Positions 1 to 64,000 of a DNA stretch of 64,000 bases are shown in pieces. The stretch is taken from assembly GCF_002288365.1 (NCBI RefSeq), contig NZ_CP016782.1:806001-870000 (forward strand), given 5' to 3'. The DNA is from Candidatus Planktophila limnetica (GTDB lineage Bacteria > Actinomycetota > Actinomycetes > Nanopelagicales > Nanopelagicaceae). The first letter of the stretch is position 1. Every line of letters begins with the position of its first letter. The translations under genes and the position numbers were made by a program. The notes under the pieces were generated by a model. The model was not told the DNA's origin, made no database searches, and saw only the letters and a list, made by a program, of their open reading frames with translations.

Positions 1-326
1 CGATTGCTGGTGCTCACATCCATCAAAAATCAATATCGATGCAGATTTACGATTGGTCATTATCTAAATATGGCGAAGTTCGAACCATAGAACCTAGAGA
101 AATACTCATCATTGAAGGAGTGGGAAGTGCGCAAGAAGTGATGCGCGAGCACAAAGCAATCACTATCTGGATGGATATTGATCCACTACTTGGTATGCAG
201 AGAGTATTAAACCGAGATGGCCATCACATCGCCCAGGAAATGAAAGCGTGGCAGGAGTTACAGGGCCAACATTTCACGCAATCTGGTGCGCGAGATAACG
301 CTGACTTTATTATCACCACAGCGTAA
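1..326 (+). CDS. P-loop nucleoside/nucleotide kinase-like protein, C-terminal part
   Basis: The reading frame is open through the left edge of the window, so only the C-terminal part (about 108 residues) is present. The visible part has a hydrophobic strand followed by EG (ILIIEGVGS), then a strand with an Asp pair (IWMDIDP) and an arginine-containing helix. This pattern fits the uridine-kinase or small-molecule-kinase branch of P-loop NTPases, where the Glu ends the Walker B strand. The Walker A loop would lie upstream, outside the window. Substrate cannot be assigned. It ends 45 bp before the PASTA kinase on the same strand. The family assignment is by pattern only. Confidence 0.55.
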   Translation, partial: IAGAHIHQKSISMQIYDWSLSKYGEVRTIEPREILIIEGVGSAQEVMREHKAITIWMDIDPLLGMQRVLNRDGHHIAQEMKAWQELQGQHFTQSGARDNADFIITTA

Positions 327-371
327 ATTGGGCGCGCCATAGAGGTGTATCTATGCGCTTTTACCTAAGAT

Positions 372-2294
372 TTGAACGTGTCTGATTTATCTGGTGAACT
401 CATAGATGGTCGCTACCAACTCATCTCCCAGATAGCTCAAGGTGGAATGGCGAGTATTTACTCTGCCCTTGATACTCGTTTAGATCGAAAAGTTGCAGTC
501 AAAATCATGCACCCACATCTTGCTCAAGATGAAGCATTCGTTAATCGATTTATTCGTGAAGCAAAAGCAGCTGCTGCCCTTACGCATCCCAATGCAGTAT
601 CTGTGCAAGATCAAGGATGGAATACAAATGGTGTTCCAGCAGTCTTTATTGTCATGGAAATGGTTGAAGGAAATACTCTTCGTGAATATTTAGAAGAGTC
701 TGGAAAATTTGGAGTAGCCCAAACATTGCAGTACCTCACTGCAATATTGGGAGCCCTCGCTGCTGCGCACAAATTGGGAATTATCCATAGGGACATCAAA
801 CCTGAAAATATCTTGATATCTCATGATGGGCGAATAAAGATTGCAGACTTTGGTTTGGCACATGGCACCCTTATCGGAAGTACTTTGACGGCTGAATCAA
901 GTGTTGTTCTCGGCAGTGTTTCCTACCTATCACCCGAACAGGTGCAAAGAGGAATTTCTGATTCAAGAAGTGATGTGTATTCAACAGGAATTCTCGCCTA
1001 TGAACTCTTGGTCGGAGAAAAACCGTTTTCAGGTGATAGCCCTATCCAAATTGCTTATATGCATGTCAATAATCGTGTTCCGCGCGTGAGCCAAAGTAGA
1101 TCAGATGTGCCAAAAGAATTAGATGAGCTGATCTATTCAGCAACTAGTTCTAATCCTGATGAACGCCCACGAGATGCTGGAGTATTCCTGGCTGCAATAC
1201 AAGATATTGCCCGATCAATTGATCCCAAACGAAATCAGCTCAGTCTTGAATTAGATATTCCTATGCAAAAGATTTCTGAAAAACCTTCGCGTTCAAAGAT
1301 GAAAAAGACTAAGGCAGAGGCGGTTAAAGAGATTACTCAGGAAAAACCCGTGCGCGAACTAACGGCTGGAACTAAACGACGAATTAGTAAACGAGTTCGA
1401 AGAAATCGCATCATTGCTATGGGACTTGCTGTAGCCGTTGGTATTGCTAGTTGGTATGTAATTATCGGTCCGGGCTCACGCATCGTTGTTCCATCAGTTG
1501 TCGGAGCCAGCGTTGATGAAGCCAATGCAGCGCTATCTCCACTTGGCTTAACGTCGATAGTTACCGAGAAACGCTTTGATGAAGATATTGCTGCAGGAAA
1601 GATCTTGGAATCAGATCCCAGCGGTGGTGGAAAAGTTGATGCTGGCGGAGAAGTTAAATTAGTAATTTCTAAAGGTCAAGAACGCTACGTTATTCCAGTC
1701 CTAACAGGACTAACACCTGAAGTTGCAATAAAAACTCTGACAAAGCAACCATTAAAATCTGCCGGAATCACAGAAGAGTTCAACTCAACTATTCCAAAGG
1801 GCTTAGTTATTTCATCTAATCCATCTAATGGTCAAACCGTAAAGCGTGATACTCCAGTTACGATTCTTGTTAGTAAAGGCATCGAAGAAGTTGCATTAAC
1901 AACATATGTGCAACAAAGTGGAGATCAAGCGCAGGTGGAATTAACTGAAGCTGGCTTTAACGTTGAGAGTTCCTTTGCCTACAGCGAAACAATTGCTGCA
2001 GGTGCTGTAATTTCACAAACTCCAGCTGGCCTCGTAAGTGCACCAAAAGGTTCCACAATTACACTGGTGGTTTCTAAAGGTTCGAAGTTTGTATTTATCC
2101 CAAATGTTTATTCGATTGAAACATGTAGAGCAGCCGTTACTCTCAAAGATCTTGGCCTGAAATACAAAGTTCTTGGACTTAAAGTCAAGCTTCGTTGCAC
2201 TGGAACAAAGACCGATAAAAAAGTAACAAATGTATCTCCGAAGGTAGGCGCCAAGGTGCTGCGTGGCACCGTAGTAACCATCACAGTAGGCTAG
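372..2294 (+). CDS. Ser/Thr protein kinase with C-terminal PASTA repeats (PknB/PknL type)
   Basis: This is a membrane receptor-type kinase of 640 residues. The kinase domain (about 14-275) shows the glycine loop at 22-28, catalytic Lys44, Glu63, HRDIKPEN at 139-146 with Asp141, DFG at 159-161 and SPEQ in the activation segment. A basic linker leads to one membrane segment near 347-366. Outside lie about four PASTA repeats, which in this family bind muropeptides or lipid II. A TTG start gives the listed protein; GTG two codons later is the alternative. In mycobacteria pknL lies beside the class II DAHP synthase gene, and the same gene is about 3 kb away here, so a PknL relationship is plausible but inferred. 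Confidence 0.93.
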   Translation: MNVSDLSGELIDGRYQLISQIAQGGMASIYSALDTRLDRKVAVKIMHPHLAQDEAFVNRFIREAKAAAALTHPNAVSVQDQGWNTNGVPAVFIVMEMVEGNTLREYLEESGKFGVAQTLQYLTAILGALAAAHKLGIIHRDIKPENILISHDGRIKIADFGLAHGTLIGSTLTAESSVVLGSVSYLSPEQVQRGISDSRSDVYSTGILAYELLVGEKPFSGDSPIQIAYMHVNNRVPRVSQSRSDVPKELDELIYSATSSNPDERPRDAGVFLAAIQDIARSIDPKRNQLSLELDIPMQKISEKPSRSKMKKTKAEAVKEITQEKPVRELTAGTKRRISKRVRRNRIIAMGLAVAVGIASWYVIIGPGSRIVVPSVVGASVDEANAALSPLGLTSIVTEKRFDEDIAAGKILESDPSGGGKVDAGGEVKLVISKGQERYVIPVLTGLTPEVAIKTLTKQPLKSAGITEEFNSTIPKGLVISSNPSNGQTVKRDTPVTILVSKGIEEVALTTYVQQSGDQAQVELTEAGFNVESSFAYSETIAAGAVISQTPAGLVSAPKGSTITLVVSKGSKFVFIPNVYSIETCRAAVTLKDLGLKYKVLGLKVKLRCTGTKTDKKVTNVSPKVGAKVLRGTVVTITVG

Positions 2295-2298
2295 GCCG

Positions 2299-3162
2299 AT
2301 GCCAGCCACAGTGAAGAAACCACGTATCGGAGCCCACACACCAACGACAGGTGGAATGGCAAAACGCTCCATTGAATACGCACGCACTATTGGCGCTGAA
2401 GCAATTCAAGTATTCGCATCTAATCCACGTCAATGGTCGATGCCAGATGCCAACATTGCCGCAGATAATGAATTTAAAGAAAAAGCAGCCGAACTAGATA
2501 TAGAAACCTATGTGCACGCACCCTTTCTTATTAATTTAGGTTCACCTACGGAAGAAACATATAAAAATTCCTTGGCTGCAACTGCCTATGCAATCAAGCG
2601 AGCAAAAGATATTGGCGCTCTCGGCGCCGTCATTCATACTGGCTCTGCTGTGAAAGAAGATAACGTCAAACAAGCATGGAAGCAGATTCATGAAGGAATG
2701 ATGCCGATTCTGAATAAACTCAGCGATGACTCCCCTTATCTGCTCCTTGAACCAACTGCTGGTCAAGGCCAATCTCTTGTTAAGAAATTAGAAGATTTAG
2801 AGAATTACTTAAAGGCTCTTGAATACCACCCACGTGTTGGAATTTGTTTAGATACGTGCCATGTTTTTGCCGCAGGTCACGACATATCTGTTAAAGGTGG
2901 GATGAGCGCCACTATTGATTTACTTGTTCAAATCGCTGGAATAGAGCGTTTTCAATTGGTTCACGCAAATGATTCTATGGATGTGTGTGGGGCGCTCAAA
3001 GATCGTCACCAGAATCTCGGAGACGGCCATATTGGTTTAGATCCATTTAAAGAATTACTTGCACACCCAGCCGTTGCAAATGCACCTCTTATTTTGGAAA
3101 CTCCAGGACTAGAAGAAAAGCATGGACCAGAGGTTGCGCTCTTGAAAGAAATGCGTGGATGA
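2299..3162 (+). CDS. nfo: Endonuclease IV (AP endonuclease, base excision repair)
   Basis: It cleaves 5' of abasic sites and trims blocked 3' ends in base excision repair. At 287 residues it matches the usual family length of about 285. Nearly all tri-zinc ligands of the TIM barrel are recognisable: His in VHAPF, His in VIHTGS, Glu in LLEPTAGQG, Asp and His in LDTCHVFAAGHD, His in VHANDS, Asp and His in GDGHIG, and Glu in LILETPG. It starts 4 bp after the kinase stop and its own stop overlaps the next start (ATGA), so the genes are probably co-transcribed. Confidence 0.95.
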   Translation: MPATVKKPRIGAHTPTTGGMAKRSIEYARTIGAEAIQVFASNPRQWSMPDANIAADNEFKEKAAELDIETYVHAPFLINLGSPTEETYKNSLAATAYAIKRAKDIGALGAVIHTGSAVKEDNVKQAWKQIHEGMMPILNKLSDDSPYLLLEPTAGQGQSLVKKLEDLENYLKALEYHPRVGICLDTCHVFAAGHDISVKGGMSATIDLLVQIAGIERFQLVHANDSMDVCGALKDRHQNLGDGHIGLDPFKELLAHPAVANAPLILETPGLEEKHGPEVALLKEMRG

Positions 3163-4022
3163 GCACACAACACGCCACCCGTCTTAAATTAGCTCCTTGG
3201 GCGCTTCTCCTTGTTGCAGCATCCTGGGGACTCGCATTTGTGATCATGAAAGATTCCATCGCTCGCCAGAGTGTTAATAACTTTCTCTTTAGCCGCTTCG
3301 CACTAGCAGTGCTTGTCATGCTGCTACTTCGACCACAAGTTTTCAAATTATTCAAAAAGGATTTAGTTATACCTTCTGCCTTTGCAGGTTTTTTTCTTGG
3401 TTCCGGCTATATCTTGCAAACGCTGGGACTTGAACGAACTGGCGCTGCAATTACAGGATTCATCACTGGGTTATACGTAGTCTTCACACCACTCATCGCC
3501 GCAGTAATTCTTAAAGCTCGAATCACACGCCTTACCTGGGGCTGCGTAGTACTAGCAACTATTGGCTTGGCGCTGCTTTCACTGCGTGGCTGGTCTATTG
3601 GTTTTGGCGAATTACTTGTTCTTGGAAGCGCATTGTGTTTTGGTGCTCACATAATTTCACTTGGTAAATGGAGCAACGGTCGAGATGCCTATGCAATGAC
3701 TGTTATCCAACTTGCCATGTGTACGCTCTTAAGTGGACTCGCCTCTATTGCAGAAGGTGGTTACTCCGCACCACCTGATTGGGGCGTTTGGGCAACAGTT
3801 ATTTTCACTGCAGTTGTCTGCACAGCTATGGCTTTCGTGGTTCAAACATGGGCGCAAGCGCATATGACTACAACAAAGGTTGCCGTCATCCTTACGATGG
3901 AAGTTGTCTTCGCTGCAATCTTTGCAATCATCTTTGGTGGCGAACGTTTGACCTTGCAGACTGCCCTCGGTGGAACCCTTGTTGTCATAGCCATGTATGT
4001 CATTGTCATCAAAGATTCGTGA
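3159..4022 (+). CDS. EamA/DMT-family transporter
   Basis: This is an inner-membrane carrier of the drug/metabolite transporter superfamily, 287 residues long with about ten hydrophobic segments arranged as two EamA repeats. The first repeat opens with the typical PWALLLVAASWGLAF, and a Glu-rich family signature (LTMEVVFAAIFAIIFGGE) sits near the end of the second. The start ATG overlaps the nfo stop by 4 bp. The substrate is unknown. Proximity to threonine aldolase hints at amino-acid-related export, but that is speculation. Another EamA gene lies at 9445-10314. Confidence 0.9.
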   Translation: MSTQHATRLKLAPWALLLVAASWGLAFVIMKDSIARQSVNNFLFSRFALAVLVMLLLRPQVFKLFKKDLVIPSAFAGFFLGSGYILQTLGLERTGAAITGFITGLYVVFTPLIAAVILKARITRLTWGCVVLATIGLALLSLRGWSIGFGELLVLGSALCFGAHIISLGKWSNGRDAYAMTVIQLAMCTLLSGLASIAEGGYSAPPDWGVWATVIFTAVVCTAMAFVVQTWAQAHMTTTKVAVILTMEVVFAAIFAIIFGGERLTLQTALGGTLVVIAMYVIVIKDS

Positions 4023-4033
4023 GAAACTAAACC

Positions 4034-5068
4034 ATGGCAATCGACCTACGATCAGATACCGTCACAAAACCATCACAAGCGATGCGAGATGCGATTGCAT
4101 CAGCACCTGTTGGCGATGATGTTTATGGTGATGATCCAACGGTTAATTCTCTTGAAGAACGAGTCGCTGCAATGTTTGGCAAAGAAGCAGCTCTTTTTTG
4201 CCCCACAGGTTCACTTGCTAATCAATTAGCTATTCGCTCCCTTGTGGGTGCTGGCGAAGAGTTAATCGCTGAAACAAATTCACATATCGTTCGCGCTGAA
4301 CTTGGAGCCGCTGCTGTTTTCTCTGGAATTACAACTCGCACGTGGCCGGCTAAAAATGGATTACTCAAAGCAAGTGATGCTTTAGAAATAGCGCGCCCCA
4401 ACTCTGGGCCGTACTTGGTTTCCACAACCGCGATAGCAGTTGAGAACACACACAACTTTGGTGGCGGAACTGTTCAGCCAATATCTGAAATTGCCGCATT
4501 GAGAAAAGGTGCTGATGAAATCGGTGTTGCTCTGCACTTAGATGGTGCACGCCTTTGGAACGCTCACGTTGCAAGTGGAGTTTCCTTTGCTGAGTACGGA
4601 AAATACTTCAACACAATAAGCGTGTGTTTATCAAAAGGCCTTGGTGCACCGGTTGGCTCACTAGTTCTTGGAAGCAAAGAGATGATCGCCTCCTCGCGTG
4701 TATGGCGCAAACGCTACGGCGGTGGAATGAGGCAGATAGGACTTCTGGCTGCAGCAGGTCACTACGCACTGGATCACAACATCGATCGTCTTGCACAAGA
4801 TCATGTGCGGGCCAAGAAAATTGCTGTAGCACTTGCAGCTATCGATTCATCATTGATCGATCCTGCAACAGTTGAAACAAATATTGTCGGCCTAGATCTA
4901 GCAAAATTTGCATTTAGCGCCGCGGATTTCGCGGCAAAGTGTAAAGAAAATGGCTTGTGGATTAGTGCACTTGGTCCAAAATATGCCAGATTAGTTACTC
5001 ACTTAGATTTCGATGATGCGCAAACCGATGAATCAATTGAAATTCTAAAGCGCTGCCTCAAAGCGTAG
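4034..5068 (+). CDS. ltaE: Low-specificity L-threonine aldolase
   Basis: A PLP enzyme of 344 residues that splits L-threonine or L-allo-threonine to glycine and acetaldehyde. It begins with the family hallmark IDLRSDTVTKPS, followed by VGDDVYGDDPTV. HLDGARLWNA contains the Asp that pairs with the cofactor, and SKGLGAPVGS contains the PLP-binding Lys. It follows the EamA gene by 11 bp. Its last 24 bases overlap the 3' end of the convergent alkyltransferase gene, so neither gene has its own spacer or terminator. Confidence 0.93.
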   Translation: MAIDLRSDTVTKPSQAMRDAIASAPVGDDVYGDDPTVNSLEERVAAMFGKEAALFCPTGSLANQLAIRSLVGAGEELIAETNSHIVRAELGAAAVFSGITTRTWPAKNGLLKASDALEIARPNSGPYLVSTTAIAVENTHNFGGGTVQPISEIAALRKGADEIGVALHLDGARLWNAHVASGVSFAEYGKYFNTISVCLSKGLGAPVGSLVLGSKEMIASSRVWRKRYGGGMRQIGLLAAAGHYALDHNIDRLAQDHVRAKKIAVALAAIDSSLIDPATVETNIVGLDLAKFAFSAADFAAKCKENGLWISALGPKYARLVTHLDFDDAQTDESIEILKRCLKA

Positions 5069-5539
5069 TAACCACTCTTTTTTATTTAGTCCATAAGCAT
5101 AATTTCCAAGTGATCCGCCAGTTTTAACAATGCGATGGCACGGAACAACTAAAACAATTGCATTCTTTGCGCACGCACTTCCGGCTGCACGCACGGCAGC
5201 GGCAGATCCTGCGCGTTCGGCAAGATCTGCGTAAGAAAGAGTTTTTCCGGCCTTCACCTTTCGCATCGCCTTCCAAGCCGCTTGCGAAAAATGAGCGCCA
5301 GGTTGTCTGACTTTTATTGCATCCAGGGCGCCTAAGTCGCCATCAAAGTAATCTGAGATGAGTTCGGAAATTATCGGGATAGATTTCATTTCCTTAATTT
5401 CGCGCGTTCTATCTTCTTCATCTAAGGATGCTTTAAGCGCACTCAACGTTGAAAGATTTGCCCCTAGTAAAACATCTTCGTGGGCGATTAGATTAAGGGT
5501 GCCGATCGGAGTTTTGTGTGAGGTTAAAAACAGAGGCAC
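5045..5539 (-). CDS. ogt: Methylated-DNA-protein-cysteine S-methyltransferase
   Basis: This suicide repair protein removes O6-alkyl groups from guanine onto its own cysteine. The active site is VVPCHRIV, followed by the GGSLGNYAYG loop, near the end of a 164-residue protein. A helix-turn-helix-like stretch with the family Arg finger lies before it. Its length matches the Ogt/MGMT group. The gene converges on and overlaps ltaE by 24 bp, and aroG ends-on lies 9 bp upstream on the same strand, so it may be co-transcribed with aroG. Confidence 0.93.
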   Translation of the reverse strand: MPLFLTSHKTPIGTLNLIAHEDVLLGANLSTLSALKASLDEEDRTREIKEMKSIPIISELISDYFDGDLGALDAIKVRQPGAHFSQAAWKAMRKVKAGKTLSYADLAERAGSAAAVRAAGSACAKNAIVLVVPCHRIVKTGGSLGNYAYGLNKKEWLLRFEAAL

Positions 5540-5548
5540 AGCGCTAAA

Positions 5549-6895
5549 TTAGCGGTCGCGCAACATCTCAGCAACTAAAAATGCGAGCTCAAGTGATTGA
5601 GAGTGATTCAAGCGTGGGTCACAAGCACTCTCATAACGTGATGCAAGATCTGATTCTAAAATTTGTTCCCCTCCGCCAACGCATTCGGTAACGTCATCTC
5701 CGGTTAATTCAATGTGAATGCCACCTGGATGAGTGCCCAGTGATTTATGTACTTCAAAGAAGCCCTTTACTTCATCCATAACATCATCGAATTTACGTGT
5801 CTTATAACCAGAGGGTGCTTCATAGGTATTGCCATGCATTGGATCGCAGACCCATAAAACCTTTGCACCAGATTTTGTTACGCCATCTACAAGTGCTGGC
5901 AGTGCTTCACGAATCTTTGATGCGCCCATACGAGTAATAAATGTAATGCGTCCTGGTTCGCGATCTGGATCTAAACGATTAATAAGGGCAAGTGCATCTT
6001 CAACAGTTGATTTAGGTCCAAGCTTTATGCCGATTGGATTTTTAATCTTCGATGCGAAATCAACATGTGCACCATCTAGTTGGCGAGTTCGTTCGCCAAT
6101 CCAGACAAAGTGGGCTGAGACATCATATGGATCTCCGGTACGTGAATCGATGCGAGTCAAAGCCTTTTCGTATTCAAGAATTAGAGCTTCATGGCTTGAG
6201 AAGAAATCAACTGACTTAAACGCTTCTGGGTCCACACCTGCTGATTTCATGAAATCTAATGCGCGACCAATTTCCTTTGCCATCTCTTCATAACGATCAC
6301 CAACGGATGAGTCACGAATAAATCCTTTATTCCACTCGTGCACACGTCGAAGATCTGCAAAACCGCCTTGCGTAAAAGCACGGACAAGATTGAGTGTGGC
6401 AGCAGATGTGTTATAGACACGTACTAATCGTTGAGGATCTGGAGTACGCGCACTCTCTGTGAATTCAAGATCATTGACTGCATCTCCTCGGTATGCCGGC
6501 AACGTAACATCGCCACGAGTTTCTAGATCATTTGAACGTGGCTTAGCGAACTGCCCTGCCATACGTCCAACTTTTACAACCGGAAGAGATGAGTAGTACT
6601 GAAGCACTGCAGCCATCTGCAAAATAGTTTTGATGCGGTTACGAATGGAGTCTGCTGTGGCTGCTGCAAATGTTTCTGCGCAATCCCCGCCTTGTAACCA
6701 AAATGCTTTTCCTTCGGCAGCTAGTGCAATACGTGCTTTGAGATCATCACATTCACCAGCGAAAACAAGTGGTGGAAAAGATTTAAGCTCTTGCACCGCA
6801 GACTTAATTGCTGCGCCATCATTTCCACCTGGCCACTGCGGTTGTTGAGCCGCAACTAATCCAGGTGTGAAGAGATTTTCTAATGAAGTGGTCAT
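5549..6895 (-). CDS. aroG: Class II 3-deoxy-D-arabino-heptulosonate 7-phosphate (DAHP) synthase
   Basis: It condenses phosphoenolpyruvate and erythrose 4-phosphate in the first step of the shikimate pathway. The 448-residue length fits the class II (plant/actinobacterial) family. Visible signatures are LQGGDCAETF with the metal-binding Cys, GRMAGQFAKPRS, the substrate-binding run around WIGERTRQLDGAHVDF, KLGPK, CDPMHGNT with the metal-binding His, and HIELTGDDVTEC. It lies downstream of the phosphofructokinase on the same strand across a 42-bp spacer that carries a hairpin. There is no fused chorismate mutase. Confidence 0.96.
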   Translation of the reverse strand: MTTSLENLFTPGLVAAQQPQWPGGNDGAAIKSAVQELKSFPPLVFAGECDDLKARIALAAEGKAFWLQGGDCAETFAAATADSIRNRIKTILQMAAVLQYYSSLPVVKVGRMAGQFAKPRSNDLETRGDVTLPAYRGDAVNDLEFTESARTPDPQRLVRVYNTSAATLNLVRAFTQGGFADLRRVHEWNKGFIRDSSVGDRYEEMAKEIGRALDFMKSAGVDPEAFKSVDFFSSHEALILEYEKALTRIDSRTGDPYDVSAHFVWIGERTRQLDGAHVDFASKIKNPIGIKLGPKSTVEDALALINRLDPDREPGRITFITRMGASKIREALPALVDGVTKSGAKVLWVCDPMHGNTYEAPSGYKTRKFDDVMDEVKGFFEVHKSLGTHPGGIHIELTGDDVTECVGGGEQILESDLASRYESACDPRLNHSQSLELAFLVAEMLRDR

Positions 6896-6918
6896 AGGGA
6901 TAAGGGTAGAGAACCTTG

Positions 6919-6943
6919 GGGTATTCGCGCAGGCGAATTACCC
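6919..6943 (-). terminator. Hairpin between pfp and aroG
   Basis: A 10-bp inverted repeat with one bulged T and a GCAG-type tetraloop spans the stop codon of the phosphofructokinase gene and the spacer before aroG. No T-run follows, so it is not a textbook terminator. It may attenuate transcription or stabilise the 3' end of the upstream message. Confidence 0.45.
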
Positions 6944-7963
6944 GAAGAAAATCTCTGCTTCCTTGTAGAGGGCAGGATCAACGGTTTTCAATTTTTCAGT
7001 CGCAGTTGCTAGTGGCACACGCACAATATTTGTGCCGTGAAGTGCAACCATCTTGCCCCAGTCACCTTCGTGAGCGGCAGTAATTGCATGTAACCCAAAT
7101 CTAGTTGCAAGAACACGATCAAATGCTGTTGGGGTTCCACCACGTTGAATGTGACCAAGAACAGATGTGCGCGCTTCTTTGCCAGTCTTTGCTTCGATTT
7201 GTCCTGCTAGCCAATCACCAATTCCTGAGAGTTTGACGTGACCAAATGCATCAAGAGTTTGATCTTTAGTAATCATGTCGCCTTCTTGTGGAACCGCACC
7301 TTCTGCAATAACAATAATTGGTGCAAAGCTAGATTTGTAACGAGATTCAACCCATTCGCAGACTTTCTCTACTGAAAAGGGAACCTCTGGAATCAAAATA
7401 CAAGTCGCTCCCCCTGCAAGACCAGAGTGCAGAGCAATCCAGCCAGCATGGCGTCCCATAACTTCAACAATGAGCGTGCGGTGATGTGATTCGGCAGTTG
7501 TATGCAAACGATCAATTGCTTCCACTGCGATATTTACTGCAGTATCAAATCCAAATGTGTAGTCAGTATTGTTTAAATCATTATCAATTGTCTTTGGAAC
7601 ACCAATGACTTTTACGCCAAGTGCATCGAGCTTTGTGGCAACGCCGAGAGTATCTTCTCCACCGATTGCGATCAGAGCATCAATATCCATTTTTGCAAGA
7701 TTTTCTTTAATCTTTTCAACGCCATTTTCAATCTTAAAAGGATTTGTTCGAGATGAACCAAGAATTGTTCCACCGCGCGGAAGAATGCCGCGAGTAGTTT
7801 CAAGATTGAGCGGCTTGGTTAGACCTTCAAGAGGTCCCTTCCAGCCATCACGGAAACCAACAAACTCGTGACCATATTCTTTTACGCCTTTGCGAACTAC
7901 CGCACGTATAACTGCATTAAGTCCAGGGCAATCTCCGCCACCTGTTAAAACACCGATGCGCAC
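6938..7963 (-). CDS. pfp: 6-phosphofructokinase, residues predict pyrophosphate dependence
   Basis: It phosphorylates fructose 6-phosphate in glycolysis, or runs reversibly if PPi-linked. I place the start at GTG 7963, giving 341 residues, because an AGGAG site lies 7 nt before it and the protein then opens directly with RIGVLTGGGDCPGLN. The longer frame to 8014 has no such site. With this start GGEDT puts Asp at 104 and PKTIDND puts Lys at 124, the D104/K124 pair of PPi-dependent enzymes (Amycolatopsis methanolica type); ATP enzymes have Gly at 104. Catalytic Asp127 is present. It is divergent from xylB. Confidence 0.92.
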   Translation of the reverse strand: MRIGVLTGGGDCPGLNAVIRAVVRKGVKEYGHEFVGFRDGWKGPLEGLTKPLNLETTRGILPRGGTILGSSRTNPFKIENGVEKIKENLAKMDIDALIAIGGEDTLGVATKLDALGVKVIGVPKTIDNDLNNTDYTFGFDTAVNIAVEAIDRLHTTAESHHRTLIVEVMGRHAGWIALHSGLAGGATCILIPEVPFSVEKVCEWVESRYKSSFAPIIVIAEGAVPQEGDMITKDQTLDAFGHVKLSGIGDWLAGQIEAKTGKEARTSVLGHIQRGGTPTAFDRVLATRFGLHAITAAHEGDWGKMVALHGTNIVRVPLATATEKLKTVDPALYKEAEIFFG

Positions 7964-8030
7964 TAGAAAACTCCTAAATAATTTTGTCTTAGATTGGTCA
8001 ACGTTGACTGGCACAGTCTAGCCTTCACCC

Positions 8031-9440
8031 ATGGCCAACTCGAAATTAGTTGCAGGCGTAGATTCATCTACCCAATCGGTCAAAGTCGTTATACGCGATG
8101 CAAATACCGGCGCACTTATTCGCCAGGGCCGCGCTAGCCATACCGATGGCACTGAAATTAATCCACGTATTTGGAAAGAGGCGCTGGATTTAGCAATTAT
8201 CGAAGCTGGTGGGTTAGATGATGTCGCAGCAATCTCTATTGCTGGCCAACAACACGGAATGGTTGCACTAGATAGCAACGCAGATGTCATTCGAGACGCA
8301 CTTTTATGGAATGACATGCGCTCTGCGCAAGCCGCGAAAGATCTCAACCACGAATTAGGTGGCGATGCAGAAACTGCACGCAAAGTTGGTTCCGTACTCG
8401 TTGCATCATTTACTGCATCAAAACTTCGTTGGATGGCAGATGCTGAGCCAGAAAATGCCAAAAAAGTTGCAGCCATAGCACTTCCCCACGATTGGCTGTC
8501 CTGGCAATTACAAGGTGGCAAAGATTTTGAAAAACTATTTACTGATGCAAGTGATGCATCAGGCACGGGTTATTTTGATCCAACAACGTCTCATTATCGC
8601 GAAGATATTTTAAAGTTAGCTCTTCGCCATGATGGTGAATACCTACTTCCGCGAATCATTAAGCCGGGTGAATTCGGTGGAACTACTTCTTCCGGTGTTC
8701 CTGTTGCAGGTGGCGCCGGTGATAACGCTGGAGCAGCCCTTGGAATTCAAGCAGAACCTGGAGATGTAATCGTCTCACTTGGAACAAGTGGAACTGCATT
8801 CGCTGTTTCCAAAACACCGACACATGATGCAAGCGGTCAGGTCGCCGGTTTTGCAGATGCATCAGGACAATTTTTGCCCCTTGTCTGCACACTTAACGCT
8901 GCTCGTATTCTTGATGCAGCAACTCGAATTCTTGGAATTTCACATGATGAAGTTGGTCAACTTGCACTGACGGCAGATGCAGGTGCACATGGTCTTTCAC
9001 TCTTGCCTTACTTTGAAGGAGAGCGCACACCTAATCGCCCCAATGCAAAGGGTGTATTAAGTGGAATGAATTTAGCCAATTCAAATCGTGAAAACATCGC
9101 ACGAGCCATGATTGAAGGAATGCTCTGCGGATTAGTAGATGCTGTAGATGCCTTAGAAAAACTTGGCGTTGGTGTGCAAAGAATTTTGCTCATCGGCGGT
9201 GCTGCTAAAAATCCTGGCGTTGCACCCATTGCAAGTGCGCTCTTTGGCCGCGAAGTGTTAATTCCACCTGCTGGTGAATACGTTGCAGATGGCGCAGCTA
9301 AGCAAGCAGCGTGGGCTCTATTAGGTGGAAAAACTGCACCGCAATGGGACTTAGGATCTGTTGTTAGTGTGAATCAAAAAGCAACACCCCATGTTGTTGA
9401 TCAATATCGCGTACTGCGCGATCAAACCGAGAATTGGTGA
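8031..9440 (+). CDS. xylB: Xylulokinase (FGGY family)
   Basis: It phosphorylates D-xylulose for entry to the pentose phosphate pathway. The 469-residue protein starts with the phosphate-binding GVDSSTQSVKVV, contains SIAGQQHGMV and WNDMRS in the first actin-like domain and SLGTSGTAFAV and LIGGAAKNP in the second, in family order. No xylose isomerase or pentose transporter is adjacent. The gene diverges from the phosphofructokinase, with a 67-bp shared upstream region, and is followed after 4 bp by an EamA transporter. Other FGGY substrates cannot be excluded, but the xylulokinase pattern is the best fit. Confidence 0.88.
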   Translation: MANSKLVAGVDSSTQSVKVVIRDANTGALIRQGRASHTDGTEINPRIWKEALDLAIIEAGGLDDVAAISIAGQQHGMVALDSNADVIRDALLWNDMRSAQAAKDLNHELGGDAETARKVGSVLVASFTASKLRWMADAEPENAKKVAAIALPHDWLSWQLQGGKDFEKLFTDASDASGTGYFDPTTSHYREDILKLALRHDGEYLLPRIIKPGEFGGTTSSGVPVAGGAGDNAGAALGIQAEPGDVIVSLGTSGTAFAVSKTPTHDASGQVAGFADASGQFLPLVCTLNAARILDAATRILGISHDEVGQLALTADAGAHGLSLLPYFEGERTPNRPNAKGVLSGMNLANSNRENIARAMIEGMLCGLVDAVDALEKLGVGVQRILLIGGAAKNPGVAPIASALFGREVLIPPAGEYVADGAAKQAAWALLGGKTAPQWDLGSVVSVNQKATPHVVDQYRVLRDQTENW

Positions 9441-9444
9441 TTAA

Positions 9445-10314
9445 TTGAGTCGTCGCTCACTATCGTTATTTTTATTTGTTGGCTTGCTATGGGGAATCCC
9501 GTACATGTTCATGAAAATAGCCATTGATACCTTCACACCATCTGTCATCGTTTTTGGTCGCGTTATTATCGGCGCAGCCTTATTGATTCCAATTGCGCTC
9601 AAGCAAGGTGGCGTGCGCGAGATTATTAAGGGCTGGAAATATGTAGTCCCATATGCCGCAGCTGAAATGATCGGGCCTTGGTATCTAATTTCATCAGCAG
9701 AAAAAGACATTTCATCCGGACTTGCAGGCTTACTTGTAGCAACTGTTCCAATTTGGGCAACGATATTTGCATCCGTCAACGGTGATAAAACTGTCTGGCA
9801 TAGCACTCGATTATTTGGCTTAGTCTTTGGATTTGCTGGCCTTGTGGCACTGGTCGGAATTGAAAGCATCACTGGCAATAGCTCATTGACATCTATCTTC
9901 ATGGTTTTACTCGCATCCATTCTTTATGCATATGCCGTGAATATGATTACAAAGAAATTACCTGGTGTTTCAGGCATTGCACTCAACGGTGTTGCCATGG
10001 GAATCTCCGCGGTTTTCTTTGCACCCTTTGCTTATGTGCAGTGGCCACAAACAGCTATTCCAATGAATGCGATCTGGAGCGTCATTGGACTAGGAGTTTT
10101 GTGTACAGCCCTTGCATTTGTTCTCTTCTTTAAAGTCATGGCAGATATCGGTCCTGCTCGAGCATCTCTAGTTACCTATATCAATACAGCATTTGCAGTT
10201 CTACTTGGTGTAATCATTTTGTCCGAACCAATTACTCTCGGAATTATGGTTGGACTTCCTATGGTTTTAGTTGGCTCATACTTTGCAAGCCGAAAACCAA
10301 CGGTCAACGTTTAG
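9445..10314 (+). CDS. EamA/DMT-family transporter
   Basis: A second ten-segment drug/metabolite-type carrier of 289 residues, starting at TTG 4 bp after xylB. The N-terminal LFLFVGLLWGIPYMFMKIA and the C-terminal SEPITLGIMVGLPMVLVGSYFA are typical of the two EamA repeats. It shares fold but not close sequence with the transporter at 3159-4022. The substrate is unknown. Its last 4 bases overlap the convergent era gene. Confidence 0.9.
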   Translation: MSRRSLSLFLFVGLLWGIPYMFMKIAIDTFTPSVIVFGRVIIGAALLIPIALKQGGVREIIKGWKYVVPYAAAEMIGPWYLISSAEKDISSGLAGLLVATVPIWATIFASVNGDKTVWHSTRLFGLVFGFAGLVALVGIESITGNSSLTSIFMVLLASILYAYAVNMITKKLPGVSGIALNGVAMGISAVFFAPFAYVQWPQTAIPMNAIWSVIGLGVLCTALAFVLFFKVMADIGPARASLVTYINTAFAVLLGVIILSEPITLGIMVGLPMVLVGSYFASRKPTVNV

Positions 10315-11234
10315 TTTTCGCCAAAACCTAACTTTTCTAACATCTTAGAATCGCGCTGCCACTCTTTAGAAACCTTGATATGTAATCCAAGAAATACCTT
10401 GGCACCGATGGCACGTTCAATATCAGCGCGAGCACGTGTGCCAATATCTTTTAATCTCGAACCTTGGTGGCCCAACACAATTGCGCGCTGTGAATCTCGC
10501 TCAACATGGATAGTTGCGTGAATATCAAAAAATGGTCGGCTTCCCTTTTCTTCTCGCTCTGACATCTCATCGATGGTGACCATGATGGAGTGTGGCAACT
10601 CTTGCAGCGCATCACGCAGAGCCGCTTCTCGAATGAGTTCGCAGATAATCTGACCCTGTTCTTGATCGCTTTTAATATCTGTTGGATAAAAAGCAGGTCC
10701 TGCAGGCAAAGTCTTGCTAATTAACTCAGCCAACAAATCTATTTGCTCATGAATGGCGGCAGAGACAGGAATGATTTCATCCCATACAAATCCTTTTGCC
10801 AAGTCATTGATACCAACTAAACGATTGGCAAGTGACTTCTTCGACATTAGATCTGTCTTAGTAATAACGGCAATCTTCTTAGCTCTTGGATGCTTAGCGA
10901 TTTCAGCTGCGATAAATACATCACCGGCCCCAGATTCTTCATCTGCTGGCAAGCACATAATGATTGCATCAACTGAATCCATGCTGTGATCGACAACAGC
11001 GTTTAGGCGTTGTCCAAGTAGCGTCTTTGGTTTGTGCACGCCAGGTGTATCAACTAAGACAGCTTGAAAATCTGGACCGTTTAGAATTCCGCGGATTGCA
11101 TGACGCGTTGTATTGGGATGGTGGGATGTAATAGCGATTTTGCTTCCAACTAGCGCATTGATCAGAGTTGATTTACCTGCGTTTGGGCGGCCGACAATGG
11201 CTACAAAGCCCGAACGAAAATCACTCATAGACAT
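10311..11234 (-). CDS. era: GTPase Era (16S rRNA maturation)
   Basis: Era binds the 3' end of 16S rRNA and acts in 30S subunit assembly. The 307-residue protein has G1 GRPNAGKST, a G2 Thr in NTTRH, G3 DTPG, G4 TKTD and G5 SA in the GTPase half. The C-terminal KH domain has the run VLGHQGSRLKDIGTRAR. Two in-frame ATGs at the start leave a two-codon ambiguity. It lies 26 bp downstream of dprA on the same strand. Confidence 0.96.
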   Translation of the reverse strand: MSMSDFRSGFVAIVGRPNAGKSTLINALVGSKIAITSHHPNTTRHAIRGILNGPDFQAVLVDTPGVHKPKTLLGQRLNAVVDHSMDSVDAIIMCLPADEESGAGDVFIAAEIAKHPRAKKIAVITKTDLMSKKSLANRLVGINDLAKGFVWDEIIPVSAAIHEQIDLLAELISKTLPAGPAFYPTDIKSDQEQGQIICELIREAALRDALQELPHSIMVTIDEMSEREEKGSRPFFDIHATIHVERDSQRAIVLGHQGSRLKDIGTRARADIERAIGAKVFLGLHIKVSKEWQRDSKMLEKLGFGEN

Positions 11235-11260
11235 ATTCTCTCATTACGAGAGGTTTAAAC

Positions 11261-12118
11261 CTAAATGCTTAAGAACTCAACGGCATCATTAACTGAAGTC
11301 ACGATTTCTGCAGCTCTCTCACCAATGAGTCGATGACATCCTTCACTCGTTGGCGAATTAATAGGACCCGGTATCGCCATCACAGGTCTTAATAACTCGG
11401 CAGCATCTCTGGCAGTTCGAAGTGATCCACTTCTAAAGGCTGCTTCCACAACCAATGTTGCATTGGAAAGTGCTGCAATTAATCTATTGCGCGTAAGAAA
11501 ACGAGATGGGATTGCAGTGACTCCCGGCATCACTTCACTGACTAGCGCACCCGATTCAGATATTTCATGAAAGAGTCTTTGATTTCCAACAGGATAATTC
11601 ACATCGATTCCAGTGGCTATAACGGCAATGGTTTCACCTTCAGCAAATAAGGCTCCCCTGTGAGCGGCTGAATCTATTCCGTAAGCACCACCGCTTGTAA
11701 TAACCCATCCTCGGTCAACAAATCCTGATGCAAACTCTGCTGCATTTCTTAATCCGTAATTAGTTGGATTACGAGTTCCTACTATTCCTAATTGTGGTTT
11801 TGATAAGCAGGTGGCATCGCCCTTGACCACTAATCCAATCGGCGGATTTGAAAGTGAATTAAGAGGATCTGGCCAGAGCGCATCCTCTGGAGTGATAAAT
11901 ATTGCTTGCGCGGTGTGGACCTGGTGAAGTAATTCATCAGCACCCTTAGAAAGCAAGCGAGTAATTATTCGGTTAAATTTCTCACCATCATAAATACCAT
12001 CACAGAGTGAGTTAAGAACTTGAAAGGCGCCGAACTCTGCAATTTCTCTGCTCCAAAATGGAGAGCCGCCTTCTATTGCATCAAATAAACGTATACGTGA
12101 GTTAATTTCTTCATTCAT
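11261..12118 (-). CDS. dprA: DNA-processing protein DprA/Smf
   Basis: DprA loads RecA onto incoming single-stranded DNA during natural transformation. The Rossmann-like core is clear: IVGTRNPTNYG, SGGAYGIDSAAHRGAL, TGIDVNYPVGN and the SRNRLIAALS-type motif (here LTRNRLIAALSN), then VVEAAFRSGSL. At 285 residues it is shorter than many homologues because the C-terminal winged-helix region is missing. No yraN or comM-like gene lies between it and rnhB, where actinobacteria often carry them. Confidence 0.93.
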   Translation of the reverse strand: MNEEINSRIRLFDAIEGGSPFWSREIAEFGAFQVLNSLCDGIYDGEKFNRIITRLLSKGADELLHQVHTAQAIFITPEDALWPDPLNSLSNPPIGLVVKGDATCLSKPQLGIVGTRNPTNYGLRNAAEFASGFVDRGWVITSGGAYGIDSAAHRGALFAEGETIAVIATGIDVNYPVGNQRLFHEISESGALVSEVMPGVTAIPSRFLTRNRLIAALSNATLVVEAAFRSGSLRTARDAAELLRPVMAIPGPINSPTSEGCHRLIGERAAEIVTSVNDAVEFLSI

Positions 12119-12177
12119 AGCTGCAGAGAATAAATAAGTAAAACCCCTGCATTGGCACTACTTACTAAATATGTGAA

Positions 12178-12792
12178 TTAACCCTTCTTGTTGATAAGGG
12201 CTGCAATGTTTGAAAATGAACGTCTATGTTCTTTGCACGGACCATGAGCGTTCAGGGCTTTGGTGTGAGATACGGTGATATAGCCCTTGTGCTTTGCAAA
12301 ACCATATTCTGGAAAAGAAGTATCTAACTCACGCATAATTCGATCACGAGTTACCTTGGCGATAATCGAGGCTGCACTGATGCAATGGGCTACTTGATCG
12401 CCTTTCCACACAGCCAAATTTGCAATCCCAAGTCCATCAATTGCATATCCATCGGTTAACACATAAGCCGGAGTGATTGATAAACCCTGCACCGCTCTGC
12501 GCATTCCATCTAAATTTGCCGCGTGTACTCCTCTGGAATCTACTTCAGCCGCCGGCACAATAATTGTTGATATAGCTGCAGCTTTTTGAATCAGTAACTC
12601 GTATAAAACTTCTCGCTCTTTCTCACTGACATCTTTTGAATCGCGCACGGCGGCCAAATCTTGGGAAAAAGGATCATGCAAAACAACCGATGCGATAACT
12701 AGTGGGCCTGCGCATGCACCACGTCCTGCTTCATCGACGCCAGCAAGAGGTGTAATTCCTGCATCGATTAACTGTGACTCGATTGCAGCCAT
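12178..12792 (-). CDS. rnhB: Ribonuclease HII
   Basis: It removes ribonucleotides from DNA and RNA primers. The 204-residue protein has the family signature GVDEAGRGACAGP near residue 19 with the catalytic Asp-Glu pair. A third Asp lies in VLTDGYAI and another acidic site follows the SIIAKVTRD motif. It begins 7 bp after lepB on the same strand, in the conserved rplS-lepB-rnhB order. Confidence 0.95.
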   Translation of the reverse strand: MAAIESQLIDAGITPLAGVDEAGRGACAGPLVIASVVLHDPFSQDLAAVRDSKDVSEKEREVLYELLIQKAAAISTIIVPAAEVDSRGVHAANLDGMRRAVQGLSITPAYVLTDGYAIDGLGIANLAVWKGDQVAHCISAASIIAKVTRDRIMRELDTSFPEYGFAKHKGYITVSHTKALNAHGPCKEHRRSFSNIAALINKKG

Positions 12793-12799
12793 AGGAAAA

Positions 12800-13450
12800 C
12801 TACTTCAGAACAGGAATAGATGGAACAATTTTGGCATTGCCAAATGGCCAGATCACACCAAATACTCGACCAGTCACACGAGTCAGCGGAACTTGTCCCT
12901 TGTTGATGTCATCTTGGTGATAACGAGAGTCCGCACTTGCTCCTCGGTGATCACCCATCACCCATATTTTTCCAGGATCAACAGTGATATCAAATGTAAT
13001 ATCGCTGGGATTGTTACCTTTGAAAATATAAGGCTCATCAACTGCTGTGCCATTAATTGTTAACTTCTTATCTGTGCAGCACACGATGCGGTCTCCAGCG
13101 ATGCCGATCACACGCTTAACTAAATACTGCTTTGCTGGATTTGGCAGTACTCCCACTAGAACTAAGCCATCTTTAATCTTGGTCTTAATCGTTGACTCAG
13201 AAGATGAGTCAGCCGCTGGCAGCCATGAAGCAGGATCGCGAAATACGACTACATCCCCGCGATTGATTTTGCCTGAGACAAATGGAAGCTTATTTACAGC
13301 TACCCGATCATTGATTTGAAGTGTGTTCTCCATCGAACCAGATGGAATATAGAAAAATTGAACAAGGAAAGATTTAATAAATAAGGAGACTACGAGAGCA
13401 ACAACAACAAGTATTGGGAGCTCCCGAAGGAGGGATCCCTTACGAAACAT
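12800..13450 (-). CDS. lepB: Signal peptidase I
   Basis: A membrane protease that removes signal peptides from secreted proteins. I start at ATG 13450 (216 residues). The longer frame to 13531 runs through the rplS tail, and its extra residues are a Lys/Gln/Leu shadow of that repetitive DNA. After a short cytoplasmic start, one membrane helix (about 10-30) precedes YIPSGSMENTL with the catalytic Ser. The catalytic Lys is in LVKRVIGIAGD. The MGDHRGASADSR box is also present. It starts 10 bp after the rplS stop. Confidence 0.95.
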   Translation of the reverse strand: MFRKGSLLRELPILVVVALVVSLFIKSFLVQFFYIPSGSMENTLQINDRVAVNKLPFVSGKINRGDVVVFRDPASWLPAADSSSESTIKTKIKDGLVLVGVLPNPAKQYLVKRVIGIAGDRIVCCTDKKLTINGTAVDEPYIFKGNNPSDITFDITVDPGKIWVMGDHRGASADSRYHQDDINKGQVPLTRVTGRVFGVIWPFGNAKIVPSIPVLK

Positions 13451-13460
13451 GTGTGAAAAC

Positions 13461-14000
13461 TTATGCTTGTTCGGTTGGTGTTTCTTCAGCAGCAACTTCT
13501 GCTGCAGGTGCTTCGGCAGCAACTTCTGCAACTGGAGTTTCTACAACTGCTTCAACAACTTCTTCCACAACTGGTTCTGCAACAACGGCTGCAGCAACTG
13601 CTACAGGAACAATTGGTTCTGGTGTTGAAAGGATTCCGTCGCCGTAGCCTTCAATGCCATCGCGCTTTTCGCGAATCTTTGCAGCCTTACCGCGAAGGTC
13701 ACGTAGGTAATACAACTTGGCGCGACGTACATCGCCTTTCTTAACAAGTTCGATCTTTTCGATAACTGGAGTGTGCACTGGGAAAGTACGTTCTACTCCA
13801 ACACCGTAAGAAACTTTGCGGATTGTAAATGTTTCACGAACGCCATCACCTTGGCGGCGCATAACGATTCCTTGGAAGACCTGGATACGGCTCTTGCTAC
13901 CTTCGATAACGCGTACGTGAATCTTGAGCTCATCACCAGCACGAAATTGTGGGATGTCTTTGCGCAGCGATGCTGCATCTACGGCGTCAAGTACGTTCAT
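13461..14000 (-). CDS. rplS: 50S ribosomal protein L19 with long Ala/Val/Glu-rich C-terminal tail
   Basis: A large-subunit protein at the 30S-50S interface. The start is ATG 14000, with a GAGGA site just before it; upstream codons of the longer frame are intergenic. Residues 1-114 match the usual full L19 ([31 protein letters not shown]). About 65 further residues follow, made almost only of Ala, Val, Glu, Pro and Thr, which is not normal for L19. The tail is encoded by repetitive codons reading through to 13461. lepB follows immediately. A leader hairpin lies at 14027-14042. Confidence 0.95.
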
Positions 14001-14026
14001 GATTTCCTCAGCTAATTCGTATATCG

Positions 14027-14042
14027 GTACAGAGTGCTGTAC
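14027..14042 (-). promoter_or_regulatory. Hairpin in rplS 5' leader
   Basis: A perfect 6-bp inverted repeat (GTACAG / CTGTAC) with a 4-nt loop lies 27 bp before the rplS start codon, between rplS and the phosphatase gene. Ribosomal protein genes are often autoregulated through leader hairpins. It is too short to match a known L19 leader by eye. Confidence 0.4.
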
Positions 14043-14086
14043 AGGAGACGTATCTTGCCACATGAGCGTGGCCAAGTGAAAATCGG

Positions 14087-14851
14087 CTAGAGAGCGAGCG
14101 TATTTTTCAGGATCTGGTGCAGATGTGGACCAGCAGCCAGAACGAAATTCTGCCCACCGATCTGATGATGGGAGATGATAGCTCCGGCCTCGGTAGCAAT
14201 TAATCCCCCAGCTGCAACATCCCATTCGTGTAATCCGGATTCAAAGTAGGCATCAACATTTCCAGATCCAACAAAACAAAGGTCAACGGCTGCAGCTCCA
14301 TTGCGACGGATATCTCTAATTTGCGGCAATAACTTATTTATAAAATCTAATTGCAACGCACGTTTTTCAGCTTCGTATGCAAAGCCAGTTGCAAGCATTG
14401 TTCTATTTAATTCAACAGGATCATTGCACGCTAACTTCTTTCCATTATGAAATGCTCCCCCGCCACGAGTTGCCCACCACGTTGAATTAATAGTTGGGCT
14501 CACAACAACACCGGCTATAACACCATCTTTATCTTTGGCGGCTATCGAAACATTCCATCCAGACATACCGTAAAAGTAATTAACTGTTCCATCTAGTGGA
14601 TCAATCACCCATGTAATTCCTGAAGTTGATTCTCTATCCGCACCTTCTTCACCGATCATTCCATCATTGGGACGTTCGGTGAGAATGGATGAAACAATCA
14701 GCGCTTCACTGGCCTTATCCATCTGGGTAACAATGTCTACATCACTAGATTTTGTGGAAACTTCTAATACATCCGGACGAGCGCTTAATAACTCTGCAGC
14801 CTTTTTGCCTACTCGCAGTGCAAGATCTAATAACTCGGCCTGATCGCTCAT
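14087..14851 (-). CDS. Inositol monophosphatase family protein
   Basis: A Mg-dependent phosphatase of 254 residues. Metal-site motifs are visible in order: GEEG near 71, [12 protein letters not shown] near 90-101, and the C-terminal [17 protein letters not shown]. Actinobacterial members act on inositol 1-phosphate, histidinol phosphate or related sugar phosphates, and the sequence does not settle which. It lies upstream of rplS on the same strand, separated by 86 bp, and is divergent from the MFS gene. Confidence 0.9.
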
Positions 14852-14877
14852 AGGTAGAAGTCTAATAGACTGCGCCC

Positions 14878-16104
14878 ATGCTTAAAGCCTATGGAACTCT
14901 TCTGCGCATACCTGGCGGATTTAAGTTCTCAAGTGCAGGCTTTATCGGACGCATGCCAATTGCAATGGACTCATTGGCAATTATTTTCATCGTTGTTGCA
15001 GCCACAGATTCTTATGCATTGGCAGGGGTACTAACGGCCGTAGGTTCGATAGTTGTTGGAGCTGCAGAAGTGTTCTGGTCACGCCAAGCAGATCAACGTG
15101 GTCAAGCAAAAATCTTGCGCCTAGCAGTTCCTATTCGCATCATCGCCTTCTTAATCTTTGTCTTCCTTGTTTCAAAAGATGCACCGATTTGGACGTGGTT
15201 TGTCTCTTTGATTATTGCTGAATCAACTGCCATTAACGCAGGTGGATTAGTACGCAGAAGGTGGCTACACACATTAAAAAATGACCCAGATAACAAAGAT
15301 GGACATCTGGTTAATACTGCTTATTCATGGGAAGCAATGGTCGATGAATTCGTATTCATTGTTGGTCCTGTAGTTGCAACAACGTGTGCGATTAAAATTG
15401 CGCCATCTGCAGGAATTTTAGCTGGACTAATTTTCTTGGCGATTGGCTTGCCCTCCCTTGCTGCCATGAAATCCACAGAACCACCTGCTGAACCGAGGAA
15501 TGAACAAGAGCCACATCCACCAATTCTGAAAAATCGCATAGTGCAATCCATTGTTTTGCCCTGCGCATTCTTAGGTGGATTCTTTGGAGCAGTCGGAATT
15601 ACCGTTGTTGGTTTTGCAGAGGAACTCAATCATCCAGAGTCCACGGGTTGGCTACTTGCAATTTGGGCAGTAGGTAGCGCGGTTGCAGCACTAGTAAATG
15701 GCGCGATTAAATTTAAATCTGCGCAAGCAACTAGATTTTTGATCTATCTCGTAGGACTTACAATCGGAACAGTTCCTCTGCTATTCATGCAAACCATCCC
15801 CGCTTTGGCAGTTGCACTATTTATTAATGGTTTATTTATTGCGCCTTTGATTGTTAATGCATATGGCACCGTCGAAAACGCTGTGCCGGCTGGACAAATT
15901 ACCGAAGCACTCACATGGGTCATTGCAGGTATGCCACTTGGCGGTGCGATTTCTAGCGCACTCGCTGGTGTGGTTATCGATAACTCTGGGGCGCAGATGG
16001 CGTTTTGGGTTCCACTTGGCTTTATGTTTGCAGCAATTGTGACAACACTGCCGTACCTCTCCACTTATCGGGCTGCCATCGGTTACGCTCGCACTCGTGA
16101 CTGA
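14878..16104 (+). CDS. MFS transporter
   Basis: A 408-residue membrane protein with about twelve hydrophobic segments in two halves and a charged central loop (near 200-215, rich in Glu and Pro). The WSRQADQRGQAKILR run after the second segment is an MFS loop-2-3 type motif. The transported compound is unknown. The last 8 bases overlap the sepH start, which couples the two genes. Confidence 0.88.
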   Translation: MLKAYGTLLRIPGGFKFSSAGFIGRMPIAMDSLAIIFIVVAATDSYALAGVLTAVGSIVVGAAEVFWSRQADQRGQAKILRLAVPIRIIAFLIFVFLVSKDAPIWTWFVSLIIAESTAINAGGLVRRRWLHTLKNDPDNKDGHLVNTAYSWEAMVDEFVFIVGPVVATTCAIKIAPSAGILAGLIFLAIGLPSLAAMKSTEPPAEPRNEQEPHPPILKNRIVQSIVLPCAFLGGFFGAVGITVVGFAEELNHPESTGWLLAIWAVGSAVAALVNGAIKFKSAQATRFLIYLVGLTIGTVPLLFMQTIPALAVALFINGLFIAPLIVNAYGTVENAVPAGQITEALTWVIAGMPLGGAISSALAGVVIDNSGAQMAFWVPLGFMFAAIVTTLPYLSTYRAAIGYARTRD

Positions 16105-16921
16105 CCTTCGATTCACGGGAAAAACGCCAGATGGCGTTCACTTAACCCTGGCTGATAACGATGGCAACGAATTTACTCTGCGCGTCAGTGATTCACTACG
16201 TGCCTCAGTAAATCAACAAAGACTCTCATCCGTTCCAGATGACTCAGAGAACATTCTCAGCGTTAAAGATATTCAACGTCGCCTGCGTCTTGGCGAGAGC
16301 GCACAAGATATTGCTCGCGACTCTGGAACAAGTATTGAAAAGATCGAACGCTTTGCAGGACCAATTTTGCAGGAGCGCTCATTTATTATCGATAAAGCAC
16401 ATGCGATTATCGTTCGCCGTAATCCTGGTGAGGAACCAGAGCCACTCTTTGAAGTAGTTCTCTCTCGTTTAGAGCCACGTGGTATCTCAGAAGAAGATTT
16501 AGTGTGGAATGCATGGCGCCATCACGATGGCACATGGTCACTGTCATTGAGTTATCCAAATAGTGATGGTCATGGGGATGCGATTTGGGAATATGACCCA
16601 ACTCGTCGCTTGGTCACAGCTCAAGATGAAAATGCTCGTTGGATGATGGGCGATGCACCAGGTGTTACAAAGATTGCAGAGCACACCCGCCCAGAATCCG
16701 GATTGATATACACAGATGAACCAGCACCTGCACCCATTCGAATTACATCATCGCCTGAACTAATTAGAAGTGAACCACCTCGCCTTGTTGCACTACGCGA
16801 AGAAGCAGATGAGTCCGCTACTCGAGATGGCATTGTTGGTCGCGCAAAAGTTCCTTCATGGGATGAAATTATGTTTGGAGCAGGCGCTGCTAAAAAAGAT
16901 GATGAGGATGAATTTAACTAA
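16097..16921 (+). CDS. sepH: Septation protein SepH (DUF3071)
   Basis: An actinobacterial cell-division factor that stimulates FtsZ assembly. The N-terminal DUF3071 region is clear: TDLRFTGKTPDGVHLTL, then LSVKDIQRRLRLGESAQDIARDSG, which forms the helix-turn-helix needed for function, then IERFAGPILQER. The C-terminal part is acidic and low-complexity. At 274 residues it is on the short side for the family. GTG start, overlapping the MFS gene by 8 bp. The gene converges with the phosphodiesterase gene, overlapping by 8 bp. Confidence 0.92.
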   Translation: MTDLRFTGKTPDGVHLTLADNDGNEFTLRVSDSLRASVNQQRLSSVPDDSENILSVKDIQRRLRLGESAQDIARDSGTSIEKIERFAGPILQERSFIIDKAHAIIVRRNPGEEPEPLFEVVLSRLEPRGISEEDLVWNAWRHHDGTWSLSLSYPNSDGHGDAIWEYDPTRRLVTAQDENARWMMGDAPGVTKIAEHTRPESGLIYTDEPAPAPIRITSSPELIRSEPPRLVALREEADESATRDGIVGRAKVPSWDEIMFGAGAAKKDDEDEFN

Positions 16922-18020
16922 CCACTCTGGATAGCAGTGGCACCGAACTCTCTATTTCACTTGATCCACCATGATGTCCCACCATCGCACCTTCTAATGA
17001 TGTGCGCTCTGGATCAATTAAAATAAGACCACCATGAGCTATCGCAATCACATCGCCCATGCGATCAATCGCATTTTCAACTAGTGATGGACCAAAAATT
17101 TTGTTAGCGGCAACTTCTTCTCTCGTAAATACATCTGCACGTGCGCCTAAATATTGCCGCCACTTATCTGCAAAATCTGAACGCGCTGCAGGTGAATCAG
17201 CACTTTGTGACAAATACAGATGACGTGCTCGGGGTTCTCCCGCAATCGTTTCTATCCCTGCCAACAAATCATTGTCTTGGCCTAGAACTATTTTTTCATC
17301 CACATTAACCATGCCGTGATCAGCGGTTAAAAAGACGCGAGTCCCACGAGGCAATTGAGTGACTAATGCTTTTGCGACGTGATCAACGTAGGCCAATGCC
17401 GCACACCACTTATCAGAGCCAACACCATCGCTATGTCCGGCCACATCTAGATCATTGATATAAACATAAGCAAACGATGGTTCGCTTGTGAGCGCCTCTT
17501 TGGTCTGCGCAATCATGTCCTCTAAAACATTTGCACCCCGATATGTGGCACCGCGAAATACTGCTTGAGTAAATCCTGTGTTTTCATATCGCTTGGCTGC
17601 AATGTGTGAGACGGAAATATTGTGCTCTGCGGCGCGTTCAAAAAGAGTTGGAATGCTCTGCCACACATGCGGATCCACTCGCTCATCCCATTTAAGTGAG
17701 TTCAGCACTCTCCCACCGCTTCGAGGAACGCGAACGGTGTAACCAAGCATTGCGTGAGTACCCGGTAATTCTCCAGTCATCAAGGTGGCAAGTGAGGTTG
17801 CAGTTGTCGATGGAAAGGAAGTTGTAACAACACCGTGATGCATAAATGAATGCAGGGTTGGAATCAAATCTTTGTGTTTTTCAATAACATCTGCGCCAAG
17901 TCCATCTACAAGAAACAAAACTTCTTTTCCGTGTGGTGATTGACCGAGAGATAAAGAATCTTCAGCACTAGTTAGCCCAAGGCCGGCAAATATTGAGGGT
18001 GTGATATCGGCCAAATGCAT
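16914..18020 (-). CDS. Alkaline-phosphatase superfamily phosphodiesterase/nucleotide pyrophosphatase
   Basis: A 368-residue enzyme of the type I phosphodiesterase/nucleotide pyrophosphatase group. Metal ligands and nucleophile are recognisable: LFLVDGLGAD near the start, TTSFPSTTATSLATLMTG with the catalytic Thr, DLDVAGHSDG, TADHGMVN, and GHHGG near the C-terminus. There is no signal peptide, so it is probably cytoplasmic. An orthologue near sepH is common in actinobacteria as I recall. Substrate unknown. Confidence 0.88.
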   Translation of the reverse strand: MHLADITPSIFAGLGLTSAEDSLSLGQSPHGKEVLFLVDGLGADVIEKHKDLIPTLHSFMHHGVVTTSFPSTTATSLATLMTGELPGTHAMLGYTVRVPRSGGRVLNSLKWDERVDPHVWQSIPTLFERAAEHNISVSHIAAKRYENTGFTQAVFRGATYRGANVLEDMIAQTKEALTSEPSFAYVYINDLDVAGHSDGVGSDKWCAALAYVDHVAKALVTQLPRGTRVFLTADHGMVNVDEKIVLGQDNDLLAGIETIAGEPRARHLYLSQSADSPAARSDFADKWRQYLGARADVFTREEVAANKIFGPSLVENAIDRMGDVIAIAHGGLILIDPERTSLEGAMVGHHGGSSEIESSVPLLSRVVS

Positions 18021-18070
18021 GCTCGTATCTTGCCACGAAGCACGAGTGCTTAGGCAGTATCCTTTCGCTC

Positions 18071-18988
18071 ATGAATTCAGATCTCAGCGATGTATTGAAA
18101 TATTCAGATGAAGTAGCAGCAGCTCTTGCATCTGGCTCTGCCATTGTCGCCCTTGAATCAACAATTATTAGCCACGGTTTGCCGCGCCCAACAAATCTCG
18201 ATGTTGCTCGCGAAGTAGAAGCCATTGTCAGGGCCCATGGTGCAACCCCAGCAACAATTGCTGTGATCGATGGAAGTGTTCACATTGGTCTAAGCGATGA
18301 AGAACTTGTAACAATTGCAACACGCGATAACATTTTAAAGGCATCTAGCCGCGACCTAGCAATTGCTGTGGCCTTTGGAAAGAGTGCGGCGACCACAGTT
18401 GCAGCAACTGCTCACCTTGCAGTGATGGCCGGAATAAAAGTATTTGCAACTGGTGGACTCGGCGGCGTGCATCGCGGTGCACAAGAATCATTTGATGAAT
18501 CAGCCGACCTCACAGCACTATCTGCACTAGATATCACAGTCATCTGTGCTGGCGTGAAATCAATTCTGGATGTGGGTGCCACTTTGGAACGTCTTGAAAC
18601 TCTTGCTATCGGTGTCATCGGATTTAAAACTAAAAACTTTCCAGGTTTTTATCTGACCGACTCTGGGTTTGAAATTGAATACCAAGCAGATACACCCGAG
18701 CAGATCGCATCTGCCATCAAAGCTCGCACATCGATGAAGACAAACTCCTCTGCCTTAATCGTTGCAAACCCAGTTAAAAACCAGATGGATAAGAAATTAC
18801 ATGACTCGATTTTAGCCAGTGGACTTGCCAGTGCTGAAAAAGAGGGCATCACAGGCAAAGCGGTAACACCATTTTTACTCGAGCACTTTCATACGCAAAG
18901 CAAAGGCGACTCGCTTCGCGTAAACATTGAAATCATTAAATCAAATTGCGCGCTAGCTGCAGATATCGCTGTGGCACTGACTAAATAA
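18071..18988 (+). CDS. psuG: Pseudouridine-5'-phosphate glycosidase
   Basis: It reversibly splits pseudouridine 5'-phosphate into uracil and ribose 5-phosphate, allowing reuse of RNA breakdown products. The 305-residue protein carries family signatures VALESTIISHGLPRP, PATIAVIDG, FATGGLGGVHRGA and a C-terminal TPFLLEHFH. The next gene, 1 bp on, is a PfkB-type kinase suited to the preceding phosphorylation step, so together they would form a complete pseudouridine salvage pair. Confidence 0.95.
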   Translation: MNSDLSDVLKYSDEVAAALASGSAIVALESTIISHGLPRPTNLDVAREVEAIVRAHGATPATIAVIDGSVHIGLSDEELVTIATRDNILKASSRDLAIAVAFGKSAATTVAATAHLAVMAGIKVFATGGLGGVHRGAQESFDESADLTALSALDITVICAGVKSILDVGATLERLETLAIGVIGFKTKNFPGFYLTDSGFEIEYQADTPEQIASAIKARTSMKTNSSALIVANPVKNQMDKKLHDSILASGLASAEKEGITGKAVTPFLLEHFHTQSKGDSLRVNIEIIKSNCALAADIAVALTK

Positions 18989-18989
18989 A

Positions 18990-19883
18990 ATGCCTAAAGT
19001 TCTATGCATCGGCGATGTCATGCTCGATGTCGTTGTTAAGTTACAGGGCGCCATTAACTACGGCGAGGACAGCGCATCTAAAATCACCACACACGGCGGC
19101 GGCGCGGCAGGAAATGTTGCATCCTGGATTGCCCACACTGGCACACAAGCCACCATCGTTGCTCGTGTTGGAAATGATTCTGCAGGTGCTGCTCTAATCT
19201 CTGAATTCGATGATTTAAATGTTGATCATACATCCCTAATAAAAACCAGTGATCCCACAGGGGTAGTTGTTATCTTGGTAGATCAAAAAGGTGAGCGCAC
19301 GATGTTTCCTGAAACAGGTGCGAACTCCGGATTAACTCTTTCTGACATGCCCGCGCTCACTGGCTTTGATGGCGCATATGTATCTGGTTACGCACTTTTA
19401 AATCCACGCTCTCGCACAGGCGTGCTCGAAATGATTGCAAAGATTAAATCCGTGGGCATCCCAGTTTTTTATGACACTGTCACAGTCGGTGCAATGAAAG
19501 AAGTAGAGCGTGCGCTGATTCTTTCGTGGCTACCGCTGATGGATTATGTCTTGCCTAATGAAGAAGAAGCGCTCTATGTTGCAGGCGCCGAAGATGTTGA
19601 TTCGGCTCTGAAAAAATTATTAGAACTCTGCCCTGCAGTAATTATTAAACGCGGAGCAGATGGTGCGATTGCACAAGAACGTGGTGGCAATCGCATAGAA
19701 ATCGATGCAATAGAAAGTGCGGTTGCAGATACAACTGGTGCAGGAGATAGCTTTGCTGCAGGATTTATCGCAACAAAAATATCTGGTGGGGATCTTCACG
19801 CCTCAGCGATGGCTGGAGTAACTCTTTCTGCAACATGTGTTGCAAATATCGGGGCACGCCCGCACGTTGGTCACGCACTTTAG
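18990..19883 (+). CDS. PfkB-family kinase, probably pseudouridine kinase
   Basis: A ribokinase-fold sugar/nucleoside kinase of 297 residues. The N-terminal GDVMLDVVV and GGGAAGNVASW and the C-terminal DTTGAGDSFAAGF with the catalytic Asp are visible. The sequence alone leaves adenosine kinase or ribokinase possible. Position one base after psuG strongly suggests pseudouridine kinase (PsuK role). ParC starts 27 bp after its stop. Confidence 0.85.
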   Translation: MPKVLCIGDVMLDVVVKLQGAINYGEDSASKITTHGGGAAGNVASWIAHTGTQATIVARVGNDSAGAALISEFDDLNVDHTSLIKTSDPTGVVVILVDQKGERTMFPETGANSGLTLSDMPALTGFDGAYVSGYALLNPRSRTGVLEMIAKIKSVGIPVFYDTVTVGAMKEVERALILSWLPLMDYVLPNEEEALYVAGAEDVDSALKKLLELCPAVIIKRGADGAIAQERGGNRIEIDAIESAVADTTGAGDSFAAGFIATKISGGDLHASAMAGVTLSATCVANIGARPHVGHAL

Positions 19884-19909
19884 GCGTTGTACTTGGCACA
19901 ATCGCCCCC

Positions 19910-21427
19910 ATGGCTACGAAGACTCCGCCCAAGGGCAAAAAACCTGCTGGCCCTAAACCAGGTGAATTTCCCGGCAAGATTGTTGATATCGATGTTTCAT
20001 CTGAAATGTCAGAATCATTTCTGGAGTATGCCTACTCTGTAATTTATTCTCGCGCATTACCTGATGCACGCGATGGTTTAAAACCTGTTCACCGTCGCAT
20101 CTTGCACCAGATGGCAGAAATGGGATTGCGTCCCGATAAAGGTCACGTGAAGAGTGCACGTGTTGTTGGTGAAGTGATGGGTAAATTACACCCTCACGGT
20201 GATGGCGCAATTTATGACGCACTCGTTCGTATGGCTCAATCTTTTTCTATGCGTTTGCCACTAATCGATGGTCACGGAAACTTCGGTTCATTAGATGCTG
20301 GTCCGGCAGCAATGCGTTATACAGAAGCGCGCTTGGCACAAGCAGCGCTGACAATGGTTGCCGAAACAGATGAAGACACAGTTGATTTTGGTGCTAACTA
20401 CGACGGACAGATCTTTGAACCACAAGTATTGCCTGCGGCTTATCCAAACCTGCTCGTCAATGGCGGTTCTGGAATTGCAGTGGGTATGGCGACAAATATG
20501 GCGCCGCATAACTTAGGTGAAGTAATTGCAGCAACTAAGCACCTGATTGAAAACCCAACTGCAACAGTTAAAGCGCTCATGAAATTTATTCCTGGTCCAG
20601 ATTTTCCAACAGGTGGAGAATTAGTTGGACTGGAAGGCGTTCGCGAAGCGTATTCAACGGGCAAAGGTTCCTTTAAGGTCCGTGCAACTGTTGAGATTTC
20701 TAAAGTCACAACCCGCAAGATGGGCATCACTATCAAAGAGTTGCCATTTACCATCGGGCCAGAAAAAGTTGTTGAACGTATTGCAGACCTTGCTAAGGCT
20801 AAGAAAATTCAAGGCATCTCAGACATCATTGATTTAACTGATGGACAAACAGGCACAAACGTTGTCATCGAACTAAAAAATGGATTTGAACCAGAGGCAG
20901 TTCTTGAGCAACTATTTAAGTTAACTCCCATGGAAGATGCCTTTGCTATTAACGCAGTTGCACTGGTCAAGGGTCGCCCGCAGACACTTGGCCTGAAAGA
21001 ACTACTGCAGGTCTTTATCGATCACCGCATCGAAGTTGTTCGTCGCCGCTCTGAGTTTAGAAAAGCCAAAGCAAGTGGGCGTTTAACTCTGGTCGATGGT
21101 CTACTTAAAGCGATTATCGATATCGACAAGGTCATCAAAATTATCCGTGCATCAGATGATGCAAGCATTGCAAAGGATGCTTTGATCAAGGGCTTTAAAC
21201 TCAATGACGAACAAGTCACATACATTCTTGATATGCCACTTCGTCGTCTGACCAAGATGAGCAAAATCGAACTTGAGACCGAACAAAAAGAACTCAAATC
21301 CACAATTGCTGCCCTTAATACACTTTTGAAATCAGAGGATGCAATTAAGAAGCAGGTGTCGACAGAGTTAGATGCTGTGGCCAAAGCATTTGCTACCCCT
21401 CGTCGCACACGCATCGGCGCTGCCTGA
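19910..21427 (+). CDS. parC: DNA topoisomerase IV subunit A lacking the C-terminal propeller
   Basis: This is the breakage-reunion subunit of topoisomerase IV. ATG 19910 gives 505 residues; the longer frame upstream overlaps the kinase gene and has no family similarity. The N-terminal SESFLEYAYSVIYSRALPDARDGLKPVHRRIL is textbook (shown here in parts), with HPHGDGAIYD near 94-103 and catalytic Tyr137 in RYTEARL. Usual ParC/GyrA proteins have about 800 residues because of a C-terminal beta-propeller; here the protein stops after the coiled-coil gate and an ABC-F gene follows after 40 bp. Partner parE is at 24182-26263. Confidence 0.93.
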   Translation: MATKTPPKGKKPAGPKPGEFPGKIVDIDVSSEMSESFLEYAYSVIYSRALPDARDGLKPVHRRILHQMAEMGLRPDKGHVKSARVVGEVMGKLHPHGDGAIYDALVRMAQSFSMRLPLIDGHGNFGSLDAGPAAMRYTEARLAQAALTMVAETDEDTVDFGANYDGQIFEPQVLPAAYPNLLVNGGSGIAVGMATNMAPHNLGEVIAATKHLIENPTATVKALMKFIPGPDFPTGGELVGLEGVREAYSTGKGSFKVRATVEISKVTTRKMGITIKELPFTIGPEKVVERIADLAKAKKIQGISDIIDLTDGQTGTNVVIELKNGFEPEAVLEQLFKLTPMEDAFAINAVALVKGRPQTLGLKELLQVFIDHRIEVVRRRSEFRKAKASGRLTLVDGLLKAIIDIDKVIKIIRASDDASIAKDALIKGFKLNDEQVTYILDMPLRRLTKMSKIELETEQKELKSTIAALNTLLKSEDAIKKQVSTELDAVAKAFATPRRTRIGAA

Positions 21428-21444
21428 AGTTTCTTACTTTCGCA

Positions 21445-21458
21445 CCTCCTGTGGGAGG
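21445..21458 (+). promoter_or_regulatory. Hairpin masking the ABC-F ribosome binding site
   Basis: CCTCC, a four-base loop TGTG, then GGAGG forms a perfect 5-bp stem. The 3' arm is the Shine-Dalgarno sequence of the ABC-F gene, 9 nt before its ATG. The site is therefore paired unless the hairpin is opened, for example by a ribosome arriving from parC 17 bp upstream. Confidence 0.55.
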
Positions 21459-21467
21459 ATTACTTAA

Positions 21468-23066
21468 ATGATCTCCACGCAAAGTCTCGAGTTACGCGCT
21501 GGGGCCAGACTCTTAGTAAATAACGTCACTGTTCGAATTAATCATGGTGACCGCATCGGTTTCGTTGGCAGAAATGGCGCCGGTAAATCAACTCTTGCAA
21601 AAGTATTAGCTGGTGAAACTATGCCCGCTGGAGGCGCGGTTAACCGCACAGGAAAAATTGGTTACCTCCCCCAAGATCCACGCACCGGTGAAGATCAAGG
21701 AAGTGTTATCGATCGTATTTTGTCCGTTCGTGAATTAGATGCAATCGCAAAGCGCATGAGATCAGTTGAAGAAGAGATGTCTACAACTCAAGGCGATGAA
21801 CTCGAAAAAGCTATGGAGCGCTATGGACGAGTCGAAGCAGAATTCAGTGCTGCCGGAGGTTATGCCGCAACTGCTGAAGCCGAAGCAATTGCATCATCCC
21901 TCGGTGTTCCGGAGAACTTATTTAATCAAGAGTTAGCAGCCCTTTCAGGTGGTCAACGCCGCCGTATTGAATTAGCGCGCATCCTTTTTAGTGGTGCTGA
22001 AACTCTTTTACTCGATGAGCCCACAAACCACTTAGATGCTGATTCAATCATCTGGCTCCGCGATTACTTAACTAAGTATTCTGGTGGGCTAGTAATTATC
22101 TCCCACGATGTGAACTTAATTGAAACAGTGGTCAACAAGGTTTTCTATATCGATGCCAACCGTAACGTTATCGATGTCTATAACCTTGGCTGGAAGCAAT
22201 ACCTATTACAACGCGAACAAGATGAGCACCGCCGTAAAAAAGAGCGCGCTAATGCTGAAAAGCGTGCCGAGATCTTGCAAAAGCAGGGCGAGAAGATGCG
22301 CGCTAAAGCAAGCAAAGCAACTGCAGCACAAGGCATGTTACGTCGCGCAGAAAAACTTAGATCATCCCTTGAAGATGTTCGCGTGAAAGACAAAGTGGCA
22401 AAACTACGTTTCCCAACTCCTTCACCTTGTGGCAAGACTCCAATTTCTGCCCACGATTTGTCTAAGTCATATGGCTCACTTGAAATCTTTACAGACGTCG
22501 GAGTTGTAATTGATAAAGGCTCTCGCGTTGTAATCCTTGGCCTAAATGGTGCGGGCAAAACAACGTTGCTACGTATTTTGGCAGGCGAACTTGAATCAGA
22601 TACTGGCGAAGTAATTGCCGGTCACGGCCTAAAGATTGGTTACTACGCCCAGGAGCACGAATCCCTCGACTTTGAACGCTCCGTATTAGAAAACATGATG
22701 TCTGCAACTCCCGATATTCGAGAGCCAGAAGCACGCAACGTCCTTGGCTCATTTTTATTTATCGGAGATGACGTCCACAAACCGGTCAAGGTTTTGTCCG
22801 GTGGAGAAAGAACTCGTTTAGCACTAGCTGTTCTAGTTGTTGGCGCTGCCAATGTTTTGTTACTCGATGAACCAACGAATAACTTAGATCCGGCATCTCG
22901 TGATGAAATCCTTGCAGCCCTATCTGAATACCAAGGCTCAGTAATCCTGGTCTCTCACGATGAAGGCGCAGTTCAAGCCCTTAAGCCTGAACGAGTCATC
23001 TTGCTGCCTGATGGCGATGAAGATTTATGGAAAGACGACTATTTTGATTTGGTCAGTATCGATTAA
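21468..23066 (+). CDS. ABC-F family ATPase (ribosome-associated)
   Basis: A soluble tandem ATPase of 532 residues with no membrane part. The two domains show GRNGAGKST with LSGGQRRRIELARIL and LLLDEPTNHLD, and GLNGAGKTT with LSGGERTRLALAVLV and LLLDEPTNNLD. The basic, helical linker between them (about 245-310, rich in Lys, Arg and Ala) is the P-site tRNA interaction motif region. ABC-F proteins act on stalled ribosomes or protect them from antibiotics; which subgroup this is cannot be told by eye. An exposed GGAGG is sequestered in a hairpin upstream. Confidence 0.93.
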   Translation: MISTQSLELRAGARLLVNNVTVRINHGDRIGFVGRNGAGKSTLAKVLAGETMPAGGAVNRTGKIGYLPQDPRTGEDQGSVIDRILSVRELDAIAKRMRSVEEEMSTTQGDELEKAMERYGRVEAEFSAAGGYAATAEAEAIASSLGVPENLFNQELAALSGGQRRRIELARILFSGAETLLLDEPTNHLDADSIIWLRDYLTKYSGGLVIISHDVNLIETVVNKVFYIDANRNVIDVYNLGWKQYLLQREQDEHRRKKERANAEKRAEILQKQGEKMRAKASKATAAQGMLRRAEKLRSSLEDVRVKDKVAKLRFPTPSPCGKTPISAHDLSKSYGSLEIFTDVGVVIDKGSRVVILGLNGAGKTTLLRILAGELESDTGEVIAGHGLKIGYYAQEHESLDFERSVLENMMSATPDIREPEARNVLGSFLFIGDDVHKPVKVLSGGERTRLALAVLVVGAANVLLLDEPTNNLDPASRDEILAALSEYQGSVILVSHDEGAVQALKPERVILLPDGDEDLWKDDYFDLVSID

Positions 23067-23075
23067 TCTAGGGCT

Positions 23076-24185
23076 ATGTCCTACAAACGTTTTGCTATTG
23101 CACTACTAACCATTGCTTTGTTGGCAACAGGTGTTTCCCCTACGCATGCAGCGATTAAATCTGGCGCTAAGTGCACCTCTGCTAAAGCAAAAATAGTGGA
23201 TCAAGGACTGACATACACATGTGTTAAAAGTGGCAAAAAACTAACTTGGAGCAAAGGTGTTGAACCAAAAGCGCCCACGTCATTTGCAGATGTAGAACAA
23301 AACGCTAAATCTGTTGCCTATTGGGCGTGGAAAAAGAGTTCACAGGTTGTAGCAACTAGTACGGCAAAGGCACCAAATTTGGTTATTCACATCGGACCAA
23401 ATTCAGTAATTCTCAATGATCGCGCCAAGCCAGCCATGGAATTGGTTTCACGTTTGTATCCAACTGCAAAAGCACCTGCAGAAGTGAACCTTGTGTACTA
23501 CACATTTAAAGATCTTGCATGGGCACAGGCAAAGCTCAATGAATTATCAAATAACGAACAAAGAAACCTCACTGATGGAGTGGACCGCAACTGCAGAGCG
23601 GAATTAGATTGCGCAGGCGCATCTGCTCGAACCACCAGAGATGGTGTGGCAATTCTTCTATTCGGTGTGCAAAATCCACCACCAACTGATTCAATTCACA
23701 AAAATGGAACACTTGAAGCTCATGAATACACTCACAACCTTCAGCAGGCCCCAAGTGTTGGAACAAGCAGCAATTGGGCGATGGTCCCCCGCTGGTATAC
23801 AGAAGGTGGCGCCACATTTTCACAGGCAGCATCTATTTTCCATGCAACATATAACTCATATCGAATTGAGCGAGATCTTCGCACTCAAGATTTAACAAAA
23901 GGTGATTGGTTAACACAAGCCTGGTTAGAAGAATTTATCAATCCGCCAGGTTGGACTGATTGGAGTCCGTGGGAGAAATATTCAGGATGGCGCGTGTATG
24001 ACATTGGTTGTGCGGTTACTGAAATTCTCACAGCCATAAAAGGTCCTGCAGCCACAATGGATCTGATCAATCTCATTGCTCAAGGAAATTCCTATGACCA
24101 AGCCTTTGAAAAGGCTTATGGAATCAAGTGGGTAGATGCTGTTCCGATTATTTCTCGAACAATTATTAAGGAATATAAGGGTTAA
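23076..24185 (+). CDS. Secreted HExxH metallopeptidase-like protein, paralogue 1
   Basis: I do not recognise a named family. A signal peptide (about 1-25, ending THA) is followed by a short Cys-containing domain, GAKCT...YTCVKSGKKLTWS, at about 29-59. The larger region has HEYTH at 216-220 in EAHEYTHNLQ and, 22 residues on, W-Y-T-E-G-G-A with Glu243. HExxH plus a downstream EG-x-A Glu is the gluzincin (peptidase MA-like) zinc site. The paralogue at 28173-29219 has the same layout. Two further Cys near 172 and 178 may pair. It overlaps parE at the 3' end by 4 bp. Confidence 0.75.
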   Translation: MSYKRFAIALLTIALLATGVSPTHAAIKSGAKCTSAKAKIVDQGLTYTCVKSGKKLTWSKGVEPKAPTSFADVEQNAKSVAYWAWKKSSQVVATSTAKAPNLVIHIGPNSVILNDRAKPAMELVSRLYPTAKAPAEVNLVYYTFKDLAWAQAKLNELSNNEQRNLTDGVDRNCRAELDCAGASARTTRDGVAILLFGVQNPPPTDSIHKNGTLEAHEYTHNLQQAPSVGTSSNWAMVPRWYTEGGATFSQAASIFHATYNSYRIERDLRTQDLTKGDWLTQAWLEEFINPPGWTDWSPWEKYSGWRVYDIGCAVTEILTAIKGPAATMDLINLIAQGNSYDQAFEKAYGIKWVDAVPIISRTIIKEYKG

Positions 24186-26263
24186 GCGTCGATCCTGTCG
24201 CGATCAATCTCTGCAGTAGAAATAAACTCTTTACGCGGTGCAACATCGTTGCCCATTAACAATTCAAACATTGCTTCAGCGGCTGTGGCATCCTTAATTG
24301 TGATGCGGCGAAGTGTGCGTGCATCTGGATCCATAGTGGTCTCGCGCAACTGATCTGCATCCATCTCGCCAAGGCCTTTGTATCGCTGGATTGGTTCTTT
24401 CCACTTCTTTCCAGCCTTCTTTAAATCCCCCGTTACTTTGCGCATCTCATCATCTGAGTATGTGTAGATGTATTCACCCTTTTTGCCGCCAGCGCCCATT
24501 GTTTCAATGCGGTGCAGTGGTGGGATTGCTGCAAAGACGCGACCATCATCGATCATCGGCTTCATGTATCGATACAAGAGTGTGAGCAATAAACAACGAA
24601 TGTGCGCGCCGTCAACGTCCGCATCTGACATCAAAATAATGCGACCATATCGAGCCTCATCTAATTCGAAGGATTTTCCAGAGCCTGCACCGATTACTTG
24701 AATAATGGATGCGCACTCTGAGTTATCGAGCATCTGTGACAGCGATGCTTTTTGCACATTTAAGATTTTGCCGCGAATAGGCAAGATTGCTTGAAACTCT
24801 GAGTTGCGTGCAGCTTTTGTGGTGCCGAGTGCGGATTCACCTTCGACGATGAATAACTCTGTGCGATTAACATCCTCTGATCGACAATCAGAGAGCTTTG
24901 TTGGAAGGGATGAGGATTCCAAAGCATTCTTTCGACGTTGCAAATCTTTGTGGGCGCGGGCCGAAATACGGGTGCGAGATGCTCCGGCAACCTTTTCAAG
25001 AATTAAACGCCCATTGGCCTTATCAATTCGGCGCGTGGTGTTGAAAAACTCTTTCATTTTATCTGCCACAACAGCTGAAACAATTCGTGTGGCAGCAGCC
25101 GTTCCAAGAACTTCCTTTGTCTGTCCTTCAAATTGTGGCTCTGACATGCGAACTGTCACAACTGCGGTCAAACCTTCCATGATGTCATCTTTAATAACAT
25201 CTGCTTCATTGTTTTTCAATGTTTTCGTGGATCGAAGCGCTTCATTAAATGCCTTGGTAATTGCTCGTTCGAAGCCCAGAACGTGTGTTCCACCCTTGGG
25301 TGTTGCAATGATGTTTACGAATGAGCGCTGAGTGTTATCAAAGCCATTGCCCCACTTCATGGCGATATCAACTTCCATATCGCGCTCTACTTCTGTGGAA
25401 ACCATATGGCCCTTGTCATCGAGGACAGGAACTGTCTCTTGATAGTGGCCAGTACCGTAAATACGAATGACATCGCCTATTGGCTGATCAGGTTGTAGGA
25501 ATTCGCAGTATTCGGAGATTCCGCCCTTGTGATAAAAAGATTCTGTGGTCTTTGTTTTAGTGCGATTATCATTGACTGTAAGAGTTAATCCCGGAACAAG
25601 GAAAGATGTTTGACGAGCACGCGCATATACATCTTCAAGGTCAAGTTCGGCTTCTTTTAAGAAGATCTGTTTATCACTCCACCACTTAATGCGGGTGCCT
25701 GTGACCTTGGCTGAAATTTTGCCAATAACGCGTAATCCAGATTTTGGTGTGAACTCTGCCTTTGGTCCATCGCCATCGAAAATGCCTGCAACACCGCGTT
25801 GAAAAGACATCCAATAAATCTTGCCATCGCGATCAACTTCGGCATCGAGGCGAACTGCAAGTGCGTTAACAACTGATGCGCCAACGCCGTGTAGACCACC
25901 GGAGGCCGCATAAGAACCGCCACCGAATTTACCGCCTGCGTGTAACTTTGTTAGAACAACTTCAACACCAGTAAGACCAGTCTTTGGTTCTTTATCAACT
26001 GGAATACCGCGACCATCATCGTGTACTTCTACAGAACCATCTGATTCAAGATTAATCTCAATTTTCTTACAATGCCCAGCGAGTGCTTCATCAACTGAGT
26101 TATCAATAATTTCCCATAAGCAGTGCATAAGGCCACGCGAATCGGTTGAACCGATATACATTCCGGGGCGTTTGCGAACTGCGTCTAATCCTTCAAGGAC
26201 TGCTAAATCTTTTGCGGTATAGCTCTCCTGCAAGATATTTGCATCAATATTCTTGGAGGCCAC
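24182..26263 (-). CDS. parE: DNA topoisomerase IV subunit B
   Basis: The ATPase subunit of topoisomerase IV, 693 residues. The GHKL domain has EIIDNSVDEALAGHC, DDGRGIPV and GLHGVGASVVNALA. The TOPRIM domain has IVEGESALGTTKAARN, PIRGKILNVQKA and MSDADVDGAHIRCLL, and the C-terminal RYKGLGEMDADQL box is present. A short linker and the DAVRKRPGMYIGST opening support ParE or GyrB. Pairing with the nearby parC favours ParE. It ends within the metallopeptidase gene on the other strand (4-bp overlap). Confidence 0.94.
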   Translation of the reverse strand: MASKNIDANILQESYTAKDLAVLEGLDAVRKRPGMYIGSTDSRGLMHCLWEIIDNSVDEALAGHCKKIEINLESDGSVEVHDDGRGIPVDKEPKTGLTGVEVVLTKLHAGGKFGGGSYAASGGLHGVGASVVNALAVRLDAEVDRDGKIYWMSFQRGVAGIFDGDGPKAEFTPKSGLRVIGKISAKVTGTRIKWWSDKQIFLKEAELDLEDVYARARQTSFLVPGLTLTVNDNRTKTKTTESFYHKGGISEYCEFLQPDQPIGDVIRIYGTGHYQETVPVLDDKGHMVSTEVERDMEVDIAMKWGNGFDNTQRSFVNIIATPKGGTHVLGFERAITKAFNEALRSTKTLKNNEADVIKDDIMEGLTAVVTVRMSEPQFEGQTKEVLGTAAATRIVSAVVADKMKEFFNTTRRIDKANGRLILEKVAGASRTRISARAHKDLQRRKNALESSSLPTKLSDCRSEDVNRTELFIVEGESALGTTKAARNSEFQAILPIRGKILNVQKASLSQMLDNSECASIIQVIGAGSGKSFELDEARYGRIILMSDADVDGAHIRCLLLTLLYRYMKPMIDDGRVFAAIPPLHRIETMGAGGKKGEYIYTYSDDEMRKVTGDLKKAGKKWKEPIQRYKGLGEMDADQLRETTMDPDARTLRRITIKDATAAEAMFELLMGNDVAPRKEFISTAEIDRDRIDA

Positions 26264-26473
26264 GGTGGCAAAGGTTATCTTTCAATACCTCAAACCTGCG
26301 TGTAACTCGCCGCAAATGCTTCAGAAGGTGCGGTCACAGGTGATTCTCATCAAATTAACACAAAATTTACGCCTAAATATGCAATATTAACGAGCGGGGA
26401 ATAACCAGACATGGTTTGATGTTCCATATAAAGAGCATCACCCACCACTTCCCGATTGAGAACGGAGAGAGAT

Positions 26474-26692
26474 ATGTCAGAACAATTGATTCTAGAAGCA
26501 GTACCTCTTAACGCCCTTGACCGATGCGATCGTTGCGGAGCACAGGCCTATGTTCGCGCCCTGCTTCTCTCTGGTGGAGAGCTTTTATTCTGTGGACACC
26601 ACGGCAAGGAATACGCCGAAAAGATTCGTCCCATCGCAGCAAAGATTCAAGACGAGACATCAAAACTCGTTGAATCCCCTGCTGTTAATTAA
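26474..26692 (+). CDS. Small zinc-ribbon-like protein (DUF7455-type)
   Basis: A 72-residue protein started at ATG 26474, which has a GGAGAGAG site 5-12 nt before it. Two cysteine/histidine pairs, CDRCGAQA and FCGHHG, suggest one bound zinc. Actinobacteria carry a family of this kind near hrdB/rpoD and parE, and both are close here. Function unknown; it could be an RNA-polymerase or ribosome accessory factor, but nothing in the sequence proves that. Confidence 0.8.
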   Translation: MSEQLILEAVPLNALDRCDRCGAQAYVRALLLSGGELLFCGHHGKEYAEKIRPIAAKIQDETSKLVESPAVN

Positions 26693-26723
26693 AAGATTTT
26701 CCCCACTTTCATTTAACTAATCT

Positions 26724-26745
26724 GCCCTAAGCAATACGCTTGGGC
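26724..26745 (+). promoter_or_regulatory. Hairpin directly before the P450 start codon
   Basis: GCCC-T-AAGC, loop AATAC, GCTTGGGC forms an 8-bp stem with one bulged T that ends one base before the P450 ATG. No Shine-Dalgarno sequence is visible between the zinc-ribbon gene and this ATG. Confidence 0.4.
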
Positions 26746-26746
26746 A

Positions 26747-28162
26747 ATGGCAATGCAGCTCGATAAACCCTTCTCAGCACCTAGACCCTCTGAGTACACA
26801 GCCATTCCTGCGCCGATTCTGCGCAAGCAGTGGCAAGGCGATTCACGCCTGCCTGGTCCAAAACCAATTTTCTCAGATCTGCTTACGCCAACTTTTATTA
26901 TCGATACGCCGAATTTTTTGTTATCCATGCAGAAAAAATATGGCAACGCATGTTCATTCTTTCTCTCCCGCAGGCTATTTATCGGACTCTTCTCCCCATC
27001 TGCCGTCCATGAAGTAACAGTTGCCCAGCAGCACAAGTTTGTAAAAGGCGTTGGATTTGCACGCATGCGCAAGGTATTGGGTGAAGGACTATTAACTAAC
27101 GAAGAGCCAATTCATCTTGCACACCGACGCATGATGCAGCCACCATTTCATCACGGAAATCTAGATGCCTACGTTGCAATCATGCACAATCTCATTACTG
27201 AGCACACAGAAGCCTGGAAAGAAAAAAGCACTGTAGACATTGCTCCTGAAATGATGGAGCTCACCTTAGAAATCGTCTCTCGTTGCCTCTTCGGTCTTGA
27301 TTCACATGAATATACCCAGATCATTGCCGAATCCATGGAAGTAGCAATTGACCGTATTGAACGAACAATGTTGCCTGGACTTGAGCGCTTTGATAAATCT
27401 GCAATCAAGTATTTCAAGGAGTTCGAAGTCGCATCAGATAAATTAGTTGATACCGCAGAAGCCATCATCAATAAGCGCTTACAAAGCGGTGAAAATAAGG
27501 ATGATGATTTATTGGGCATCATGCTTCAGATGCGAGATCACATCTCAATCGAGCACATTAGAGATGAAGTTTTAACTCTTATTCTCAGCGGACACGAAAC
27601 CACCGCCAATGTCATGAGTTGGGCATTTTCATACCTTTCGAAAAATCCTGAGGTTCGAAAAGAGTTAGAAGCTGAGGCCGATCGCGCTGCGTGGATCACT
27701 GAAAAACGTATTCCTACATATCAAGAGTTAGAAGCGAGCTCACCAATTACTTCAGCAATTTTTGAGGAGACGATGCGCTTAGCACCACCAGTATGGATTG
27801 CACCTCGTATTGCGACAGAGGATTGCGTCATTGACGGGATAAGTATTCCTAAGGGTGCACACGTATTGGTGAGCCAATTTGTCACCCACAGAAATTCAGA
27901 TTATTTTGACAATCCACTTGCTTGGAATCCATCTCGTTGGCTCAATACCAACCTGGAAAAGAGCTTGCCTCGCGGTGCGTATTTTCCATTTGGTGCGGGT
28001 ACTCGCAAGTGTCTTGGTGAATATTTCGCAATTGCTGAAGCGCGTTTAATTCTGATGATGGTTGCAAAGAACTTCAGATTAGATGGTGATTTTCCAAAGG
28101 CTCAACCTCGAGCAACATATCGCCCTAAGGGCAGAGTAAGAGCTCGAGTTACCGCTCGTTAA
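26747..28162 (+). CDS. Cytochrome P450
   Basis: A heme monooxygenase of 471 residues. Landmarks in order: I-helix LILSGHETTANVMSW (oxygen-activating Glu/Thr), K-helix FEETMRLAP with the ExxR pair, and the heme loop FPFGAGTRKCLGEYFA with the axial Cys. There is no membrane anchor, so it is a soluble bacterial form. No ferredoxin or reductase gene is adjacent, so its redox partner lies elsewhere. The start is uncertain: ATG codons at 26747 and 26753 are both possible and neither has a clear ribosome binding site. Confidence 0.93.
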   Translation: MAMQLDKPFSAPRPSEYTAIPAPILRKQWQGDSRLPGPKPIFSDLLTPTFIIDTPNFLLSMQKKYGNACSFFLSRRLFIGLFSPSAVHEVTVAQQHKFVKGVGFARMRKVLGEGLLTNEEPIHLAHRRMMQPPFHHGNLDAYVAIMHNLITEHTEAWKEKSTVDIAPEMMELTLEIVSRCLFGLDSHEYTQIIAESMEVAIDRIERTMLPGLERFDKSAIKYFKEFEVASDKLVDTAEAIINKRLQSGENKDDDLLGIMLQMRDHISIEHIRDEVLTLILSGHETTANVMSWAFSYLSKNPEVRKELEAEADRAAWITEKRIPTYQELEASSPITSAIFEETMRLAPPVWIAPRIATEDCVIDGISIPKGAHVLVSQFVTHRNSDYFDNPLAWNPSRWLNTNLEKSLPRGAYFPFGAGTRKCLGEYFAIAEARLILMMVAKNFRLDGDFPKAQPRATYRPKGRVRARVTAR

Positions 28163-28172
28163 TTACTTTTGG

Positions 28173-29219
28173 CTACCAGCCGTAATTTTGAGTCTTTAAA
28201 TACACACGCAACTCTGAGAAGTATTTGGCTGTACTCATGCCGTAAGTCTTCTCAAATGCTGTTGGAAAATCTGTTCCTAATCCGATTAAGCCGATCATCC
28301 CAAGCGTGTCATTGAGGGTGAATCCTTTGGTAATTAAAAACTCATTCATCAACAAACCAAGACCATATTCACAGCCTTTATTATTTCCAAAACCTTCTGC
28401 AGTGTTATTTGACTCCCACTTTTGCAAGGAAGCTTCGCACGTTGCTTTATCCCTTGGGCTCATCTCAACTTTTCTTGCAACTGAATAATTGGCAAAGGAT
28501 TTACCGCCATCGAAGTTGGCAAGGATTATGTTCATGCCCACGTTTGCTGAGCCTTCACGTACCCAATCTGGAACTCTGTCCCAGTATTGACCCCAGCGTT
28601 GAGTTTGGTACAGATGGAAAAGTTCGTGTCCGCCTTGAATCAACATGGTGTTTTGCATGATGAGATCATTTCTAACATCAGGTGCACGCCAGACCACTGC
28701 TAGTTCACATCCGGCGCTTCCCTGATTTGGGCTAATGAATTTGGCAATATTTGTGCAGTTATTTGCTGTGAGCTTGTCTTTAACCCACGATTCTTTTTCA
28801 CCAATAATCCATTGAGGTGTGTACCCAAGTGGGGCAATACTTTCGTAAACCGAAAATGCATATTGCGCGTTTTCCGTCATTTGAATTACTGCTTTGTCAT
28901 CGGGTGATTGCAAAGAAGTTTTAAGCTTTGGTACTCCTGGAACTCTCTGCGCAACTAACTTCTTTGCGTACTCTTCTAGCGCAGAGAGTTGGGAATCACC
29001 CGTACCTGGGTTTGAAGGTTTTTGCTCACCGCCGGATTTTTGAACACTCCACTTGAGAGTCTTGCCACTTTTCTTGCAGACCAAACTCTGTTTGCCGGAC
29101 TTCACTACCAAATCTTTAGTCGTGCACTTAGCCCCTGCCTTTGCTGCAGCCCACGAAGAAGGTGCGGAAGTAACAAGAAGAACGGCCACTAATAAGTAAC
29201 TTAAGCGGCGCATCAACAT
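28173..29219 (-). CDS. Secreted HExxH metallopeptidase-like protein, paralogue 2
   Basis: It has a signal peptide (about 1-25, ending in SWAAA), then the same short domain as the gene at 23076-24185: AGAKCT...LVCKKSGKTLKWS. The catalytic-like region has HELFH at 198-202 and W-V-R-E-G-S-A with Glu221, the same arrangement as HEYTH and W-Y-T-E-G-G-A in paralogue 1. A Pro/Gly/Ser linker separates the two parts. It lies between rpoD (17 bp after its stop) and the convergent P450 gene (10 bp). Zinc peptidase activity is inferred. Confidence 0.75.
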   Translation of the reverse strand: MLMRRLSYLLVAVLLVTSAPSSWAAAKAGAKCTTKDLVVKSGKQSLVCKKSGKTLKWSVQKSGGEQKPSNPGTGDSQLSALEEYAKKLVAQRVPGVPKLKTSLQSPDDKAVIQMTENAQYAFSVYESIAPLGYTPQWIIGEKESWVKDKLTANNCTNIAKFISPNQGSAGCELAVVWRAPDVRNDLIMQNTMLIQGGHELFHLYQTQRWGQYWDRVPDWVREGSANVGMNIILANFDGGKSFANYSVARKVEMSPRDKATCEASLQKWESNNTAEGFGNNKGCEYGLGLLMNEFLITKGFTLNDTLGMIGLIGLGTDFPTAFEKTYGMSTAKYFSELRVYLKTQNYGW

Positions 29220-29236
29220 CTTCTTTTCTCTAGTTT

Positions 29237-30868
29237 TTAATCTAGGTAATCGCGCAGCACCTGGCTGCGTGAAGGATGTCGCAATTTAGACATTGTCTTT
29301 GATTCAATCTGGCGGATACGTTCGCGAGTAACGCCGTATACCTTGCCGATTTCATCAAGGGTCTTTGGTTGTCCATCTGTTAGGCCAAAGCGCATCGCAA
29401 CCACGCCTGCTTCACGTTCTGACAAAGTATCTAGAACTGAGTGCAACTGCTCTTGCAGCAATGTAAATGAGACCGCATCGGCTGGAACAACTGCTTCAGA
29501 GTCTTCAATGAGATCTCCGAATTCAGAGTCTCCTTCTTCACCTAGTGGTGTGTGAAGTGAGATTGGTTCGCGGCCGTACTTTTGTACTTCCACCACTTTC
29601 TCAGGTGTCATATCTAATTCACGTGCGAGCTCTTCTGGGGTCGGTTCGCGACCTAAGTCTTGAAGCATCTGGCGTTGCACACGAGCCAACTTGTTAATGA
29701 CTTCAACCATGTGTACTGGAATACGAATTGTGCGAGCCTGATCTGCCATCGCACGAGTGATTGCTTGTCGGATCCACCACGTCGCATATGTCGAGAACTT
29801 ATAACCCTTTGTGTAGTCGAACTTTTCAACGGCGCGGATAAGTCCGAGGTTTCCTTCTTGAATTAAATCAAGGAAGAGCATTCCGCGGCCGGTGTAACGC
29901 TTTGCAAGGGAAACCACCAAGCGAAGGTTTGCCTCTAACAGGTGATTCTTTGCGCGCTTTCCATCTTCAACGATGAATTCGAGTTCACGCTTGAGTTTCT
30001 TATCCAACTTCTTTTCAGTAAATAGCTTGTATTCAGCAAATAATCCCGCTTCAACGCGAGTTGCGAGCTCTACTTCGAGTTCGGCATTTAGAAGTGCCAC
30101 ACGACCGATTTGCTTGAGGTAATCCTTAACTGGGTCCGCCGTCGCACCAGCTGTCATAACAGTCTGTGCTGGCGCATCATCTTCTTCAGAGGCCTTTAAT
30201 GTGAAGGCATTTTCTTCATTGCCAGTGGCATCTTCTGCCTTGAGGTCAACAACTCGTGGTTGGTTGCCTTTATCTTCAGCCTCAGAGTCAATGATTTCAA
30301 CTGCTTCAGCGATAAGAGATTCAACATCTTCGAGGTCTACTTCTTCTACTTCAACTTCTTGCCCGTCAATTTTAACAACTACAGGCTTACCAGTTTTAGC
30401 ATCAATTTTTGGCGCAACAACCTTTGGTGCAGGTGGGGCGATGAGTTCTAGTTCAACTTTTTTGAGCATACGAAATGGCGAACCGAGTCCGGCCTTGCGT
30501 AATTTTTCAGTTGCAACTGGCACAGTGACCGCGAGCGCACGTGCTTCATCTACTAAATCTTTATCACTCTTCTTTGGAATGCGGTTAATGGATGTCACAC
30601 CGCGAGATTCCAGTTCTGCAAGTACTTCCTTTTGGCGCGTAGCAATTGTCTTAGCATCAACAATGGCCTGCACATCTTTTGCGGTTAGATCTTTCTTGAG
30701 TTCAATCTTTTTTGGAACAATTTTTTTAGCTGGAGCTTTTTTCGCTGGCGCTTTTTTAGCAACAACTTTCTTTGCCGGAGCTTTTTTTACAGGTTTGCTT
30801 TTCGCAGCACTCTTTTTCGCTACTGCTTTCTTCTTGCCCCTGTTTTTGAGCGCACTAAATACAGCCAC
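29237..30868 (-). CDS. rpoD: Primary sigma factor RpoD/HrdB
   Basis: The housekeeping sigma factor, 543 residues from GTG 30868, chosen because AAGGAC lies 4-9 nt before it; the longer frame starts inside the promoter region. The N-terminus is rich in Lys, Ala and Pro with repeats such as KKAPAKK, then acidic. Region 1.2 begins near [13 protein letters not shown]. Region 2 has [20 protein letters not shown] and [13 protein letters not shown], region 3 and region 4 follow, ending [11 protein letters not shown] and LRHPSRS. A TATAAT box lies upstream. Confidence 0.97.
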
Positions 30869-30887
30869 AATTGTCCTTTTGTTTTTT

Positions 30888-30905
30888 CTCTTCGAAGCCG
30901 AAGAG
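30888..30905 (-). promoter_or_regulatory. Hairpin in rpoD leader
   Basis: CTCTTCG and CGAAGAG form a perfect 7-bp stem with a four-base loop, 20 bp before the rpoD start. An A-run, not a T-run, follows in the direction of transcription, so it is not a terminator. It may affect translation or mRNA stability. Confidence 0.4.
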
Positions 30906-30916
30906 GCGATGGGTAT

Positions 30917-30922
30917 ATTATA
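30917..30922 (-). promoter_or_regulatory. rpoD -10 promoter element
   Basis: A perfect TATAAT lies on the minus strand about 50 bp upstream of the rpoD GTG, in an AT-rich spacer between metX and rpoD. No strong -35 hexamer is visible at the usual distance. It implies a short leader containing the hairpin at 30888-30905. Confidence 0.5.
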
Positions 30923-30975
30923 ATTTGTCCACAGGCTAAATTGCACATCCAAAAACGTACATTCGACCTAATTTC

Positions 30976-32112
30976 TTATAGCGCGAGCGCTTTACGCACC
31001 ACAGCGCCCACAGATTCGACCTCAACTAGGAAGCCATCGTGGCCAAATGGGCTCGTAATCGTCTCCACAGGGGCCGCATGCGGGGCTAATTCGGCTATCT
31101 CTGCCTGCAGCCGTGGCGGAAAGAGTCGATCGGTATCAATGGATAAAACCATGACGGGCACGATGATGGACTCAAGAGCCGGGCCCACGCCCCCGCGTTC
31201 GCGGCCAATGTCATGAGAATTCATCGCCTCTGTAAGTGCGATGTAGGTATTGGCATCAAAGCGCGTGGCCAACTTTGTGGCTTGGTGATCAAGGTATGAC
31301 TCAACAGCAAAGCGACCTGTGTCATCGCCTTGTAATTGGCGACCAAAGCGCACATCCATTTCAGCTTCTGTGCGATAGGTCAGGTGTGCAATACGACGAG
31401 CGATTCCCATACCTTCAACAGGTCCGCAATCTTTATCGTAATAATCACCACCACTATAAAACGGATCAGATTTGATGGCTCTGATTTGAATCGCTGCAGT
31501 TCCAATTTGATCCCCAGTTGCAACTGCTGATGAACCAATTGTGCAAATTGCTCCCACGCGTTCTGGATGCATCACAGCCCATTCCAGGGCTCGCATTCCA
31601 CCTAAGGATGGCCCCAGTGCAAGTTTGTATTTCTTAATTCCGATTGCATCTGAAAATGCTATTTCGCCTGCGACCATGTCTCGAATAGTCACCGATGGAA
31701 AACGAGATCCCCAACGCGCGCCATCTGGTGCAATCGATGATGGCCCTGTGCTTCCTTGGCATCCACCAATGACATTAGGACAGAGAACAAAATACTTATC
31801 TGTATCTAGTGGCAGCCCAGGCCCCACCATCGATGGCCACCATCCCGGCACATCAGACCAACCAGTCATTGCATGATTTACTAAAATTGCATTATCGCGG
31901 GCAGCATTTAATGTGCCCCACGATTGGTAGGCGATGGTGACATCGGGCAGGACTTCGCCACTTTCTAATTCGAGATCTCCGATTTTTATAAATTTGCGAT
32001 CGCCCACATCATCGCCTTCAAGCCATGCACCCGTGACGTCATAACGATCGTGTGGTGATTTCTTTTGAATAGACACAGTAATTAATTCCTTCGACGCACT
32101 TGCAGCAGCCAC
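30976..32112 (-). CDS. metX: Homoserine O-acetyltransferase
   Basis: It acylates homoserine in methionine synthesis. This alpha/beta hydrolase-fold enzyme has 378 residues from GTG 32112. It shows NHAMTGWSDVPGWW, NVIGGCQGSTGPSS, WGSRFPSVTIRDMV, the nucleophile elbow GPSLGGM, and C-terminal FGHDGFLVE with the catalytic Asp-His pair. The elbow usually reads GGS; Pro replaces Gly here. An alternative GTG at 32076 has a GAAGGA site 10 nt before it. A SAM-IV riboswitch immediately upstream links expression to S-adenosylmethionine. Confidence 0.93.
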   Translation of the reverse strand: MAAASASKELITVSIQKKSPHDRYDVTGAWLEGDDVGDRKFIKIGDLELESGEVLPDVTIAYQSWGTLNAARDNAILVNHAMTGWSDVPGWWPSMVGPGLPLDTDKYFVLCPNVIGGCQGSTGPSSIAPDGARWGSRFPSVTIRDMVAGEIAFSDAIGIKKYKLALGPSLGGMRALEWAVMHPERVGAICTIGSSAVATGDQIGTAAIQIRAIKSDPFYSGGDYYDKDCGPVEGMGIARRIAHLTYRTEAEMDVRFGRQLQGDDTGRFAVESYLDHQATKLATRFDANTYIALTEAMNSHDIGRERGGVGPALESIIVPVMVLSIDTDRLFPPRLQAEIAELAPHAAPVETITSPFGHDGFLVEVESVGAVVRKALAL

Positions 32113-32121
32113 ATCAGATGT

Positions 32122-32220
32122 AACCCTGCCAGGTCTTCACCCAGAGCACCCCGCCGCGGTGGAGGGTTGCCGTCTAGCAAGCTGGGGCTATAACTAGAAC
32201 TCGTGACCTATTGGCAAGGG
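32122..32220 (-). ncRNA. SAM-IV-type riboswitch (metX leader)
   Basis: On the minus strand the leader carries, in order, GGTCACGAG, CCCCAGCTTGCTAG, the core CGGCAACCCTCC, CGCGG-GGGGTGC and CTGGGTGAAGACC, which match the actinobacterial SAM-IV pattern as I know it. The closing stem pairs TGCCA..GGTC (32205-32217 side) with GACC-TGGCA (32124-32135 side). The 3' arm reads on into GCAGGG about 12 nt before the metX GTG, and no T-run follows, so control of translation initiation is more likely than termination. Confidence 0.85.
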
Positions 32221-32253
32221 TAACAAAGCACAGCGCTTTGAATCAAATGAAAA

Positions 32254-32778
32254 TCAACCAAAAATCATGGCGCAGACTTTGGGGTGTAAATCAGCGCGCA
32301 TTGCGGCAAAGGCGTTAATCGGCCAGCCCGATGCAAAGACGCGCTGTAGCAAGGTGGCAAGTGAGTACCGCCCATCATCTGCAATGGCACGTCCTAAGTA
32401 CTGCGCTGCACTTTGCTTATCCGCACTTTCATATGCGATGGCCGCGCAGAGTGATGCAACGGGTGCAATAGATCCTGGCGGTGCCATAGATAAAAGCTCT
32501 GTCCACATCACAAGATATGTGGCCATGCTCTTGTGATTATGTGAACCCAGTGCGAAATCACGTACTTGAATATCAGATAAGCGACCAAGTACTCGAGCTT
32601 TAAGCAGTGTATTAACGCTACATCCCATTGATTCATACTCTCCTGCTAAATCAATGATCGCTGTGGCGCCATCTTGTTGCAGAGCATTAAGTTCGTGGCT
32701 ATCTACATCTACCAAAAAAGAGCGAACGCTTCTGGCGAAATCTTCATCGCGGTAATCCACCGCAGTTGCCGTGCTCAT
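32254..32778 (-). CDS. DUF4192 protein, N-terminally short
   Basis: A 174-residue protein matching the C-terminal half of the actinobacterial DUF4192 family: GRLSDIQVRDFAL, then W-x2-L-x4-PPGSIAPVASLCAAIAYE and SLATLLQRVFASG. Full-length members known to me have about twice this length, and no matching N-terminal half is visible upstream, where the PKD protein gene abuts directly (its TAA and this ATG are adjacent). Function unknown. It is the last gene before the metX riboswitch on this strand. Confidence 0.75.
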   Translation of the reverse strand: MSTATAVDYRDEDFARSVRSFLVDVDSHELNALQQDGATAIIDLAGEYESMGCSVNTLLKARVLGRLSDIQVRDFALGSHNHKSMATYLVMWTELLSMAPPGSIAPVASLCAAIAYESADKQSAAQYLGRAIADDGRYSLATLLQRVFASGWPINAFAAMRADLHPKVCAMIFG

Positions 32779-33546
32779 TTACTGCACAAACATTGTTGGG
32801 GCGCTGACAACTTTAACCGTTGCTACGCGAATGGTTTTTATCTGACCTGTCACTGCGCGGATGGTGCCCTGGTTAGACCACGTCCCACCCCATGTAGCAA
32901 GCAGTGTTACTAAATACGTTCCCTCTTGTAAGTATGCGTGCTGAATGGAACCAGCCGGATATGGAGCACCAGGATCTGTGCTCTGCATAACGCTGCCATC
33001 GCCAAATGACCAAGAAAAAGATGGTCGAAGCGTAACGTCAACAACTTCACCAACAATGTTAAAGCGAGTGCTAAATATCTTTGGCAAGTCACACCAAAAA
33101 ACAACCGGTACATGCACCAGTGGCTCAAATGCTGGTTGGTATGCAACTCCCCCAGTTGGCAGCAACTTTGTTAAGCGATCGGCAATTGATGTGGCAGCCG
33201 TAGACTTTTTGGCCACGGCTTTTGTTTTCTTTACAGCCGGTTTTCTCTTGACCACAGGCTTTTTGGTAGCAACAACAGCGCTTGGTTGCTTGAGAACAAA
33301 TCTTTTGACCACTGGCTTTTTCGGCACAGATTTTTGAATAGCAGTAACTTTTTTAACTACTGTGGCAACTTTTTTGCTCTTAGGTCCATTGCCCTTTTGT
33401 CCGGAGACAACAATTTGCCCATTTTCAACGGCGACACCCAAACAAGCTTTGGTGCAATCAGCGGCCCATGTTTTGGGCGCTGGAATAAGAAATGCGATGA
33501 GCAATGGTGCGCTAACGCCTGCGATGAGTACTTTGGATATTTTCAT
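32779..33546 (-). CDS. Secreted PKD-domain protein with basic linker
   Basis: A signal peptide (about 1-29, ending TWAA) is followed by a two-Cys segment (ADCTKACLGVAVENGQIVVSG), then a long Lys/Val/Pro/Ala linker with repeated VVKK and KPVVKR units (about 58-120). The C-terminal half contains a PKD-like beta-sandwich signature, FSWSFGDGS then HAYLQEGTYLVTL. There are no catalytic motifs. Such proteins usually act in cell-surface binding. The basic linker may contact acidic wall polymers, which is an inference. It abuts the DUF4192 gene downstream. Confidence 0.75.
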   Translation of the reverse strand: MKISKVLIAGVSAPLLIAFLIPAPKTWAADCTKACLGVAVENGQIVVSGQKGNGPKSKKVATVVKKVTAIQKSVPKKPVVKRFVLKQPSAVVATKKPVVKRKPAVKKTKAVAKKSTAATSIADRLTKLLPTGGVAYQPAFEPLVHVPVVFWCDLPKIFSTRFNIVGEVVDVTLRPSFSWSFGDGSVMQSTDPGAPYPAGSIQHAYLQEGTYLVTLLATWGGTWSNQGTIRAVTGQIKTIRVATVKVVSAPTMFVQ

Positions 33547-33627
33547 AGTTGGCGCAGGGTAAATAGGTCAGAGCCCGTAAAAGATTTGAAATCGCGCGCA
33601 TGTGGATACTTATGCCACTCTAGAACC

Positions 33628-34098
33628 GTGGCAGCGCGAGATGGTGACGGATGGGTCCAGTGCGATTGTGGAAACAAGCACTGGGGTCTACATGGCGCTG
33701 CTGGTTTATTGCTTGTGCGCGATTCAATGGTTTTACTCCAACACCGAGCGCCGTGGGTGCATAACGGTGACACATGGGGAATTCCAGGCGGTGCCCGCGA
33801 CTCTCACGAAGATGTCATAGAAGGTGCACTACGAGAAGCGATTGAGGAAACTGGTTTAGATCCAAATCTTGTGACACCTGTAGTAGTTCATGAAGATAAC
33901 CACGGCAATTGGAAATACGACACTGTTATTGCCTCAGCTAGTGCTGATTTAGTCGCACGTGAATTAAATGATGAATCTCATGAAGTGCGTTGGGTGGAGA
34001 TTGAAGAATTAAGTGAACTGAACTTACATCCAAGCTTTGCAGCGTCCTGGCCGAAGGTAAAAGAACTAGTCCTTAAGTTGATTGGAGAGTCGCTGTAG
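33628..34098 (+). CDS. NUDIX hydrolase
   Basis: GTG 33628 gives a 156-residue protein; the frame upstream is antisense to the PKD gene and is not real. The NUDIX box is complete: GGARDSHEDVIEGALREAIEETGL in short form G-x5-E-x7-REAIEETGL, coordinating Mg for diphosphate hydrolysis. A CDCGNKHWG start with two Cys and one His precedes GAAGLLLVRD. The substrate is unknown. It converges with dinG, overlapping by 33 bp. Confidence 0.9.
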   Translation: MAARDGDGWVQCDCGNKHWGLHGAAGLLLVRDSMVLLQHRAPWVHNGDTWGIPGGARDSHEDVIEGALREAIEETGLDPNLVTPVVVHEDNHGNWKYDTVIASASADLVARELNDESHEVRWVEIEELSELNLHPSFAASWPKVKELVLKLIGESL

Positions 34099-36063
34099 GG
34101 ATTCGCGCACAACAGCCTTATCCGAAGTTCGCCAGAGCGGCGGCATTGAGTTTAAAAGCACGCTCCCATATCTCTTATTAACAATTCGTGAATCAAGGAT
34201 TGCCACAACACCACGATCTTCAACTGATCTAATCAAACGCCCTGTGCCTTGTGCCAATAACAACGCAGCACGTGGCAAGGAAATCTGCATAAACCCAGAA
34301 CCGCCACCGGCATCTGCTTGCGCAGCGCGAGCAGACATCACTGGTTCATCGGGACGTGGAAATGGAATGCGATCAATTGTGACAAGCACACAGGAGTTTC
34401 CTGGCACATCAACTCCTTGCCAGAGTGACATCGTGCCGAGCAGCACTGATGTTGCATCTTTTGCAAAGCGTTCGACCAGTGGCCCAACAGCATCTCCTCG
34501 CTTTTGTGTAATGATCTTTATTGGCAGCTCTGCTAATACTTTTCGCAGATGTAAATCGGCAGCCTCCACACCTCTCCATGAACTAAAAAGTGCCAGGGTT
34601 CGACCACCTGCTGCGTCAATTAATTCACCTAACTCTTCTAATACATCCGGATGAACACCTTCGCGGCCAGGCTCTGGCAAGTGCTTTGGTAAATACAAAA
34701 CACCTTGATTAGCAAAATCAAAGGGAGAACCAACATCTAACATCGCAACGTTACTTGGATCAATATCGCCATCTTCACTAGTGGCATCTTCATCGCCGCC
34801 AACTGTAAAACCAATAGATCTAGCCATCGCATCCATTGAATTGCCCACACTTAAGGTTGCAGATGTTGCAATCACTGGGGTTTTTGTCAGTAAATTTGCG
34901 CGCAAAACATTGGAAACACTTAAGGGCGCTAGGTGCAGAGTCTGAAACGTTGGTTCATACCAAAGAACTTGTCCATCACTATTTCGCATAATCTTTGTGC
35001 ACGTTGTATTAATTTCATTGACCGCACCTTTTACTCGTGCGCGCTCAGCCAGGGCGTCACTGCCAATTGCTTCTTCATCGGCGCTAATGGATTGCACAAT
35101 CGCGGCCGCTGCTTCTTTCACACGACGAATCGGTGCTTCTAGGGATGCTGGAATTTCTTCTAAGCGACCTTGCAGAGCAGGATTTTGGCGAACATCTTGT
35201 CCGTAATCTGCCATCGTGTCATGAAAATCATCGGCAGCTTTTGTAAAGGTGTCAGCTAATTTGCCGGGCATGTGTTTACGAGCCATTGCAGCAGCCCTGA
35301 TAACTCGAGCCGAAGTAAGTTCTTCAGTAACCGCTTGTGTTGTGCGATCCATAAATTCATGTGCTTCATCCAAAATAACAGCATCTCGTTCGGGCAAGAT
35401 CGGATGTGAATCAACGATTTCAATTGCCAGCAACGTGTGATTAGTAATGACGATGTCCGCGCTTTGTGCACGCCCCTTTGCAAGAGCTGCAAAACATTGA
35501 TGGCCATAAGCACAGACATCGGCGCCCACACATTCGCGTCCAGATAAAGAGTTGGCAGCCCACACTCTGCGATCTACTTCTGGTGCATCATCTCGGTCCC
35601 CTGTTGCACCGGGAGATTTAGCCCATGCATGTAAACGTTGTGCGTCTTTTCCAAGGGATGAAACTTCGAGCAGAACTTGCCCATCAGGATCTGGTTCTTC
35701 GCTATTCATCTTTTGCAGACAGATGTAATTGCCAACGCCTTTATATATTCCGTATGTAATTTCGCGACCTAAGACTTTTTCAAGGGCTGGAACAACTGCA
35801 GGTAAATCTCTTTCGACCAATTGGCGTTGCAGTGCAAGCGTTGCTGTTGCAACTAATACTTTTCGACCGTGCACAAGGGCCGGAACAATGTATGCAAGTG
35901 ATTTTCCAGTACCAGTGCCAGCTTGAACCATAAGGTGATGGCGATCAGTTAAAGCGTTAGCAACTGCTTCAGCCATTTCAATCTGACCTTCGCGAGGTGA
36001 GCCACCGATTGCCTCAACTGCGGCATCTAATGCCTTTCGCACTTGGGCTGATAGTTCGCTCAT
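34066..36063 (-). CDS. dinG: DinG/XPD-family ATP-dependent DNA helicase
   Basis: A superfamily 2, 5'-3' helicase of 665 residues. Motif I is QAGTGTGKSLAY, motif II is LDEAHEF, and the last motifs include QGTGRLIRS. Four Cys (NYICL, RECVGADVC and HQCF) between motifs I and II fit the 4Fe-4S cluster of the XPD/DinG group. No LexA box is visible upstream: the start lies within a tight cluster after ribH (4-bp overlap), so it is probably transcribed with the rib operon. Confidence 0.93.
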   Translation of the reverse strand: MSELSAQVRKALDAAVEAIGGSPREGQIEMAEAVANALTDRHHLMVQAGTGTGKSLAYIVPALVHGRKVLVATATLALQRQLVERDLPAVVPALEKVLGREITYGIYKGVGNYICLQKMNSEEPDPDGQVLLEVSSLGKDAQRLHAWAKSPGATGDRDDAPEVDRRVWAANSLSGRECVGADVCAYGHQCFAALAKGRAQSADIVITNHTLLAIEIVDSHPILPERDAVILDEAHEFMDRTTQAVTEELTSARVIRAAAMARKHMPGKLADTFTKAADDFHDTMADYGQDVRQNPALQGRLEEIPASLEAPIRRVKEAAAAIVQSISADEEAIGSDALAERARVKGAVNEINTTCTKIMRNSDGQVLWYEPTFQTLHLAPLSVSNVLRANLLTKTPVIATSATLSVGNSMDAMARSIGFTVGGDEDATSEDGDIDPSNVAMLDVGSPFDFANQGVLYLPKHLPEPGREGVHPDVLEELGELIDAAGGRTLALFSSWRGVEAADLHLRKVLAELPIKIITQKRGDAVGPLVERFAKDATSVLLGTMSLWQGVDVPGNSCVLVTIDRIPFPRPDEPVMSARAAQADAGGGSGFMQISLPRAALLLAQGTGRLIRSVEDRGVVAILDSRIVNKRYGSVLLNSMPPLWRTSDKAVVRESLQRLSNQLKD

Positions 36064-36515
36064 TTTTGCAACAATAATGTAAGCGCAGCAACAGCGCTAT
36101 CAAATCCCTTATCTTCAAAGCTTTCAGGTCGACCACAACGAGCGATTGCTTGCTCGAGGGTATTAACGGTTAAGACGCCAAAGCCAATTGGCCTTGAGAA
36201 CTTAAGGCTGACATCGATCACGCCTTGCGTGACACCCTGACACACATAATCAAAGTGTGGAGTTTCACCTTGAATAACAACACCTAAAACAACTGCGGCA
36301 TCAAAACCTTTTTCAAAGGCGAATTGCGCAGCAAGTGGTAATTCAAAAGAACCAGGTACGCGGATAACTTCGCTCTTAGCCTTTGCCAAAGCACATGCGC
36401 GCTGCGCACCTATGATTAAATCTGCACAAATATCATCGTGCCATGTGGCGCTAATGATTGCGATTGTGGCGTTTGGTATTTCCTTAATCGAAACTTCTGG
36501 TGCATGCCCGGCCAT
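36060..36515 (-). CDS. ribH: 6,7-dimethyl-8-ribityllumazine synthase
   Basis: The penultimate enzyme of riboflavin synthesis, 151 residues. ATWHDDICADLI, VIRVPGSFELPLAAQ, VVLGVVIQGETPHFDYVCQGV (catalytic His in the middle) and PIGFGVLTVNTLEQA are the family motifs in order. It overlaps ribBA by one base and dinG by four. Last biosynthetic gene of the FMN-riboswitch-controlled operon. Confidence 0.97.
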   Translation of the reverse strand: MAGHAPEVSIKEIPNATIAIISATWHDDICADLIIGAQRACALAKAKSEVIRVPGSFELPLAAQFAFEKGFDAAVVLGVVIQGETPHFDYVCQGVTQGVIDVSLKFSRPIGFGVLTVNTLEQAIARCGRPESFEDKGFDSAVAALTLLLQK

Positions 36516-37735
36516 TAGTTATCCTTTCCAATTAAGTGCCCCATGACGGAGCGCTTTGTATCGAGATATTTCTGATTAAAAGAACTCTGTCCAACTGAAA
36601 TCTCTTCAACTAAAACCTTGATGCCAGCGGCCTTCAGAGTTGAAATCTTGTCAGGATTATTTGTCAGTAATCGCACCGAAGAAATGCCCAAAGCCTTAGC
36701 AATCACAACCACATCATCAAAGCTGCGCTCATCTGATTCGTGACCGAGTGAAAGATTTGCTTGCACAGTGTCTTGCCCTTGATCTTGAAGAGCATATGCC
36801 TTGATCTTTTGTGCAAGACCAATGCCGCGGCCCTCATGTGCACGAAGATAAATAATTACTCCAGATCCGGCATCTGAAATACGATCAAATGAATGATGCA
36901 GTTGTGCTTGGCAATCACAGCGCTTAGATGAGAAGACATCCCCCGTTAAGCACTCAGAGTGCACGCGCATCAATACTTCTGATCCACCGCTGATGTCTCC
37001 TAGGGCCACAATTGCGTGATCAATACCCGCAGAGTTTGTATACGTACTTACTTTCCACACACCATCATTGATTGGCAGATTTGCCCAGAGAAGTTGTGGC
37101 GCAGTCGATTTAAATGCTGCAAGGTTTTTACTACGCGCATATTCGGCTAACGCTTCGATCGAAATAATTGGTAAAGAGTGCGCGGCCGCGAATTTTTCAA
37201 GATCTGGCATGCGAGACATCGAGCCATCTTCATTGACGATCTCGCATAACAAACCAACAGGTTGGGCGCCAACAAGTGCTGCCATAGCAACTGCGGCCTC
37301 TGTGTGACCTTGGCGCTGTTCAAGTAATCCATCTGCTGCAATCAGAGGAAAAATATGGCCCGGGCGAACAAAGTCATCTGCTGTTGCATCGGCGCGTGCT
37401 AATTCGTTAAATGTTGTTGCTCGCTCTGTGGCGCTCACTCCTGTTGTCAGATTCTTCTTCGCGTCCGTTGTGACAGTAAATGCTGTGCGATTTGTGTCTT
37501 GATTCTTTGCCCACATCAAAGGCAAGCCCAATGTGCGTGCGCGATCGCGATTCATTGGAGCACAGAGCAACCCTGTGGAATAACGATTCATGAACGCGAC
37601 TTTTTCAGGCGTTGCCTTTTCTGCCAACATAATGAAATCGCCCTCGTTCTCACGATTTTCATTATCAACGACAATAACAATTTCACCCGAAGCAAATGCT
37701 TTGAGGGCCTGGTCAACAGGAGTTAATGCACTCAT
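36515..37735 (-). CDS. ribBA: Bifunctional DHBP synthase / GTP cyclohydrolase II
   Basis: The N-terminal half (about 1-200) is 3,4-dihydroxy-2-butanone 4-phosphate synthase, with DNENRENEGDFI, GLLCAP and the GHTEAAV motif. The C-terminal half is GTP cyclohydrolase II, with the zinc site CLTGDVFSSKRCDCQAQL, HEGRGIG and LLTNNP. At 406 residues it is the usual bifunctional length. The start directly abuts the ribE stop. Confidence 0.97.
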   Translation of the reverse strand: MSALTPVDQALKAFASGEIVIVVDNENRENEGDFIMLAEKATPEKVAFMNRYSTGLLCAPMNRDRARTLGLPLMWAKNQDTNRTAFTVTTDAKKNLTTGVSATERATTFNELARADATADDFVRPGHIFPLIAADGLLEQRQGHTEAAVAMAALVGAQPVGLLCEIVNEDGSMSRMPDLEKFAAAHSLPIISIEALAEYARSKNLAAFKSTAPQLLWANLPINDGVWKVSTYTNSAGIDHAIVALGDISGGSEVLMRVHSECLTGDVFSSKRCDCQAQLHHSFDRISDAGSGVIIYLRAHEGRGIGLAQKIKAYALQDQGQDTVQANLSLGHESDERSFDDVVVIAKALGISSVRLLTNNPDKISTLKAAGIKVLVEEISVGQSSFNQKYLDTKRSVMGHLIGKDN

Positions 37736-38332
37736 TTATTTTTTCTCCATCATTCGCTCGACGTACTTGGCCAGCACATCAACTTCGATGTTGATTAAAT
37801 CTCCAGGTTTTTTTGTTGAAATTGTTGTTCGCTCCAGCGTCTCTGGAATTAACCAGACTGTGACAACGCAAGTTTCATCATTTACTTCTCCCACAGTTAA
37901 TGAAATTCCTGAAAAACAGATAGAGCCCTTTGCAACGATGTATTTAAGAAGTGATGATTCAACCTTTACTTCGCACTTCATCCACTGCTCCCCTGGAGTC
38001 AGTGCAACGAGGGTTCCTGTGCCATCAACGTGGCCTTGGACAATATGACCACCCATGCGTGTATCTAATTGTGCAGCGAGTTCGAGATTTACTTCGCTGC
38101 CTTGGGCAATCTGGCCCAATGATGTAATCGCAAGTGTTTGCACCATGGCATCTGCCGTAAAAGAATCTGGCGTTACATGTGTGGCAGTTAAACAGACGCC
38201 ATCAACGCTGACTGAGTCACCTTCTTTAATCTGTCCTGCTAAATGAGCAGCTTTGATAGTGATCTGTGCGCTCGTTTCTGCGCGCGCAATAGTTGTGACG
38301 GTGCCGCGCTCTTGAACTAATCCTGTAAACAT
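37736..38332 (-). CDS. ribE: Riboflavin synthase alpha subunit
   Basis: It dismutates two 6,7-dimethyl-8-ribityllumazine molecules to riboflavin. The 198-residue protein opens with MFTGLVQERGTV and contains two lumazine-binding repeats, each with a DGVCLT- or GISLTV-type turn and a G-GHIVQGHVDGTG stretch between them. It follows ribD by 2 bp and abuts ribBA. Confidence 0.97.
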   Translation of the reverse strand: MFTGLVQERGTVTTIARAETSAQITIKAAHLAGQIKEGDSVSVDGVCLTATHVTPDSFTADAMVQTLAITSLGQIAQGSEVNLELAAQLDTRMGGHIVQGHVDGTGTLVALTPGEQWMKCEVKVESSLLKYIVAKGSICFSGISLTVGEVNDETCVVTVWLIPETLERTTISTKKPGDLINIEVDVLAKYVERMMEKK

Positions 38333-38334
38333 AT

Positions 38335-39342
38335 TTACTCGTTCGTAATTCTGTAGATGGATTTAACGTCATCACCAAAGGTTTCGGTGCTCACGCGTGG
38401 CATTTTCATTGCATGATCAAGAGTTAGCGCACCAAGATCTGCAACAAAGTTCTTGCCAGCGCCCAGTAACGATGGGCCTTGATAAATCATTAATTCATCC
38501 AACATGCATGCGTGCAGCATTGCAGAGGCAAGAGTGGGTCCTGATTCCAGCAAGATGTGGTTAACGCCAAGTGCCAAAAGTTCGGCTGCAACTACATCTA
38601 GATCTTTACTTGCAATGACCTTCGTTGGCGCTGCGCCATCTAATACTTGTGCACTCTTTGGCACCTCTTGTGTTCCACAAACAATGCGAAGCGGATTCTT
38701 GCCTTCTATTGCATCTCTTGGCACCAAGTGCGGATCATCTGCAATGACAGTCTGTGTTCCGACCATGATGGCATCGACACCGCGACGAACCTTTTGCACA
38801 TCGGCCCTTGATGCTTCATTGGTAATCCACTTGGATGTGCCATCTAACGCTGCGATTTTTCCATCCAGTGTTGCAGCAACTTTCCATGTAATAAATGGGC
38901 GACCTTTAATAATTTTTGTTAGCCACGCGCGATTGGAATAACTAGCTTCGTCAACGCCAACACCTGCAACAACTTCGATGCCAGCAGCTTTCAATGCAGC
39001 CGCGCCACCGGCAGCTTCTGGGTTTGGATCTGCAACGGCGTAAACAACTGTGGCAATACCTGCATCAATAATCACTTGCGTGCACGGCCCTGTTGTTCCG
39101 GTGTGATTACATGGTTCGAGGGTCACATACATCGTGGCACCGCGTGCCTTCTCGCCTGCAATTTTTAACGCAACTACTTCTGCGTGATCAGCACTTGATG
39201 CGCGATCATGAAAACCTTCTGCGATAACAGAACCATCTGCGCCAATAATTACTGCGCCAACAATGGGGTTGGGGGCTGTGCGAGCGAGTCCTTTTTCAGA
39301 CAGGGCGATAGCACGTTGCATAAAAGCTAGATGATGTGTCAT
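38335..39342 (-). CDS. ribD: Bifunctional diaminohydroxyphosphoribosylaminopyrimidine deaminase / reductase
   Basis: First gene of the riboflavin operon, 335 residues. The N-terminal deaminase has HAEVVAL and PCNHTGTTGPC, giving the zinc His and two Cys. The C-terminal NADPH-dependent reductase begins near RPFITWKVAATLDGKIA and has ESGPTLASAML. The FMN riboswitch at 39443-39558 precedes it, with a terminator-like T-run in the leader. Confidence 0.97.
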   Translation of the reverse strand: MTHHLAFMQRAIALSEKGLARTAPNPIVGAVIIGADGSVIAEGFHDRASSADHAEVVALKIAGEKARGATMYVTLEPCNHTGTTGPCTQVIIDAGIATVVYAVADPNPEAAGGAAALKAAGIEVVAGVGVDEASYSNRAWLTKIIKGRPFITWKVAATLDGKIAALDGTSKWITNEASRADVQKVRRGVDAIMVGTQTVIADDPHLVPRDAIEGKNPLRIVCGTQEVPKSAQVLDGAAPTKVIASKDLDVVAAELLALGVNHILLESGPTLASAMLHACMLDELMIYQGPSLLGAGKNFVADLGALTLDHAMKMPRVSTETFGDDVKSIYRITNE

Positions 39343-39399
39343 CTGTGCAGATCTCCCAGTCTCTAGTTCAGTGTTACAACAGAGTTACCGGGGTGCACG

Positions 39400-39428
39400 A
39401 AAAAAAAAGCAAAGCAGGCAGCGCCCAC
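39400..39428 (-). terminator. Putative riboswitch-controlled terminator in rib leader
   Basis: Between the FMN element and ribD the minus strand has a GC-rich segment able to pair GTGGGC with GCCTGC, followed after a short gap by nine consecutive T residues. This is the usual layout for transcription termination by an FMN riboswitch. The stem includes wobble pairs, so its strength is uncertain. Confidence 0.5.
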
Positions 39429-39442
39429 CGCAATTTTTGTTT

Positions 39443-39558
39443 CCTCTCATCCGGACTTTAACCGTCGGTCTCAGAATTTCACTGAGTCAACCGATACCTG
39501 GATGGCATCGGGTCGCGGACTATAACCGCCGGTTCGAAATTACATCGACCCCGGAAAC
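39443..39558 (-). ncRNA. FMN riboswitch (RFN element)
   Basis: Read on the minus strand, this has the full series of conserved RFN blocks: CCGGGGTCGATG, AACCGGCGGTTATAGTCCGCG, CCCGATGCCATCC, GGTATCGGTTGACTCAGTGAAATTCTGAGACCGACGGTTAAAGTCC in short blocks, and the closing GGATGAGAGGAA. It lies about 100 bp upstream of ribD. Binding of FMN is expected to shut down the rib operon. Confidence 0.95.
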
Positions 39559-39581
39559 AACATTGCAATTCTAACCTAGAA

Positions 39582-39610
39582 GAACCCCCACCCCCAACAG
39601 ATGGGGGTTC
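39582..39610 (-). terminator. Hairpin downstream of carbonic anhydrase gene
   Basis: GAACCCCCA and TGGGGGTTC form a perfect 9-bp stem with an 11-nt loop, 15 bp after the carbonic anhydrase stop. A short TTCTT follows on the minus strand. It separates that gene from the FMN riboswitch leader of the rib operon. Confidence 0.7.
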
Positions 39611-39624
39611 CCTTTCTAGCTAAC

Positions 39625-40203
39625 TTATTTCGCAGCTCCTGCTTGTTTTGCTCCTGGAACTTCGAGAAGTTTGCCTGTTTCAACTTCATAGACGTATCCA
39701 TGAATTGGAATATTTGAAGGCACAAGTGGATGGCGACGAATTCTTTGAACATCTTCAATAACTGCTTTATCGCGATCTGAAATCGTGAGCCAATCAATGT
39801 AAGCACCTTCATTAGAACCTGGGCCTTTACCAACATCATAAAAACCTTCGCTGCCAAGGGCTGCAGTTTCTAAGCTCTTTGATAGAAGATCGCGCATAGC
39901 AACATCTGTAAAGAACTCCATGCCGCAATTACTGTGGTGAATAACAAACCACTCTTTAGTGCCGAGTAATTTGTAGGAGATAACGAGTGAGCGAATTGCA
40001 TCATCTGATGCACGAGCGCCAGCATTTCTAATAACGTGCGCATCGCCTTCACTTAAGCCCGCATACTTTGCTGGATCAAGACGTGCATCCATGCAGGTTA
40101 ATATTGCAAATCCTCTAGCTGGCGGTAGTGCGAGTTTGCCCTTCTCGCCAAAACTATCAACGTATTTTTTGTTAGCATCTAAAACTTCATTTAAAACTGA
40201 CAT
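39625..40203 (-). CDS. Beta-carbonic anhydrase
   Basis: It interconverts CO2 and bicarbonate. The 192-residue protein has TCMDARLDP with the zinc Cys and the Asp-Arg dyad, [15 protein letters not shown], and HHSNCGM with the zinc His and Cys. The length fits the small actinobacterial form. It has its own leader with an inverted repeat at 40227-40245 and a GTGAGGA ribosome binding site, and a terminator behind it. Confidence 0.93.
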
Positions 40204-40226
40204 TTAAAATCCTCACCGTCATGTCT

Positions 40227-40245
40227 GTAAAAGTAATTCTTTTAC
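40227..40245 (-). promoter_or_regulatory. Inverted repeat in carbonic anhydrase leader
   Basis: GTAAAAG and CTTTTAC form a perfect 7-bp inverted repeat with a five-base centre, about 25 bp before the carbonic anhydrase start. It could be an operator or an mRNA hairpin. I do not recognise a known binding motif. Confidence 0.35.
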
Positions 40246-40346
40246 TTACGGGAGAAAATAACATTTTAAATTCAACAAGAGAACTCAAGAAGAATTAGCA
40301 ATTGCGATGCTGTTGCATTCGTTCATGCAATTAATTCGCACATAAG

Positions 40347-40378
40347 AAAACCCCGCCGAAGTTAATCGACGGGGTTTT
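40347..40378. terminator. Bidirectional intrinsic terminator after nrdJ
   Basis: AAAACCCCG and CGGGGTTTT form a perfect 9-bp stem, extended by an inner CGA/TCG pair, with A/T runs on both flanks. It lies 22 bp after the nrdJ stop and so should end the nrdR-nrdJ transcript on the minus strand. Confidence 0.9.
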
Positions 40379-40399
40379 CTAACGGGGTTGGTTAAAGTT

Positions 40400-43240
40400 T
40401 TATGAGCAACCGCTTGTGTTTCCACAACCTTCGCACACGAAGCAAGCACCTGACATACGCATCTTCACACCGCATGTCATGCACAGTGGCGCATCAGATT
40501 TGATACCCATTGACTCAAGAAGATCTGATGAAGAACCAATTGTCTGCGTTGGTGCTGCTGCAACCGGAGCCGCTTCGATCTTTACTTCAGTTTTTACAAC
40601 CGCAGGAGCCGCCACAGGCGCAACTGCTTTTGGGGTATCAGAGCCCGCGATTGGTGCGTACTCGCCACCATTGTCTAGTGCTGCTTGACGCTCTGCTGAT
40701 GTGTATAGACCCATCGCACTGCGTTGTTCAAATGGCATGTAATCAAGTGCTAAACGACGGAAGATGTAATCCATCATTGATTGCGCCATGCGAATGTCAG
40801 CATCATCTGTCATACCTGCTGGTTCAAATCGCAAGTTTGTGAACTTCTCAACAAATGTTTCTAGTGGAACACCGTATTGAAGACCGATTGATACTGCGAT
40901 TGAGAACGCATCCATTACACCGGCCAACGTCGATCCTTGCTTGCCGAGCTTGAGGAATACCTCACCGAGTGCACCATCTGCGTATGCACCAGCGGTCATG
41001 TAACCCTCGGCGCCACCAACAGCAAATGATGTTGTTGTTGCAGGACGTGATTTAGGAAGACGCTTGCGAACAGGGGAGGCAATTACTTGCGCATCTACTG
41101 GTGCATCTTTCTTCTTAGCCTTGCCATCAGATAATGGTTGTCCAACCTTGCAATTATCGCGATAGACAGCAAGTGCTTTCACACCCATCTTCCACGCTTC
41201 AAAGTAAACCTCTTCAACTTCTTCAACTGTGGCATCTTCTGGCAAGTTAACAGTCTTTGAAATCGCACCCGATAGGAATGGTTGGCATGCAGCCATCATT
41301 CGAACGTGGCCCATTGGAGCAATTGAACGTGCACCAAGTGCGCAGTCAAATACTTCGTAGTGCTCAGGCTTTAATCCTGGAGCATCGATCACGTGACCAT
41401 TTGCTGCAATGAATTCAACGATTGCTTCGATGGTCTCTTCTGCATAACCAAGTTTGCGAAGGGCGGCAGGTACTGTCTGGTTAACGATCTGCATAGATCC
41501 GCCACCGACTAGCTTCTTAAACTTTACAAGTGAGAAGTCAGGTTCGATACCAGTTGTATCGCAATCCATCATCAAACCAATTGTTCCAGTTGGTGCAAGA
41601 ACTGAGATCTGCGCGTTGCGCCATCCGTTCTTATCTCCTGTTGTAAGACATGCATCCCAGGCCTTATTCGCCTCTGTCCACACATCGCGATCAAGTGTTG
41701 TCTCTGTCTTTGCAGCCGATGATGCCGCAGCGTGCTTGCGCATAACGCGAGCATGCGGCTTAGCATTTTGTGCAAAGCCGGCATACGGTCCAACGATTCC
41801 TGCGAGTTCTGCAGAGCGCTTGTATGTAACACCTGTCATCAATGATGTGATGGCGCCAGCTAATGCGCGTCCACCTTCGGAGTCATAAGCAAGACCAGAT
41901 GCCATAAGGAGTGCACCTAGGTTTGCATATCCGATACCGAGTTGACGGTAAGCCTTTGTTGTTTCGCCAATTGCTTCAGTTGGGAAGTCAGCGAAGCAGA
42001 TTGAGATATCCATTGATGTGATCACAAGTTCGCATGCGCGAGCAAATGTCTTTGCATCAAATGAACCATCTTCTTTTAGGAACTTCATCAAGTTAAGGGA
42101 AGCCAAGTTACAAGATGAGTTATCTAGTGACATGTACTCAGAGCAAGGGTTTGACGCATTGATGCGACCTGTCTCTGGGTTTGTGTGCCAATCATTGATT
42201 GTGTCGTCATATTGAATTCCAGGGTCAGCACATGCCCACGCAGCTTGTGCCATCTTTGTAAACAATGTGCGAGCATCAACGCGCTCGATGACATCGCCAC
42301 TTGCGCGACCGACTAGACCGAAGTCTTCGCCCTTTTCAACTGCGCGCATGAATTCATCTGATACGCGAACTGAGTTGTTAGCGTTCTGGTACTGCACGGA
42401 AATAATGTCTTTTCCGCCAAGGTCCATATCAAAACCAGCATCGCGTAATGCGCGAATCTTGTTCTCTTCGTTGACCTTTGTCTCAATGAACTCTTCGATA
42501 TCTGGATGATCAACATCTAGAACAACCATCTTGGCTGCGCGACGTGTCGCACCACCAGATTTAATTGTTCCAGCGGATGCATCTGCGCCTCGCATGAATG
42601 AAACTGGACCGGAGGCGGTTCCACCTGATTTTAGTAACTCTTTCGCAGAGCGAATACGTGAAAGGTTTAGTCCAGCACCGGATCCGCCTTTGAAGATCAT
42701 TCCTTCTTCGCGGTACCAGTTAAGAATTGATTCCATAGTGTCATCGACTGAGAGAATGAAGCACGCACTTACTTGCTGTGGTGCATTTGTTCCCACGTTA
42801 AACCACACTGGTGAGTTGTATGCAAAGTACTGGTGCAACAACATAAATGTTAATTCGTGCTCAAAGATTTCTGCATCTTTGTCAGTGGCAAAGTATCCAT
42901 GCTCTTTACCAGCTTTTGTGTAAGTCAATACAACGCGGTCAATAACTTGCTTAAGTGACCATTCGCGATTGTCATATCCCAATGCACCGCGGAAATACTT
43001 TGTTGTCACAATCGTTGATGCGTTCACTGACCAGAAGTCAGCAAATTCCACACCACGTTGTTCAAATACGGTCTCGCCAGTCTTCCAGTTTTGCTGCACC
43101 ACATCGCGACGTTCCCATTTAACTTCATCGTATGGGTGCACGCCTTCCTTTGTGTAGATGCGTTCGATCGTTAAGCCCTTACCTTTTAAGGTGTTGTGAG
43201 CTTTGATCTTTACTGGGCGGTTGATGACCGTGTCTGACAT
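40400..43240 (-). CDS. nrdJ: Adenosylcobalamin-dependent (class II) ribonucleotide reductase
   Basis: It makes deoxyribonucleotides using vitamin B12. The 946-residue protein has the reductase barrel with NASNPCSEYMSLDNSSCNLASLNL, SVLAPTGTIGLMMDCDTTGIEP and GGSGAGLNLSRIR. The C-terminal tail has CMTCG and CEGCGNTSGCS Cys clusters for re-reduction. It follows nrdR by 19 bp and is presumably controlled by it. If no other reductase exists elsewhere, DNA synthesis in this organism requires cobalamin. Confidence 0.96.
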   Translation of the reverse strand: MSDTVINRPVKIKAHNTLKGKGLTIERIYTKEGVHPYDEVKWERRDVVQQNWKTGETVFEQRGVEFADFWSVNASTIVTTKYFRGALGYDNREWSLKQVIDRVVLTYTKAGKEHGYFATDKDAEIFEHELTFMLLHQYFAYNSPVWFNVGTNAPQQVSACFILSVDDTMESILNWYREEGMIFKGGSGAGLNLSRIRSAKELLKSGGTASGPVSFMRGADASAGTIKSGGATRRAAKMVVLDVDHPDIEEFIETKVNEENKIRALRDAGFDMDLGGKDIISVQYQNANNSVRVSDEFMRAVEKGEDFGLVGRASGDVIERVDARTLFTKMAQAAWACADPGIQYDDTINDWHTNPETGRINASNPCSEYMSLDNSSCNLASLNLMKFLKEDGSFDAKTFARACELVITSMDISICFADFPTEAIGETTKAYRQLGIGYANLGALLMASGLAYDSEGGRALAGAITSLMTGVTYKRSAELAGIVGPYAGFAQNAKPHARVMRKHAAASSAAKTETTLDRDVWTEANKAWDACLTTGDKNGWRNAQISVLAPTGTIGLMMDCDTTGIEPDFSLVKFKKLVGGGSMQIVNQTVPAALRKLGYAEETIEAIVEFIAANGHVIDAPGLKPEHYEVFDCALGARSIAPMGHVRMMAACQPFLSGAISKTVNLPEDATVEEVEEVYFEAWKMGVKALAVYRDNCKVGQPLSDGKAKKKDAPVDAQVIASPVRKRLPKSRPATTTSFAVGGAEGYMTAGAYADGALGEVFLKLGKQGSTLAGVMDAFSIAVSIGLQYGVPLETFVEKFTNLRFEPAGMTDDADIRMAQSMMDYIFRRLALDYMPFEQRSAMGLYTSAERQAALDNGGEYAPIAGSDTPKAVAPVAAPAVVKTEVKIEAAPVAAAPTQTIGSSSDLLESMGIKSDAPLCMTCGVKMRMSGACFVCEGCGNTSGCS

Positions 43241-43259
43241 TTTTTAATCCCCGTATTCG

Positions 43260-43823
43260 TTAGTTGGAACTTTTGATTTTGTGCATGGATGTATTGCTTT
43301 TTAATTCATCAGTAATTGGGGAATTACTTTGATTGCTACTGTTCTTGTTGCTTTGCGTGCTTTGGGAATTCGCACTCGAAGGTATTGCTCGCAGTAATGC
43401 GATCTCTACTTCGAAATCTTCAAGGGAGGTAAAGTTACGGTATACCGAGGCATATCGCAGGTAGGCGACCTCATCTAGTTCTCGGAGTGGCGCAAGAATT
43501 GCTAGGCCAACCTCCTGTGCTTCGATATCTGCTTGACCTGTTGCGCGAAGTGCTTCTTCAACACGCTGTGCCAAAAGAACTAGATCATCTTCATTAACCG
43601 GACGTCCCTGGCACGCTTTGCGCACGCCAACTAGGACCTTTTCACGGCTAAATGGTTCTGTGGCGCCGCTTCGCTTGATGATGTTAAGCAGTGCTACTTC
43701 TTGAGTTGAAAATCTCTGTCCGCACTCTGGGCATTCGCGGCGACGGCGAATCTGTGTGCCTTCTTCTACTGGGCGAGAGTCCACGACTCTGGAGTCATCG
43801 TGTCTGCAAAACGGGCAAATCAT
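43260..43823 (-). CDS. nrdR: Transcriptional repressor NrdR
   Basis: A zinc-ribbon/ATP-cone repressor of ribonucleotide reductase genes, sensing dATP/ATP. The ribbon is CPFC...CPEC at 3-6 and 31-34, with [12 protein letters not shown] and IRRRREC. The ATP-cone follows (about 46-136) with [12 protein letters not shown]. After YRNF and the usual end near residue 150 there is an extra tail of about 35 residues rich in Ser, Asn and Lys, which is unusual. Two NrdR-box-like sites lie upstream. Confidence 0.96.
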
Positions 43824-43902
43824 CTCGGCGTGTCCTCTCTCTTAAATCCCACTATTTTGAAAAATCCGATGTATTGAGCGGAGTGAGAACTTTACCGTAA
43901 AA

Positions 43903-43918
43903 ACACTACTTATGGAAA
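43903..43918. promoter_or_regulatory. NrdR box, proximal (weaker)
   Basis: ACACTACTTATGGAAA matches the NrdR consensus ACACTATATATAGTGT mainly in its left half. It lies 80 bp upstream of nrdR, and its centre is 31 bp from the stronger distal box, as expected for paired NrdR sites. Confidence 0.5.
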
Positions 43919-43933
43919 GTTTTCTCGTTTCAA

Positions 43934-43949
43934 CCCCTACATATAGTGG
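43934..43949. promoter_or_regulatory. NrdR box, distal
   Basis: CCCCTACATATAGTGG matches the NrdR consensus at about 12 of 16 positions, including CTA-ATATAGTG. With the site at 43903-43918 it forms a tandem pair three helical turns apart. A TTGAAA, possible -35 element of the nrdR-nrdJ promoter, lies between the two boxes on the minus strand. Confidence 0.65.
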
Positions 43950-43993
43950 AAACCATAAAGGATTGCCTGAGAGTTTGCCTGTATTGATGGCAC

Positions 43994-44025
43994 ATTGCGC
44001 TCACCCCCGCGTGTCGCAGGGTGCA
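43994..44025 (-). ncRNA. Structured leader element upstream of nrdR
   Basis: Between the amidohydrolase stop and nrdR the minus strand holds a GC-rich compound hairpin: TTGC-ACCC pairs with GGGT-(GAGC)-GCAA, with an inner GCG/CGC. It is followed by AACTCTCAGGCA near 43965-43976. No T-run follows, so a simple terminator is unlikely. It may be part of a regulatory RNA, or just the end of the upstream operon's transcript. Confidence 0.35.
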
Positions 44026-44031
44026 AGCCGA

Positions 44032-45651
44032 CTAGAAGGAGCGCTGCCCGCCTAGGTAGGTCGCTAGAACCGTGATTGCGCGCATGGCCGCAGGCCCTGC
44101 CGCAAGCGGGTTGGCATCGACAACAGCAAAGTCTGCGTACTTACCCACTTCGATGCTGCCGATCAGATCGGCCTTACCCAGGGCCTTGGCCCCACCCATT
44201 GTGTGGGCAATCAGAGCGGTTCTGGCATCGATTTTTAAATCATTGGCGCCAAGTTCTGTTCCGTGAACAGTTAAGCGATCCATAGCAGCTGCCATCGCTT
44301 CAAATGGATTTGGTTTACCCACTGGAGCATCGGAAGAAAGAGCAAAGCTGACACCATTTTTTACGAATTCACCAAGTGGATTAAAGCGCTCGCCAATTTC
44401 ATTGCCAACAGCTGTGACAACACCATCGCCCCAGTTGTGATGATGGATAGGTTGATTCACCGCAATGATTTCTAAATCATGTAACTCATGTGATTGCTTC
44501 TCTTGTGGCAAACCACAGTGCTCGATTCGCACAATTGGAAAAGCACCGTTAACACTTTTAATCTCTTTGTTGCGCATTGCACGAGCAGATGAAATAACCA
44601 TTCCGATTGCAGTCGGTGATTGGGCATGTGTGGCAATGTGATAGCCCTGTGTCGCACAATCGAGAAATATTGATTCAAACTCTTGCGCATCGTGATAGAG
44701 CTGACCAGTTCTATTCTTATCTGCTTTATATCCTTCTGGAAAGTATGCAGTCCAGCCGCCTAAGGTGCCATCGGCATACATCTTGATTCCATTTGCTGTC
44801 AGCATTGTGTTATCAATTGCGGCATCTTGACTAAGTTTTTTAGCGTGTCCAACTTGGGATGAAATCAAATACATTGAATAGCGCACCTTGAGCGCACCAT
44901 TTTTCTTTGCATCCTTATATGTATCAAATTCTCGTTGGCTGACTTGGGCATCGCCCACTGATGTCACGCCATGGCGAATGAATTCGTGTTGTGCCTGCAA
45001 GAATTGTTTTGTAAGAACACTTTGGGTATCAGGTAAGTGAAAGTTAGGTCCATGATTTGTGACCTTCACGCCGGCATCTCCAGTTAAAATGTCACACGCC
45101 GCATCCCAGATAACACCTGTGGGATTTCCGCTTGCATCACGCTCAAAAGCGCCGCCTTTAGGATCTGGTGTCTTTGCTGTAATCGCACTTTTTTCAAGGA
45201 CTAATGTGTTTACTGCCCCGCCGTGACCACTTGCATTCATGACATAAATTTCGCGAGTAGTACTGATTTGATCAATATCTTCTTTCGTGGGGTGTCGACC
45301 TTCTTCTAAATTGCGGTGTTCATACCCAAAGGCTCGAAGTGGAACTCCTGCTGGCAGTGCTGCTTCTTCCCTTTTTAATATCTCAATAATCTGGGTGATG
45401 TTCTTAGCTTTACTAGGTCCAACATCGACCCAATCCATCATCTGTCCATACATCAATGGGTGTGCATGGGGATCGACGAATCCTGGCAAGAGCACTGCGC
45501 CTTTAAGATCGATGATTTCTGTTGCACCAGCAGATAACTCAGCACTTTTTCCAATCGCACTGATGATGCCATCTTTGACTGCAATGGCATCGGCACCTAC
45601 TGGTAGTTCTACGGTTGGAGAAATAATCTGCGCGTTAATGAAAACTTTCAT
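44032..45651 (-). CDS. YtcJ-like metal-dependent amidohydrolase
   Basis: A 539-residue member of the amidohydrolase_3 group. The metal-binding VDPHAHPL lies near residue 60, a second His-rich region is in GYHIATHAQSP, another His in RIEHCGLP, and the conserved Asp is in ALSSDAPVG. Families of this type remove acyl or amide groups, but the substrate is not predictable. It is the last gene of the operon running from 50602; the start overlaps the ThDP enzyme stop by 4 bp, so it probably processes a product of the same pathway. Confidence 0.88.
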   Translation of the reverse strand: MKVFINAQIISPTVELPVGADAIAVKDGIISAIGKSAELSAGATEIIDLKGAVLLPGFVDPHAHPLMYGQMMDWVDVGPSKAKNITQIIEILKREEAALPAGVPLRAFGYEHRNLEEGRHPTKEDIDQISTTREIYVMNASGHGGAVNTLVLEKSAITAKTPDPKGGAFERDASGNPTGVIWDAACDILTGDAGVKVTNHGPNFHLPDTQSVLTKQFLQAQHEFIRHGVTSVGDAQVSQREFDTYKDAKKNGALKVRYSMYLISSQVGHAKKLSQDAAIDNTMLTANGIKMYADGTLGGWTAYFPEGYKADKNRTGQLYHDAQEFESIFLDCATQGYHIATHAQSPTAIGMVISSARAMRNKEIKSVNGAFPIVRIEHCGLPQEKQSHELHDLEIIAVNQPIHHHNWGDGVVTAVGNEIGERFNPLGEFVKNGVSFALSSDAPVGKPNPFEAMAAAMDRLTVHGTELGANDLKIDARTALIAHTMGGAKALGKADLIGSIEVGKYADFAVVDANPLAAGPAAMRAITVLATYLGGQRSF

Positions 45652-47249
45652 TTTTTATCCGCCGGAGATCCTGGTTCAGTAACAATAATGACACTCGGTG
45701 TGTTCATTGATAACGCTTTCTTAAATTGTGTGCGCAGTTCATCCGGAGTGCGCACGCGAGATGCATTCATACCAAAACCTTTAGCAACATCTGTTAGATC
45801 AAAGGATGAAATATCCACGCCATTTCGATCAGCCTTGGCGCGATCAAATGAATCACGGATTTCGCCATAGCCTGCGTTATCCCAAATGATGGTGACAATT
45901 GTTCCGCTGACATCTCGAGCCGTTGCTAACTCTGAAATAGTAAAGAGAACTCCACCATCTCCAGCAATGATGACAACAGGATCTTTTGGCGCTGCCACTT
46001 TCGCACCAATTCCCATAGGAAGTGCGGGGCCTAGCGTTCCAAGTCCATATGGTGCAAGCCAACGAGATGGAGTTGACCATGGTGTGTAGTGATGGGCGGT
46101 GTATGCCAACTGCGTTGAATCCAGGGAAACAATTGCATTTGCCGGCATCTGCTCATTGATGACATCTAGCCAAGCAAAGTGCGAGCGAGATTGATTCGTC
46201 CAACCAATATCTGCGCGCGCTTGTGCAGCTGCAGCCGGTGCTCCTTGATTGCTACTCACAAAACCACTATCGGTGAGCGCTTGTGTAAGAGCTGATGCAA
46301 AGAGCGCGGCATCTGAAACAACACCGATCTCAGCTGTGAGCCCAGATTGCAATTGCGTTGTATCTAGATCTACTCGAATCATTAAACGAGGCTGGCCCAC
46401 TCGCTTGCCCGTATAAATAATGTCCACATCACTAAATTCTGTAGCGATTGCGATCACCACATCAGCCGATGCAATCAGTGCCTGTCCCCCAGTAAATGGC
46501 AGAGTTGTTCCGGCATTGAGTGGGTGCTTATCTGGCAGCAAACCACGAGCGTTGCCCGTTGTAATAACTGGTGCTTGTAGTTTTTCTGCTAACTCTTGAA
46601 TCTGGCGATGCGCACGATTTGCACCACCACCGCAAATAATGACAACAGAGGCTGCTGACTTAACTGCATCCGCTACTTTTTTAATATCAGAATCTGTTGG
46701 TGTGCGCACCGCAGCTGCAACGCTTAACTTTTTCATTGGCGCAATGTCGCGACTTAAGACATCAAATGGCACAGATATGTGCACAGGTCGTGCTCGATTA
46801 ACAGACCAACTGGCAAAGGCTGTGGCAACAACTTCTGAGAATTGATCAGGATCAGTAACAGTCACACTGGCATCGGTCAGCTGAGTGAAAAACCCTGCTT
46901 GATCTGGAACATCATGTAATGGTCCGCGATTTTTTCCACTGAGCTCTGATTCTGTACTTGCTGCAAGAACCAACATCGGAATCGAGTCATGCCAGGCTTG
47001 TGCAATAGGTGTTGCAGCATTTAAAACACCGGGGCCGGAAACTAATACGCAGACCCCTGGTTTGCCTGAAATACGCGCATATCCATCTGCCATAAATCCT
47101 GCGCCTTGTTCGTGGCGAGGAACTACTCCTTTGATGCCGCTTTCTGTAATACCGCGGTAATACTCGATGGTGTGCACACCTGGAATACCAAAAATTGTGT
47201 CCACGTCATATTGCTTTAGCAACTTCATTGCTTCGCTACCGAAACTCAT
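45648..47249 (-). CDS. ThDP-dependent decarboxylase, AruI-like
   Basis: A 533-residue thiamine diphosphate enzyme with three domains. FGIPGVHTIEYYRG at the N-terminus and PRHEQGAGFMADGYAR with the cofactor-activating Glu closely resemble AruI, which decarboxylates 5-guanidino-2-oxopentanoate in arginine breakdown. The C-terminal ThDP motif is GDGGVLFTISELATA through NAGYGEI. Acetolactate synthase is a more distant alternative and no small subunit gene is near. Context with an amino-acid importer supports action on a 2-oxo acid. It starts 4 bp after the dehydrogenase stop. Confidence 0.82.
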   Translation of the reverse strand: MSFGSEAMKLLKQYDVDTIFGIPGVHTIEYYRGITESGIKGVVPRHEQGAGFMADGYARISGKPGVCVLVSGPGVLNAATPIAQAWHDSIPMLVLAASTESELSGKNRGPLHDVPDQAGFFTQLTDASVTVTDPDQFSEVVATAFASWSVNRARPVHISVPFDVLSRDIAPMKKLSVAAAVRTPTDSDIKKVADAVKSAASVVIICGGGANRAHRQIQELAEKLQAPVITTGNARGLLPDKHPLNAGTTLPFTGGQALIASADVVIAIATEFSDVDIIYTGKRVGQPRLMIRVDLDTTQLQSGLTAEIGVVSDAALFASALTQALTDSGFVSSNQGAPAAAAQARADIGWTNQSRSHFAWLDVINEQMPANAIVSLDSTQLAYTAHHYTPWSTPSRWLAPYGLGTLGPALPMGIGAKVAAPKDPVVIIAGDGGVLFTISELATARDVSGTIVTIIWDNAGYGEIRDSFDRAKADRNGVDISSFDLTDVAKGFGMNASRVRTPDELRTQFKKALSMNTPSVIIVTEPGSPADKK

Positions 47250-47253
47250 CTAT

Positions 47254-48189
47254 CTATCCTGCCTTTTCGTTAAAGAAGTCAATGACGTTTTGTGCCTGAA
47301 CCGTAATGTAAGCCTTTTGTGTAAATTGTGAAAGATAGGCAACGTGAGGCGTTAATAACACCTTTGGATTATTTAGTAATGGATTATCAGCCTTTGCTGG
47401 TTCGCCATCAATCACATCTAGCGCCGCGCCTGCTAAGTGCCCAGACTTAAGTGCTGCTGCGAGTGCACTTGAATCAACAATTGAACCACGAGATGCATTT
47501 ACTAGGTATGAACCTGGTTTCATCGCTGCAAATAAATCCTTATTAAATAAGTACTTGTTCTCAGCTGTTGCAGGTGCATTAATTGAGAGCACATCAGATT
47601 CTTTAACTAACTCATCAAAGCTGACGGATTTAAATTGTGGATCTAGTGATTGGCTGACAAATGGATCGTGAAAGATCACGGAGCCAAACATCGGTGCGCC
47701 ATAGCGAGCTATTAATTGGCCGATGCGACCAAAACCTAGAACACCTAATTTCAATGTAGAAATGCGCGGTGGTACAACTGGATACGGAGTCTTAAACCAT
47801 TCAAGTCTTTGCGCAGCGGCTGCAAATTTATCTACGCCACGAAGCATCGATAAAGTGATTGCGATGCTGTGCGAAGCAACCTCTTCTGAAGCGACTCCAC
47901 CGAGTGCGAATAATGAAATATTGCGATCTGCCAACACCTTCGTATCGACATTATCTGTACCGGTGCTCAGCAGCGAAACGACTTCAAGACTTTCTAGTTC
48001 ATCGATTAACTCTTTTGAAATAGTGGCATAGCCAACTAAGAGCGCTTCTGCGTGTTTTGCAACTTCTGCTATCTCTTTTTGATCATGCGTTTCAAGCTTA
48101 ATCACCTCAAAGCCTGCAGCTTTGAGGAGCTTTATGCCCTCAGTTGGATCTAGATCATCAGTGTCTGTATAAACCGCTAAGCGGTTCAT
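47254..48189 (-). CDS. D-2-hydroxyacid dehydrogenase
   Basis: A 311-residue NAD(P)-linked dehydrogenase. LGVLGFGRIGQLIARYG binds the nucleotide, and the catalytic set is Arg in LVNASRGSIVD, Glu in DGEPAKADNP and His in LTPHVAYLS. It would interconvert a 2-hydroxy acid and the 2-oxo acid that the next enzyme could decarboxylate. It overlaps the ABC ATPase by 4 bp. It is shorter than 3-phosphoglycerate dehydrogenase and lacks an ACT domain. Confidence 0.9.
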   Translation of the reverse strand: MNRLAVYTDTDDLDPTEGIKLLKAAGFEVIKLETHDQKEIAEVAKHAEALLVGYATISKELIDELESLEVVSLLSTGTDNVDTKVLADRNISLFALGGVASEEVASHSIAITLSMLRGVDKFAAAAQRLEWFKTPYPVVPPRISTLKLGVLGFGRIGQLIARYGAPMFGSVIFHDPFVSQSLDPQFKSVSFDELVKESDVLSINAPATAENKYLFNKDLFAAMKPGSYLVNASRGSIVDSSALAAALKSGHLAGAALDVIDGEPAKADNPLLNNPKVLLTPHVAYLSQFTQKAYITVQAQNVIDFFNEKAG

Positions 48190-48944
48190 TGAACGTGTTC
48201 CAAAAACTTCTTCGTGCGCTCGTGAGATGGATTAGTAAAGAATTGATCCGGTGGCAACGCTTCAACAATCTCGCCCTCATCAAACATCAATACTTCATTA
48301 GCCACACGGCGGGCAAAGCCAACTTCGTGAGTGACAACAAGCATTGTCATGCCATCTTCGGCAAGCTTCTCCATCACCTTGAGCACTTCGCGCACAAGCT
48401 CTGGATCAAGAGCACTCGTTGGCTCATCAAAGAGCATCAACTGCGGTGCTAAAACAAGGGCTCGAGCAATTGCGACACGCTGTTGTTGACCACCTGATAA
48501 TTCCGAAGGGAAAAATGTTATGCGATCGCCCAATCCCACTCGTTCGAGCATATGAATTGATTGATTACGTGCATCTTTCTTATCAAGACCCTGCACTGTG
48601 GTCAGCGCGCACATCACATTTTCAACAGCGCTTAAGTGTGGAAATAAATTAAACTTTTGAAAAACCATTCCGATTCCGCGGCGGCGAAGAGCCAAGACTT
48701 TTTCACTCTCTGGTTTTGCACGGGAACCATCAGAATTTCCCGCAATTAAATCACCATTAAACAAAATCTTTCCAGAGTGCACTGGCTCTAAAAGCGCAAT
48801 CAGACGCAAAAGTGTCGATTTACCTGATCCCGAAGGACCCATAATCGCCTTTACTTGGCCTGCGTTAATTTTAAAATCAACACCTTTAAGAATGTGATTG
48901 TCGCCGTAATACTTCTCGACTTTTTGAACATCAATCAGGCTCAC
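48186..48944 (-). CDS. Amino-acid ABC transporter ATP-binding protein
   Basis: A GlnQ/HisP-type ATPase, 252 residues from GTG 48944, which has GGGAAGG just before it and overlaps the permease stop as GTGA. The frame further upstream lies in the permease gene. Motifs are GPSGSGKST, LSGGQQQRVAIARAL, LMLFDEPTSALD and VVTHE, all intact. Together with the permease and binding protein it should form a polar amino-acid importer. Confidence 0.94.
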   Translation of the reverse strand: MSLIDVQKVEKYYGDNHILKGVDFKINAGQVKAIMGPSGSGKSTLLRLIALLEPVHSGKILFNGDLIAGNSDGSRAKPESEKVLALRRRGIGMVFQKFNLFPHLSAVENVMCALTTVQGLDKKDARNQSIHMLERVGLGDRITFFPSELSGGQQQRVAIARALVLAPQLMLFDEPTSALDPELVREVLKVMEKLAEDGMTMLVVTHEVGFARRVANEVLMFDEGEIVEALPPDQFFTNPSHERTKKFLEHVQ

Positions 48945-49648
48945 TTGGAAACCTTCCCGCTCTTTTTGGTTGTAGAAATCCATGCATATCGCTTTTCAAG
49001 ACGCGATTGCAATATCATCAAGATAGAGACAATAACTAAGTAATAAATAAGTGCCGCTGCGTAATACTCAACGTATCTAAAGGTTGCAGAAACACCATTG
49101 CCCGCACGCGTCAGCAGCTCTTGAAGTGAAATCACAGATGCTAACGATGTGTACTTAATCATTCCGATGTATTCATTGGCAGTCGGTGGTATGGCAATAC
49201 GAGTAAGTTGTGGAATAACAACTTTGCGCATTACCTGCGTTGGTGTCATTCCGAGTGCACGTGCAGCAAGTGCTTGTCCTTCATCAACGCTCATGATTGA
49301 TGAGCGCAAAATCTCGGCCATATAAGCACCTTCAAGCAACGACAATGCAAGTAGGGCTGCTAAGAATGGGCTGTACCACTCTTGGCGCAAGGCGGGAATT
49401 AATTGTGGAAGCGCATTCCACACAATAAGTAGTAATAAAAGCGCTGGGATCGCGCGGAATAGCCAGATATAAACCCCAGCAAATGATTTAAGCACTGGGT
49501 TCTTGCCTAGTCGGAAAATGGCTAAAAAGAAACCAAAGAGAATTGCAAAGAACTGCGAAAGCGTTGCCAGGGATAATGAAATAGCGGCACCTTTTAAAAA
49601 GGCTCCGGAGAATAGAACTTCAAAAAATAACTTGCTCTCGAAATCCAT
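48941..49648 (-). CDS. Amino-acid ABC transporter permease
   Basis: A 235-residue HisM/GlnP-type membrane subunit with about five membrane segments. The EAA-like loop that contacts the ATPase is EGAYMAEILRSSIMSVDEGQALAARALGM. It is the only permease in the cluster, so the importer would use a homodimer. A strong hairpin at 49684-49728 separates it from the binding-protein gene. Confidence 0.93.
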   Translation of the reverse strand: MDFESKLFFEVLFSGAFLKGAAISLSLATLSQFFAILFGFFLAIFRLGKNPVLKSFAGVYIWLFRAIPALLLLLIVWNALPQLIPALRQEWYSPFLAALLALSLLEGAYMAEILRSSIMSVDEGQALAARALGMTPTQVMRKVVIPQLTRIAIPPTANEYIGMIKYTSLASVISLQELLTRAGNGVSATFRYVEYYAAALIYYLVIVSILMILQSRLEKRYAWISTTKKSGKVSK

Positions 49649-49683
49649 CTTCTCCCTTTCTGTTAAAAACTACTTTAGATGAT

Positions 49684-49728
49684 AAATAAAGTGATGCTGG
49701 CGGTTTGCCCACCAGCATCACTTTATTT
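49684..49728. terminator. Strong hairpin between binding-protein and permease genes
   Basis: A 17-bp near-perfect stem (AAATAAAGTGATGCTGG and its complement) with an 11-nt loop, with T-rich flanks in both directions. It lies 35 bp after the binding-protein stop and 36 bp before the permease start. Partial termination here would give more binding protein than membrane complex. Confidence 0.9.
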
Positions 49729-49762
49729 TTAACTACCCCTAGTCCCGAGGATAACTCGAGAT

Positions 49763-50602
49763 TTAGATTGGCGCACCAACAGAGGTGAGCTTCTCTGGAT
49801 CCAAGTTATACCTTTTAGCAATCTTGGCAAGAGTTCCGTTGCTGATTAACTTCTCAACGGCCTTTTGAACTACAGGAGTAAGAGCTGCGCCCTTATTCAT
49901 GTAAGCAGCGAACTGAACATCACCAAGGAAGTATCCCTTAGCAACTTCTAGACGCTTTGAATTCTTGCTCACGATGTCACCGCATCCGACGTCAGTTTCG
50001 ATGAGTCCATCGACCTTACCGTTTAGAAGTGCACCAACTGTCTCTGAAACCTTTGGATAAGAAGAAATTGCAATTCCTTTCTTACCTGTGTCTAAACAGA
50101 CCTTGTTCTGAGCAATCAAAATACCTTCATTACTTGATGCACCTTGTGCAGCCATGCGCTTTCCGCAGAGAGAGAATGACAAGTCAGTAATCTTCTTTGG
50201 ATTTCCCTTTGCAACAACAACGCCCGCACCTGTTTCTAGGTAAGGAACACCATCTGCAACAGCTAAACGCTTATTGCTGAGATAAAGCGCAGTCCAGACG
50301 ATGTCGCATCGACCTGCGTTAAGTGCAGGAATAAGTCCATCGAATGATGTTGCAAGTTGCTTAATCTTTAACTTAAGTTCTTTTGCAAGTGCTGCTGATG
50401 AATCAGCATCAAATCCAATGATCTTTCCTGAAGTTCCATTTGAGTAGTACTCCATTGGTGGGTACTCAGGATCGATACAGTTGGTAAGAGTTCCACTTGT
50501 TACAAGATCTGCTTTCCAATCTGCATTAGCTGGCGATACTGACCCCAGCACAAGCGCCAAGGTTGCGACCGAAACCGCAATGATTGATTTCTTAGATTTC
50601 AC
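49763..50602 (-). CDS. Amino-acid ABC transporter substrate-binding protein
   Basis: A 279-residue type II binding protein with a signal peptide of about 27 residues (cleavage after ANA) and no lipobox Cys at that point. CIDPEYPPMEYY, GFDADSSAALAKEL and LYLSNKRLAVADGVPYL place it in the polar amino-acid group; the Arg in NKR is where ligand carboxylate usually binds. GTG start with a GGGGGG site 7 nt before it. First gene of the operon to 44032. Confidence 0.92.
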   Translation of the reverse strand: MKSKKSIIAVSVATLALVLGSVSPANADWKADLVTSGTLTNCIDPEYPPMEYYSNGTSGKIIGFDADSSAALAKELKLKIKQLATSFDGLIPALNAGRCDIVWTALYLSNKRLAVADGVPYLETGAGVVVAKGNPKKITDLSFSLCGKRMAAQGASSNEGILIAQNKVCLDTGKKGIAISSYPKVSETVGALLNGKVDGLIETDVGCGDIVSKNSKRLEVAKGYFLGDVQFAAYMNKGAALTPVVQKAVEKLISNGTLAKIAKRYNLDPEKLTSVGAPI

Positions 50603-50635
50603 TTACATTCCCCCCGTACCTAATTGGTTTCGGCG

Positions 50636-50664
50636 AGTTTATGTCGCTATTGCACCTTTAACAA
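50636..50664 (-). promoter_or_regulatory. Putative promoter of the amino-acid importer operon
   Basis: On the minus strand TTGTTA, 17 bases, then TAAACT lies 34 bp upstream of the binding-protein GTG. Both hexamers deviate from consensus, so this is a plausible but unproven sigma-A promoter. Confidence 0.4.
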
Positions 50665-50693
50665 TGCTTTTTGGGGTGAAAAACTCTGTGAAT

Positions 50694-51047
50694 CTATGCC
50701 AGCGGAACGCGGATCTTCTGTCCGGGCGATACTGCGCCATCAGATAAGGAATTAGCTGAAACGATGGCATCGACAACTTCGCGGACATCTCGACCATCGG
50801 CCACAGAGTGTGCGATTGACCAAATTGAATCCCCACTGCCCACAGTCAAGACAACATAATTAGAACTGCCCGAAACCACACCAGCTGTTGCAACATCGCC
50901 AGCCCCTGCCTTATAGGCAAGTGCGGCTAGCAAAACCACAGCCAGAGAAAGCACCACGAGAAAACGAGCAAGACGACCTCGGCGATTTAGGCCGGACGGA
51001 ATGGTCGGTGCAGTAATTGAATTAAAGCTAGCTGCGTATGTACTCAT
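50694..51047 (-). CDS. Membrane-anchored LysM protein
   Basis: ATG 51047 gives 117 residues and has a GGAG site 9-12 nt before it. A short N-terminus is followed by one membrane helix (about 28-48) and a C-terminal LysM domain (about 65-116) with VGSGDSIWSIAHSVADG and VSPGQKIRVP, for peptidoglycan binding. In mycobacteria a LysM gene beside lexA (Rv2719c/ChiZ) is an SOS-induced division inhibitor. Two LexA boxes in the upstream region suggest the same role here, which is inferred. Confidence 0.88.
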   Translation of the reverse strand: MSTYAASFNSITAPTIPSGLNRRGRLARFLVVLSLAVVLLAALAYKAGAGDVATAGVVSGSSNYVVLTVGSGDSIWSIAHSVADGRDVREVVDAIVSANSLSDGAVSPGQKIRVPLA

Positions 51048-51089
51048 GGTCTTTACTCCTGCTGCGGGTAAAACCTTGGGGAAGGTTTT

Positions 51090-51105
51090 TCGAACACTTG
51101 TTCGA
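51090..51105. promoter_or_regulatory. LexA (SOS) box of the LysM gene
   Basis: TCGAACACTTGTTCGA is a perfect match to the actinobacterial SOS box, TCGAAC-N4-GTTCGA. It lies 43 bp upstream of the LysM start. Confidence 0.9.
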
Positions 51106-51148
51106 TAGGAAAACCATACCCCCACCCACTGACAAATTCAACTTATTT

Positions 51149-51164
51149 TCGAACATTTGTTTGA
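51149..51164. promoter_or_regulatory. Second LexA-like box
   Basis: TCGAACATTTGTTTGA differs from the SOS consensus by one base and lies 59 bp from the perfect box. It is upstream of the LysM gene in the minus direction and of the glycerol importer in the plus direction, so it could affect either. Confidence 0.75.
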
Positions 51165-51176
51165 ATATTTTCCACG

Positions 51177-51204
51177 CTCACGCTCAGCGTGAGGGCTATC
51201 CCTC
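51177..51204. promoter_or_regulatory. Two overlapping hairpins before the glycerol importer
   Basis: CTCACGC-TCA-GCGTGAG (51177-51193) and GAGGG-CTAT-CCCTC (51191-51204) share the bases 51191-51193 and cannot both form. They lie between the LexA box and the glpS start, about 115 bp upstream. Alternative pairing suggests possible regulation but no ligand is known. Confidence 0.35.
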
Positions 51205-51316
51205 GTGACCTAAACGTTACCTTCTGGGCGAAAATAACCCTTTCCAAGGGCTGGGTAACACGCCTAGATTGCCCCTACAAGATCCTGCCAAATCCCTGTG
51301 AGAGGAGATCGGCCCT

Positions 51317-52387
51317 GTGTCATTAGTTGCCAAGAACTTAACGCTGCTACATAACGGCGAAGTTTTTCTAGATGACATCTCTTTCACTGCGAGCCCTGGC
51401 ATCACAGTTTTAGTGGGTCCAACTCTTAGCGGCAAGACAACTCTTATGCGCGCATTGGCAGGTTTGATCAAAACTGATTCCGGAAGCGTCAGCGTCAATG
51501 GTGTCGATGTCGGTCTGACATCGGTAAAAGATCGCTCTGTTTCTTTTGTGTATCAACAATTTATTAACTATCCGTCCTTAAGTGTCTTTGACAATATTGC
51601 ATCGCCTCTTCGAGTATTAAAGCCAAAGATTTCAAAAGAAGAGATAGAAAGCCGCGTGCACGAAGTTGCAGCGATGCTTCGTATTACCGAGTTACTAGAT
51701 CGCAAGCCATCTGCTCTTTCAGGTGGACAACAACAGCGCGTAGCCATTGCACGCTCTCTTGCACGCAAGAGTGATGTAGTTCTTTTGGATGAGCCACTTG
51801 CAAACCTTGACTTTAAATTACGCGAGCAATTACGAGATGAACTACAGCGCATCTTTGCAGATGCGGACATGATGGTTATTTACTCAACTGCTGAACCACT
51901 AGAAGCACTTGATATGGCAGCTCACACAATCGTGATGAATGAAGGTCGCGTCGAACAAGATGGCAACGCGTTAGATTTGTATGCACGTCCAAAGAATCTA
52001 CCTGTGGCACTTGCAATGAGTGATCCACCGCTTAATCTGATTGCATCCAGCGTTGCAACCTCTAATTCTGAATCCCTCGGTCGAGTCTTATCCGATAAGT
52101 TCGGCGGCACTTTCACACTCGGTATTCGCCCTCATAACATCGCTTTGCAATCAGCTGGCGCCAACGATATTGGCATCAGCGGCAAGGTGCGCATCTCTGA
52201 GATCACAGGTAGTTCCACATACCTTCACTTAGATCTAGAAAATGCGCAGAAGATTGTTCTTGAATTAGATGGGGCGCAAAACTTCACATCTGGTTCAACA
52301 ATGACTGTCTTTCTTGATCGAAGCGCCGTCTATGGCTTTGATCCAAAGACTGGCACCACACTCTTTGCTCCAGCGGCGGTGCGCTAA
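51317..52387 (+). CDS. glpS: Glycerol-type ABC importer ATPase 1
   Basis: A 356-residue MalK-like ATPase, first gene of a cluster whose order (two ATPases, two permeases, DUF2160 protein, binding protein) matches the rhizobial glycerol transporter GlpSTPQUV. The Walker A is GPTLSGKTT, the signature LSGGQQQRVAIARSL and Walker B VVLLDEPLANLD. The H-loop, normally THD, reads YSTAEP and has no His. The C-terminal OB-like regulatory part is present. GTG start with AGAGGAG before it. Confidence 0.85.
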   Translation: MSLVAKNLTLLHNGEVFLDDISFTASPGITVLVGPTLSGKTTLMRALAGLIKTDSGSVSVNGVDVGLTSVKDRSVSFVYQQFINYPSLSVFDNIASPLRVLKPKISKEEIESRVHEVAAMLRITELLDRKPSALSGGQQQRVAIARSLARKSDVVLLDEPLANLDFKLREQLRDELQRIFADADMMVIYSTAEPLEALDMAAHTIVMNEGRVEQDGNALDLYARPKNLPVALAMSDPPLNLIASSVATSNSESLGRVLSDKFGGTFTLGIRPHNIALQSAGANDIGISGKVRISEITGSSTYLHLDLENAQKIVLELDGAQNFTSGSTMTVFLDRSAVYGFDPKTGTTLFAPAAVR

Positions 52388-53460
52388 TGGCTGAGATCCG
52401 CTTAGAAAATGTTGGCCATTCATATGATGATGGCGCAACATTTGCACTGAACCCAATTTCACTGACATGGAAAGATGGCAACGCTGTTGCCCTGCTTGGT
52501 CCATCTGGATGCGGTAAGACAACTCTTCTAAATATTATTTCTGGTCTTCTCACACCATCTGTTGGCCGTGTTTACTTTGATGGCGTAGATGTCACAGATT
52601 TAGATACTGCAAAGCGCAACGTTGCTCAGGTTTTCCAATTCCCTGTTCTATACGACACGATGACTGTGCGCCAAAATCTTGCCTTCCCACTTAAAAACCG
52701 CAACGTTGCCAAAGATGTTATTGCCGCTCGTGTGGAAGAAATCGCAGAGCTCCTGGGCATATCTAAATACCTAGATATTCGCCCATTAAAGCTGCGTTCA
52801 GATCTGCAGCAGCTAGTTAGCCTTGGCCGCGGCCTTGTGCGCAAAGATGTGCCGGCTATTTTATTCGATGAGCCTTTAACTGTCATTGATCAGAACTTTA
52901 AGTGGACTCTTCGCGGTCGCCTGAAAGAAATGCATAACAACACCCGTCACACACTTGTCTATGTCACACACGATCAGACAGAAGCGCTGACATTTGCCGA
53001 TGAAGTCGTTGTTTTGAACAAGGGCGATATCGTGCAGACCGGAACCGCTTCAGATTTGTTCTTGACTCCACAAGATGAGTTCGTAGGATTTTTTATTGGT
53101 TCTCCTGGAATGAACTTTTTAGATGGCAAAGTCAACGATGGCGCAGTCATTGTGGGTTCTACTCAGATTGGCTCCTCTGCCATTGCTAATGGCAATGTGA
53201 GAATTGGTATTCGCCCAGAGTTCTTATCACTTACTTCATCTGGCGCCGGTGTGGCTGTAAAAATTAATCGCGTGGAACACCGCGGTGGTTACAAACTTGT
53301 TCACGCAGACGCCGCCCAAGGAAAATTTGTTGCAAAGCTTGCAAATGATTCAGCGCTTACCGCGGGCCAGAGTGCGCACTTAGCCTTTGACCCACAACGC
53401 ACATATCTATTCCGCGATTCAAAGCTCTGCGGCACCGTTGACACAAAGGGGGCGAACTGA
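52387..53460 (+). CDS. glpT: Glycerol-type ABC importer ATPase 2
   Basis: A 357-residue partner of the preceding ATPase, overlapping it by one base. The Walker A GPSGCGKTT, Walker B AILFDEPLTVID and H-loop YVTHDQTEAL are intact. The signature motif is degenerate: LRSDLQQLVSLGRGL stands where LSGGQQQRVAIARAL would be. This is the mirror image of the GlpS defect, so the two together should form an asymmetric dimer. The C-terminal half has the MalK-type regulatory fold (IGIRPEFLSL). Confidence 0.85.
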   Translation: MAEIRLENVGHSYDDGATFALNPISLTWKDGNAVALLGPSGCGKTTLLNIISGLLTPSVGRVYFDGVDVTDLDTAKRNVAQVFQFPVLYDTMTVRQNLAFPLKNRNVAKDVIAARVEEIAELLGISKYLDIRPLKLRSDLQQLVSLGRGLVRKDVPAILFDEPLTVIDQNFKWTLRGRLKEMHNNTRHTLVYVTHDQTEALTFADEVVVLNKGDIVQTGTASDLFLTPQDEFVGFFIGSPGMNFLDGKVNDGAVIVGSTQIGSSAIANGNVRIGIRPEFLSLTSSGAGVAVKINRVEHRGGYKLVHADAAQGKFVAKLANDSALTAGQSAHLAFDPQRTYLFRDSKLCGTVDTKGAN

Positions 53461-54335
53461 TGAAAACGCGTAATAACAAAGCCTGGTTCTTAGTTCTGCC
53501 CGTTATTTTGGTTGTCTCTTTCACAGCACTGATTCCATTGATGACAGTTGCTAACTATGCAATCCAAGATATTTTCAGCCCAGATAATCGTTTGTTCGTG
53601 GGTATGAAGTGGTTCTATGACATCACAAATGACACATTAATCATTGATGCTTTCAAGCGCAGCTTCCAATTTTCTATTCAAGCGCTTTTGATTCAAATCC
53701 CACTAGGTATTGCCATTGCGCGCATCATGCCTAAATCAGGGTGGAAGGCATCGGCTGCTTTGGTCGCAGTTTCAATTCCTTTAATTATTCCTTTTAACGT
53801 TATCGGTTCAACATGGCTGATCTTCTCTCGCAAAGATATTGGCCTTGGTGGATTCTTGCTCAATAAGTTATTTGACTTTGACTTTACCTCTGATCCAAAA
53901 GATGGCTGGGGACTAATTCTGGCCGTTGACGTCTGGCACTGGACTCCACTTGTGGCCCTGCTTGTCTATGCAGGTCTTCGTTCAATTCCCGAGGCGTATT
54001 ACCAAGCAGCGGCAATTGATGGTGCATCAACTTTTGCAATATTTAGATATGTAGAGCTTCCAAAGCTTCGTCGCGTTTTACTTATCGCACTGCTTCTTCG
54101 TTTCATGGATAGCTTCATGATTTACACCGAACCATTTGTTATTACAGGCGGTGGTCCAGGAGATGCGACAACCTTTGCAAGTATTTTGCTTACCAACATC
54201 GCAGTTGGCCAATTCGACGTCGGTCGAGCCGGTGCCTACTCATTGATCTTCTTCTTACTCATTCAGATCATGTCCTTTATCTTCTATACCGTTTTGACGC
54301 TGCAAGATCGAGAAGAGGAGACGAAAACTAAATGA
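53460..54335 (+). CDS. glpP: Glycerol-type ABC importer permease 1
   Basis: A 291-residue permease of the MalF type with about six membrane segments. The EAA loop is EAYYQAAAIDGASTFAIFRYVELPKL. A TEPFVITGGGPGDAT run follows, typical of the sugar/glycerol group. It overlaps glpT by one base and glpQ by four, indicating tight translational coupling. Confidence 0.9.
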   Translation: MKTRNNKAWFLVLPVILVVSFTALIPLMTVANYAIQDIFSPDNRLFVGMKWFYDITNDTLIIDAFKRSFQFSIQALLIQIPLGIAIARIMPKSGWKASAALVAVSIPLIIPFNVIGSTWLIFSRKDIGLGGFLLNKLFDFDFTSDPKDGWGLILAVDVWHWTPLVALLVYAGLRSIPEAYYQAAAIDGASTFAIFRYVELPKLRRVLLIALLLRFMDSFMIYTEPFVITGGGPGDATTFASILLTNIAVGQFDVGRAGAYSLIFFLLIQIMSFIFYTVLTLQDREEETKTK

Positions 54336-55189
54336 GTAAGTCACAGACACTTGTTAAGGGCGCCTTCTCTCCACAGAAGAAGAAGCAATCTTTGCCATGG
54401 TCAGGTTTTATTTTCTGGCTTGTCATGGCAATCTGGATGGTTCCGGTCGCATGGCTCATTCTGATGTCGGTGCGACCATCTGCAGATATTTTAGGAAACT
54501 TTGAAATCATTCCATCTAGATTTACATTCGATGGATATCGCGACTTCATCTTAAAAGACATGTGGTACAAGGCTTATTTGAACTCTTTGACCTATTCCAC
54601 ACTCAACACAATCTTCTCAGTAACGCTGGCACTACCTGCGGCCTATGCCTTCTCTCGCTTTAGCTTTACTGGAGATAAGCACTTGTTCTTCTGGTTGCTG
54701 ACAAATCGCATGGCACCGGCTGCTGTGTTCTTGCTTCCTTTCTATAACATGTATAACGCTGTTGGATTATTTGATAAGACTCTCGGTGTTGCCATCGCAC
54801 ACATGCTCTTTAACGTGCCTCTGGCTGTCTGGATTCTAGAAGGCTTTATCTCCGGCATCCCGCGACAAGTCGATGAGACCGCAGCCATTGATGGCTATTC
54901 ACTTCCTAAGTTTTTCATCAAGATCTTCTTGCCAATGATTCGCTCCGGTATCGGTGTCACAGCCTTTTTCTGCTTCATGTTTAGCTGGGTTGAATTACTT
55001 ATTGCCAGAACCATTACAAGTACTGATGCCAAACCAATTAGCGCTGCGATGACAAGAACAGTTTCATCATCTGGCACAGACTGGACACTTCTTTCAACCG
55101 CTGGTGTTATGACGATCATCCCTGGTGTTCTAGCTATTTGGTTCGTGCGCAAATACATCGCTAAGGGCTTTGCGTTAGGTCGTGTATAA
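54332..55189 (+). CDS. glpQ: Glycerol-type ABC importer permease 2
   Basis: A 285-residue MalG-type permease with six hydrophobic segments and the EAA loop DETAAIDGYSLPKFFIKIFLPM. The LTNRMAPAAVFLLPFYNMY segment is characteristic of the glycerol branch. It overlaps glpP by 4 bp, and the DUF2160 gene starts 2 bp after its stop. Confidence 0.9.
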   Translation: MSKSQTLVKGAFSPQKKKQSLPWSGFIFWLVMAIWMVPVAWLILMSVRPSADILGNFEIIPSRFTFDGYRDFILKDMWYKAYLNSLTYSTLNTIFSVTLALPAAYAFSRFSFTGDKHLFFWLLTNRMAPAAVFLLPFYNMYNAVGLFDKTLGVAIAHMLFNVPLAVWILEGFISGIPRQVDETAAIDGYSLPKFFIKIFLPMIRSGIGVTAFFCFMFSWVELLIARTITSTDAKPISAAMTRTVSSSGTDWTLLSTAGVMTIIPGVLAIWFVRKYIAKGFALGRV

Positions 55190-55191
55190 AA

Positions 55192-55467
55192 ATGCTTAAG
55201 TGGATGGTCTGGACCCTGCCCGTTGCAATTGTCTTTATCTTTGCCTTTTTATTAATCATCGGCATGACAATTTGGGGTCACTACCGTCCGCCACGTATTC
55301 GCAAAGGATTTCTTCGCATCACAACTGATCGCGGCGATCGTGTCTATATCGCCTATATTTCATCAGCGTTTTTCATGATCATGTGGATCGCACTGGTTGA
55401 AGGAATGCTCTATGTCGGTTGCGCACTTGCTGTGGCCCTTGCTGCAGTAATCCTTAAGTGGGGATAA
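55192..55467 (+). CDS. glpU: DUF2160 small membrane protein of the glycerol importer
   Basis: A 91-residue protein with about three membrane segments. WMVWTLPVAIVFIF, then GFLRITTDRGDRVYIAYISSAF, match the DUF2160 family that travels with GlpSTPQ importers (GlpU in rhizobia). Role unknown; its constant place between permease and binding-protein genes suggests a transporter accessory subunit. Confidence 0.85.
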   Translation: MLKWMVWTLPVAIVFIFAFLLIIGMTIWGHYRPPRIRKGFLRITTDRGDRVYIAYISSAFFMIMWIALVEGMLYVGCALAVALAAVILKWG

Positions 55468-55515
55468 AGAGAAAAAATAGAATTGTTACAGGGCAACTTG
55501 TGGCGATAGTTAGAA

Positions 55516-55531
55516 CCACTCACCTGAGTGG
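55516..55531 (+). promoter_or_regulatory. Intercistronic hairpin before the binding-protein gene
   Basis: CCACTC-ACCT-GAGTGG is a perfect 6-bp stem with a tetraloop in the 86-bp gap between glpU and the lipoprotein gene. It may block 3' exonucleases or act as an mRNA processing site, raising binding-protein expression. Confidence 0.5.
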
Positions 55532-55553
55532 CTTTAGGAGGAAGGAAAATATA

Positions 55554-57308
55554 GTGCTAGGAAAAAGAGCTAAGTTCATTCTTCTACCTGTACTAGCAGG
55601 CACTCTCGTGCTTTCAGCATGTGGCGGCGGAGGATCCGATTCTGGAGACACTGCAGCTTTTGAAACAGCAGCTGAAAAGTGGATTAATGATGAGTTCCAG
55701 CCAAGTGCAATCTCAAAGGATGAGCAAACCGCTGAACTTAAGTGGTTTATTGAGGCATCGGCCCCATATCGCGGTCTTTCAATTAAGGTCGCTTCAGAAG
55801 GTCTAACCACACACAAGTATGAGTCCGAAGTTCTTACAAAGGCCTTCGAAGAGATTACTGGAATCACAGTAACTCACGACATCATCGGTGAAGGTGACGT
55901 AGTGCAGAACATCCAGACTGAATACCAGACTGGACAACCAATCTATGACGCATACATCAACGACTCAGATCTCATCGGTACTCACTCACGTTCAACAGCA
56001 GTGTTGGCACTCAGTGATTACATCGATGGCGAAGGAAAAGAAGTTACTTCTCCTTACCTAGATCTCGATGACTTTGTTGGTATTGACTTCACAACAGGAC
56101 CTGATAAGAAGCTTTATCAGTTGCCTGATCAACAATTCGCTAACCTTTACTGGTTCCGCTATGACTGGTTCACAGATCCAGCCATCAAGGCACAGTTCAA
56201 GAAGGCTTACGGATATGACCTAGGTGTTCCAGTTAACTGGTCTGCTTATGAAGATATCGCTAAGTTCTTCTCAACACAGGTAAATGGCAACGGAAAGATT
56301 GATGGAACTAAGGTCTATGGTCACATGGATTACGGTAAGAAAGATCCATCACTCGGCTGGCGCTTTACCGATGCATGGCTTTCAATGGCCGGTAACGGTG
56401 ACGTTGGTCTTCCAAACGGTCTACCTGTAGATGAATGGGGTATTCGTGTTGAAGGCTGTAACCCAGCTGGATCATCAGTAACTCGTGGTGGAGACACCAA
56501 CGGCCCAGCATCTGTATACGCAATCCAGAAGTACATTGACTGGTTCAAGTACACACCACCAACAGCTCGTGGTATGGACTTCTCTGAGTCAGGTCCAGTT
56601 CCTGGACAAGGCGCAGTTGCACAGCAAATGTTCTGGTACACAGCATTCACCGCAGATCTTTCTAATCCAGAGATCTCACCAAAGGTTGTAAATGCTGATG
56701 GAACACCTAAGTGGAAGATGGCTCCATCTCCACACGGTTCATATTGGGTAGATGGCATGAAACTCGGTTACCAAGACGTAGGTTCATGGACATTCTTTAA
56801 GTCAGTCTCTGCTGAAAATCGCGCTGCTGCATGGTTATATGCACAGTTCGTAACAAGCAAGACAGTTGACCTTAAGAAGTCAATCACTGGTTTGACATTC
56901 ATTCGTGAATCCACAATCCAGGCTCAATACTTCACTGACAACGCAGCTAAGTACGGCGGTTTGATTGAATTCTACCGCTCACCAGCACGCGTTCAGTGGT
57001 CTCCAACAGGAACTAACGTTCCTGATTATCCAAAGCTTGCACAGCTATGGTGGCAAAACATTGCTCCAGCAGCTGCCGGTGAAAAGACCGCGCAACAAGC
57101 AATGGATGCTCTCGCAAAGGCACAAGACGACATTCTCACACGTCTTGAAGCAGGCGGAGGTCAAGGAGACTGCGGTGTCAAGATGAACCCAGTTAAGGAT
57201 GCTAAGTACTGGTTAGATCAACCAGGAGCTCCTGTACCTAAGTTAGCTAATGAAAAGCCAAAGCCTGAGACAGTCGATTATGACTCACTCATCGCTTCAT
57301 GGAAATAA
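55554..57308 (+). CDS. glpV: Glycerol-type ABC importer substrate-binding lipoprotein
   Basis: GTG 55554 gives 584 residues, preceded by AGGAGGAAGGA. The signal peptide ends in the lipobox LVLSAC, so the protein is a membrane-anchored lipoprotein. It is a long family 1-type binding protein with motifs such as RGGDTNGPASVYA and SPHGSYWVDGMKLGYQDVGSW, as in GlpV homologues. It is the last gene of the cluster. Glycerol is the likely substrate by homology of the whole set; a related polyol cannot be excluded. Confidence 0.87.
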   Translation: MLGKRAKFILLPVLAGTLVLSACGGGGSDSGDTAAFETAAEKWINDEFQPSAISKDEQTAELKWFIEASAPYRGLSIKVASEGLTTHKYESEVLTKAFEEITGITVTHDIIGEGDVVQNIQTEYQTGQPIYDAYINDSDLIGTHSRSTAVLALSDYIDGEGKEVTSPYLDLDDFVGIDFTTGPDKKLYQLPDQQFANLYWFRYDWFTDPAIKAQFKKAYGYDLGVPVNWSAYEDIAKFFSTQVNGNGKIDGTKVYGHMDYGKKDPSLGWRFTDAWLSMAGNGDVGLPNGLPVDEWGIRVEGCNPAGSSVTRGGDTNGPASVYAIQKYIDWFKYTPPTARGMDFSESGPVPGQGAVAQQMFWYTAFTADLSNPEISPKVVNADGTPKWKMAPSPHGSYWVDGMKLGYQDVGSWTFFKSVSAENRAAAWLYAQFVTSKTVDLKKSITGLTFIRESTIQAQYFTDNAAKYGGLIEFYRSPARVQWSPTGTNVPDYPKLAQLWWQNIAPAAAGEKTAQQAMDALAKAQDDILTRLEAGGGQGDCGVKMNPVKDAKYWLDQPGAPVPKLANEKPKPETVDYDSLIASWK

Positions 57309-57330
57309 ATTACTAACTAAATAAAACATC

Positions 57331-57368
57331 AAATGGCTGGTCGACTCGAAAGAGTCGGCCAGCCATTT
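57331..57368. terminator. Bidirectional terminator after glpV
   Basis: A 17-bp stem with one wobble pair and a GAAA tetraloop, followed by GTTTTGTTT on the plus strand. It separates the convergent glpV and SDR genes. Confidence 0.95.
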
Positions 57369-57375
57369 GTTTTGT

Positions 57376-58107
57376 TTAAAGAATCCCCTGCGACATAGAA
57401 ATCATCTGCCACACCGTTGTTCTCATACGTCGTGGTTGCTTGAGCACTGTGGCAATAGCAAAAGCAATATCTGTTGACTTCAAATATCCAGAACGCGCAG
57501 CATCACTTAACTCTCTGCCATCGCCGACCGCAAAATTTGTCTCTGTCGCAGCCGGTGCAATCAAAGTCACGCGAACCCCATCTTCACGCAGTTCATCATC
57601 TAACCCAATAGCAAGTCCGACTTGGCCATGTTTTGTTGCCGCATAGACCGCTTGGTTCTTCTTTGATCTATAACTAGAAACAGATGCCACGATTAAAATA
57701 TCTCCGCCACCATTTTTCTTTAAATGAGGAACTGCAGCCCTAACTGTCCAAATAGTTCCCTGCAGATTTGTCTCCATCATTTCATTTAGACGTTCATCGC
57801 TGTAATCTAAAATCCCGCCATACAAACCAATACCCGCATTTGCAACCAATGAATCAATACGACCAAAAGTTTTAACTGCGAGCTCCATCAACGCCGCACA
57901 ATCCCCCGGCTTTCTGATGTCACACACCCCAGCAACTGCCGATCCCGAAGAGGATGAAACCAAGTCATCCAGCGATGACACATCACGGGAGCCCAGCACC
58001 ACGCGAGCGCCCCGAGCCAGCAAATCCTTAGCCGTTGCCAGGCCAATCCCTGAAGATGCCCCGGTAATAACGACCACAGAGCCCTTGAGATCTCTTTTTT
58101 CACTCAT
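57376..58107 (-). CDS. Short-chain dehydrogenase/reductase
   Basis: ATG 58107 gives 243 residues; the longer frame runs antisense through lexA and is not real. TGASSGIGLA binds the nucleotide, NAGIG follows, and the catalytic Ser, Tyr and Lys are in SVSSYRSKK and YAATKHG. Substrate unknown. It diverges from lexA, and the LexA box between them lies 36 bp before its start, so SOS control of this gene is possible. Confidence 0.9.
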   Translation of the reverse strand: MSEKRDLKGSVVVITGASSGIGLATAKDLLARGARVVLGSRDVSSLDDLVSSSSGSAVAGVCDIRKPGDCAALMELAVKTFGRIDSLVANAGIGLYGGILDYSDERLNEMMETNLQGTIWTVRAAVPHLKKNGGGDILIVASVSSYRSKKNQAVYAATKHGQVGLAIGLDDELREDGVRVTLIAPAATETNFAVGDGRELSDAARSGYLKSTDIAFAIATVLKQPRRMRTTVWQMISMSQGIL

Positions 58108-58142
58108 TGGCCCAGCATAAGCACAAAGAGGCCTTAAATAAT

Positions 58143-58158
58143 TCGAACATATGTTTGA
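58143..58158. promoter_or_regulatory. LexA (SOS) box between lexA and the SDR gene
   Basis: TCGAACATATGTTTGA matches the actinobacterial SOS box with one deviation. It lies 31 bp upstream of the lexA ATG, as expected for autoregulation. Confidence 0.85.
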
Positions 58159-58189
58159 ATATTTTGCAATTCTGTGCCACCCTTTACCC

Positions 58190-58864
58190 ATGAGCACAAA
58201 GAAACCAACAAAAGTATCCGAACTGCCAGATGGCCCAGCAGGTGCCCACGGCCTGACCCCACGCCAGCTAAAGATCCTCACCGCCATCAAAGAAGCGGTC
58301 GATACCAATGGCTATCCCCCAAGCATGCGCGAGATCGGCACACAAGCAGGTCTTTCATCCCCGGCTTCCGTTAAGTACCAACTAGAAGAGTTAGAGAAAA
58401 AAGGCTTCATCCGCCGCGACCCAACTCGTGGTCGAGCACTTGAAGTATTGCTCCCTGGAGAGGCAGACAACGTCGCCCCAGTAGATAAAACAAAATACAT
58501 CCCATTAGTAGGTCGTATTGCAGCAGGTGGTCCAATTACAGCAGAGCAAGAAATCGAAGAGACATTTCCTCTTCCAGAATCCCTCGTTGGTTCAGGAGAC
58601 CTGTTCATGCTTAAAGTTGTTGGTGAATCAATGATTGAAGCAGCAATATGCGATGGAGACTTCGTAGTCATCCGCTCACAAAAGGATTGCAATAACGGAG
58701 AAATAGTCGCCGCCATGATCGATGGAGAAGCCACAGTTAAAACCTTCTCCCGCAAAAACGGTCACATCTGGCTACTGCCCGCAAATCCTGACTTTGAACC
58801 AATCAATGGTGATAACTGCGAGATCCTGGGCAAGGTAACTGCTGTGATGCGGAGTGTTAGGTAA
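58190..58864 (+). CDS. lexA: SOS repressor LexA
   Basis: ATG 58190 gives 224 residues; upstream codons belong to the operator region. The winged helix has [16 protein letters not shown] and [25 protein letters not shown]. The self-cleavage site is Ala-Gly in GRIAAGGPI. The catalytic Ser is in VVGESMIE and the Lys in EATVKTF. It should repress itself and the LysM gene until RecA-ssDNA triggers cleavage. Confidence 0.97.
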
Positions 58865-58898
58865 AACTCTAAAGACTCAGGTGTCCGTTAACTCTTAA

Positions 58899-59081
58899 TT
58901 ACCGGGTTTCCACTCTCGCCCTCAAATGCGTTTCTAACAAGTAGTGCAAGAAATAGGCATTAAATCCGTCATTCATGACTTTCACAGGAGCTTTCCATCC
59001 ACAACTACAGGTTAAGTAAAAGGTGCGGAATGCTTGGAATTCCTCCCAGTGAAATCCAACCCAGTGTTCCTTAGTGCGCAC
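58899..59081 (-). CDS. Small protein with CxCGW motif
   Basis: I choose GTG 59081 (60 residues), with AGGAAA 8 nt before it; the longer frame to 59156 runs deep into the gene upstream. The core is TCSCGWKAP near residue 25. Only two Cys are present, so a complete zinc site would need a partner or dimer. No family recognised. It overlaps the zinc-ribbon gene upstream by 11 bp, which suggests co-translation. Confidence 0.55.
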   Translation of the reverse strand: MRTKEHWVGFHWEEFQAFRTFYLTCSCGWKAPVKVMNDGFNAYFLHYLLETHLRARVETR

Positions 59082-59274
59082 GTGAAGCTTTCCTGAGTTC
59101 TGATCTAGAACCTTTCCAATGACAATCAATGCATTCATATTTAGGCATGTCATCAAAGATGCAGCAGCCGCCGAGTGAGTAGATGGCGTAATCAGGTTCG
59201 CCCATGGGCATCCCGTAAAGGATTATGCGTATGGCTGTTTCCGAGAGGCACTCTGGACAACGTTTGGTGGTCAT
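59071..59274 (-). CDS. Small zinc-ribbon protein
   Basis: A 67-residue protein with two CxxC pairs, CPEC at 5-8 and CIDC at about 48-51, that would bind one zinc. The middle holds GGCCIFDDMPKYEC. Similar small proteins (Gly-Gly-Cys, Asp, Pro, then Cys-x2-Cys) are widespread and uncharacterised. It lies alone between lexA and the divergent serine protease gene, and the next gene overlaps its end. Confidence 0.7.
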   Translation of the reverse strand: MTTKRCPECLSETAIRIILYGMPMGEPDYAIYSLGGCCIFDDMPKYECIDCHWKGSRSELRKASRAH

Positions 59275-59345
59275 AGATAAAAGATAGATCGAGGCACTGA
59301 CAGCGAGTCCTAAGTTCTGTCAGTCCCCCAAGTTAGGTTTAAGGC

Positions 59346-60092
59346 ATGACTGAGACACCTTCAAATAAGTTCATTGCTTTCGTTGCCATTGTTGCTACTC
59401 CTTTTGCTCTGGGAGCGTTCTTGTTGGCGTGGGCGCCTGCTCAGCAATTTAGTAATACTGATCCAAGAAAAGATGGTTATGTGCAACCGCGAAGCGTGAG
59501 TGATCTGGTGGAAAAGACTCAAGCGTCAACTGTGACAGTCTTTTGTGAACCAAATAAGAAGGATGGCGTTTTAGGTACTGCCTGGGCAATTGATTTGCCC
59601 AATGGCGTGGAAGAGGAATATCCAACAACTTTGATTACAAATCATCACGTTATTGAGGACTGTATTGGTTTAGAGGGAACTCTTACTGTGGCACTTTTGT
59701 TTAAAGATGAAGTAAAAGCAAGAATCGTAAAGTGGGATAAAGAAAATGACCTGGCTGTGCTTGCAGCAGATCTAGAGATTGAACCACTGGAGCTTTCAGA
59801 ATTTGACCCATGGCCAGGTTATTGGACTATGGCTCTGGGTAGTGCAGATGGATATGAAGGATCTGTGGCCTTTGGAAGTATCTTAAACGCAACGGATTTT
59901 GAACTATTGCTGACAACTAATTTATCCCACGGAAATAGTGGTGGTCCACTGGTTGATAATGAAGGACGAGTAATTGGCGTTGTTACCTGGAGATCAAAGA
60001 CTGAGCAATACAACGGGGCTATGTCTCTTAATGCGATGTGTGCAGAGATACTTGAATGTGACGGAGAGTTTTACTGGGAGCGAGATAACTAA
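59346..60092 (+). CDS. Membrane-anchored trypsin-like serine protease
   Basis: A 248-residue protein with an N-terminal membrane anchor (about 9-28) and an extracellular S1-type protease domain. The catalytic triad is His in TNHHVIEDC, Asp in KENDLAVL and Ser in HGNSGGPL. There is no PDZ domain, unlike DegP or HtrA. Two conserved-looking Cys near 60 and 108 could form a disulfide. Target unknown. It is divergent from the zinc-ribbon gene. Confidence 0.88.
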   Translation: MTETPSNKFIAFVAIVATPFALGAFLLAWAPAQQFSNTDPRKDGYVQPRSVSDLVEKTQASTVTVFCEPNKKDGVLGTAWAIDLPNGVEEEYPTTLITNHHVIEDCIGLEGTLTVALLFKDEVKARIVKWDKENDLAVLAADLEIEPLELSEFDPWPGYWTMALGSADGYEGSVAFGSILNATDFELLLTTNLSHGNSGGPLVDNEGRVIGVVTWRSKTEQYNGAMSLNAMCAEILECDGEFYWERDN

Positions 60093-60121
60093 TGGTTGTG
60101 GGGAATCTGTGTCCCAACCTA

Positions 60122-60155
60122 TGCGCGCTGGAAGTTAGTTGTTCCAGCCAGCGCA
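60122..60155. terminator. Hairpin between convergent protease and lipoprotein genes
   Basis: TGCGC-GCTGGAA pairs with TTCCAGC-(CA)-GCGCA: a 12-bp stem with a two-base bulge and an 8-nt loop. Flanks are only moderately T-rich. It serves as a shared termination site for the two converging genes. Confidence 0.6.
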
Positions 60156-60178
60156 CTTGATTAAATAAGTTCTATTCA

Positions 60179-60673
60179 TCAAACAATCGGTGCGGCTGGT
60201 TCTTCCTCGCCTTGCTCCGCCACGACAGTTGCTGCGTTGATTCCCCAGGAGTCAGTGGTTTTTTCCAGTGCATACATCATTGGGTATTGCTGGCCAGATG
60301 CGGCCGTGAGTGCAACATCGAAGATGTAGTTTTCGCCTTCTTTGACACATGGACCAACACTGTATGAGCGTGCGTCTAAAAGAAATCCGTAGTTAGCGGT
60401 GATGATTTCAATGAATTCTTCTAAAGAGCGAGCGGATTGAAAGGATTGTGATGCAAAGCCATAAGCGCTTTGGAAATCTTGCTTACCAAAGGCAGCTAGT
60501 TGTCCTTTGATCCATGCGGCGGCGCCATCAACCTCATCTTGAGAACAAGTTGATTGTGGTGTGGTGGGCTCTTGTGTGAGCTGTTCATTGGTATTAGATG
60601 ATGAGCAACCCAGGAGTAAAAGAGATAAGGCCACTGCAAGTGCAGTCGTTGCTGTGATTCTTACTTTGCCCAT
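60179..60673 (-). CDS. Lipoprotein with DUF4864-like domain
   Basis: ATG 60673 (164 residues) is preferred because a GGGGAG site lies upstream. The signal peptide ends in LLLLGCSSS, a lipobox. After a Thr/Gln/Pro linker, residues from about 50 on resemble DUF4864: GAAAWIKGQLAAFGKQDFQSAYGFAS, NYGFLLDARSYSV and a final W-G-I. Function unknown; two Cys (near 43 and 109) might pair. Confidence 0.75.
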   Translation of the reverse strand: MGKVRITATTALAVALSLLLLGCSSSNTNEQLTQEPTTPQSTCSQDEVDGAAAWIKGQLAAFGKQDFQSAYGFASQSFQSARSLEEFIEIITANYGFLLDARSYSVGPCVKEGENYIFDVALTAASGQQYPMMYALEKTTDSWGINAATVVAEQGEEEPAAPIV

Positions 60674-60762
60674 GTTTTTTAGTACTCCCCTTAGGTCAGA
60701 AAGATACAAGAGGGAAGTTAAATGCGCAGGAGAAAAGAAAGTTTCAGGCGTAGGATTTGCAC

Positions 60763-60840
60763 ATGGAATGGATTATCAGCGCAGTGGCACTCATGGTGAT
60801 TCTCTACTTTGTTAAAGATGGATCAAGTAAGAGAAAGTAA
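60763..60840 (+). CDS. Putative 25-residue membrane peptide
   Basis: A short frame with an AGGA site 7-10 nt before its ATG encodes a single hydrophobic helix (IISAVALMVILYFV) followed by a charged tail ending SSKRK. It lies 17 bp upstream of tspO on the same strand. Size, placement and ribosome binding site fit a real small protein, but there is no homology evidence. Confidence 0.45.
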   Translation: MEWIISAVALMVILYFVKDGSSKRK

Positions 60841-60857
60841 GGCTCTAGACTCCCCCT

Positions 60858-61319
60858 ATGAAGCTCATCGGTTCCGTCATTGGGATTGCATTGGTGCTGG
60901 TCTATGCCGTGGGTTCTGGGATGTTGGTTAACACACGAGATGGTTGGTACGGCGAGTTAAATAAACCGTCGTGGCAGCCACCGGCTTATGTGCCGGGATT
61001 GATATGGCCATATTGCTTTGTTGTATTAGGTATTGCAGCAGTTCTTGTTTCTAATCGTTTAAGTGCTCTGGCTACTTCTCTATACCTGGCGATCTTTGCT
61101 GTGACTGTGGCTGCAGCCCTTACGTGGGCATACCAGTTCTTTCGCCCACATAACTTAGAGGCATCTGCCATCGCATTAACTATTTTGTCGGCGTTAACGA
61201 TTGTGTTAATCATTATTGCAGCGCGTGCATCGTGGCCAGTTGCAATTGCATTAGTGGTCTATCAATTGTGGATTATGACTGCCACTGCACTGAGTTGGGC
61301 ATACGTAAGGTTGAATTAG
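60858..61319 (+). CDS. tspO: TspO/MBR family membrane protein
   Basis: A 153-residue protein with five membrane segments. The family signature LNKPSWQPPAYVPGLIWPYCFVVLG follows the first segment, and W-A-Y-Q-F-F-R-P lies in the middle. Bacterial TspO proteins bind tetrapyrroles and other hydrophobic ligands and help in stress and pigment control. It may be co-transcribed with the small peptide just upstream. Confidence 0.93.
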   Translation: MKLIGSVIGIALVLVYAVGSGMLVNTRDGWYGELNKPSWQPPAYVPGLIWPYCFVVLGIAAVLVSNRLSALATSLYLAIFAVTVAAALTWAYQFFRPHNLEASAIALTILSALTIVLIIIAARASWPVAIALVVYQLWIMTATALSWAYVRLN

Positions 61320-61404
61320 TAACTCTGTGTAACTTAAATAATTAGTATCATTGATCCCGCTACACTTCCCATAGTCAAAAGGTTGCTCTATCTGCACACA
61401 ATAA

Positions 61405-61438
61405 AAGTAGCCCTGCGCGACGAACCGCAGGGCTACTT
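61405..61438. terminator. Terminator behind the tRNA gene
   Basis: AAGTAGCCCTGCG and its perfect complement make a 13-bp stem with an 8-nt loop, followed on the minus strand by TTTTATTGTG. It begins 8 bp after the tRNA 3' end. Confidence 0.9.
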
Positions 61439-61446
61439 CATGTGCG

Positions 61447-61520
61447 TACCACTGGTAGGATTCGAACCTACGACCATCCTTTCCGTCAAGAAGGTGCTCT
61501 ATCCGCTGAGCTACAGCGGT
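61447..61520 (-). tRNA. tRNA, anticodon reads GAC (Val), atypical
   Basis: The minus strand folds into a full cloverleaf of 74 nt: acceptor ACCGCTG/CAGTGGT with one G-T pair, D arm GCTC...GAGC, and T arm GTAGG-TTCGAAT-CCTAC. In the anticodon arm CCTTC-TTGACGG-AAAGG, position 34-36 is GAC, so valine is the formal reading and A73 agrees. The C31-A39 mismatch and G37-G38 are unusual, and an A1-U72 pair is rare. CCA is not encoded. Isotype is uncertain. Confidence 0.8.
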
Positions 61521-61588
61521 ACGCAATTTGGAATTTAGATTGATTGCATACCGCGAAAATAAATTAGCTACTTAGCTGTGGATAAGAA

Positions 61589-61828
61589 TTAAAGCGTGGC
61601 CATCTTTTCAACAACTGCTTTAGCCGAAGGATTAGTCATTGCGGTGCCATCTGAAAAAACCAGCGTGGGAACTGTGCGATTGCCACCATTTACTTTTTCA
61701 ACAATTTCGGCAGTTCCTGGTACTTCTTCTATGTTGATCTCTTCAAAGCTGACACCTAGATCTGCCAGTTGAGATTTCAGGCGCTTGCAATAGCCACACC
61801 AGCTAGTTGAATACATGACAAATGACAT
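61589..61828 (-). CDS. mrx1: Mycoredoxin/glutaredoxin-like protein
   Basis: A 79-residue thioredoxin-fold protein. The active site WCGYCKRLKSQL, the TVPTLVF cis-Pro strand and SDGT-x3-PSA are the mycoredoxin (Mrx1) pattern, which reduces mycothiol mixed disulfides in actinobacteria. It starts 3 bp after potC, so it probably rides at the end of the polyamine importer transcript. Confidence 0.92.
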   Translation of the reverse strand: MSFVMYSTSWCGYCKRLKSQLADLGVSFEEINIEEVPGTAEIVEKVNGGNRTVPTLVFSDGTAMTNPSAKAVVEKMATL

Positions 61829-61831
61829 CTC

Positions 61832-62644
61832 TTATTTACCCTCATCCTGTGCTCTAGTTAAGCGCTGGGAGATAAAGACTGGGATCAGTGAAATCAGGAT
61901 GACAACTGTTGCAACGACGTTGACAACACTTGCATTATTAGGTCTAGACATCTCTTTAAGGATCCAAAGTGGCAATGTGTCCACCCCTGGTGGGGCTGTG
62001 AAGATTGTTACGACTACTTCATCAAAACTTAAGGCAAATGCAAGTAGTGCACCTGCCACAAATGCAGTTCTAAATTGAGGGAAAGTAACTAACCTAAATG
62101 TTTGCCACAGGCCTGCGCCTAGATCTGCTGAGGCTTCTTGCAGTGATGGATTCATGCGCTTGAGGCGTGCAAATACGTTGTTAAAGACCATGACGATGCA
62201 AAATGTGGCGTGGGCGACGATCATGCCGAAGTAGCCAATATTAAAACCTGCTGGAGATAAGAAAGAGTTGTAGGTATTGCTAAAGGCAACGCCTGTGACA
62301 ACGCCAGGTAAGGCGATGGGAAGAACAACTAAGAGATTAACTGTGCCCTTACCAAAGAAGTCATAGCCTTTAAGGGCAAAGGCAACCAGGGTGCCCAAGA
62401 TGGCTGCGATGATGGTCGAGCCTGTTGCAACGATAATTGAGTTAAGAAGTGCGGTGCGAATTGGTTGATAGGTGGCGGCAAATTCCCACCATTTAAATGA
62501 GAAGGTTGCAATGGGCCAACTAGAGATATTTGACTGATTAAATGAGTTTAAAATCAGTACCAGTAGTGGCACATACATAAAGATAAGAACGAATGTGACA
62601 AGGGCAATCAGGATTATTCTGCTCGTTCTAGAAAGTCTTAACAT
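61832..62644 (-). CDS. potC: Polyamine-type ABC transporter permease PotC
   Basis: A 270-residue permease with six membrane segments and the EAA loop LQEASADLGAGLWQTFRLVTFPQF. The VPLLVLILNSFNQSN opening after the first helix is typical of PotC/PotI. It follows potB by 2 bp. Substrate is assigned as spermidine/putrescine by family only; the ATPase gene is not in the visible part. Confidence 0.9.
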   Translation of the reverse strand: MLRLSRTSRIILIALVTFVLIFMYVPLLVLILNSFNQSNISSWPIATFSFKWWEFAATYQPIRTALLNSIIVATGSTIIAAILGTLVAFALKGYDFFGKGTVNLLVVLPIALPGVVTGVAFSNTYNSFLSPAGFNIGYFGMIVAHATFCIVMVFNNVFARLKRMNPSLQEASADLGAGLWQTFRLVTFPQFRTAFVAGALLAFALSFDEVVVTIFTAPPGVDTLPLWILKEMSRPNNASVVNVVATVVILISLIPVFISQRLTRAQDEGK

Positions 62645-62646
62645 CG

Positions 62647-63528
62647 CTACATCCGCTCCAGCGAACCTGTGCGACGAGCGACCATGAGATAGATAACGAC
62701 AAATGCGATGGGCACCATTGAAAATGCTGCTGCAACTGGTGGATTGAGATTGATGTTGGAGGCAATGATCGAGCCAATCATCTGTGTGGAGCCACCGGTG
62801 AATTTAGCTACGAGGTAATCTCCCAGGCTTAAAGAAAATGTAAAGACTGAGCCTGCAATTATTGCAGGCACAATGAGTGGCAAAACGATGCGATAGATAG
62901 TGCTCATTCCCTTAGCGCCCATATCACTTGAGGCATCAAAGAGATTAGGCGGGATTTGGCGGATCGCTGTGAAGACAGGAAGAGCCATATAAGGAAACCA
63001 AAGATAGGTAAGCGTTAAAATAACAATGGGAATAGAAAATGTGGGACCTGATATTCCAATGGGAGCAAGTGCCCAGTTAAAAAAACCTTCTTCGGTGAAG
63101 ACCAAGCGCATTGCAATGATCTTGACTAAATAGCCTGCCCAGAGCGGCAATGTAATTGCAACAGCCAGTGCATTACGCACCCACGGACGAGCAATCTTTG
63201 CCATGTAGATACCCAGTGGAACAGCGAACACAACTGATACGCCGGTGACAGCCAGTGCGATTAATAGAGTTCTAATCGAGGTTGAGATGTATGCCGGGAC
63301 TGTGACAATTGATATGAAGTTCTCCAGCGTAAAGCCAGGAATCACCTTTGAGGTAAAGGGATCAACAAACCAAAAAGCAGTTATTAATAATAGAAATAGC
63401 GAGAAGATATAGACGCCCACGATCCACACCATTGGCAGGGCGATCAGGCCGGTCAGTCTTAACTTGGCGCGCTTATAAAAATACGCAGAGACCGGCCTAG
63501 TGCCGCCCTTTGTTGTAATTGCGCTCAT
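62647..63528 (-). CDS. potB: Polyamine-type ABC transporter permease PotB
   Basis: A 293-residue permease with six membrane segments. The EAA loop is PNLFDASSDMGAKGMSTIYRIVLPLI. SFSLSLGDYLVAKFTGG-type residues (here FTFSLSLGDYLVAKF) mark the PotB/PotH group. It is separated from the binding-protein gene by a strong hairpin. Confidence 0.92.
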   Translation of the reverse strand: MSAITTKGGTRPVSAYFYKRAKLRLTGLIALPMVWIVGVYIFSLFLLLITAFWFVDPFTSKVIPGFTLENFISIVTVPAYISTSIRTLLIALAVTGVSVVFAVPLGIYMAKIARPWVRNALAVAITLPLWAGYLVKIIAMRLVFTEEGFFNWALAPIGISGPTFSIPIVILTLTYLWFPYMALPVFTAIRQIPPNLFDASSDMGAKGMSTIYRIVLPLIVPAIIAGSVFTFSLSLGDYLVAKFTGGSTQMIGSIIASNINLNPPVAAAFSMVPIAFVVIYLMVARRTGSLERM

Positions 63529-63580
63529 CTCTACCTAACTTTTTTTGATGCTTGATGTGTACTAATTGGTGAGTATTGGA

Positions 63581-63623
63581 TAAAGAGTGAGGGGATTTAT
63601 TTTAAAAATCCCCTCACTCTTTA
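63581..63623. terminator. Strong hairpin between binding-protein and potB genes
   Basis: An 18-bp perfect stem (TAAAGAGTGAGGGGATTT and its complement) with an AT loop, 21 bp after the binding-protein stop and 53 bp before potB. T-rich flanks on both sides make it a terminator, probably leaky, since potB has no obvious separate promoter. Confidence 0.92.
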
Positions 63624-63644
63624 TCTACCTCTTTTGCCTAGTGA

Positions 63645-64000
63645 CTAACCTTTTATGGTTGCCCAGGCATTAGTCCATTCCTGGAAGCTGGTGCACTTAA
63701 CGTCCTTGCGACCATCAACACAGGTTTCAATTGGAGTTGTCCAAGGCGAGATCTTCGTCCAGAACGCTTCGTCTTCAGCAGCAAACTCATCGCAGTGAGC
63801 TTGTGTTTCAGCACTTGTTGCACAGAATGCAGTATTTGCTGGTGCCATACCGAAGTTCATAGCAATTGCGCCATTAACTGATGCTGTGCTTGTGTAATCC
63901 ATCCAAGCGTATGCACAGTTAACGTTCTTTGTCTTTGAGCTAACCAACCATGAGTCATACCAACCAGTTGAACCTTCAATTGGAAGTGTGGTCTTTAGGT
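63645..64000 (-). CDS. potD: Polyamine-type ABC transporter substrate-binding protein, C-terminal part
   Basis: The frame is open through the right edge, leaving about 117 C-terminal residues. WYDSWLVSSKTKN, AYAWMDYTSTASVNGAIA and NFGMAPAN match the second lobe of PotD-type binding proteins. Four Cys in the tail (FCATSAE, AHCDEF, ETCVDG, KCTSF) are unusual for PotD and may form disulfides. It is the gene before potB on this strand. Confidence 0.85.
   Translation of the reverse strand, partial: LKTTLPIEGSTGWYDSWLVSSKTKNVNCAYAWMDYTSTASVNGAIAMNFGMAPANTAFCATSAETQAHCDEFAAEDEAFWTKISPWTTPIETCVDGRKDVKCTSFQEWTNAWATIKG

What the first reader, a model, noticed from the sequence alone, without database searches (positions are those of the whole stretch)
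44032..50602. Six-gene uptake-and-catabolism operon: amino-acid importer, D-2-hydroxyacid dehydrogenase, AruI-like decarboxylase, YtcJ-like amidohydrolase
All six genes run the same way. Apart from the hairpin after the first gene, every junction is a 4-bp overlap or a 4-bp gap. The enzymes make chemical sense in sequence: dehydrogenase to or from a 2-oxo acid, ThDP decarboxylation of the 2-oxo acid, then hydrolysis of an amide or acyl group. The ThDP enzyme resembles AruI (5-guanidino-2-oxopentanoate decarboxylase), but no AruH transaminase or aldehyde dehydrogenase is nearby. That suggests a variant pathway starting from a guanidino or amino 2-hydroxy acid, or from arginine-like substrates. 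I know of no described pathway with this gene set.
Basis: partly seen in the sequence, partly recalled or inferred. Interest (0 to 1): 0.65.

Follow-up and report, generated by a model that had tools for sequence, protein, structure and literature searches.

The report
Arginine-like hydroxy-acid uptake and breakdown operon
A six-gene operon in a small-genome actinobacterium probably imports an arginine-like acid that has lost its amino group and breaks it down by a variant of a known arginine-degradation route, which would add a new entry point to that route.

Summary
In detail: six co-directional genes (binding protein, permease, ATPase, D-2-hydroxyacid dehydrogenase, ThDP decarboxylase, YtcJ-type amidohydrolase), with junctions of 114 (hairpin), -4, -4, +4 and -4 bp. 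The order is kept in three congeneric loci. Importer, decarboxylase and dehydrogenase stay together in Actinoplanes and Kineosporia. The decarboxylase passes the cut-off of the 5-guanidino-2-oxopentanoate decarboxylase (AruI) model and fails every listed acetolactate-synthase cut-off. Guanidine chemistry recurs around it: an agmatinase-family ureohydrolase beside the operon in two congeners, and a deiminase-like plus a carbamoyl-hydrolase-like gene inside the Kineosporia version. Most of the sister clade of decarboxylases (5 of 6) sits beside an AruH-like aminotransferase; this clade carries the dehydrogenase instead. Other families of 2-hydroxyacid-oxidising enzymes lie near AruI relatives in Psychrobacter and Pararhizobium. 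In five full-length operon-type binding proteins (and a partial sixth), the aspartate expected to hold an alpha-ammonium is threonine. Best reading: uptake and catabolism of a guanidino (or amino) 2-hydroxy or 2-oxo acid such as argininic acid, by a transaminase-free variant of the arginine transaminase pathway. Substrate and amidohydrolase step are inferred. In the genus it is rare (amidohydrolase in 5 of 131 genomes).

The parts
49763..50602 (-). Solute-binding protein, SBP_bac_3 family; carboxylate-binding Arg kept, position of the alpha-ammonium-binding Asp is Thr (roles recalled)
   Evidence: model pLDDT 84.8, best Foldseek match an arginine-bound ancestral binding protein
49649..49762 (-). 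Intergenic hairpin, 20-bp perfect stem, between SBP and permease
   Evidence: z -7.43; hairpins at the same place in three congeneric loci
48941..49648 (-). Single permease of a polar-amino-acid-type importer
48186..48944 (-). Importer ATPase, nearest model GlnQ (below its cut-off); GTG start with 4-bp overlap
47254..48189 (-). D-2-hydroxyacid dehydrogenase; Arg/Glu/His triad visible in the alignment; NAD use inferred from an Asp after the Rossmann motif
45648..47249 (-). ThDP-dependent decarboxylase, AruI (PRK07524) family
44032..45651 (-). YtcJ-type amidohydrolase (Amidohydro_3), HxH metal motif kept

Best explanation
The operon imports and degrades a guanidino (possibly amino) 2-hydroxy or 2-oxo acid, most likely 2-hydroxy-5-guanidinopentanoate (argininic acid) and/or 2-ketoarginine. 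Proposed order: the ABC importer takes up the acid; the D-2-hydroxyacid dehydrogenase oxidises it with NAD+ to 2-ketoarginine; the AruI-type enzyme decarboxylates that to 4-guanidinobutanal. An aldehyde dehydrogenase and a ureohydrolase encoded elsewhere in the genome (the ureohydrolase beside the operon in two congeners) give 4-guanidinobutyrate, then GABA plus urea, and GABA transaminase carries it on. The dehydrogenase thus replaces the AruH transaminase. Shown here: gene content, linkage, families, phylogeny and the binding-site substitution. Inferred: substrate, direction, every catalytic step. The amidohydrolase is the weakest point; I guess it hydrolyses an acylated or cyclic form of the substrate or product.
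For: AruI-family model passed. Decarboxylases of the six operon loci form one clade (SH-aLRT 98), sister (99) to six relatives, 5 of which have an AruH-like aminotransferase directly upstream. Guanidine enzymes by linkage: ureohydrolase beside the operon in G247 and G183 (G247 copy: agmatinase model 329 bits, cut-off 302); deiminase-like and allantoate-amidohydrolase-type genes between ThDP and DHD in Kineosporia. Among 80 named ThDP loci, 18 hold a ureohydrolase match and 5 a DDAH-like one (Kineosporia, a query, counted). In the genus, the ureohydrolase type occurs in 12 of 131 genomes, including 4 of the 5 with the amidohydrolase (hypergeometric 2e-4, not corrected for relatedness). A DHD-first search found a DHD-AruI pair next to another importer in G516 (ThDP 500.5 bits, cut-off 500). 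Other families that include 2-hydroxyacid oxidisers lie by AruI relatives: PF09330 in Psychrobacter, PF01565/PF02913 in Pararhizobium p4, an annotated alpha-hydroxy acid oxidase about 8 kb away on p3. Binding protein lacks the alpha-ammonium Asp.
Against: No biochemistry. In the window genome the ureohydrolase is unlinked, in a cluster with another amidohydrolase, and that ureohydrolase type also occurs in 8 genomes where the operon's amidohydrolase was not found. G192 has the amidohydrolase but no ureohydrolase of this type was found (76% complete). The Actinoplanes locus shows no match to the guanidine enzymes searched. The ThDP enzyme of G553 beside a DHD fails the AruI cut-off (316.8, cut-off 500), and two of the four non-operon genomes with the best DHD matches have no ThDP neighbour. 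G839, the next branch out in the ThDP tree, has neither aminotransferase nor dehydrogenase match in the stretch held. A characterised AruI relative, S. meliloti IlvB1, has sevenfold higher activity on 5-amino-2-oxopentanoate (PMC7268258, passages). The Asp-to-Thr pattern is imperfect: one aminotransferase-linked locus (L053) lacks the Asp, and L044 and L113, without an AruH-like match, keep it.
Confidence: 0.5

Rival explanations
1. The operon handles ornithine- or lysine-like 2-hydroxy/2-oxo acids (no guanidine), with the YtcJ-type enzyme as an omega-N-acyl hydrolase freeing the side-chain amine.
For: S. meliloti IlvB1, an AruI relative, is sevenfold more active on 5-amino-2-oxopentanoate (PMC7268258, passages seen). 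An epsilon-lysine acylase, SmELA, is classed as YtcJ-like (PMC10699109, passages seen). Structural matches of the binding protein include ornithine and lysine binders.
Against: Ureohydrolase and deiminase-like genes beside the operon or within it in relatives point to a guanidino group.
Confidence: 0.2
2. Ordinary arginine uptake and transaminase pathway with an unlinked transaminase; the dehydrogenase only reduces spare 2-ketoarginine to the hydroxy acid as a redox valve.
For: Many of the best fold matches are arginine and glutamine binders; the genome has distant aminotransferase matches; dehydrogenases of this family are reversible (recalled).
Against: Best AruH-like match in the genome is 29% identical; the binding protein lacks the alpha-ammonium Asp; FAD and FMN enzyme families that normally work oxidatively (recalled) also sit near AruI relatives.
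Confidence: 0.2
3. The ThDP enzyme is a carboligase or acetolactate-type synthase, not a decarboxylase of guanidino acids.
For: Same superfamily; the nearest solved structures by sequence are BbmA, acetolactate synthases, CsmA and a 2-hydroxyacyl-CoA lyase.
Against: The listed acetolactate-synthase models are all below cut-off (best 25 of 54 families shown) while the AruI model is passed; no small subunit beside it.
Confidence: 0.05

Closest known systems
Arginine transaminase pathway (AruH, AruI, aldehyde dehydrogenase, GbuA; P. aeruginosa names recalled; S. meliloti network in PMC7268258, passages seen)
   Same: AruI-family decarboxylase above model cut-off; ureohydrolase linked in two congeners; aldehyde dehydrogenases and a GabT-like gene (by eye) in the genome
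   Different: No linked AruH; a D-2-hydroxyacid dehydrogenase in its place; own importer and a YtcJ-type amidohydrolase; ureohydrolase not linked in the window genome
Arginine oxidase/dehydrogenase pathway of cyanobacteria (PMC2242806, passages seen)
   Same: Reaches 2-ketoarginine and 4-guanidinobutyrate without a transaminase
   Different: Starts with an L-amino-acid oxidase; for AoxA the paper describes non-enzymatic, peroxide-driven conversion to 4-guanidinobutyrate; here a 2-hydroxyacid dehydrogenase plus a ThDP enzyme
Ureohydrolase-AruI clusters of Pseudomonas and Stutzerimonas (L016, L035)
   Same: Same importer type with a related SBP, an AruI relative and a ureohydrolase
   Different: No D-2-hydroxyacid dehydrogenase match in those loci; extra NCS1/SSS-like permeases (assigned by eye) in L016

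Membership tests
AruI / 5-guanidino-2-oxopentanoate decarboxylase (NF005712) | Score above the curated model cut-off | tested here: met
   547.9 bits, cut-off 500
AruI / 5-guanidino-2-oxopentanoate decarboxylase (NF005712) | Decarboxylates 2-ketoarginine | not testable with these tools
   No assay; a relative with another preference is known (PMC7268258, passages)
Arginine transaminase pathway | AruH-type aminotransferase linked to AruI | tested here: not met
   None adjacent; best genome match 29% identical
Arginine transaminase pathway | Ureohydrolase (guanidinobutyrase) present | tested here: inconclusive
   Two arginase-family genes in the genome, neither linked, substrates unknown; one linked to the operon in G247 and G183
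Acetolactate synthase | Score above a curated acetolactate-synthase cut-off, with a small subunit nearby | tested here: not met
   Best 282.5 bits against 538.35 among the 25 families shown; no small subunit among neighbours
Polar-amino-acid ABC importer | SBP_bac_3 binding protein, BPD_transp_1 permease, ABC ATPase in one operon | tested here: met
Alpha-amino-acid-specific binding proteins | Asp for the alpha-ammonium group (role recalled from LAO/GlnH structures) | tested here: not met
   Thr in 5 of 5 full-length operon-type rows; the partial G247 sequence agrees. By sequence alignment only
D-2-hydroxyacid dehydrogenase | Both Pfam domains and Arg/Glu/His triad | tested here: met
   triad recalled, read from the alignment
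YtcJ-like amidohydrolase (Amidohydro_3) | Pfam domain above cut-off and HxH metal site | tested here: met
   270.2 bits, cut-off 29.7; HxH conserved with a 25% identical relative

The most novel reading that the evidence does not exclude
Bacteria share an undescribed pathway for imported 2-hydroxy (deaminated) guanidino acids, in which at least three unrelated 2-hydroxyacid-oxidising enzyme families (NAD-dependent D-isomer type, FAD type, FMN type) have independently been paired with AruI-type decarboxylases, and in streamlined actinobacteria it travels as a small accessory cassette that exploits deaminated arginine from other plankton.
Probability: 0.35. Interest if true: 0.7.

Novelty: new variant of a known kind. 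Interest (0 to 1): 0.5.

Why it matters
If true, it gives the AruI decarboxylase family an entry point that needs no transaminase, explains a recurring but unnamed gene pair (D-2-hydroxyacid dehydrogenase plus AruI), and predicts that deaminated arginine (argininate, 2-ketoarginine) is a real nutrient. It is directly testable with purified enzymes and one binding assay.

Tried and rejected
Structure of the amidohydrolase: two-row alignment, pLDDT 38.7, not used. The pocket of the binding protein could not be inspected because no coordinates are returned; the fold search only shows that arginine, lysine, ornithine, glutamine and opine binders are all about equally close (Foldseek and VIA-align put different entries first, within Z 1). 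No Rfam family reached its threshold in 43000-51400. Promoter and terminator scans gave no more than shuffles. GC content of the operon is ordinary (z -0.72), so it gives no sign of recent transfer.

Literature: searches for argininic acid with bacteria and catabolism, 2-hydroxy-5-guanidino with dehydrogenase, guanidinobutyraldehyde with hydroxyacid dehydrogenase, the decarboxylase name, AruI with ketoarginine, guanidinobutyrase with ketoarginine, YtcJ with amidohydrolase, and Planktophila / acI Actinobacteria / Nanopelagic with arginine (open-licence PMC only). No listed title or abstract start describes this gene set; I saw listings only, plus passages of PMC2242806, PMC7268258, PMC10699109, PMC13081902 and PMC8766522. 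I considered sulpholactate-type and glyoxylate-carboligase chemistry and dropped it: those models lie far below cut-off (214.4 against 620; 190.7 against 791).

The DHD tree (10 rows) does not separate operon from non-operon DHDs: G494, without a ThDP neighbour, falls among the others. In the ThDP tree, G516 and G553 sit on long branches outside the operon clade, so the DHD-ThDP pairing may have arisen more than once. In that tree I labelled G839 with the aminotransferase group, although its stretch shows no such match. Four loci (L035, L048, L054, L067) gave no ThDP ORF by my filter and were left out of the tree. The second DHD locus of G516 (L145) has no ThDP neighbour. Plasmid records were searched too (35 records at E <= 1e-80); I opened 4, chosen by eye, and H1 (L112) and H30 (L114) showed nothing I use as support.
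Full report
WHAT IS THERE. Six genes lie head to tail on the minus strand at 50602-44032: solute-binding protein, permease, ATPase, D-2-hydroxyacid dehydrogenase (DHD), ThDP enzyme and YtcJ-type amidohydrolase (AH). Spacings are 114, -4, -4, +4 and -4 bp. The 114-bp gap holds a perfect 20-bp hairpin (z -7.43), and hairpins sit there in the three congeneric loci, two of them with quite different sequence, which fits uneven expression of binding protein and permease (inference). The genome is one contig of 1.33 Mb, 99.8% complete.

LINKAGE. A search of 296 genomes of the order with the ThDP protein found it in 4 at E <= 1e-100 (the window's own included), all of one genus. Evenly drawn samples gave 2 of 394 in the class at E <= 1e-120, again that genus, and, with the Kineosporia protein, 4 of 396 in the phylum at E <= 1e-110. 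The three other loci of the genus, once extended, carry the same order SBP-permease-ATPase-DHD-ThDP-AH (in G247 the SBP is cut by the contig end). The AH was found in 5 of 131 genomes of the genus. The fifth, G192, has a ThDP fragment at its contig edge. Kineosporia rhizophila has SBP-permease-ATPase-ThDP, then a deiminase-like and an M20 carbamoyl-hydrolase-like gene, then DHD.

ACCESSORY CASSETTE. In the window the operon lies between a LysM gene and nrdR (names by eye). In 13 of 13 congeneric genomes looked at, LysM and nrdR are neighbours without the operon between them (gap about 200 bp in 10, about 900 bp in L156, L157 and L159). Twelve of these had no ThDP match at the thresholds used; the thirteenth, G183, has the operon on another contig.

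THE DECARBOXYLASE. It passes the NCBIfam model for 5-guanidino-2-oxopentanoate decarboxylase (547.9 bits, cut-off 500) and fails all acetolactate-synthase models listed. In a tree of 87 sequences the six operon enzymes form one clade (SH-aLRT 98), sister (99) to six relatives, most of them actinobacterial. Of those six, five (L007-L010 and G782) have an AruH-like aminotransferase directly upstream; L011 does not, and G839, the next branch out, shows none either. So one branch goes with a transaminase and its sister with a dehydrogenase. The tree is a quick one without bootstraps. The ThDP enzymes of G516 and G553, also beside a DHD, fall outside on long branches.

GUANIDINE CHEMISTRY. In G247 and G183 a ureohydrolase (G247 copy: agmatinase model, 329 bits, cut-off 302; G183 copy 94% identical) lies next to the AH on the other strand. 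In Kineosporia the deiminase-like gene matches dimethylargininase models below cut-off (77 bits, cut-off 340) and ADI in Pfam (73.9, cut-off 22.8). The M20 gene passes an allantoate-amidohydrolase model (465 bits, cut-off 424). Of the 80 named ThDP loci, 18 hold a ureohydrolase match, 5 a DDAH-like one, 26 an AruH-like match (the one in L011 weak) and 42 an aldehyde dehydrogenase; 13 hold none of these four, Actinoplanes among them (tblastn E <= 1e-12, loci of 18 kb on average; reversed queries gave no hit; two query proteins come from these loci). In the genus the same ureohydrolase type occurs in 12 of 131 genomes, including 4 of the 5 with the AH (hypergeometric 2e-4). These five fall into only two groups by similarity, so the value overstates the evidence. 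In the window genome and in G177 that ureohydrolase lies in another cluster. The genome also has 10 Aldedh matches. One passes an aminobutyraldehyde-dehydrogenase model (701.4 bits, cut-off 615) and lies near a second ureohydrolase and a gene I read by eye as GABA transaminase.

TWO-HYDROXYACID OXIDATION. Starting from the DHD alone, a search of 296 genomes of the class found 4 genomes besides the window's with a match at E <= 1e-50. Two of the 4 have a ThDP gene directly next to the DHD (G516 and G553); G494 and G380 do not. The G516 enzyme just passes the AruI cut-off (500.5 against 500) and follows a different importer (by eye); the G553 enzyme fails it (316.8). Other families that include 2-hydroxyacid oxidisers occur by AruI relatives: a membrane-type FAD D-lactate dehydrogenase (PF09330) directly downstream in Psychrobacter (L077), a GlcD-type FAD oxidase (PF01565, PF02913) overlapping the decarboxylase gene on Pararhizobium plasmid p4 (L113) (these two share the FAD domain), and an annotated alpha-hydroxy acid oxidase with a DDAH-like gene in the p3 neighbourhood, about 8 kb away (L115). 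Homologues of these three were otherwise rare in the loci held at that point: two further hits to the L113 protein, neither adjacent (the alpha-hydroxy acid oxidase query was a 333-aa fragment).

THE BINDING PROTEIN. The best match by sequence and by Foldseek is an ancestral arginine/glutamine binder, tied with others in VIA-align. The Arg that holds the carboxylate is kept, but the position of the Asp that holds the alpha-ammonium group (roles recalled) is Thr in all five full-length operon-type proteins and in the partial G247 one. Among 13 other SBPs found in loci with AruI relatives (not always in the same operon), Asp is kept in 5 of 6 loci with an AruH-like match (exception L053) and in 2 of 7 without one (L044, L113; L113 has an annotated aminotransferase of another kind). 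This is suggestive only.

MECHANISM. Import; oxidation of the 2-hydroxy acid to the 2-oxo acid; ThDP decarboxylation to the aldehyde; oxidation and removal of the guanidine group by enzymes mostly encoded elsewhere. 2-Ketoarginine is formed from arginine by cyanobacterial amino-acid oxidase, and Synechococcus AoxA prefers arginine (PMC2242806, passages), so deaminated arginine is a plausible substrate in water; that link is inference. The AH stays unexplained: it is present in all five loci of the genus that I saw, and an Amidohydro_3 enzyme also follows an AruI relative in Pseudomonas sp. PB101 (L065; 25% identical), so its presence is probably not accidental.

VERDICT. A real, conserved variant of a known kind of pathway, not described in any listing or passage I saw in the searches named. 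Confidence 0.5 in the guanidino 2-hydroxy/2-oxo acid reading; lower for argininic acid itself.

Noticed in passing
window 51317-58153: A second cargo, about 7 kb with two ABC ATPase genes, lies between LysM and the lexA-like match at 58154; in 11 of 13 relatives lexA is next to LysM (in the other two loci no lexA is in view), so the lexA-LysM-nrdR region looks like an insertion hotspot.
   Followed up: partly
G000:C1 906-912 kb (L103, L104): Second YtcJ-type amidohydrolase (25% identical) with two nitrilase-like genes, an NCS1-like permease (both assigned by eye) and a ureohydrolase 58-59% identical to the one linked to the operon in G247.
   Followed up: partly
G000:C1 434-443 kb (L102): Cluster with an aminobutyraldehyde dehydrogenase, a putrescine-type importer, FAD oxidases, a ureohydrolase and a GabT-like gene (dehydrogenase and ureohydrolase, the other labels by eye).
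   Followed up: no
window 50520-50602: The binding protein here shows no lipobox-like cysteine after its signal sequence, while the Actinoplanes and Kineosporia versions do (read by eye from the alignment).
   Followed up: no
L115:1-10611 (Pararhizobium qamdonense plasmid p3): Alpha-hydroxy acid oxidase, DDAH-like, amidohydrolase, importer and AruI relative in one neighbourhood, as annotated.
   Followed up: partly
L077:5812-16684 (Psychrobacter sp. NG25): Ureohydrolase, permease, nitrilase-like, AruI relative, FAD D-lactate-dehydrogenase-type gene and aldehyde dehydrogenase in one run (permease and nitrilase by eye).
   Followed up: partly
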